25,450 nucleotides of DNA from a virus. The stretch spans positions 664-26,113 of IMG/VR virus record IMGVR_UViG_3300002460_000145. One strand, written 5' to 3'. The notes beneath the pieces are model-generated. The model made no database searches and was not told where the DNA came from. It saw nothing but the letters and a program-made list of their open reading frames with translations. The position numbers and the translations under genes are program-made. The first letter of the stretch is position 1. Each line of letters opens with the position of its first letter. Of the stretch, positions 1 to 25,450 are shown one piece after another.

Positions 1-1462
1 TCCCATTGCCTTCAGGTGACGCCGCCGGTTCCAGCGTTTTCTCTCCGCCCTTGGGCGTGGGGATGCCAAACGCGTCGCGGACGAACTTCTCCGGGATCTT
101 CATCCCCAGTTTGGTGAAGCGGTCGAGGCCCATGCTGTAGGCGTTGATCAGCGCGGCATCGTATTTGGTGCTCTGAGCCGCCCCCTTCGACTGACCTGGC
201 TCGCCTTCACCTTCACCCTCACTGGCCGCGCCATTGCCTGCGGGAATCGATGCCTTCTTCGTCCAGCCCTCACCGTACTTCGAGCGCAGCGTGTCCTCGT
301 CGAGCTCGTAGCCCATGTCGTGGATGATCTTGTCGGTCTCGGCGACCGACTTGGTGTCTTCTTCTTCCTTCACCTGACGGTACACGGCGCAGGGCTCCAG
401 GCCGTTGAGTTCGCAGATCCACGCGATCAGCGTTTCGTTGAGCGTTTCGCTCAGCAGATCGCTGTCGGCCTGGGTCAGGTCCTGGCGCACGTTCTGCCGC
501 TCTTTTGATGCAGCTGCGAGCGCGCCGCCACCGGAGCCCGAGGGCTCCTGGCCGGTCAGCACCTCGGCGATCCATTCGTCCATGTAGCGCACGAGCTGCT
601 CTTGCGTGGTCACGTTGCCGGCCAGCTTGCTCTCTAGCAGCGCGATCTCCATGCCCTCGGGCGTGGCCAGGTAGCCGTCATTGCTCATGGCGCGCAGCGC
701 GTCCACCAGGGTGGCCTTTTCCTTCGGGCTCGCGTTGCGCGGGTATTTGCCGTGCGGCGTGGGCGAGCCGAAGCGGTCGTTGAGCTTGTTCCAGGCCACG
801 ATGCCCTTGCGCTTGAAGAACACCGGCCAGTACAGCTGCAGGCCCAGGCCCGTGCCATAGGGGTTGTCGTCTTCCTGGTTGACGCGGTGGACGATGAACT
901 TTCGCTCCGGTACCGGGATGCCCTTTTGCATGGCCTCGCGCGTGAGCATCTGCAGGCGGGGCGGGCTGTTCTCGTCGTCTTGCACGTAGACGAAGCGTTT
1001 CTGCGCGCGCTTGGGCACCCGCACCGGAGCCACCAGGTTGTTGCGAATCGTCCAGACGATCTCGGCGATCGCGTGGCCGGCCAGCAGCGCCTCCTGCATG
1101 TCGGAGCACAGCCGGTCGAACGCGAAGCCCTTCAGGATCTCGGTCAGTGTGAGCGCGTCGGCGCTGGCCTTGGCCGAGTTCTTCTCGCGCGGCTCCACCT
1201 GCCAGGCCTTGCCCACCAGGGCCAGCTGGCGCTTCTGCAGGCCGCTGAACACCTTGCCGTCACGGCGCAGGTCGCGGTACAGCTCCACGCCACCGTTGCC
1301 GCGCTCGATGAGCAGCGGGTCGTTGGTGCGCAGGATGCCCATGTAGGGCGCTTCGAAGGGATCGCGCAGGCGGTTGGCGAACTCGGCGGTGAGTTCGGGT
1401 GCGAGATCGGGTGTGATGCCCGACTTGCTGGCCTCGGCCGGTGGGGTCTTGGGCTTAGCCAT
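1..1462 (-). CDS. Portal protein, Mu gp29-like (DUF935), 3' end outside window
   Basis: This gene encodes the portal, the ring at the capsid vertex through which DNA is packaged. About 487 codons are visible and the reading frame runs off the left edge. The N-terminal part reads as the DUF935 family: after a short leader come RDPFEAPYMGILRTND, then a VELYRDLRRDGKVFSGLQKR stretch and KAWQVEP, the usual order in Mu gp29 relatives. The C-terminal part in view is Gly/Glu-rich and ends in a KTLEPAASPEGNG-like tail, so little may be missing. The ATG at 1462-1460 overlaps the end of the large terminase gene by 8 bases, which fixes the start. It is the last gene seen of the minus-strand lysis and packaging operon. 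In Mu the next gene would be the F/gp30 minor head protein, expected beyond the left edge. Confidence 0.93.
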   Translation of the reverse strand, partial: MAKPKTPPAEASKSGITPDLAPELTAEFANRLRDPFEAPYMGILRTNDPLLIERGNGGVELYRDLRRDGKVFSGLQKRQLALVGKAWQVEPREKNSAKASADALTLTEILKGFAFDRLCSDMQEALLAGHAIAEIVWTIRNNLVAPVRVPKRAQKRFVYVQDDENSPPRLQMLTREAMQKGIPVPERKFIVHRVNQEDDNPYGTGLGLQLYWPVFFKRKGIVAWNKLNDRFGSPTPHGKYPRNASPKEKATLVDALRAMSNDGYLATPEGMEIALLESKLAGNVTTQEQLVRYMDEWIAEVLTGQEPSGSGGGALAAASKERQNVRQDLTQADSDLLSETLNETLIAWICELNGLEPCAVYRQVKEEEDTKSVAETDKIIHDMGYELDEDTLRSKYGEGWTKKASIPAGNGAASEGEGEGEPGQSKGAAQSTKYDAALINAYSMGLDRFTKLGMKIPEKFVRDAFGIPTPKGGEKTLEPAASPEGNG

Positions 1463-3074
1463 GGACGAAATCTCCAAAATTTGAACTGCTCTCGCGCGGG
1501 TCTCCGCTCATAAATTCGATCGGGTAGCTCAGGTGCAAAGATGCAAACCAGCCCAAGGCCAGCATCACAGCGCTATCGCCGTGGCGCTGCAGATCGGGGT
1601 CTTTCAAGTCCGCGCGCCGGAGCTTGTTGATCATGGGAATGCCGTCGATCTCCTCGATTGCGCGCAAGTCCTGATCCATGTTGGCGTCTTGCGGGATGTC
1701 GATCATTCCGTCTTCAAAGCCCTGGATGAACTTGGGCATCCAAGTGCCGTACCAGCCCCGGTTCAACGTGACCTGGTGCACGTGGTCATGCCCGAACTCA
1801 TCAGCGGTTTCTTCCGCGAGTGACTCCCCGCTTCCGGTGGCGTCCATTGCCCCACCGCAGCGCTTAGGCAGCGCCTTGATCGCGTGCCAGGTGATCTGCT
1901 TTTGTTGGGCGTAGGGCACCTTGTGCATCTCGATGGACAGCACACACTGCCGCCGCATCGTTGCCGTGATGGCGTGTCCGCCCCAACTGGAAAAGTCACG
2001 GTGGCGCGCGTAGTCATGCGAGAACACGTGGCGTGTATCGGGGTCCAGCTGGGCCAGCATCGGATCGAGATAGCGCTTGATCCAGTCTTTCACCCATGCC
2101 TCGCGGGACTCGGGTGGGCGCCGCACAAAGTCATCATCCAGCGCCAATCGCAGAACCCGGGTTGCCGGCAGAGACATGGCCTGGTCGATCCAAACGCCAG
2201 GCAGGCAGACGCCATTGCCATCGCGAGGGATCGCGTCCAGCTCCTCGCGCATCGCAGCCTTGCGCACCCCGTAGGCATTGCGGATCTTGGCGTACCACTT
2301 CGCCTTTCCTTCGGCCGTTGGCTTTTCGCCCTTCATCCAGCACACGCGCTCGTATAGGCCGTTGGCCACCGCTGTGTCAAATGTGACCGTGACTACGATG
2401 GCGTCATCACCATAGCGCCCGGCCTCGATGTCTCGGCAGAACTGCGCGAACGGGTTCTTCTTGCCGTTGTGCGAGCTGATGACCGTGATCTGACCGCCCC
2501 AGATCAGCAGAGCGGAGGCCGCGTCCAGCACGTCTTGAACGTTCTGGTGGAAGGCTGCCTCGTCAATGACCACGTGGCCTTGCAGACCTCGGATATTGGC
2601 TGGCCGGCTGGACAGGGCGCAGACCTGAAATCCACTGGCAAAACGGATGCGATAGGCGGTGATGTGGCGCGTTTTTCCGGTCTCAGGGTCCTGGTCTTCA
2701 AACAGGAATTCTTCAATCCCAGAAACCTCGCCCTGCGCCTTCGCGATGGTCCGTGAGAAACGGGCGCAGTAGCCAATGGCCTCAAGGCCTTTTTCCTTCG
2801 TGTCACCGATGTAATAGACGTTGTCGCCACCAGCCTCTTTGCTGGCCGCAGCCACCAGCGTCTTGCGCAACATGACAGCGAAGGTGATCCCAGTGCGTCG
2901 CCCCTTGGGGATCGCGATGATCGACTGCTTCAGCGCCACCACCTGCCGCTGGTGCAGCATCAAAACGCCTTCTGCAACGGGGTTGAAGTTGGCCGGAATC
3001 TCGCGGGCGCGAGGCGGCAGTTCGTCCCACTCGACGATGCGAAGCGTGCTGGCGAGTGGTTTGACGCCGGCCAT
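1455..3074 (-). CDS. Terminase large subunit, Mu gp28-like
   Basis: This is the ATPase-nuclease motor that cuts and pumps phage DNA into the head, 539 aa and close to the family length. Visible motifs are a Walker A-like PKGRRTGIT around residues 56-64 with the atypical Arg-rich loop of Mu gp28 relatives, Walker B VVIDEAAF at 168-175, and a coupling motif TVISSHNGKKNPF at about 197-209. The C-terminal RNase H-like nuclease half shows MDATGSGE at 410-417 and RHGDSAVMLALG at 497-508, carrying the expected acidic residues. The ATG at 3074 overlaps the TGA of the gp27-like gene (ATGA), which indicates translational coupling. Mu-type terminases package by headful from an integrated copy, so host DNA is expected at the ends of packaged genomes. 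Nothing in the frame suggests decay. Confidence 0.95.
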   Translation of the reverse strand: MAGVKPLASTLRIVEWDELPPRAREIPANFNPVAEGVLMLHQRQVVALKQSIIAIPKGRRTGITFAVMLRKTLVAAASKEAGGDNVYYIGDTKEKGLEAIGYCARFSRTIAKAQGEVSGIEEFLFEDQDPETGKTRHITAYRIRFASGFQVCALSSRPANIRGLQGHVVIDEAAFHQNVQDVLDAASALLIWGGQITVISSHNGKKNPFAQFCRDIEAGRYGDDAIVVTVTFDTAVANGLYERVCWMKGEKPTAEGKAKWYAKIRNAYGVRKAAMREELDAIPRDGNGVCLPGVWIDQAMSLPATRVLRLALDDDFVRRPPESREAWVKDWIKRYLDPMLAQLDPDTRHVFSHDYARHRDFSSWGGHAITATMRRQCVLSIEMHKVPYAQQKQITWHAIKALPKRCGGAMDATGSGESLAEETADEFGHDHVHQVTLNRGWYGTWMPKFIQGFEDGMIDIPQDANMDQDLRAIEEIDGIPMINKLRRADLKDPDLQRHGDSAVMLALGWFASLHLSYPIEFMSGDPRESSSNFGDFVHG

Positions 3075-3619
3075 CAGCGAACACCGAGGAAGTCTTTGAT
3101 CCAGAAGTCCAATTGATCCTGGCTCATGCCCTGGGTCTTGGCGATCTTCTGCAGGTTGGCTTGCTGCTCTTCCAGCAGCTTGCGGCGCGCAGCCGCTTCG
3201 ACGGCCTCGCGCTCTTTGAGGCTCATGGTGCGGGCCTGCATCGCGGCGCGTGCGGCGCGGGCCAGCTCGGAAACCTCCTTGATCGAGATCTTGTCGTCGT
3301 TGTGCGCGTTCAGCGCCGCGTTCGTGGCCAGCGTGGTCACGGCCTGGGTCAGCAGCGCACCGGCCTTGTCGCCCATGCCTTCGCCGAGTTCGTCCACCAG
3401 GACGCCGGCCGCTGTCTCGATCTCGCGCATGCGCCCCACCATCTCGCCGAAACCCGCCTTGTAGCGGTGAATGCCCGAGCGGCTCACCTCCTCTTCGGGG
3501 TACTTTTCGCGCACCTTGGCGAGCAGCTCGTCCAGCGTGTGGCGGTCTTCGCGCAGCAGCTTCTCCAGGAACCGGCGCGCGGCCGGGTCCATGCGGGAGA
3601 CGGCAGACTTGCGGCCCAT
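3074..3619 (-). CDS. Terminase small subunit, Mu gp27-like (DUF3486)
   Basis: This 181-aa protein matches the DUF3486/Mu gp27 pattern. It opens with MGRKSAVSRMDP, followed by FLEKLLREDRHTLDELLAKVREKYP and SRSGIHRYKAGFGEM, a helix-turn-helix region expected to recognise the phage packaging site. The C-terminal half is helical and charged (roughly 115-160), ending in DQLDFWIKDFLGVR. The family role is to hand phage DNA to the large terminase. A longer frame extends upstream to 3673, but ATG 3619 is the family start and lies one base from the end of the gp26-like gene, so I chose it. The stop overlaps the large terminase start. Confidence 0.9.
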   Translation of the reverse strand: MGRKSAVSRMDPAARRFLEKLLREDRHTLDELLAKVREKYPEEEVSRSGIHRYKAGFGEMVGRMREIETAAGVLVDELGEGMGDKAGALLTQAVTTLATNAALNAHNDDKISIKEVSELARAARAAMQARTMSLKEREAVEAAARRKLLEEQQANLQKIAKTQGMSQDQLDFWIKDFLGVR

Positions 3620-3620
3620 C

Positions 3621-3911
3621 TCAGGCCCCCGGGCGCTTGACGCCAGGCACCACCGCGCGGCCCGCGGCCACATCGGCGCCGCGGGTGGTAAGGGTGGCGA
3701 TGTGCACGCTCTCGACTGCCTCCACCGTGACGAGTCCCTGCTCCTGCAACCAAGCCAGGTCGCCCTTGATCTGGTCGGTGCTGGGCTCGTGGCCGAAGCG
3801 CGACAGCAGGGTATGCAGCAGGAACGAATTCGTGCGGTAGGCCGGCAGATCGGACAGCACGCGCAGGATCACCAGGCGGCGGTCTTCGGTGAGGAAGTTG
3901 GCGAAGCTCAT
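3621..3911 (-). CDS. Mu gp26-like small winged-helix protein
   Basis: This 96-aa protein sits just before the gp27-like gene, where Mu carries gp26. The body reads as a winged helix: LTEDRRLVILRVLSDLPAYRTNSFLLHTLLSRFG, then TDQIKGDLAWLQEQGLV with a basic turn and a short beta-like tail VHIATLTTRGADVAAGR. Members of this phage family are conserved next to small terminases, but their function is not established. A packaging or DNA-binding role is inferred from position only. The ATG at 3911 overlaps the stop of the preceding gene (ATGA) and defines the start. Confidence 0.8.
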   Translation of the reverse strand: MSFANFLTEDRRLVILRVLSDLPAYRTNSFLLHTLLSRFGHEPSTDQIKGDLAWLQEQGLVTVEAVESVHIATLTTRGADVAAGRAVVPGVKRPGA

Positions 3912-4210
3912 TTTTGGTTCAGCAAAAAGCTCTCGACACGGTCCACGCTGCGCGTCAGCGGCTCGATGCGCGCGGCCACCGACTCGATGCCGCCGGCCAC
4001 GCGCTCGACCTTGGTCACCAGGTCGTGCAGCTGCTGCTGGCTCGGCACCTGGTCCATCTGCGCCTCCAGCGTCGTGATGCGGATGCGCAGCTCCATCATT
4101 TCTTGCGCGCTCGCCGACTGGCGGCCGATGATCCAGGCGTAGATACCGATCGCGGTGACCACGATCCATTGCATGGCTTGGAAAGAAAAACTCATGTCGG
4201 TCAAGTTCAT
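3908..4210 (-). CDS. Mu gp25-like membrane protein (DUF2730)
   Basis: This 100-aa protein has one N-terminal transmembrane segment (about residues 10-28, QAMQWIVVTAIGIYAWIIG) followed by a long amphipathic coiled coil with regular hydrophobic spacing (about 38-95, including ELRIRITTLEAQMD and VERVAGGIESVAARIEPL). This is the DUF2730 layout found in Mu gp25 and relatives. The function is unknown; a membrane-tethered coiled coil next to the lysis genes could help lysis or head assembly, which is inference. ATG 4210 overlaps the TGA of the zinc-finger gene, so the longer frame to 4273 is not needed. Confidence 0.82.
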   Translation of the reverse strand: MNLTDMSFSFQAMQWIVVTAIGIYAWIIGRQSASAQEMMELRIRITTLEAQMDQVPSQQQLHDLVTKVERVAGGIESVAARIEPLTRSVDRVESFLLNQK

Positions 4211-4452
4211 CGGGCTCTCGCTCCCTTGGTGGTTTTCTCGTGGCGCTCCTGACACGCCACGCAGTACTGACAACCCGGCACCGCCACCCGGCGCGCCTTG
4301 GGTATGGGCTGATCGCAGCCCGGTGCTTCACAGAACTCGGCCGAGTCGGCCACTGTCTTGCCCTGCAGCCCGGCGCGGAGCGCCTGGTCTCGCAGCGCAT
4401 CGGCGCGCATCTCGGCTTCGCGCTCGCTGGCGCGGTCGATGTCATCGGTCAA
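4207..4452 (-). CDS. TraR/DksA-type C4 zinc finger protein
   Basis: This 81-aa protein has an acidic, helical N-terminus (DDIDRASEREAEMRADALRDQAL) and a zinc finger with cysteines near residues 41, 46, 61 and 64 (FCEAPGCDQPIPKARR, then PGCQYCVACQERHE). That is the TraR/DksA layout; TraR-like proteins bind the RNA polymerase secondary channel and modulate promoters without DNA binding. Mu-like phages commonly carry one between the lysis and terminase genes. Here it may tune host or late phage transcription, an inference. Its start and stop both overlap neighbours by ATGA. Confidence 0.87.
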   Translation of the reverse strand: MTDDIDRASEREAEMRADALRDQALRAGLQGKTVADSAEFCEAPGCDQPIPKARRVAVPGCQYCVACQERHEKTTKGARAR

Positions 4453-4991
4453 TCGGCTGGCTCCGCTGGTGGCTGCTGCGCGTGCCAGTCGATCAGGGCG
4501 TTGAGCCGCTCGCGGCAGGTCTCGTGCTGCTGGCCGACGGCGACGGCCCAGGTGCCGATGTCGGTATCGGTGGCAGTGGCCCCACCTTCTGCAGCAGCTC
4601 CGGGCCCGGCCGCGGGCAGGCCGCCAGGGGCGGCGACGCTGAGACCCGGGGCGGTGTTGAGCACGCGCAGAGCGCGATCAGACAGGCAAGCGCGGCCAGC
4701 GGTCGAAGCTTTGATGGCATGGGTTTTCTCCTGGGCAAGGGTGGCGTTTGTGGCGACCTGGCGCAGCAGCTGGACGCCGAGCGCCTGGCTGCGGTCGGTG
4801 GCTTCTTGCAGGCGGGCAGCGCTGGCGATCGCGGCCTTGCGCAGCGTCTCTGCGTTGTCTTCCCGCAGACCTGCGTTTTCCATACGCAGATCGGCGATGT
4901 CGCCCTGCAGCGGGGCGCGGGCCAGTGGCCAAGTAGCTCCTGCCGCGATGGCTCCGGCCAGCAGGTAGGGGATGAGGCTGAGCCAGCTCAT
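4449..4991 (-). CDS. Rz: Rz-like inner-membrane spanin
   Basis: This 180-aa protein has one N-terminal membrane anchor (about residues 4-22, LSLIPYLLAGAIAAGATWP) and a periplasmic coiled coil (about 30-95, LRMENAGLREDNAETLRKA and following). The tail is low-complexity and rich in Ala, Gly and Pro, ending with a short helix. This is the inner-membrane spanin topology. Spanins join inner and outer membranes and fuse them in the last step of lysis of Gram-negative hosts. The strongest support is the nested Rz1-like lipoprotein gene in another frame. The long Ala/Pro tail covers the nested gene and probably reflects the dual coding. ATG 4991 overlaps the holin-like stop. Confidence 0.88.
   Translation of the reverse strand: MSWLSLIPYLLAGAIAAGATWPLARAPLQGDIADLRMENAGLREDNAETLRKAAIASAARLQEATDRSQALGVQLLRQVATNATLAQEKTHAIKASTAGRACLSDRALRVLNTAPGLSVAAPGGLPAAGPGAAAEGGATATDTDIGTWAVAVGQQHETCRERLNALIDWHAQQPPAEPAD
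4493..4720 (-). CDS. Rz1: Rz1-like outer-membrane spanin lipoprotein, nested in Rz
   Basis: This 75-aa lipoprotein is encoded wholly inside Rz in a different frame. It has a basic start (MPSKLRP), a hydrophobic core (LAALACLIAL) and a lipobox L-C-A-C with the lipidated cysteine at about residue 20. The short mature part is proline-rich (STPPRVSASPP, VGPLPPIP), as in lambda Rz1. ATG 4720 is preceded by AGGAG with 7 bases of spacing, so it is a better start than the TTG at 4738. The product would be sorted to the outer membrane and meet the Rz coiled coil across the periplasm. Confidence 0.87.
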   Translation of the reverse strand: MPSKLRPLAALACLIALCACSTPPRVSASPPLAACPRPGPELLQKVGPLPPIPTSAPGPSPSASSTRPAASGSTP

Positions 4992-5206
4992 GATTGGCTC
5001 CGGTCCAGATCAGGCTGGTCGAGCACACGCAAGACGATGATGGCCAGCGCCAGGCCACCCGACACCCAGGGCCACTTGTCCGCGGGCACCAGGGGCTGCA
5101 CCAGGGGCAGCACATCGGCCTGAATGCCGGACAGCACAGACAGCAGTACGGCCGCCTGCACAGACAGGAACCGCCAGGCCAGGCGGTAGTCGGGGATGAG
5201 CTTCAT
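4988..5206 (-). CDS. Putative holin / small lysis membrane protein
   Basis: This 72-aa protein has two hydrophobic segments (about residues 14-34, VQAAVLLSVLSGIQADVLPL, and 46-62, WVSGGLALAIIVLRVL) separated by a Pro-rich turn. It ends in a charged DQPDLDRSQS tail. Size, topology and position between the endolysin and the spanins fit a holin, which would release or activate the endolysin. It resembles small phage membrane proteins found in this position in other transposable phages, but I cannot name the holin class. ATG 5206 overlaps the endolysin TGA, and its TGA overlaps the Rz start, so the gene is coupled on both sides. Confidence 0.75.
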   Translation of the reverse strand: MKLIPDYRLAWRFLSVQAAVLLSVLSGIQADVLPLVQPLVPADKWPWVSGGLALAIIVLRVLDQPDLDRSQS

Positions 5207-5679
5207 ACGATGCCTCGCAGATACTGCGTGGGCATACCGCCACGGAAGCGCGCCGTGAGGCACTCGCGCCGGGGAATCTGCCCGGCCTCGGGTATGGCCA
5301 CGTGCACCCAGGTGCCTTCGAAGATCACCTGGTCAAACTGCAGGCCGCTGTCTCGGATGGCCTCGGCGATGGCTTTGGGCCGGCCATACTTCGGCGCGAT
5401 GAGGTCGGCCGCCAGGCCCTTGGTGTGGGCCGACGGGTAGGCGCCGCCCACCAGGTTGTTCACGGCCGGGCTGCGGTAGCCCGAGCTGACCAGGATCGGC
5501 GAGTTGAACAACAGGCCCCGGACCTGTTCCAGGAACAGGGCCAGACGCGCGAGATTGTCCAGCGCGGTGCCGACGGGCCGGTTGCTGAGACCAGCGCGGT
5601 CAGCGGCTTGGCTGACCGTCAACTCCGCGAGCGAGAAGTTGGGGCTGAGACGGTGTTCGAGGTGGTTGGACTGCGACAT
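5203..5679 (-). CDS. M15-family peptidase endolysin (D-Ala-D-Ala carboxypeptidase-like)
   Basis: This 158-aa protein has the zinc-peptidase pattern of family M15: SSGYRSPAVNNLVGG followed by SAHTKGLAADL, with His85 and Asp92, and a later WVHVAI with His126, giving the three metal ligands. Such phage enzymes cut peptide cross-links in peptidoglycan. No signal peptide is visible, so export would depend on the holin. It is the first gene of the minus-strand lysis and packaging operon. ATG 5679 has no Shine-Dalgarno; a GTG at 5688 is an alternative, but the ATG is at the same distance (44.5 bp) from the upstream dyad as in the head protease gene. I therefore prefer ATG 5679 and a leaderless message. 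Confidence 0.92.
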   Translation of the reverse strand: MSQSNHLEHRLSPNFSLAELTVSQAADRAGLSNRPVGTALDNLARLALFLEQVRGLLFNSPILVSSGYRSPAVNNLVGGAYPSAHTKGLAADLIAPKYGRPKAIAEAIRDSGLQFDQVIFEGTWVHVAIPEAGQIPRRECLTARFRGGMPTQYLRGIV

Positions 5680-5766
5680 GCACGGCACTGTGCCGCGCGC
5701 GCGCGAGGCCCGCTAAATGGCGCACGTCATTGTTTTCCGTGGGCCCTGGGCAGCGATCATCGGGGC
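5680..5766. promoter_or_regulatory. Divergent late control region with Mor-type dyad
   Basis: An imperfect 16-bp dyad AATGGCGCACGTCATT lies at 5716-5731 (centre 5723.5), with arms AATG/CATT and CG/CG matching. It is 44.5 bp from the endolysin ATG on the minus strand and 43.5 bp from the ATG at 5767 on the plus strand. On the minus side CACAGT stands just before the ATG (ACAGTG starts 12 bases upstream). On the plus side GATCAT occupies -12 to -7. Neither side has a canonical -35 or a Shine-Dalgarno. Mu Mor binds an imperfect dyad centred near -43.5, so a Mor-type activator site driving two leaderless transcripts is inferred. A short palindrome, CGGCAC-T-GTGCCG, lies at 5683-5695. Confidence 0.6.
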
Positions 5767-6105
5767 ATGAACACCCCTCATGAAGACCCCGGAACCTGGA
5801 CCCGGCGCATGCTCCAGGACCACCAGCGCGCGTTCACCGTGCCAGCCGTGCAGGCCGCGCCTGCGCCGGCAACGTTTGAGGAAGACGCCCGCCAGATGCT
5901 GGCCGACTGGTACCGCGTCATCCGCAGGAAATTTGCCGACGCGCCGCACGAGCCCACCGATTTTGGAAAGCGCTTCATCGAGAACGGCGCCGTGTGCATG
6001 TGGAACTGCGCACAGGACCTGGAGCGGCTGCTAGAGCGGCAGGCCGGGCAGGCCCCGCGTGATCTCGGCCTTGAGGTAGTCCAGCAAGACCCCAAAGGTC
6101 CATGA
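5767..6105 (+). CDS. Hypothetical late-type protein, 112 aa
   Basis: I do not recognise this protein. It has a disordered Pro/Ala-rich N-terminus (NTPHEDPGTW, VPAVQAAPAPATFEED) and a helical core (ADWYRVIRRKFADAP, then NGAVCMWNCAQDLERLLERQAG) with conserved-looking Trp and Cys residues. The frame is open further upstream to 5302, but that part runs antisense to the endolysin. ATG 5767 is the first sensible start and lies 43.5 bp from the dyad in the divergent control region. It is the only plus-strand gene between two minus-strand operons, and its last 75 bases overlap the end of the DUF2513-like gene tail to tail. An amino-acid-like composition and a matching promoter argue that it is real. 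Confidence 0.6.
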   Translation: MNTPHEDPGTWTRRMLQDHQRAFTVPAVQAAPAPATFEEDARQMLADWYRVIRRKFADAPHEPTDFGKRFIENGAVCMWNCAQDLERLLERQAGQAPRDLGLEVVQQDPKGP

Positions 6106-6387
6106 GCCTGCGGGCTTGATCACGTCGTCCTTGGCCTTCTGCCAGAGCGACGTGTCCTTGATCGCGTCGGCGAAATCCTGCCCTGCCCACGTCAGGCGCC
6201 ACACCACCGCCGCCGTGGTGCGCTGCTGCACCGCCTGCACCGCTGCGGTCACCAGGCCCGCCTCATCCAGCAGCCGCACGTGCTCGGCGAACACATCGGG
6301 TTCCAGGCCGTCCAGGCCACCCACGCCGCCCTTGGCTTCGCGCACCGCCAGCACGATCTGGCGGATCACATCCATGTCGCGCCTCAT
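6031..6387 (-). CDS. DUF2513-like protein
   Basis: This 118-aa protein starts MRRDMDVIRQIVLAVREA, the typical opening of DUF2513 proteins. It continues with FAEHVRLLDEAGLVTAA and a wing-like WRLTWAGQDFADAIKDTSLWQKAKD. The fold is expected to be a winged helix; the family occurs in prophages and mobile elements without an established function. ATG 6387 shares one base with the TGA of the preceding gene (TGATG), so it is coupled to the lysogeny unit and the longer frame to 6411 is not used. It is the last gene of the repressor transcript and converges on the plus-strand gene ending at 6105. I see no terminator between the two. Confidence 0.78.
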   Translation of the reverse strand: MRRDMDVIRQIVLAVREAKGGVGGLDGLEPDVFAEHVRLLDEAGLVTAAVQAVQQRTTAAVVWRLTWAGQDFADAIKDTSLWQKAKDDVIKPAGSWTFGVLLDYLKAEITRGLPGLPL

Positions 6388-6899
6388 CACTCCACCGCCC
6401 AGCCACCCCACTTGGCGTGGTTCTTGGTCCAGGCTTCATTCAGCTTGCCGTTGTGGATCTCGCACGCAGCCCTCTTGATCACATAGCCGCCGTACCCGTT
6501 GGTGGCGTGCAGGTCCATTGAAAACACGCGCTTCTCTTTGGTCAGGTTGGTGTAGTAGGCGCCATGGGGATCGCGCAGCAAGGGCCGGTACCAGGCCAGG
6601 CACATGTCGGCTTCGACTTCCAGGGGCGACTTCGCTGCGGGCCTGTTGCCTTGCGTGAGTGGTTGAGCTGGTGCCGTTGCAGGAGCGATCGCAGGTGCAT
6701 CAGCCGCAGGAGGAGGCGTCTGTGGTGGCGCCGCGCTGGCGCCCCGCCCGCTGGCCGGCCGCACCACCAGCGTCTCACCCTTGCCTGGGCAAGGCGCATC
6801 CTGGAACACCACCCGGCCGTCGATGGTGCACTTGTTGATCGCCCAGGCGGGTGACACCGCCAGGCAGGTGAGCGCGAGCAGCGCTGTTTTGATGTTCAT
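6387..6899 (-). CDS. Secreted DUF4124-like protein, candidate lysogenic-conversion gene
   Basis: This 170-aa protein has a clear signal peptide (MNIKTALLALTCLAVSPAWA, cut after about residue 20). A short Cys-containing module follows (INKCTIDGRVVFQDAPCPGKGE, residues 21-42) that resembles the DUF4124 domain of proteobacterial envelope proteins. A Pro/Ala linker (about 55-90) leads to a C-terminal domain with DMCLAWYRPLLRDPHGAYY and two more Cys. The protein should be periplasmic with one or two disulphides. Sitting behind the repressor, it would be made in the lysogen, so it may alter the host envelope. That role is inference; the domain function is unknown. Confidence 0.82.
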   Translation of the reverse strand: MNIKTALLALTCLAVSPAWAINKCTIDGRVVFQDAPCPGKGETLVVRPASGRGASAAPPQTPPPAADAPAIAPATAPAQPLTQGNRPAAKSPLEVEADMCLAWYRPLLRDPHGAYYTNLTKEKRVFSMDLHATNGYGGYVIKRAACEIHNGKLNEAWTKNHAKWGGWAVE

Positions 6900-7237
6900 G
6901 ACTTCCTCCTTGAATCGGATTTCTTCTGCACCACTTCGACATAGCGCCGCACCCGCAGCACCTGGCTCGGGCTCAGGTCCATCACCATGCGTGAGCCGAA
7001 CTCGCGCTGCATGAAGTTGAACACGGCCTCGGCGCTGGGGGAGCGGCGAATCAGGGCCAACAGCTCGCGCTGGGCGGGCGTGGTCAGCCCGGTCTGCGGC
7101 GTTGGCGCATGGTGGTGGTTGATCACCGTGAAGTTCCCGCCCACCTGACCCACCTGCACGTTCGACTTCCCTGTGACTTCTTGTTTTGGCAGCAGCTGGC
7201 TTAGCCAGGCCAGCAGCTGTTTGGGTAGCTCTTGCAA
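6896..7237 (-). CDS. Small lysogeny-operon protein with RHIM-like VQVG tetrad
   Basis: I do not recognise the family. The likely start is TTG 7237, with GAGG 8 bases upstream and 10 bases after the repressor stop; the frame stays open to 7306 inside the repressor gene. The 113-aa product has an amphipathic N-terminal helix (ELPKQLLAWLSQLLPK). A Gly/Asn-rich beta-type motif follows at about residues 25-40 (SNVQVGQVGGNFTVIN) with a His-rich turn, then a helical C-terminal domain (TPAQRELLALIRR, SPSQVLRVRRYVEVV) and a basic tail. The VQVG tetrad echoes the IQIG in the repressor tail. A partner of the repressor is plausible but unproven. It overlaps the next gene by ATGA. Confidence 0.68.
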   Translation of the reverse strand: MQELPKQLLAWLSQLLPKQEVTGKSNVQVGQVGGNFTVINHHHAPTPQTGLTTPAQRELLALIRRSPSAEAVFNFMQREFGSRMVMDLSPSQVLRVRRYVEVVQKKSDSRRKS

Positions 7238-7247
7238 AACCGAAACC

Positions 7248-7682
7248 TCACTTTTTCTTGATGCCGATCTGGATGTTGCCGTCACCCACAGCACTCTGCG
7301 AGCCACCAGCCCCGCTCAATGCGGGCGCGGCACTGAGGCGCTTGATCAGGCCAAAGATCAACAACTGATCTGACTGCGAACACTGGTGCCAGCGTGCGAG
7401 CAGCGCCCGGTCTTCCTGGCTGACCTTCGTGAAGGGCTTGCCTTCGCGTGCCGCCGCGATCATTTCCCGCGCGGCCTGCGCAAGACCGGTGACCACGTAG
7501 TCCGAGTCAAAGCCCAACTGCGCCCCGAGCGCACGAACCCGGTCTTCCGGGAATGCGTCGCGCTTTTTTCGGTCATTCAGGGCGGTGGGCGACATGCCCA
7601 ACCTAGCCGCCACTTCCTTGTCCGTCTGCACCTGCAATACGCCCTTCAGCCGCAGCAGGGCCGCTTCAAAACTTGTGGCCAC
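7248..7682 (-). CDS. CI-type phage repressor, short form
   Basis: This 144-aa protein is the probable lysogeny repressor. Its N-terminal domain (about 5-70) has the CI helix-turn-helix pattern: SFEAALLRLKGVLQVQTDKEVAARLGMSPTALNDRKKRDAFPEDRV, then LGFDSDYVVTGLAQ. The rest is a helical segment (90-120) and a Ser/Gly linker ending in GDGNIQIGIKKK. There is no LexA-like S24 peptidase domain, so RecA-driven self-cleavage is not expected. GTG 7682 is chosen because AAGGAG lies 6 bases upstream; a GTG at 7697 lacks such a site. It is divergent from Ner across an 88-base control region, the normal repressor/Ner arrangement in transposable phages. Confidence 0.85.
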   Translation of the reverse strand: MATSFEAALLRLKGVLQVQTDKEVAARLGMSPTALNDRKKRDAFPEDRVRALGAQLGFDSDYVVTGLAQAAREMIAAAREGKPFTKVSQEDRALLARWHQCSQSDQLLIFGLIKRLSAAPALSGAGGSQSAVGDGNIQIGIKKK

Positions 7683-7770
7683 AAAAACTCCTTGCACAGT
7701 ATCCAGAAATCAGGATATAGTCCGTATCAATGAATCAATTTTCAATACCCATTTTGAGTAAGGGCGAAAA
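7683..7770. promoter_or_regulatory. Early promoter and repressor/Ner operator region
   Basis: On the plus strand TTGCAC (7692-7697) and TATAGT (7716-7721) are 18 bases apart, a good sigma-70 promoter for the early operon. An inverted repeat TATCC-N8-GGATA (7700-7717) overlaps the spacer and the -10. A tandem pair of octamers, GTATCAAT-GAATCAAT, lies at 7724-7739. These are the best operator candidates for the repressor and Ner. The region is AT-rich compared with its surroundings. I found no convincing -35/-10 pair for the repressor on the minus strand. Confidence 0.7.
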
Positions 7771-8016
7771 ATGAAACCTGAGGATATCAAAGCGGCCATT
7801 TCGCGAGCTGGAACCAGCCAGAACGCGATTGCTGATCACTTGGGCGTCACCGCGAACAGCGTCAGCCGAGTCGTTCATGGACTCATGCGCTCGGCGCGTA
7901 TCGAAGCCGAGCTGCAGAAGATCACCGGCCAGCCGCTGCATGCGACCAAAGCGGTGCGTGGTCGCAAGAAGACGGTGTGGACCGGGCGCGGTGTGTCGCG
8001 GGGAGCTGCTGCATGA
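7771..8016 (+). CDS. ner: Ner-like DNA-binding protein
   Basis: This 81-aa protein is first in the early operon and divergent from the repressor. It has the Ner/Nlp helix-turn-helix (MKPEDIKAAISRAGTSQNAI, then ADHLGVTANSVSRVVHGLMRS) and a basic tail. In Mu, Ner shuts down repressor transcription and moderates early transcription so lytic growth can proceed. The same role is expected here at the 7.7 kb operators. AAGGGCG lies a few bases before the ATG. Its TGA overlaps the next ATG. Confidence 0.87.
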   Translation: MKPEDIKAAISRAGTSQNAIADHLGVTANSVSRVVHGLMRSARIEAELQKITGQPLHATKAVRGRKKTVWTGRGVSRGAAA

Positions 8017-8384
8017 GCTCGCAAAAATTCGCAGCGATCTCCCAGCGCTGCAAGAACTCCATCAGCCCATCGGCAATGAGTGACCGTGTGCTGGCACTCA
8101 TCCTGGGGTGGTCTCCAGAAAACTTCGCCATTGCGAAAGCCAGAGGCCGCTTTCCGATACAGGACCTCAAGGACGTGGCGCGCAGCTTTCCAACGCTGGG
8201 GCTGGATGTGGACTGGATCCTGCAGGATGGTGCCAACCCACACGAATGCCCGCCTGCGTTCCTGCCCGCATTCAAAGAAATAACTCTGTTTGAGATCCCT
8301 TCGCTGGAAGAGATGAGCGCCCACGTGGACGCCGAGATGCAGCGCCTGGGCGTCGGCCCCTTCGCACCGGGAGCCGCAGCATGA
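8013..8384 (+). CDS. Second CI-like helix-turn-helix early protein
   Basis: This 123-aa early protein has a middle segment resembling a phage CI helix-turn-helix: SPSAMSDRVLALILGWSPEN, AKARGRFPIQDLKDVARSF and LGLDVDWILQDG, which matches the DW-hydrophobic-G ending of such domains. The C-terminal part (FKEITLFEIPSLEEMSAHVDAEMQRLG) is acidic and helical. It may be a second regulator acting beside Ner, possibly at the same operators, but this is inferred from the motif only. ATG 8013 overlaps the Ner stop, while the longer frame from 7977 is poor protein sequence. Confidence 0.7.
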   Translation: MSSQKFAAISQRCKNSISPSAMSDRVLALILGWSPENFAIAKARGRFPIQDLKDVARSFPTLGLDVDWILQDGANPHECPPAFLPAFKEITLFEIPSLEEMSAHVDAEMQRLGVGPFAPGAAA

Positions 8385-8608
8385 ACACCATCAAGGTCAC
8401 CTACACCCGCACCTGGGACAACAAGCCGCTGGTGGGCATCGACGGCGGGCCGTTCTGCGGTGTCGAGCGCACGCCCGCGCAGCTGCGCGAGATGGCTGCG
8501 ATGCTGCTCAGGGTGGCGGACGCTGGCGAGGCCCGGCCCACCACCGGGCGCCACTGGGTGCCCGGGCGCGTGGTGCTCACAGCTGCAGGCGAAGAGGTGA
8601 GCGCGTGA
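8381..8608 (+). CDS. Hypothetical early protein, 75 aa
   Basis: Unrecognised. The 75-aa protein has a beta-rich N-terminus (IKVTYTRTWDNKPLVGIDGGPFCG), one helix (TPAQLREMAAMLLRVADAG) and a beta-like C-terminus (RVVLTAAG). Start and stop overlap the neighbours by four bases (ATGA and GTGA), which supports it as a coupled early gene of this accessory cluster. Confidence 0.72.
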   Translation: MNTIKVTYTRTWDNKPLVGIDGGPFCGVERTPAQLREMAAMLLRVADAGEARPTTGRHWVPGRVVLTAAGEEVSA

Positions 8609-8814
8609 GCACCACCTACCACACCACCGACGAGCTGAGGTACGCGCTCAACAACCTGCCCGCGGCCATGGCCGCGCGGGGCCTGACCATCAGGGCCGGG
8701 GCCTACGAGATCACCTTGCTGCCCGGCCGACTGGCTGATCGCCTCGCCGATGAGTTGAGCCAGGGCCTGCAGCTGAACGTGATGCAGCGCGAACAGGCGG
8801 AGCGGCCAGCATGA
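8605..8814 (+). CDS. Hypothetical early protein, 69 aa
   Basis: Unrecognised 69-aa protein starting with GTG at 8605 that overlaps the preceding TGA. A first helix (TDELRYALNNLPAAMAARG), a short beta pair (LTIRAGAYEITLLP) and a second helix (ADRLADELSQGLQLNVMQREQ) can be seen. Its stop overlaps the next ATG. Function unknown. Confidence 0.7.
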   Translation: MSTTYHTTDELRYALNNLPAAMAARGLTIRAGAYEITLLPGRLADRLADELSQGLQLNVMQREQAERPA

Positions 8815-9125
8815 GCCGCGCCACCGACTACACCAATCAGGCGCAGCAGCGCCTGATGAAGGTGGTGATCGCGCTGTTCGGCGACGTGATCCACGGCTAC
8901 CCGCCGGCCGCGCTGGCCAGAGCGGTGGAATGCTCGCAGAGCGTGATCACCAGCGACCTGGACAACCTGCTGACCGCCGGTTGGGTGGAGCGCGACGAGG
9001 GCACCGGCCACTGGCGCCTGACGCCCCGCCTGCCGCAGCAGGCCATCAAGGTTTTCAACGCCCTCGACGCCGCCCAGCGCCGCGTGGACGAAGCCCGCAA
9101 CCGTTTTACGAGGGAGCCCGTCTGA
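8811..9125 (+). CDS. Winged-helix (IclR/MarR-like HTH) early protein
   Basis: This 104-aa protein reads as a winged helix. A helical N-terminus (NQAQQRLMKVVIALFGDVI) leads to an HTH (ALARAVECSQSVITSDLDNLLTAGWVER), and the wing is DEGTGHWRLTPRLPQQAI. Similar small DNA-binding proteins sit upstream of transposase genes in other transposable phages. It may regulate the early operon or assist transposition, but its target is unknown. It is coupled by ATGA to the preceding gene and by TGATG to the next. Confidence 0.78.
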   Translation: MSRATDYTNQAQQRLMKVVIALFGDVIHGYPPAALARAVECSQSVITSDLDNLLTAGWVERDEGTGHWRLTPRLPQQAIKVFNALDAAQRRVDEARNRFTREPV

Positions 9126-9328
9126 TGCCTGAAATGCACTCAGTCGTGATCGCGATGAAAGGGCAATCGCAATGCAGGGTGATCGTGCCGAGCTTCGAGC
9201 CGGCTGGCGATGACGTGGTCGCTGAATCCTTGCAACTTCTTCGTGACCTCGCCAACTGCTCGGACAGCGAGCTCATTGCCTCAATTCACCAAACCCACAA
9301 CGTCACAGACGTGGAGATCCAGAAATGA
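9125..9328 (+). CDS. Hypothetical early protein, 67 aa
   Basis: Unrecognised 67-aa protein. It has a beta-like N-terminus (HSVVIAMKGQSQCRVIVPSFEP), an acidic helix (DVVAESLQLLRDLANCSDSELIAS) and a short tail. ATG 9125 shares a base with the preceding stop. From here to about 9760 the DNA is clearly less GC-rich and uses rarer third-position A/T codons than its surroundings. Confidence 0.68.
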   Translation: MPEMHSVVIAMKGQSQCRVIVPSFEPAGDDVVAESLQLLRDLANCSDSELIASIHQTHNVTDVEIQK

Positions 9329-10275
9329 CAAAGACAGGCCGTATCGCAAAAACCACTGTGGTCGCACAGGAGCCCCGTGTGGATGAAGACAAGCTCGGGA
9401 CAGCCATGGTTGCCATGCGCGACCAGGCGCAGGAAGGCCTCGCCGAACTTTGCGAACTTGCCGGCGACGTGCGAGGCATCCAAATTGCCGACATCACTGT
9501 CAATTTCCTCGCCGCGGCGAGGATTAGATTGTTTGAGCGAGTGCGTGAATCCAAAAGAATCAAAGACTTACCGCTACGCGATGCCGCTGGGAACCTCGCC
9601 ACGGCGAGGAATTTGGAAGAGTTCTGCCCGCTTGTGTTCGGCCGCAGTTATCAAAAAATGGTTGAGGAGTCGAGCAACCTTGAGGCCTTGGGTGAGTTGG
9701 CTTACGAGCAAGCAAGCCGTCTCGGTTTGAACCGCTCTTCCTTGCGGGCGGCCCGCGCGTTGCCGCCGGAGAAGTTGGAGCTTGTGCGCGTCGCCATCAG
9801 CAGCGGCAGCACCAAGGGGGAAATCCTCTCGGTCATCGAAGACCTGGCAGAGAAGGTCGAGACAGCCGAAAAGCAGGTGGTCGAACTGCAGGCCGAAAAG
9901 GAAGCCGCCGACCATCTGGTGGAAGCCAAGAACAAGACCATCGACAAGCTGCAGCGCGAGGTCAAGCGCTTCGAGAAGCTGCCGCCAGACGAGAAGCTGG
10001 AAGCCCTGCTGAAGGACTGCACCGACGCCATGAACGACGCCCGCGGCTCTGTGCTGGGCCGGATGCGCCTGGCCTTCGTGGCGGTGGCGAATGCTGGCGA
10101 CGACCGCCACGCGCATGACATGTTCCTGGCGGGGTTGGTGGGCCAACTCCAGGCCGAACTCAACGAGTTGCGGGATGAGTTCAATTTGGTGGTGGTGGGA
10201 GGCGAGCCGGAGTGGGAGCGCTGGGCCAAGGCCCAGGAACTTGCCAAGACGGGCAAACAGGCCAAGGCGAACTGA
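9325..10275 (+). CDS. Early coiled-coil protein upstream of the transposase, unknown function
   Basis: This 316-aa protein has three visible parts. The N-terminal third (about 15-105) is helical and carries two similar NFLAAAR / NLATAR segments encoded by near-identical palindromes. The middle (about 105-165) has an HTH-like stretch (YEQASRLGLNRSSLRAARAL) followed by PPEKLELVRVAISSGSTKGEI. A long coiled coil spans about 168-225 (EKVETAEKQVVELQAEKEAAD). The C-terminal helical domain ends in a lysine-rich tail. The layout suggests an oligomeric DNA-binding protein acting with the transposase, but I do not recognise a family and no Gam signature is seen. Base composition changes from AT-richer to GC-rich near 9760, suggesting a mosaic joint. 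ATG 9325 overlaps the preceding stop. Confidence 0.78.
   Translation: MTKTGRIAKTTVVAQEPRVDEDKLGTAMVAMRDQAQEGLAELCELAGDVRGIQIADITVNFLAAARIRLFERVRESKRIKDLPLRDAAGNLATARNLEEFCPLVFGRSYQKMVEESSNLEALGELAYEQASRLGLNRSSLRAARALPPEKLELVRVAISSGSTKGEILSVIEDLAEKVETAEKQVVELQAEKEAADHLVEAKNKTIDKLQREVKRFEKLPPDEKLEALLKDCTDAMNDARGSVLGRMRLAFVAVANAGDDRHAHDMFLAGLVGQLQAELNELRDEFNLVVVGGEPEWERWAKAQELAKTGKQAKAN
9506..9523. repeat. 18-bp perfect palindrome, copy 1
   Basis: TCCTCGCCGCGGCGAGGA is a perfect 18-bp palindrome inside the coiled-coil gene. A near copy occurs 87 bases (29 codons) downstream. It could be a protein-binding site within the coding region or a by-product of a short amino-acid repeat (FLAAAR). Confidence 0.7.
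9594..9609. repeat. 16-bp palindrome, copy 2
   Basis: CCTCGCCACGGCGAGG differs from the core of the copy at 9507-9522 by one base. It keeps both 7-base arms around an AC centre. It encodes LATAR in the same frame as the LAAAR of the first copy. Confidence 0.7.
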
Positions 10276-10282
10276 ACCCGCC

Positions 10283-12049
10283 ATGGCCCCCGCTCTGAGC
10301 CCCGCCCTGATCGCGGCCTTGCTCGATGTGCAGCGCCGTGCCGCCGAGAGCGGCCACGGTGGCAAGGAAGGCGTTTACGCCGAAGCCTGCCAGCACCTGG
10401 GGCTCAGCCGCGCCACCCTCATGCGCCGCCTGAAGGAAGTCACCGTGAAACCTCAACGCAAGCGCCGGTCTGATGCCGGCAGCTCGGGCCTGTCGCTGGT
10501 CGATGCGCAGCGCCTGAGCGCCCACATGATGGAGGGCTACCGCGCCAACGACAAGTCGATCCAGGCGCTCAAGCTCACGCTGGTGCAGCTGCGGGCGCAC
10601 TTCCCGCTGTTCGCCAGCGCGGTGGATGCCGAGACTGGCGAGACGCGACAGCTCTCCGACTCCGCATGTGCCCGTGCGCTGCGCGCCTACGGCCTGCACC
10701 CCGAGCAGCTGCGCCAGCCCGAGCCGGTGCAGGCCTTGGCCAGCGAGCACCCGAACGACGTGTGGCAGATCGACGCTTCCATCAGCACATTGTTTTATGT
10801 GCCAGAGAGCGGTGGCGCGCAAGACATGGCGCCCGGCGTGTTCTACAAGAACAAGCCCGAGAACTTCGAGAAGATCAAGCGCCAGCGCCTCACGCGCTAC
10901 GTGATCACCGACCACTGCTCGGGCAGCATCTTCGTGATGTACGTGCCCGGTGGCGAGAGCACGGTGAACATGGCCGAGGCCTTCCTGGCGGCGATCGCGC
11001 AGCGCCCCGACCAGCAGATGTATGGCGTGCCCTTCCGCTTGATGATGGACCCGGGCAGCGCAGGCGTGTCGGGCGCGTTTGGCAACCTGTGCCGCCGCCT
11101 GCTGGTCGATCCGATCGTCAACAAGGCCGGCAACGCCCGCGCCAAGGGCCAGGTGGAGAACGCCCACAACATCGTGGAAACCGACTTTGAGAGCGGCTTC
11201 AAGTTCACCCACGTGCCCAGCATTGAGTGGATCAATGAGCGGGCGCAGATGTGGATGCGCTACTACAACAGCGCCCGGTTCCACCGCCGCCACGGTCTGG
11301 CGCGCTGGGCGAAGTGGCTGGAGATCACACAGGCCCAGCTGCGCCTGGTGGATGCCACGCTGGCCCGCCAGCTGCTCACCCACGCCCCCGAGACGCCCAA
11401 GGTGGACCGCGAGCTGTGCGTGCGCTTTGCTGGCCGGGTGTGGAGCGTGCGCGATGTGGCGGGCGTGATGGTGGGCGAGAAGGTCACCATTACCCACAAC
11501 CCGTTTGACCAGGCAGCGGCCTTCCTGGTGCAGCACGATGCCGAAGGCCAGGAGGTGTTGATCCCCGTGCCCGAGGCCAAGCTGGGCGCCCACGGCTTCC
11601 GCGACAGCGCGGCGCTGATCGGCCGGGAAATGAAGTCGCTGCCGGACACGGTGGCCAGCACCAACCGCAAGCTGGTGGAGCGCCTGGCCACCGGCACAGA
11701 CACCGACGAAGCCGCCGCCGCTGCGCGCAAGGCCAAGGCGCTGCCCTTTGGCGGTGCGATTGACCCCTACGCGCACCACGAGCCGGCGTTGCCCGCCGCC
11801 ACGGTGTTGCCGCGCCGCGGCACCGAGCTGGACACCGCCACCCGCGTGGCGCAGGCCGAGCCGAAGCTGCTCACCCACTTCAAGGCCGCCCAGGCGCTGG
11901 TCGGTCTCGGCGTGGCGATGTCGCCCGAGCTGATCGGAACGCTCAAGAACCTGCACCCCGAGGGTGTGCCGGAAGACCAGCTGACCGACCTGGCGGCGCG
12001 CCTCACGGTGCGCGCCGGTCTGCGTGTGGTGGGAGGGAGCAAGCAATGA
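10283..12049 (+). CDS. DDE transposase, Mu A-like (BcepMu-type), rve superfamily
   Basis: This 588-aa protein catalyses integration and replicative transposition of the phage. An N-terminal HTH (about 30-55, VYAEACQHLGLSRATLMRRL) should bind the phage ends. The RNase H-like core has WQIDAS with Asp164, MMDPGSAG with Asp256 and KGQVENAHN with Glu292. The last two are separated by 35 residues, the D-D-35-E spacing of retroviral and IS3-type enzymes. A beta-rich Mu-transposase C-terminal domain follows (RVWSVRDVAGVMVGEKVTI). The C-terminal tail is helical and probably contacts the ATPase encoded next. ATG 10283 is the first start after the upstream stop; the frame continues back to 10091 but overlaps the preceding gene in poor sequence. 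Its stop overlaps the ATPase start (ATGA). Confidence 0.95.
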   Translation: MAPALSPALIAALLDVQRRAAESGHGGKEGVYAEACQHLGLSRATLMRRLKEVTVKPQRKRRSDAGSSGLSLVDAQRLSAHMMEGYRANDKSIQALKLTLVQLRAHFPLFASAVDAETGETRQLSDSACARALRAYGLHPEQLRQPEPVQALASEHPNDVWQIDASISTLFYVPESGGAQDMAPGVFYKNKPENFEKIKRQRLTRYVITDHCSGSIFVMYVPGGESTVNMAEAFLAAIAQRPDQQMYGVPFRLMMDPGSAGVSGAFGNLCRRLLVDPIVNKAGNARAKGQVENAHNIVETDFESGFKFTHVPSIEWINERAQMWMRYYNSARFHRRHGLARWAKWLEITQAQLRLVDATLARQLLTHAPETPKVDRELCVRFAGRVWSVRDVAGVMVGEKVTITHNPFDQAAAFLVQHDAEGQEVLIPVPEAKLGAHGFRDSAALIGREMKSLPDTVASTNRKLVERLATGTDTDEAAAAARKAKALPFGGAIDPYAHHEPALPAATVLPRRGTELDTATRVAQAEPKLLTHFKAAQALVGLGVAMSPELIGTLKNLHPEGVPEDQLTDLAARLTVRAGLRVVGGSKQ

Positions 12050-13266
12050 CGGCCGCCACCCACACCCTGCAGCCGGTGCTGGCCGAGCACGGCATCCCCC
12101 AGTCTGACCTGGTGCGTGCGCTGGGCTTGTCCAGGTCGGCGGTGTGCCGCCTGGTCACCCACGGCCAGCTGCCCGCGCGCCGCGCCGCCGAGGTGCGCAA
12201 GCGCGCGGTGGATTACCTGAAGTCGCGGGGGGTGTCCATCGCCGCCCTGCGCAGCCTGGTGCTGCCCTCTGTGGCGGCGCCCAAAGAAGTTGGCCCCGAC
12301 GTGGTGGAACACGCCGAGGCCGCCCCCCGAGCCCTGGAACCAACCGAAACCCTGGAGGAATTGCAGATGTTACTGAAGAACGAGACATTGACGCCGCTGG
12401 CGCGCAAGCACTTTGCGTTGGCGCGCAGTCCATTCGTGGACGACATCAACGGCCGCGAAGACGTGTTCGCCAGCAAACACGGCCGCTACGTGCGCGCCGC
12501 CATGCTGGACGCGGCCACCGCCCACGGCTTCATTGCCATCATCGGCCAGAGCGGCAGCGGCAAGAGCACGCTGCGCGAAGAGCTGGAAGAGCGCATCCGC
12601 GAGGAGCGCCGGCCCATCGTGCTGATCAAGCCCTACATCAACGGCGTGGAGCCCAGCGAGGCGCGCGGCAAGCCGCTGCGCAGCGGGCACATTGCCGAGG
12701 CCATCGTGGACGCCCTGGCGCCCGGCGTGTCGCTCAAGAGCAGCCCGCAGGCCCGCTACAAGCAAGTGCACGACCTGCTCAAGGGCAGCCGCACCGCGGG
12801 CTACACCCACCTGCTGGTGATCGAGGAGGCGCACCGTCTGCCGGTCCCCACGTTGAAGCACCTGAAAAACTTCATGGAGATGAAGGACGGTCTGCGCCGG
12901 TTGCTGGGTGTGTGCCTGATCGGACAGAACGAGCTGGCCGACCTGCTCTCGGAGCGCAATCCCGAGGTGCGCGAGATCGTGCAGCGCTGCGAGCAGATCA
13001 CCATGGAGCCGCTGGACAACGACGTGGAGGCCTACCTCCAGCTCAAGTTCGAGCGCGTGGGCGCGAAGTGGTCCGACGTGTTCGAGGCCGACGCCATGGA
13101 CGCCATACGCGCCCGCCTGATCCAGGCCGCGCACGGCCGCCGCACGAACGAGGTGGTGTCCATCTGCTACCCGCTGGTGGTGAACAACATGGTGTGCCGC
13201 GCGCTGAATGCGGCGGCAGCGGTGGGCTACCCGAAGGTGGACGCCCAAGTGATCGCGGGGTGCTGA
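12046..13266 (+). CDS. AAA+ transposition ATPase, Mu B-like
   Basis: This 406-aa protein is the partner ATPase that binds target DNA and activates the transposase, as Mu B does. An N-terminal HTH (about 18-45, QSDLVRALGLSRSAVCRLV) and a linker (70-105) precede the AAA+ core. Walker A is GQSGSGKS (167-174), Walker B is LLVIEEAH (256-263), a sensor-like LIGQNE is at 291-296 and Arg314 is a possible finger. The family also resembles ExeA/TniB ATPases. An internal ATG at 12367 (Met108) has GGAGG 8 bases upstream, a much better site than the main start. A second product of about 299 aa without the HTH is therefore possible. Confidence 0.94.
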   Translation: MTAATHTLQPVLAEHGIPQSDLVRALGLSRSAVCRLVTHGQLPARRAAEVRKRAVDYLKSRGVSIAALRSLVLPSVAAPKEVGPDVVEHAEAAPRALEPTETLEELQMLLKNETLTPLARKHFALARSPFVDDINGREDVFASKHGRYVRAAMLDAATAHGFIAIIGQSGSGKSTLREELEERIREERRPIVLIKPYINGVEPSEARGKPLRSGHIAEAIVDALAPGVSLKSSPQARYKQVHDLLKGSRTAGYTHLLVIEEAHRLPVPTLKHLKNFMEMKDGLRRLLGVCLIGQNELADLLSERNPEVREIVQRCEQITMEPLDNDVEAYLQLKFERVGAKWSDVFEADAMDAIRARLIQAAHGRRTNEVVSICYPLVVNNMVCRALNAAAAVGYPKVDAQVIAGC

Positions 13267-13269
13267 GCC

Positions 13270-13428
13270 ATGAACATCTTCCGCATCCAGGTCTCTTTGC
13301 CTGACCAACCGCGCTTCGCGTTCGTGGGCCTGTTCAAGGACGGCTTCGAGGCCGCGTTTCAGGTGCAGGCCGACTACCCCGAAGCCATCGGCATTTCGGT
13401 CATCCATATCACCGGAGCCACGAAATGA
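13270..13428 (+). CDS. Small hypothetical protein, 52 aa
   Basis: This short 52-aa frame starts three bases after the ATPase stop and its TGA overlaps the next ATG. The sequence MNIFRIQVSLPDQPRFAFVG and the rest (FKDGFEAAFQVQADYPEAIG, then SVIHITGATK) look like a small alpha/beta protein. Close packing and coupling on the 3' side support it as a real gene. Function unknown. Confidence 0.66.
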   Translation: MNIFRIQVSLPDQPRFAFVGLFKDGFEAAFQVQADYPEAIGISVIHITGATK

Positions 13429-13661
13429 ACTGCTGCAACGAAAAGGGCGAATGCCGCAATGGCCCTGGCTGCGCGGCTCGCTCCAGCGCTCAGCCCATCG
13501 TGTTCGCGCCCGGCGTGATCGAGGTGCACCGGGTGGGGCTGCTGGGCTCGCCCGCCCAGCGCCGCGAGCTGCTGCGCCTTGCCAAGGCCTCGGCCTGGTG
13601 GCTCACCTGGTGCGGCCTGGCCGGGCTGGCGGCGGGGTTGATCGTGGGAGCGCCGCTGTGA
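13425..13661 (+). CDS. Small Cys-rich single-span membrane protein
   Basis: This 78-aa protein has a Cys-rich N-terminus (MNCCNEKGECRNGPGC), a middle basic helix (SPAQRRELLRLAKA) and a C-terminal membrane segment (WWLTWCGLAGLAAGLIVGA). The cysteines could bind metal. It is coupled to both neighbours (ATGA and GTGA). I do not recognise the family; a membrane-anchored accessory protein is all the sequence supports. Confidence 0.7.
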   Translation: MNCCNEKGECRNGPGCAARSSAQPIVFAPGVIEVHRVGLLGSPAQRRELLRLAKASAWWLTWCGLAGLAAGLIVGAPL

Positions 13662-14281
13662 GCAAGACGCCCGAACTCATTGCCTGCCCGGCCTGCGGCA
13701 CCGAGCTGAGCCTGGAGCACCTGGTGGGCCACCTGGACGACGAACAGGCGTTCTCGCGCCTGGTGGCGCTCAGCGTGCCCATGGCGCACCTGGTGGTGCT
13801 CTACATCGGGCTGTTCACGCCCGAGAAACAGCGCCTGACGCTGCGCAAGAAGGTGCGGCTGATTGCCCAGCTGCTGCCCGACCTGCGCCGCCAGGCGATC
13901 ACACACCGGGGCCGCGACTGGCCCGCGCCACACGCCACCTGGGCCGCGGCCATCGAACAGATGCTCGCCGCCCGCACGGCCGGCCGGCTGGACCTGCCCA
14001 TGACCGGCCACGGCTACTTGTACGCCATCTTGGCCGGCATGGCCGACAAGGTGGAGGCGCAGGCCGAGCGCGAGCACGAAGCCGAGCGCCGCACCGGGCC
14101 GCGGCAAGACACGGTGCAGGTGCGCGGCCAGGCGCTGCCGATCGGCGAGGCCCTGCAGGTGGCCTACGGCGGCAAAGACCCGGCCCTGGCCCGGCTGGAG
14201 GCCGACAGCAAGACCGCGGCACCCATGCCCGCCAGCGTGCGCGAGCGCCTGGCTCAACTCAAAGGAGGGAAATCGTCATGA
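13658..14281 (+). CDS. Hypothetical early protein with N-terminal zinc-knuckle motif
   Basis: This 207-aa protein starts at GTG 13658, which overlaps the preceding TGA; the frame extends back to 13451 in poor sequence. The N-terminus has a CPACG pair (about residues 10-14) followed by HLVGHL, a possible treble-clef-like zinc site. A helical body follows (FSRLVALSVPMAHLVVLYIG, FTPEKQRLTLRKKVRLIAQL, ATWAAAIEQMLAARTAG), then a basic tail. Similar proteins occur in early regions of BcepMu-type phages, but the function is not known. A DNA-linked role is plausible given the operon. Confidence 0.78.
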   Translation: MSKTPELIACPACGTELSLEHLVGHLDDEQAFSRLVALSVPMAHLVVLYIGLFTPEKQRLTLRKKVRLIAQLLPDLRRQAITHRGRDWPAPHATWAAAIEQMLAARTAGRLDLPMTGHGYLYAILAGMADKVEAQAEREHEAERRTGPRQDTVQVRGQALPIGEALQVAYGGKDPALARLEADSKTAAPMPASVRERLAQLKGGKSS

Positions 14282-14571
14282 ACGTCTCTGAGCAAATCAC
14301 CCAGGTGCTGGACTTGACCGACGCGCAACTGCAGCAGCAGGCCGATGTCGCCCGCCGGCTGCTGCAGATGGCCACCCTGGGAACGCCGCGCATCGCCAGC
14401 GGTGACCCCTTTGCCCCGCAACTGCTGGTGCTGCACGCACTGGCCACGGCCTACCTCGCCCTGGCCACGGCCACGCCCGGCGTTACCCGCGCGGCATCCA
14501 ACGTGGCTTTCGACATCGGCCACGACCTGCGCCGTGCGGCCGATCGCTGCGCCAAAGCCAACCCCAACTGA
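14278..14571 (+). CDS. Hypothetical helical early protein, 97 aa
   Basis: Unrecognised 97-aa protein. It is almost all helical: LDLTDAQLQQQADVARRLLQ, then LLVLHALATAYLALATATPG and a final amphipathic helix (VAFDIGHDLRRAADRCAKA). The middle helix is hydrophobic but short and Ala-rich, so it is more likely buried than membrane-spanning. It overlaps the preceding gene by ATGA and is followed by a 14-base gap holding the Shine-Dalgarno of the next gene. Confidence 0.7.
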   Translation: MNVSEQITQVLDLTDAQLQQQADVARRLLQMATLGTPRIASGDPFAPQLLVLHALATAYLALATATPGVTRAASNVAFDIGHDLRRAADRCAKANPN

Positions 14572-14585
14572 ACACAGGAGCCACC

Positions 14586-15209
14586 ATGGCAAACGACAAA
14601 CCGACCATCCCAGCCGGCTACTGGCAAGACGCCAGCGGCAACCTCATCCCCGAATCCAAGGTGAAGGACATCGACAAGCTGCGCCACCAGGTGGTGGTGG
14701 ATCTGTGCACGATGGCCGAGACCCACCAGGCCAACCTGAAGAAGTTCAAGTTGGACGCCATGCAGGAAGTGGCCGCTCTGGTGGCCACCAGCCTGGAGCA
14801 ATACGGCGTGCGGTCGGGCGGCGAGAAGGGCAACGTCACGCTGACCAGCTTCGACGGCCGCTACAAGCTGGTGCGTTCGATGCAAGACAAGATCACCTTC
14901 GGCGAGCAGCTCATGGCCGCCAAGGCGTTGATCGACGAGTGCGTGCACGTGTGGTCCCAGGGCGCCGACGACAACATCAAGGCGCTGGTGAACCATGCCT
15001 TCCAGACCGACAAGGAAGGCAAGATCAACACCGGCCGTGTGCTGGGCCTGCGCCGCCTGGACATCCGCGATACGAAGTGGCAGAGCGCCATGCAGGCCAT
15101 TGCCGACAGCATGCAGGCGGCCAGCACCAAGCCATACGTGCGCTTCTACAAGCGCAACGAGTCCACCGGCGGGTATGACGCCATCAGCTTGGATGTGGCG
15201 GCTGTATGA
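14586..15209 (+). CDS. DUF3164 family protein
   Basis: This 207-aa protein fits DUF3164, common in early regions of transposable phages. It opens PAGYWQDASGNLIPESKVKD and continues with HQVVVDLCTMAETHQANLKK. A central SFDGRYKLVRSMQDKITFGE and a C-terminal DIRDTKWQSAMQAIADSM region follow, ending KPYVRFYKRNESTGGYDAI. No enzyme motif is visible and the family role is unknown. CAGGAG lies 6 bases upstream of ATG 14586, one of the better ribosome sites in the operon, which suggests strong expression. Confidence 0.88.
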   Translation: MANDKPTIPAGYWQDASGNLIPESKVKDIDKLRHQVVVDLCTMAETHQANLKKFKLDAMQEVAALVATSLEQYGVRSGGEKGNVTLTSFDGRYKLVRSMQDKITFGEQLMAAKALIDECVHVWSQGADDNIKALVNHAFQTDKEGKINTGRVLGLRRLDIRDTKWQSAMQAIADSMQAASTKPYVRFYKRNESTGGYDAISLDVAAV

Positions 15210-15436
15210 GCAACACCACCCCCATCATCGAAGCCGGCCGCTCCGGCTCAGGGCGTGTGACCGCCACCTTCGTCCAGAACCTCAAGCGCAAGGCCAAGAC
15301 CGTCGGCCGCAGCCCTGGCGTTTCGTATGCCAAGGCGCTGGACATGGTGGCCGTCGAAGCCGGGTTCCATCACTGGCACGACGTGGCGGAGCAGCACAAG
15401 GTTTGTCTGCAGGCGCGGGACGGGAGCACCGCATGA
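15206..15436 (+). CDS. Small hypothetical protein with glyoxalase-associated-like motif
   Basis: This 76-aa protein contains FVQNLKRKAKTVGRSPGVSY followed by AKALDMVAVEAGFHHWHDV. This resembles the short helical module (alternating lysine helix, then LDxxAxxxGFxxWHxx) seen in some proteins annotated as glyoxalase-related and in small phage proteins. No catalytic role is suggested. It may bind nucleic acid through the basic helix. It overlaps both neighbours by ATGA. The family call is tentative. Confidence 0.66.
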   Translation: MSNTTPIIEAGRSGSGRVTATFVQNLKRKAKTVGRSPGVSYAKALDMVAVEAGFHHWHDVAEQHKVCLQARDGSTA

Positions 15437-16155
15437 CCAAGTCCAGAGGCATCCTTCAGGCGCGTGAGTTCTGGCCACCGCACCACATCGAGATCCTGGG
15501 CCGCTTCTACGCCGACCTCCGGACCCAGGACATCGCCGATCTGCTGGGGAAAAGCATCTCTCGGGTCTACGCCAAGGCCAACGAGCTGGGCCTGAAGAAG
15601 AGCGCTGCATACCAGGCCAGTGTGCACAGCGGCCGGGTGCAGCGTGGGCAGCAAGACCCGCGCATGCTCGGTACGAGATTCCAAAAGGGTCTTGTGCCCT
15701 GGAACAAAGGCCTCAAGGGCCTGAGCTACGAGGGCGGCAAGGCGACCAGATTCAAGAAGGGTGAGTTGAACGGCACCGCGAAGCTCCTCTACGTGCCGAT
15801 CGGCAGCTATCGCATCAGCGCCGATGGCCACCTGGAACAAAAGCTGACCGATGACCCAGCCATCGCGCCGGCGCGCCGGTGGACGCCCGTTTCCCGGCTG
15901 GTGTGGGAGCGAGACAACGGGCCGATCCCAGCCGGGCACATCGTTGTTTTCAAGCGCGGTCAGAAGACGGCCGTGCTCGACCTCATCACTGTGGACCGTC
16001 TGGACTGCATCACCCGCGCCGAGAACGTGCGCCGCAACCACTGGACCAATCTCCACCCCGAGCTGGCCGCTGTCGTGCCGCTCAAGGCGGCGATCACGCG
16101 CCAGGTCAACCGTATCAACCGCGCGGCCCGAGAGGCCGAGGAGTCACGAGCATGA
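15433..16155 (+). CDS. HNH-type endonuclease-like protein with N-terminal HTH
   Basis: This 240-aa protein has an N-terminal HTH (LGRFYADLRTQDIADLLGKS, then VYAKANELGLKKS), a basic linker with KGLVPWNKGLKGLSYEGGK and a C-terminal HNH_3-like module: PVSRLVWERDNGPIPAGHIV, VFKRGQKTAVLDLI, then LDCITRAENVRRNHW. The layout matches phage HNH proteins found in early operons of transposable phages. The usual first His (HRLVW) is Ser here and the DH pair before the metal loop is replaced by VVFK, so catalysis is doubtful. It could be a DNA-binding relic of a nuclease. ATG 15433 overlaps the preceding stop. Confidence 0.82.
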   Translation: MTKSRGILQAREFWPPHHIEILGRFYADLRTQDIADLLGKSISRVYAKANELGLKKSAAYQASVHSGRVQRGQQDPRMLGTRFQKGLVPWNKGLKGLSYEGGKATRFKKGELNGTAKLLYVPIGSYRISADGHLEQKLTDDPAIAPARRWTPVSRLVWERDNGPIPAGHIVVFKRGQKTAVLDLITVDRLDCITRAENVRRNHWTNLHPELAAVVPLKAAITRQVNRINRAAREAEESRA

Positions 16156-16490
16156 GCAACGTCGAATCACCAGCCACCCGCACATCACCGAGCTGCAGGC
16201 GGTGCTGATGGACACACTGAAAAGCCTGGGCAGCATGGGCCGCGGCGCGGAGAAGCTCGACGTCGAGCAGATCAAGGCCCAGGTCAGCATCGCGAATTCG
16301 ATGAAGGGCGTGGCCGACACGCTGGTGGACACCGCCCGCGTGGAGGTGGAGTACCTGAAAGCCACGGGGGCTGATCGGTCGAACTTCCTGGAGGGCAGAA
16401 CCGGAGGGGTCGGCCTGCCGGCACCGTCCACAACGCCCACGCCTCACAACCCGTTCCCGGTGTCGAAATCGCACAGGCTGGGGGGAGTGA
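16152..16490 (+). pseudogene. Frameshifted or reinitiating small phage gene
   Basis: ATG 16152 overlaps the HNH stop (ATGA), as at most junctions here, but its frame gives only 18 codons and stops at 16206-16208. The next frame then encodes a protein-like stretch: SHPHITELQAVLMDTLKSLG, KLDVEQIKAQVSIANSMKGV, TARVEVEYLKATGADRSNFL. Family-like proteins of about 100 aa in other phages have this pattern from their N-terminus. One extra base near 16166 (GAA to GAAA) would restore MSNVEITSHPHITELQ. TGATG at 16206-16210 could allow reinitiation at ATG 16208. The downstream frame has no stop before the next gene; one base fewer in the six-G run near 16480 would end it at 16490. The end point is therefore provisional. 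Confidence 0.55.
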
Positions 16491-16492
16491 CC

Positions 16493-16957
16493 ATGAAGAC
16501 GATCAATGACCTCGCCGCGTCGGCCTGCGCCGCGCACTCGAAAGAGCTTCACCGTCTGGCTGGCATCAGCGCCCTCCCGTGGGCCAAGCTGCCGCTCGAC
16601 TTTAGGCGCTCTTGGGAGGCGGCCACCCGCCAGATTCTGGCCGAGGCGTGCACGGATGGCGTGCTGATCGGCTGTGACCGGGCAGGGCCTGACAACCACT
16701 CGGTGGCCTCCGACCCGCTGCCGTGGATTCGCGACGACCGGGCCACGTACTTTGCGCTGTGCCAGGCAGGCGGCCACGACGTGCCCGAGTCGGCAATCCG
16801 TGGCTGGTCTGACGAGCAGTGCATGCAGGCCGAGGACTGGGCGCGTGCGTACTACCTGCGCGTGCACTACCACGGAGAGGTCCAGATGCCGGAGATGCCG
16901 GCGCATGTGGCTGTGTATCAACTGCAGAAGGGAGCGAGCGATGCGATTCGGACCTGA
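16493..16957 (+). CDS. Hypothetical early protein, 154 aa
   Basis: Unrecognised 154-aa protein. It begins MKTINDLAASACAAHSKELH and continues with LPLDFRRSWEAATRQILAEA, a possible metal-site-like CDRAGPDNH, and AIRGWSDEQCMQAEDWARAY. The C-terminal segment is VHYHGEVQMPEMPAHVAVYQ. GGGGGAG about 5 bases before the ATG gives a good ribosome site. The same frame is open upstream, so a fusion with the preceding gene is possible on paper. The end overlaps the next gene by 17 bases. Confidence 0.75.
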   Translation: MKTINDLAASACAAHSKELHRLAGISALPWAKLPLDFRRSWEAATRQILAEACTDGVLIGCDRAGPDNHSVASDPLPWIRDDRATYFALCQAGGHDVPESAIRGWSDEQCMQAEDWARAYYLRVHYHGEVQMPEMPAHVAVYQLQKGASDAIRT

Positions 16958-17357
16958 AGGCATGACGCCGCCGCCAGAGCACAAGATCGAACGGGCGGAA
17001 CCCACCGCGTCTGAGCGCGCGGTGATGCACATCCTCAAGCGCATGAAGGCCGACCCGCGCCTGGCCTATCTGATCGGCCCCGGGTTGCAGACGTTCGACC
17101 TGCTGATGGCTGCGGGTGCTGACATCTATTCGTACGACGTTGGACCGTACACATCGACGTTCACCGCCACGCTGGAAACCCGGCCGGTGCCTGGGCTTCG
17201 GGAGTCGGCCGCTGTCATCAACGACGAGCACTTGCACCGCATGTCGCTGGCGAATGATGGCGTGATGGACCTGGACGATCTGGTGAATCACTTCATCGGC
17301 CTGGGCCTGAAAGCCTATGAGGCGAGGCGCGACGCGCACACCGAGGAGATGTTCTGA
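16941..17357 (+). CDS. Hypothetical early protein, 138 aa
   Basis: Unrecognised 138-aa protein beginning at ATG 16941 with AAGGGAG upstream inside the preceding gene. Visible segments are ASERAVMHILKRMKADPRLA, IGPGLQTFDLLMAAGADIY and LHRMSLANDGVMDLDDLVNH, ending in a charged EARRDAHTEEMF. It looks like a compact alpha/beta protein. Its stop shares one base with the next ATG. Nothing points to a function. Confidence 0.75.
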   Translation: MRFGPEGMTPPPEHKIERAEPTASERAVMHILKRMKADPRLAYLIGPGLQTFDLLMAAGADIYSYDVGPYTSTFTATLETRPVPGLRESAAVINDEHLHRMSLANDGVMDLDDLVNHFIGLGLKAYEARRDAHTEEMF

Positions 17358-17599
17358 TGGCCCGCCTCGTCCAGCTCCAGATCAACCAGTCCGGCGCGTG
17401 GCGTAGCGGCCTGGATTTCGACGCCACCGATCTGCCCAACGAGTTCTTCGATCACCTCGACCAGGTGTTGCGCCTGGCCTACGGCGACAAGACGACGGCC
17501 CGTGTGGTGATGGCGCGCACGGGTGCCAACGGCCGCCCGGTGGGCACGCACGAGGCGTTGATGCGCTGGTCGCGCCAGGAAGGCTGGGTGACCGCATGA
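17357..17599 (+). CDS. Hypothetical early protein, 80 aa
   Basis: Unrecognised 80-aa protein. A beta-like start (ARLVQLQINQSGAWRSGLDF) is followed by NEFFDHLDQVLRLAYGDKTT, beta-like ARVVMARTGANGRPVG and a final helix. The size and pattern resemble small single-domain phage proteins. It is coupled by TGATG to the preceding gene and by ATGA to the next. Confidence 0.72.
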   Translation: MARLVQLQINQSGAWRSGLDFDATDLPNEFFDHLDQVLRLAYGDKTTARVVMARTGANGRPVGTHEALMRWSRQEGWVTA

Positions 17600-18009
17600 G
17601 CACAACCCACACCAATGCCTGGGCCTCAAATCCCGCCGCCGAGGCCTGCAACCCCGTCCCAAATCGTCCCAAACGGTTTTTGCAGGGGGTTGGTGCGGCG
17701 AGCGGCTTGCGCGCCCCTGGCGCCTCGGGGCATTTGGGGGCGGAAACGGCGGTGATGGATGAGGCCGTGGGCGCGGACATGGACCACGACGGCGAGAAGT
17801 ACTGCCACAAGTGCAACGAGTGGTGGCCGGCGGACGGTGAGTTCTTTTTTCTGCACCAGAAAAGCCGGGACGGGCTCTGGTACTGCTGCAAGGCCTGCTA
17901 CTACGAGGGCACGCGCCCGCATGGGCGGCCGGTGGCGCCAGCAGCGGAGCGCCTCACGGACGTGCTGGCCGACAGGCTGGCGCTGTCGTGGGTGGAGACC
18001 CGCTCATGA
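17596..18009 (+). CDS. Zinc-ribbon protein with low-complexity N-terminus
   Basis: The C-terminal half of this 137-aa frame holds two CxxC pairs, KYCHKCNEWWPADGEFFF and LWYCCKACYYEGTRPHG, a zinc ribbon like those in small phage and HNH-linked proteins. The first 55 residues are poor protein sequence (AAEACNPVPNRPKRFLQGVG and onward) and cover a stretch of DNA with a tandem decamer GTCCCAAATC-GTCCCAAACG and flanking inverted bases. ATG 17596 overlaps the preceding stop and is the coupled start. A later start at 17755 or 17779, just before the zinc ribbon, is possible. The role is unknown. Confidence 0.72.
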   Translation: MSTTHTNAWASNPAAEACNPVPNRPKRFLQGVGAASGLRAPGASGHLGAETAVMDEAVGADMDHDGEKYCHKCNEWWPADGEFFFLHQKSRDGLWYCCKACYYEGTRPHGRPVAPAAERLTDVLADRLALSWVETRS

Positions 18010-18458
18010 GCGCGGCACAGCAGCACCTGGCCGCGATCCACGTGCTCAAGGGCCAGCTCAGCCTGACGGACGATGACTACCGCTCGCTTCTGGTGCAGCT
18101 GACGGGCAAGAGCAGCTCCAAGCTGCTGGACGACCGGCAGCGCGGCGCGGTGCGCGACCACATGCAGGCGCTGGCCGAGCGCATGGGGGTGGCGAAGCCG
18201 ACGCGCCAGCGGCCGATGACGGGCAAGCGGTTTGCAGAGAAGAAGGCGGCCACGCCGCCAAAGGAACGCAAGGTGTGGGCGCTGTGGCACCAACTGCACC
18301 GGGACGGCAAAATCCAGGACAACAGCGCCGCAGCGCTGAATGCCTGGGTGGCGCGCACGGTGCACGTGAGTGCGATGGTGTGGTGCAACGATGCCCAGCT
18401 GGTGACGCTGATCGAGGCGCTGAAGCGCTGGGTTGAACGGGGGAGTGAGCATGCGTGA
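18006..18458 (+). CDS. gemA: GemA-like regulator (Mu gp16, DUF1018)
   Basis: This 150-aa protein matches the Mu gp16/GemA family. It has HLAAIHVLKGQLSLTDDDYR and SLLVQLTGKSSSKLLDDRQR, then the later ERKVWALWHQLHRDGKIQD and C-terminal NDAQLVTLIEALKRWVERG. In Mu, GemA is encoded in the early/middle region and is linked to modulation of host gene expression and DNA supercoiling. It directly precedes mor, overlapping it by 8 bases, as in Mu-like early operons. ATG 18006 overlaps the preceding stop. Confidence 0.9.
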   Translation: MSAAQQHLAAIHVLKGQLSLTDDDYRSLLVQLTGKSSSKLLDDRQRGAVRDHMQALAERMGVAKPTRQRPMTGKRFAEKKAATPPKERKVWALWHQLHRDGKIQDNSAAALNAWVARTVHVSAMVWCNDAQLVTLIEALKRWVERGSEHA

Positions 18459-18912
18459 TGACCGATTGCGCGATTGTTTGATTGACCGGCTGGATCTGTC
18501 GGACCTGACGCGCGAGATGATCGCGCCGCTGGAAGCGTTGATGGACCGCGAGTGGTCCGAGGTGTGGCGCAACCTGGCGCTGAGCACCTACATCACGCTG
18601 ACCAGCACGCGCACAGAATTGCAGACGCTGGAAGACTGCGCACAGATGGCGGTGACGCTGGCGCTGGGCGTGGCTCAAGACATGGGCGGAAAACAGCACT
18701 ACATTCAGGCCGGCACGCACCTGCTGCAGAACCGCCGGGCGCAGCGGGTGATGGAGTTACTGCGCCAGGGCGTGGGCTACCACGCGGTGGCCAACGCCAC
18801 GGGTTTGACCGAGCCGCGCGTGCGCCGCATCGAGCGCAACTGGCGCACGGCCCAGAAGGCGGCTGCAGCGCAGCGCTACGCCAGCGCACAGGGCCGCCTG
18901 CAGCTGGACTGA
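18451..18912 (+). CDS. mor: Mor-family late transcription activator
   Basis: This 153-aa protein is the likely switch to late transcription. The Mor/C family pattern is seen as ALGVAQDMGGKQHYIQAGTH (dimerisation region and beta strand) followed by the HTH RAQRVMELLRQGVGYHAVAN-ATGLTEPRVRRIERNW (about 96-131). It closes the early operon, 38 bases before the head promoter dyad at 18951. In Mu, Mor activates the middle promoter and C the late ones; no second family member is present here, so this protein probably serves the late promoters directly. Candidate sites are the dyads at 5716-5731 and 18951-18966. Confidence 0.92.
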   Translation: MRDDRLRDCLIDRLDLSDLTREMIAPLEALMDREWSEVWRNLALSTYITLTSTRTELQTLEDCAQMAVTLALGVAQDMGGKQHYIQAGTHLLQNRRAQRVMELLRQGVGYHAVANATGLTEPRVRRIERNWRTAQKAAAAQRYASAQGRLQLD

Positions 18913-18924
18913 GCTTTCCCCCGG

Positions 18925-18943
18925 GCCGCCTGCAACGGGCGGC
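18925..18943 (+). other. Hairpin after mor, possible weak terminator
   Basis: GCCGCC and GGCGGC flank a 7-base loop (TGCAACG) a few bases after the mor stop. There is no T tract, so it is not a standard intrinsic terminator. It may still slow read-through from the early operon into the late head operon. Confidence 0.4.
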
Positions 18944-18950
18944 TCTCAGA

Positions 18951-19002
18951 AATGGCGCGCGTCCTTTTGCCGATATAGACGCAGGCCGCGACAGTGCGGC
19001 CC
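18951..19002 (+). promoter_or_regulatory. Late head-operon promoter with Mor-type dyad
   Basis: AATGGCGCGCGTCCTT (18951-18966, centre 18958.5) is an imperfect dyad that shares 13 of 14 bases (AAATGGCGCxCGTC) with the site at 5715-5728. Its centre is 44.5 bp from ATG 19003. GACAGT lies at 18990-18995, with A and T at the key positions of a -10 element. ACAGTGC is at the same spot, 12 bases before the ATG, in front of the endolysin gene. No Shine-Dalgarno precedes the ATG. A TATAGA at 18974-18979 is an alternative -10, but it would put the dyad near -27. Confidence 0.62.
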
Positions 19003-20046
19003 ATGCCCTCAACCGCCACCACTGCCAAGCCTGCCGCCTCGTTGCCGAACGGCATCGAGATTTTCCGAGCGGGCACTCGCACCGACGACGCCGGCAACAC
19101 CCACACGATCACCGAGGCCGACCTGGCCGCCGCCGTGGCCGCCTACGACCCTGCGTTGCACGAGGCGCCGCATGTGGTGGGCCACCCGCGCCACAACCTG
19201 CCGGCCTATGGCTGGGTGGAGCGCCTGGCCGTGCAAGACGGCGTGCTGCAGATCGCGGCGAGCAAACAGGTGGAGCCTCAGTTTGCCGAGATGGTGGACG
19301 CGGGCCGGTTCAAAAAGCGTTCCGTGAGCTTCTACCACCCCAGAGAGGCCGCCAACCCGAAGCCGGGCACCTGGTACGTGCGCCACGTGGCGTGGCTGGG
19401 CGCGCAGCCGCCGGCCGTGAAGGGCCTCAAGGACGCTTCCTTTTCCGAAGACGACGCGGACAGCGCCGTCTGTTTTTCCGAACCCGTTTCCCCCGTCACA
19501 CCACAGGAGCCCGACGACATGAGCAAGGAACTTGAAGAGAAGCTGGCGAAGGCCCAGAAGGATCTGGAAGCCGCGAACGCTGCTGCAGCCGCGGCCACCG
19601 CCACCGCCGCAGCCGCTACCAAGAAGGCCGACGAAGCCACGGCCCAGGCCGCGAGCTTCGCCGAGAAGGCCCGCGCCGACCGCAAGGCCGGCTTCGTGTC
19701 GTTCGCCGAAGCCCAGGTGAAGGCAGGCACGCTGCTGCCGAAAGACAAGGACATGGCCGTGGCCACGCTGGACGCCCTGGCCGACGCGCAGCCGGTGGAG
19801 TTCGCCGAGGGTGACACCACGCGCAAGGTGAGCCCGGCGCAGTGGCTGCAGGACCTGATCACCACGGCCAAGCCGGTCGTGAACTTCGGCGAGTTCGCTG
19901 GCGGCCAGATGCCCGCGGGCGCTGGCGGCGCCAAAGGCAAGACCGACGCCGAGATCGACCAGGCGGCCAAGCGCTGGATGGCCGAACACAAGGGCGTGAA
20001 CTACGCCGAGGCCCTGACGGCTGTGACCGCTTCGTTCACCAGCTGA
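19003..20046 (+). CDS. Head maturation protease with scaffold, Mu I-like (gp32)
   Basis: This 347-aa protein opens the head operon. The N-terminal half fits the Mu I protease family: LPNGIEIFRAGTRTDDAGNT, then EAPHVVGHPRHNLPAYGWVE, FKKRSVSFYHP and TWYVRHVAWLGAQPPAVKGL. The conserved His and the KKRSVSF segment are the usual signature of phage capsid proteases. After an acidic linker a long Ala-rich coiled coil (about 177-225) forms the scaffold. An internal start at 19519 would make scaffold alone. ATG 19003 is preferred over GTG 18994 because of the promoter spacing; no Shine-Dalgarno is visible. Confidence 0.9.
   Translation: MPSTATTAKPAASLPNGIEIFRAGTRTDDAGNTHTITEADLAAAVAAYDPALHEAPHVVGHPRHNLPAYGWVERLAVQDGVLQIAASKQVEPQFAEMVDAGRFKKRSVSFYHPREAANPKPGTWYVRHVAWLGAQPPAVKGLKDASFSEDDADSAVCFSEPVSPVTPQEPDDMSKELEEKLAKAQKDLEAANAAAAAATATAAAATKKADEATAQAASFAEKARADRKAGFVSFAEAQVKAGTLLPKDKDMAVATLDALADAQPVEFAEGDTTRKVSPAQWLQDLITTAKPVVNFGEFAGGQMPAGAGGAKGKTDAEIDQAAKRWMAEHKGVNYAEALTAVTASFTS
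19519..20046 (+). CDS. Internal in-frame scaffold protein, Mu Z-like
   Basis: Within the protease gene, ATG 19519 is preceded by AGGAG (19505-19509) with 9 bases of spacing. This is a far better ribosome site than that of the full-length protein. The product would be 175 aa: MSKELEEKLAKAQKDLEAAN, an Ala/Thr-rich coiled coil, then a globular tail ending in NYAEALTAVTASFTS. In Mu the scaffold Z is made from inside gene I in the same way. The stronger internal site fits the need for many scaffold copies per protease. Confidence 0.77.
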   Translation: MSKELEEKLAKAQKDLEAANAAAAAATATAAAATKKADEATAQAASFAEKARADRKAGFVSFAEAQVKAGTLLPKDKDMAVATLDALADAQPVEFAEGDTTRKVSPAQWLQDLITTAKPVVNFGEFAGGQMPAGAGGAKGKTDAEIDQAAKRWMAEHKGVNYAEALTAVTASFTS

Positions 20047-20083
20047 CCCACTCAACACCTCCACCTCCGAAGGACGAATCACC

Positions 20084-21049
20084 ATGAGCATGACCCTTGC
20101 CGAAATCCGGCTAAAGCAAAACCCGATCCTGACGAGCATGTTGCTCGGCATGGGCACCGGCGCGCGCATTGCCGAGAAGCTTTTCCCGCGGCTGCCTCAA
20201 GTGCTTTCGAACGCCAACATCGCGAAGCTGGGCAAGGAGCACATGCGCCAGCACAACCTGCGGCGTTCGCCGGGTGGCGAGACCAAGATGATCAACATCA
20301 AGTACGAGAACGTGGTTTACACGGTCGATCAGTACGCTGTTGATGTGCCGCTGCCGCGCGAGTGGTTCCGCGAGGCCGACGAAGCCCGGCGGTTGAACGT
20401 TGGCATGCACCTGGAGCTGAGTGCCATCGGCATGAACACGGCGAAGTATGTGCTGGACCTGGGCTACGAGATCGAAGTTGCTGCGATGGCGATCGACCCC
20501 GCCAACTATGCCGTTGGCAACTCGCTGGCGCTGGCCGCCGGTACGAAGTGGTCTGCGGCGACGGGCACGCCGGTGACCGATATCCGCACCGCTGCGGAGA
20601 TCATCCGGAAAAAGGCAGGCGTGCGGCCGAACACGCTCACCCTGTCGCCCGATGCCTTCCTGGCGGCGAGCATGAACCCCGAGGTCAAGGGTTACTTGCC
20701 AAACACCACCACGGGCCCGGCCACCATCGAGCAGCTCAAGACGATCTTCAACGTCAAGAACATCGAGATCGGTGATGCGATCTGGGTGGACGAGAACGAC
20801 GTTGGCCAAGATGTGTGGGGCAACGCAGCGATTCTGGCCTACGTGCCCACGATCAAGTCGGGTGCGGTGACGGACTTCAGCCTGGCTGAGCCCGCCTTCG
20901 GTTTCACCAACGTGATCGAGGGCCATCCGTTCGCCGAGACGCCTTACTACAAAGACAGCCGCAAGAGCTGGATCTATGGCGCCACGTTCGAGCGCCGCCC
21001 GAACACCGCCACGCCGGAAGCTGGCTTCCTCTTCCTGAACCCGAAGTAA
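20084..21049 (+). CDS. Major capsid protein
   Basis: This 321-aa protein follows the scaffold and has the size and composition of an HK97-fold coat protein. Notable segments are GARIAEKLFPRLPQVLSNAN, TKMINIKYENVVYTVDQYAV and DVPLPREWFREADEARRLNV. The C-terminal half holds PNTLTLSPDAFLAASMNPEV and the final FGFTNVIEGHPFAETPYYKD and WIYGATFERRP. The sequence pattern looks more like the Gp13-like capsid group seen in diverse siphoviruses than like Mu gpT, so the head module may have a different origin from Mu. ATG 20084 has only a modest GGACGA upstream. Two hairpins follow the stop. Confidence 0.9.
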   Translation: MSMTLAEIRLKQNPILTSMLLGMGTGARIAEKLFPRLPQVLSNANIAKLGKEHMRQHNLRRSPGGETKMINIKYENVVYTVDQYAVDVPLPREWFREADEARRLNVGMHLELSAIGMNTAKYVLDLGYEIEVAAMAIDPANYAVGNSLALAAGTKWSAATGTPVTDIRTAAEIIRKKAGVRPNTLTLSPDAFLAASMNPEVKGYLPNTTTGPATIEQLKTIFNVKNIEIGDAIWVDENDVGQDVWGNAAILAYVPTIKSGAVTDFSLAEPAFGFTNVIEGHPFAETPYYKDSRKSWIYGATFERRPNTATPEAGFLFLNPK

Positions 21050-21064
21050 CAACCCACCAAGGTG

Positions 21065-21113
21065 AGGCCGGCAACGGCCTGTGAGACCCCCGCAGGACAT
21101 TGTTCCTGCGGGG
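21065..21113 (+). other. Two consecutive RNA hairpins after the capsid gene
   Basis: The first is AGGCCG-GCAA-CGGCCT (21065-21080), a 6-bp stem capped by a GNRA-type tetraloop. The second has a 10-bp perfect stem, CCCCGCAGGA (21088-21097) pairing with TCCTGCGGGG (21104-21113), around a 6-base loop. No T tract follows, so these are more likely stability or processing elements, or attenuators, than full terminators. Confidence 0.65.
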
Positions 21114-21142
21114 TATCCGAAACCAAAAAAGGAACTTTCCCA

Positions 21143-21427
21143 ATGAGCAAATTGATTGCAATGGTGGCCACGGCGGTGATGGTGGACGGTGTGCGCACCG
21201 TGATCCAGCCCGGCGAAGAGCTGCCCACCCTGACCAGGCACGACGAGCGCGAGCTGCTGAAAGCCGAAGCCGCCAAGTCCCCCGACGTCGACTTGGCGAA
21301 AGCCAAAGACGCCGATCGCGCGGCCGCTGACGCTGCGGCCGAGTTCGAAGCGGCGCGCAAGCGCGTTCAGGACGAGCAGGCCAGCACCAAGCCGGTCCCG
21401 GCCGCCGCCAAGACGGCCAAGAAGTAA
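21143..21427 (+). CDS. Small head-region protein, position of Mu gp35
   Basis: This 94-aa protein starts at ATG 21143 with AAGGA about 10 bases upstream. It has a beta-like N-terminus (SKLIAMVATAVMVDGVRTVI, QPGEELPTLTRHDERELLKA) and then a highly charged Ala-rich helix (roughly 50-80) ending in a Lys/Ala tail (AAAKTAKK). Similar short proteins lie between capsid and decoration genes in other phages. The role is unknown. Confidence 0.75.
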   Translation: MSKLIAMVATAVMVDGVRTVIQPGEELPTLTRHDERELLKAEAAKSPDVDLAKAKDADRAAADAAAEFEAARKRVQDEQASTKPVPAAAKTAKK

Positions 21428-21459
21428 CCCCCCAACACCCCTGACCAGGAGAGACCCCC

Positions 21460-21834
21460 ATGGCATCGCAGAACAACACCGGCCGCCAGTACGACAAACA
21501 GCACGCCGTGACCCTGGTGGCCACGGCTGCGTTGGCGGCCCACCGCTTCGTGGCCTACGACGGCGGCTACCCCTCGGTGGCCGGTGGCGCCAAGGATTCG
21601 CAGGGCGTGACCGAGACCGCGGCCGAGATCGGCGACGCCGTGACCGCGGTCACCGGCTACAGCTACCTGGTGGAGGCCGAAGCCGCGATCGCGTTCGGCG
21701 ACCTGGTGAAGGTAGGCACCGACGGCAAGGCGATCACCGGCACGGCGGCCGACCACTGCGGGCGCGCCCTGGGCGCTGCCACGCAGGCCGGGCAGCTGAT
21801 CGAAGTGCAGCTCTACAAGCACGTGCACGCCTGA
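21460..21834 (+). CDS. Capsid decoration/cement protein (DUF2190-like)
   Basis: This 124-aa protein fits the DUF2190 pattern. HRFVAYDGGYPSVAGGAKDS is followed by VTETAAEIGDAVTAVTGYSY, LVEAEAAIAFGDLVKVGTDG and HCGRALGAATQAGQLIEVQL. It is beta-rich with the repeating turns typical of trimeric capsid cement proteins that bind the outside of the head. Its place just after the capsid genes agrees. CAGGAG lies about 9 bases before ATG 21460, a strong ribosome site fitting a structural protein needed in many copies. Confidence 0.86.
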   Translation: MASQNNTGRQYDKQHAVTLVATAALAAHRFVAYDGGYPSVAGGAKDSQGVTETAAEIGDAVTAVTGYSYLVEAEAAIAFGDLVKVGTDGKAITGTAADHCGRALGAATQAGQLIEVQLYKHVHA

Positions 21835-21873
21835 TCCAGCGCCTGATCTGCCTGACCACCACACCCCCGGCCC

Positions 21874-22368
21874 ATGAACTACGCCACCCCGCAGGACCTG
21901 ATCGACCGCTTCGGCGAGCGCGAGCTGATCGAGCTGACCGACCCCGACCTGGTGGCCGTGCAGAGCGAGAAGGTGGAGCGCGCCATTGCGGACGCGCAGG
22001 CCTACGCGGACAGCTTCATCGGCCGGGTGTACACGCTGCCGCTGACCGGCTGCGTGAAGCCCGCGCCGGTGGTGGGCGACCCGTTTGCCACCGAGCTGGT
22101 GGCGCCGCCGCAGCTGACGCGCATCGCCGTCGACGTGGCGCGGTACTACCTCTACAAGGACTTCGCGCCCGAGAACGAGGTGTACCTGCGCTACAAGGCC
22201 GCTGAAAAAGAGCTGCTGGCCATCGCCGACGGCAGGGCCGTGGTGAGCTGCCCCTGGGGCGGTGCACCGGGTGCGCTGGTGGCGGGCAGCCAGCCGGGCG
22301 AGGCCGAGGTGTACAGCAGTTTCAGCCCGCGCTCGATGAGCGATGACAACCTGGCGGGCTACCGATGA
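21874..22368 (+). CDS. Head-tail connector, Mu gp36-like (DUF1320)
   Basis: This 164-aa protein matches the DUF1320/gp36 family. It begins MNYATPQDLIDRFGERELIE and continues VERAIADAQAYADSFIGRVY, LTRIAVDVARYYLYKDFAPE and VYLRYKAAEKELLAIADGRA. The C-terminal segment is flexible with VYSSFSPRSMSDDNL. Family members are adaptor-type proteins at the neck, under the portal. No clear Shine-Dalgarno is seen; the ATG is 40 bases after the preceding stop. Its own stop overlaps the next ATG. Confidence 0.9.
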   Translation: MNYATPQDLIDRFGERELIELTDPDLVAVQSEKVERAIADAQAYADSFIGRVYTLPLTGCVKPAPVVGDPFATELVAPPQLTRIAVDVARYYLYKDFAPENEVYLRYKAAEKELLAIADGRAVVSCPWGGAPGALVAGSQPGEAEVYSSFSPRSMSDDNLAGYR

Positions 22369-22838
22369 GCACCGCCGGCATGACGGTCGAGCAGTCCAAC
22401 GCCTTCATGGCGCTGGAGCCGCGCTTGGTAACGCTGCTCAAGCAAGCGCTGGCGGGCATGAGCCCGGCGGTGCATGTGCTGACGGCGGCCGACCTGGCCG
22501 ACGTGCAGGAGAGCAAGCAGCTCACGCCAGCCGTGCACCTGGTGTATGGCGGCTACCGCATTGACCAGGACATCGGCAGCGCCTGGCGCCTGGAGCACAC
22601 CTGGTACGCCGTGGCGGTGGTGCGCAATGTGGCCCAGGTGAAGAGCGGCTCCGCAGGCCGGCAGGACGCTGGCGTGATTGCCACCGCCGTGGCGCTGGCC
22701 CTGGCTGACGCCCAGGTGGACGGCGCGGCCGAACCACTGACCCTGATCACCCCTCCAGGCCCGAGCCACTCGGCGCCCTACACCTACCTGCCCACGGCCG
22801 TGCGCGCCGTGACCCATTTTCAAAAACCCCCACTCTGA
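22365..22838 (+). CDS. Mu gp37-like protein (DUF1834), probable tail terminator
   Basis: This 157-aa protein follows gp36 directly and overlaps it by ATGA. It has a helical N-terminus (LEPRLVTLLKQALAGMSPAV), beta strands (PAVHLVYGGYRIDQDIGSAW, TWYAVAVVRNVAQVKSG) and a helix (GVIATAVALALADAQVDG), the alternation seen in tail terminator or tail completion proteins. In Mu-like order this is gp37. The role of joining tail to head is the family expectation. Confidence 0.82.
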   Translation: MSTAGMTVEQSNAFMALEPRLVTLLKQALAGMSPAVHVLTAADLADVQESKQLTPAVHLVYGGYRIDQDIGSAWRLEHTWYAVAVVRNVAQVKSGSAGRQDAGVIATAVALALADAQVDGAAEPLTLITPPGPSHSAPYTYLPTAVRAVTHFQKPPL

Positions 22839-22850
22839 GGACCGAGCACC

Positions 22851-23612
22851 ATGGCCGCCATTGAAATCGTCAAGAAGATCTACCGCCCGACCGCCCGCGT
22901 TGGCAAGTTCTACGCCGCTGTGTACGGCGGCACCGTCCTGCTCCCGATTGGCAACGTGTTGACAGCCACGACCAAAATCACCGAGAGCGTGGAGAAGCAA
23001 GACGACATGACTGCGATGGGCGGCGGCACGCATGCCACGCTGCGCCGAGTGACGGGTGTGACGTTCGAGGCCGAGCTGGCCGACCTGAACATGGTGAATT
23101 ACACCCGCGCTGTGCGCGCCACCATGACGCCCGAGGACGCCGGCACCGTGGTGGACGCGCCTTACACCGCCACGCTGGGCTCGCTGATCCCGCTGCCACA
23201 CACGGGCGTGTCGTCCCTGGTGGCGAAGGTTGGCGCCACGGTTGGCGCGGCCGTGGTGGTGGACGCCGCTGGCTACGAGCTGCTCCCGGAGGGCGTTTGG
23301 CTCAAGGAAGACGCCGCTGGCGTGGTGAATGCGGACAAGCTGTGGCTGTCGTACAGCTTTGCCGACCAGGTGGTGATGGAGGCGCTGACGGCTGCGGCCC
23401 CGGAGCTGTACCTGCGCTTTGCCGGCATGAACGAAGTGGACGGTGGCAAGCCCAGCGTCATCGACATGTGGCGCGTGAGCCAGGGCGTGGCCAAGCAGCT
23501 GGATCTGATCAAGAAGGGTTTCACGACACTGCCCATCGAGGGCGAGCTGATCAAGGACCCGACCAAGGAGGGCGCCGGCATCAGCCAGTACATGCGGATC
23601 ATCGAACGCTGA
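22851..23612 (+). CDS. Major tail tube protein
   Basis: This 253-aa protein sits between the terminator-type protein and the tape measure, the slot of the tail tube. It is beta-rich with many short strands (GKFYAAVYGGTVLLPIGNVL, HATLRRVTGVTFEAELADLN, YTATLGSLIPLPHTGVSSLV, KLWLSYSFADQVVMEALTAA), ending in GISQYMRIIER. No sheath gene (Mu L) precedes it, so the tail is probably long and non-contractile. A strong intrinsic terminator follows, as expected for a gene needed in far more copies than the tape measure. Confidence 0.84.
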   Translation: MAAIEIVKKIYRPTARVGKFYAAVYGGTVLLPIGNVLTATTKITESVEKQDDMTAMGGGTHATLRRVTGVTFEAELADLNMVNYTRAVRATMTPEDAGTVVDAPYTATLGSLIPLPHTGVSSLVAKVGATVGAAVVVDAAGYELLPEGVWLKEDAAGVVNADKLWLSYSFADQVVMEALTAAAPELYLRFAGMNEVDGGKPSVIDMWRVSQGVAKQLDLIKKGFTTLPIEGELIKDPTKEGAGISQYMRIIER

Positions 23613-23644
23613 CCAGACCAGACCGCCGCGCGCGGCCTGACGAC

Positions 23645-23670
23645 AAGGGTGGCCGCGTGCCACCCTTTTT
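23645..23670 (+). terminator. Intrinsic terminator after the tail tube gene
   Basis: AAGGGTGGC (23645-23653) pairs perfectly with GCCACCCTT (23659-23667) around the loop CGCGT. The right arm runs into TTTTT ending at 23670. This is a standard rho-independent terminator on the plus strand. Read-through must supply the tape measure gene starting 25 bases later, unless it has its own promoter, which I cannot see. Confidence 0.85.
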
Positions 23671-23694
23671 CATTCACGCACTGACCACACTGCC

Positions 23695-25450
23695 ATGGCC
23701 ACAGAGAACCGCATTGATTTCAAGGTAGGCGTCACGAGTGATGGCCTGGCGCCGCTGGCCAACGACCTGGAGAAGGTCGAGGCGAAGACGGTGGAGCTGG
23801 GCGAAGGCGCCGCGCAGGCGGGCGAGCAGCTCGACAAACTCGGCACCGATGCGGCCGACGCCTCTAGCAGGGTTGGCGGGCTGAGCGACGCCGCAGCCGG
23901 AGCGGGCGAGCAATCTGCAGCACTGGGCCAGGGCGCGGAGCAAGCGGCAGACGGCATGAGCGCCGTGGCCAGGGCCGCAACCGAGAAGACGGCCGCGATC
24001 AAGGGATCGCTCGATGTGGAGCGCTCAGAGATCGAGCTCGTGCGCCGCACTCTGGACCTGCAGAAGACGCAGCAGCAGGGCCTGCTGCAGCTGGCACAGG
24101 CCCGCGGTGATGAGGCTACTGCCACGCGCGCCACGAACCGGCTCAAAGAGATCGAGGTCGAGCAGCTGGCGGCCACCGCCCGCGCCAAGCGCGCAGAGGC
24201 CGCGGCGGTGCAGGATTCGGCAGACGCCAGACGCGAGGCGCTGGCGGCCATTGGGCCGCTCACTCAGGCCCAGCAACGCGAGCTGCAGGCGGCGGAGAAC
24301 ACCGCCAAGGCGCTGCGCACCGAAGCCGCCGCGGCCGACGAAGCGGGGCGCCAGGTGCGCGCGCTGGGCAACAACCTGCAGGAGACGGCAGCGAAAGGAC
24401 CGCCGCTGAATGCCGCGCTGTCATCGGTGGGCAAGGCGATCGCAGGCCTGTACACGCTCAACCAGGCGAAGAACTTCGCGCTGGACACCATCGCCCTGGC
24501 CGACGCCTACGGTCAGATGGCTGAGCGGATCCAGATGGCCACGCCGATCGCCGAAGAGTACGACCTGGTGCAGCAGCGCATTCTGGAGACGGCGAACCTG
24601 ACCTATCGCCGCCTGGACGAACAGCAGGAGCTGTACATCCGCACCGCCGACGCGCTGCGGGGCATGGGCTTCGCCACGACCGATGTGCTCGACATCACGG
24701 ACAGCTTTTCATATCTGCTGACCACGAACGCGGCCACGGTAGAGCGTGGTCAGAACGCCATTGAGCAGTACACGAAGTCGATCCAGTCCGGGAGGATTGA
24801 GGTGGACTCGTGGCAGTCGATCATGGCTGCAACGCCGACGATCGTGAATGCGGTGGCGCAGGCCACAGGAAAATCCGCTGACGAAGTGCGCCGCCTGGGC
24901 ATCACGGGCAAGCTGTCGATCAACGACCTGAATGAGGGCCTGCGCCAGACCGTTGAACTGAACAAGGAAGCCGCTGCCGGCATGAGCGCCACGGTGGCCG
25001 ACGCGGTGACCCGCTTGACCAACACCTGGACGCAGTACATCGGCGAGGCGAACCGCGCGAACCAAAGCACTGAGAAGATCGTCAACACGATCAACCTGCT
25101 CACCGAGAACCTGGACACGGTGGTGCGGGTGGCGACTGCGGCGGGCGAGGTGATGGCGGTGGTGTGGGGTGTGAAGGCGCTGGGCGCGCTCCGTTTGTAC
25201 ATGGCGGAGGTGGCTGCGGCCGCCACAGCAACGTCGGCCGCAATGGCTGGCATCACATCCGCGGGCGAAAAGGCAGCGCTGGGCCTCAAGGCGGCGGGAA
25301 TGCTGGCGGCTTCAGGTTGGGCGGGATGGGAGATTGGAACCTTCCTCAAGGACGAGTTTGAGGTGGTCGAGCAAGCCGGCATCGCGACGGCCGCTGGCCT
25401 TAGCCGCGCTGCGGCGCAGTACCAGACCGCGTGGGAGATGGCCAAAGCGG
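23695..25450 (+). CDS. Tail tape measure protein, 3' end outside window
   Basis: About 585 codons are visible and the frame runs off the right edge. The N-terminal part (about 20-240) is an Ala/Gln/Glu-rich coiled coil with ENRIDFKVGVTSDGLAPLAN and ERSEIELVRRTLDLQKTQQQ. The tape measure N-terminal domain follows: TIALADAYGQMAERIQMATP, AEEYDLVQQRILETANLTYR, GFATTDVLDITDSFSYLL and RLGITGKLSINDLNEGL. A hydrophobic Ala/Gly region (about 480-540) may be the segment that crosses the membrane during DNA delivery. The protein sets tail length. I see no separate tail assembly chaperone gene between the tube and this gene. No Shine-Dalgarno is visible before ATG 23695. Confidence 0.92.
   Translation, partial: MATENRIDFKVGVTSDGLAPLANDLEKVEAKTVELGEGAAQAGEQLDKLGTDAADASSRVGGLSDAAAGAGEQSAALGQGAEQAADGMSAVARAATEKTAAIKGSLDVERSEIELVRRTLDLQKTQQQGLLQLAQARGDEATATRATNRLKEIEVEQLAATARAKRAEAAAVQDSADARREALAAIGPLTQAQQRELQAAENTAKALRTEAAAADEAGRQVRALGNNLQETAAKGPPLNAALSSVGKAIAGLYTLNQAKNFALDTIALADAYGQMAERIQMATPIAEEYDLVQQRILETANLTYRRLDEQQELYIRTADALRGMGFATTDVLDITDSFSYLLTTNAATVERGQNAIEQYTKSIQSGRIEVDSWQSIMAATPTIVNAVAQATGKSADEVRRLGITGKLSINDLNEGLRQTVELNKEAAAGMSATVADAVTRLTNTWTQYIGEANRANQSTEKIVNTINLLTENLDTVVRVATAAGEVMAVVWGVKALGALRLYMAEVAAAATATSAAMAGITSAGEKAALGLKAAGMLAASGWAGWEIGTFLKDEFEVVEQAGIATAAGLSRAAAQYQTAWEMAKA

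Follow-up and report, generated by a model that had tools for sequence, protein, structure and literature searches.

In phage Mu, the middle promoter Pm is activated by Mor, which binds as a dimer to 5-bp inverted repeats in a 16-bp element at -51 to -36, the repeats being separated by a G/C-rich 6-bp spacer (PMC4390567, PMC4287176). A -10 element is present at Pm and a -35 element is not, and an A/T-rich αCTD site lies upstream (PMC4390567, PMC4287176). At the Mu promoter Pmom there are two divergent promoters, and the C protein shifts polymerase from momP2 to momP1 instead of firing both (PMC4287176). In phage T4, a stem in the long early RNA of gene e cuts lysozyme synthesis about 100-fold, and the late RNA lacks the 5′ arm of this stem (PMC3014915).

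The DNA analysed here (the window) is a stretch of 25,450 nucleotides contained in a 26-kb virus fragment from IMG/VR. The element at 5716-5731 is predicted to be a Mor-type site common to two divergent promoters, one of which faces the lysis operon, where holin-like and Rz-like genes lie downstream of the endolysin. The features of this region are the following:

5716-5731, no strand assigned: activator dyad AATGG-CGCACG-TCATT, with 5-bp inverted repeats and a G+C-rich 6-bp spacer
5686-5691, minus strand: -10 hexamer CACAGT of the lysis promoter, with A at -12 and T at -8 relative to the ATG
5203-5679, minus strand: endolysin gene (Peptidase_M15_3), first gene of the lysis operon, with a predicted leaderless start at 5679
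5755-5760, plus strand: -10 hexamer GATCAT of the divergent promoter, with A at -11 and T at -7
5767-6105, plus strand: divergent gene of 112 aa, lacking a Shine-Dalgarno sequence, convergent with a DUF2513 gene and overlapping its 3′ end
5680-5698, minus strand: inverted repeat GCGCGGCA-CAG-TGCCGTGC (one G.U pair), with the -10 in and next to the loop and the right arm ending at the base before the ATG
5743-5766, plus strand: GCCCTG / CGGGGC, perhaps a weaker inverted repeat ahead of the ATG at 5767, with one G.U pair and a loop of 12 nt

The site shares with Pm the 16-bp element, the 5-bp repeats, the spacer, the αCTD region, a centre near -43.5 and a -10 without a -35, and a gene of the Mor/C family is present in the same phage. 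The initial annotation had proposed a Mor-like geometry with the dyad near -43.5, and this equals the published geometry of Mor at Pm. Unlike Pm, the site would drive several late operons directly, with an RNA start predicted at the AUG; furthermore, the -10 here is enclosed in a hairpin, and a single site has a gene on each side. The C-activated late promoters of Mu, Plys, PI, PP and Pmom, are alike in having one protein of the Mor/C family, in their related dyads and in their lysis, head and tail operon targets. In contrast with the endolysin gene here, which has no Shine-Dalgarno sequence, the Mu endolysin gene 22 has a Shine-Dalgarno-like leader. The late promoters of this phage would be a new form of Mor/C-dependent promoter.

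The centre of the dyad, at 5723.5, is 44.5 bp from the endolysin ATG (5679-5677, minus strand) and 43.5 bp from the ATG at 5767. The dyad coordinates and spacings of the initial annotation are correct, both hexamers are found where it had placed them, and its observation that Shine-Dalgarno sequences are missing at 5679 and 5767 is borne out. Six of eight half-site positions are symmetric, and four of the five half-site pairs are complementary (outer AATG/CATT; the fifth pair is G/T). Read towards the endolysin, the order is AATGACGTGCGCCATT - 23 nt - CACAGT - GCCGTGC - ATG (5679); read in the plus direction, it is AATGGCGCACGTCATT - 23 nt - GATCAT - CGGGGC - ATG (5767). On the plus side the 23 nt are counted to the G of GATCAT, and placing the -10 by its A and T gives 22 nt and a right arm shorter by one. 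Dyad and hexamer are exactly 23 nt apart both on the lysis side and at a second site described below, the distance being put at 22 nt for the plus side. The -10 hexamers match TATAAT at only three to four of six positions. In many lysis and tail promoters the dyad and the -10 are separated by alternating CG runs ((CG)4-5), for example at 5692-5705 of the window; alternating CG is a type of sequence with supercoil-sensitive structure.

A loose symmetric pattern taken alone is not significant in the window (13 matches against 10.7 expected). The specific dyad motif has one other copy of the exact class there, at the start of the head operon:

18451-18912, plus strand: gene for an activator of the Mor/C family, the predicted regulator, identified by profile matches
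18951-18966, plus strand: second activator dyad, AATGGCGCGCGTCCTT, of a PI-like promoter, a near copy of 5716-5731
18990-18995, plus strand: GACAGT, the -10 hexamer of the PI-like promoter, which forms the loop of GGCCGC-GACAGT-GCGGCC (18984-19001)
19003-20046, plus strand: head-maturation protease gene (gene I-like), first gene of the head operon, with a predicted leaderless start at 19003

The second dyad lies 39 nt past the stop codon of the mor-like gene and 44.5 bp ahead of the ATG at 19003, and its layout is identical to that of the lysis side (16 bp + 23 nt + sACAGT + 7 nt + ATG). Near-identical contigs that reach past the window contain a third copy, 44.5 bp ahead of a small tail gene downstream of the tape-measure region; the lysis and tail sites have the same 26 nt directly in front of the ATG, and the genes differ beyond. 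Neither these two further copies nor the hairpin around each -10 figured in the initial annotation. The genes at 17988-18912 are gemA-like and Mor-like, and the product of 18451-18912 matches the late-activator profile PHROG 532 (E 7e-6) and Pfam Mor (E 2e-4, under the Pfam cut-off). It is the only protein of the Mor/C family found in the 26-kb record, which is a fragment, and it seems to act directly on the late promoters; Mu has separate Mor and C proteins. The lysis genes (window 1-5679) lie to the left of the early region (8930-25450) and run in the opposite direction, in contrast to Mu, where gene 22 follows C.

Viral contigs were searched with proteins and with the pattern to collect the upstream regions of relatives; of the first pattern matches, about half lacked the downstream layout and were set aside. 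Protease starts were assigned by a rule blind to promoter features (the closest ATG in frame that does not lie past the first aligned residue), and after removal of sequences of at least 85% identity the regions upstream of 37 divergent Mu-like, gene I-type proteases were aligned on the ATG without gaps. Conserved blocks appear at -56 to -34 and at -16 to -7, with no conservation between them at -33 to -17. Palindromicity peaks at -10 and at -44.5/-43.5, and conserved A positions at -56 to -52 coincide with the αCTD-bound region of Pm. The dyad sequences fall into several classes, and the place of the dyad is constant. Position -1 is C in 32 promoters and T in five, a pyrimidine in every case. 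An A at -12 with a T at -8, or an A at -11 with a T at -7, together with the pyrimidine at -1, is found in 37/37 protease promoters, a figure to be taken as descriptive because the rule was framed after looking at the data; the same combination occurs in 23/23 other late promoters located through each phage's own dyad, and at 3.2% of ATGs in phage contigs at large. Motifs resembling a Shine-Dalgarno sequence precede none of the 37 protease genes and one of the other 23, compared with 12 of 21 ordinary genes of the window. An alignment across related phages had been named in advance as a test of the proposal, and both the dyad and its spacing are kept in these 37 and 23 promoters.

Of the 37 phages, 24 encode a Mor-like protein on the upstream side of the promoter, at a distance of at most 1.6 kb. 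Distances between Mor proteins and between dyads are correlated (r 0.62), and the partial Mantel correlation with protease divergence removed is 0.48, a value reached in 0/5000 permutations; by this measure, dyad divergence tracks Mor divergence beyond shared ancestry. In the phage collection there was no DNA relative of this phage and no tblastn match to its Mor-like protein, nor did a scan of genome contigs match the latter. The promoter pattern did match in genome contigs, in unrelated phyla only, and these matches were taken as chance.

If the hexamer is read as a -10, RNA synthesis would begin at the A of the ATG or at the preceding base. The invariant pyrimidine in front of the A agrees with the start that RNA polymerase usually prefers. 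Two further observations support the ATG as the true start codon. The tail-gene protein has the same initial methionine in relatives without the promoter (L143-L146), whose ATG is identified as the gene start by other evidence, and in L032 the ATG of the promoter opens a lysozyme with an N-terminal stretch resembling a signal anchor. At this and every comparable late promoter of the relatives, RNA appears to start exactly at the first codon. The conserved layout, and a geometry equal to that of the footprinted Mor site, point to Mor-type late promoters with an RNA start most likely at the AUG, and for the identity of the regulator and the leaderless start taken together the support from the comparison is good enough to make both highly probable. 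A literature search that had most subscription journals outside its reach gave no paper describing leaderless late genes for phages of the Mu type.

In the late promoters compared, the -10 is located within or beside the loop of an inverted repeat, and the right arm of this repeat extends to the base preceding the ATG. The sequences of the arms vary: the repeat is GTCGCAAG-AAA-CTTGCGAC-ATG in L085, CCACGC-GAGCAATCT-GCGTGG in L089, ACCGCAC-GACA-GTGCGGT in L068 and GCACGGCA-AAG-TGCCGTGC-ATG in G014. Right arms pair over 4.86 bp with their own left regions and over 3.96 bp with those of other phages (permuted arms, 0/10000), and own-arm pairing is likewise found at the other late promoters (permutation, p = 0.002); these p-values are not exact, since related sequences share ancestry. 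This covarying hairpin, with the -10 in its loop and its right arm abutting the AUG, is new here. On the plus side of the lysis site, a stem of the length seen at 5743-5766 is common by chance.

With an RNA start at the AUG, the hairpin would be present in read-through RNA only. T4 gene e is alike in that a late promoter is nested in a hairpin before a lysis gene and the late RNA lacks the 5′ arm of the stem (PMC3014915). It differs in having a Shine-Dalgarno sequence, a leader and gp55, whereas the genes here have no Shine-Dalgarno sequence and a predicted start at the AUG itself; compared with a lock of the gene e type, the hairpin here covaries but abuts the AUG and does not contain it. By analogy, it may prevent the lysis and head genes from being expressed too early. 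A role at the RNA level is favoured over a cruciform in the DNA at the -10, because the loops are variable and G.U pairs are frequent in the hairpins of lysis promoters.

The initial annotation had further proposed that the lysis site could be read in both directions. Both sides have ATGs, -10 hexamers and coding ORFs, and the same holds for one other phage; the proposal does not extend to most relatives, in which the lysis dyad is one-sided. ORF 5767-6105 has a coding signal of 0.405 bits/codon ahead of the DUF2513 overlap, the other five frames being below zero; only 0.2% of wrong-frame segments score as high, and the same frame upstream of 5767 has no coding signal. Matches of its protein to DUF4942 (E 0.01) and phrog_35734 (E 0.002) are below threshold, and no close relative was found outside identical contigs. 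In the independent phage G014 (contig IMGVR_UViG_2710723518_000021), ATGs lie 44.5 bp from the dyad on both sides with a conforming -10, a holin-like gene (Holin_2-3) being on the near side and a 102-aa ORF with a coding signal of 0.451 bits/codon on the far side. The divergent ORF of either phage is flanked by the lysis operon and by a convergent DUF2513 gene, and overlaps the 3′ end of the latter. The two divergent proteins give no BLAST alignment with each other, although they look similar at the C-terminal end, where they are antisense to the DUF2513 gene.

A scan for the two-sided pattern returned 20 loci, and conforming promoters with ORFs on both sides were found only in the window phage and G014. 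The other loci were ATGs inside mor, coincidences in coding sequence, or doubtful candidates such as L225 (an 18-aa ORF) and L233 (a shifted hexamer). No conforming far side is present in at least seven relatives (L003, L031, L032, G006, G015, G016 and G019); the first four have, on that side, the 3′ end of a gene that runs in the same direction, which accounts for their one-sidedness. At 5716-5731, a real gene and a conforming promoter are present on each side. The two-sidedness of G014 and the coding signal in both divergent ORFs make bidirectional use of the lysis site in this phage likely, provided that the rest of the interpretation is right. On the plus side the upstream A tract is poorer and the hairpin unconvincing, and for these reasons this promoter is likely to be the weaker one. 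A two-way reading does not imply that two polymerases bind to one dimer at the same time.

The one-sided dyads of these seven relatives, the better A tract and hairpin of the lysis side, and a plus-side protein without a close relative outside identical contigs would all fit a Mor-type leaderless promoter that serves just the lysis operon; on the plus side, ATG and hexamer would then be coincidental, and the gene at 5767 would be transcribed from elsewhere or be a decaying accessory gene. By a rule framed after seeing the data, however, chance would supply a far side with a correctly spaced ATG, a pyrimidine at -1, a conforming -10 and an ORF of 100 aa or more at about 4e-4 per dyad, and yet two phages have one. 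The coding signal of both divergent ORFs begins near the ATG, and the 87 bp between the two ATGs leave little room for another promoter, so that one-way use appears unlikely, with a chance of roughly one in five.

It is also conceivable that RNA starts upstream, near the dyad, and that the hairpin is a structure of the 5′ leader that presents the AUG, the hexamer being its loop and not a -10. The hairpins do covary, abut the AUG and tolerate G.U pairs as RNA does, and a T-rich TTTAG follows some dyads. This motif is missing in several phages, however, and the spacing from dyad to hexamer is fixed while the left arm of the hairpin moves. A pyrimidine at -1 in 60/60 promoters fits an initiator Y(-1)A(+1), and the geometry equals that of Pm, whose start is mapped; an upstream start is accordingly given a very low probability. 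That the dyad is an operator for a repressor is barely credible: the site is palindromic and upstream of lysis genes, as an operator might be, but no -35-like sequence is apparent that would make an activator unnecessary, at three late operons the dyad stands where a -35 region would be, and it tracks the Mor protein across phages.

The explanation preferred as a whole, that of Mor-type leaderless late promoters that are nested in hairpins and used in two directions at the lysis site, is considered probable. The Mor/C-family activator (18451-18912) would bind 5716-5731, replace the -35 element and recruit host sigma-70 RNA polymerase, directing it to a weak -10; this lies exactly 23 nt past the dyad, or 22 nt in the plus direction. 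RNA synthesis would begin at the A of the ATG, or at most 1 nt earlier, and yield a leaderless mRNA. The same element would drive the lysis operon on the minus strand, the head operon at 19003 and the tail operon outside the window. At the lysis site, the dyad would most likely also drive the divergent gene 5767-6105, which is probably fired more weakly than the lysis operon or alternately with it, because the A-rich αCTD flank is better on the lysis side. We infer that the hairpin, carried at each strong late promoter by read-through RNA only, would keep late start codons silent in early or middle read-through RNA. The site, its spacing, the lack of Shine-Dalgarno sequences, the covariation of hairpin arms and of dyad with Mor, and a second two-sided phage come directly from the comparison; the contact of protein with DNA, the start nucleotide, two-way firing and the role of the hairpin are deduced from these. 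Extended to a Mu-like clade, the suggestion of a leaderless, double-locked late programme, with a late activator of the Mor type, AUG starts, silencing hairpins and, in two phages, a two-way lysis site, is tentative and has somewhat less than an even chance of being correct.

If this picture is true, widespread Mu-like phages would constitute a compact natural system of activator-dependent leaderless lysis and structural genes, in hosts whose strongly expressed genes would not be expected to be translated from leaderless messages. The late-gene lock would be set by the RNA start site, extending the principle of T4 gene e to an unrelated group of phages without Shine-Dalgarno sequences. The two-sided site would, in addition, allow the choice of one activator dimer between two divergent polymerases to be tested.

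Two related arrangements were seen in other phages. In Pseudomonas phage JBD18 (L243, about 1160-1179), the start of the protease gene has a similar repeat, GCCGCC-TCACTCTG-GGCGGC-ATG, and no Shine-Dalgarno sequence, which suggests that the late-promoter layout may extend to B3-like Pseudomonas phages. In L031 (6270-6385, minus strand) and L181 (6560-6684, minus strand), a conserved leader peptide of 20 codons, M..P.TQ.SAP.AHWGLYGT, begins at the ATG of the late lysis promoter, and its stop codon overlaps the start of the lysozyme gene (TATGGCACATGA); this overlap suggests a coupled upstream ORF.
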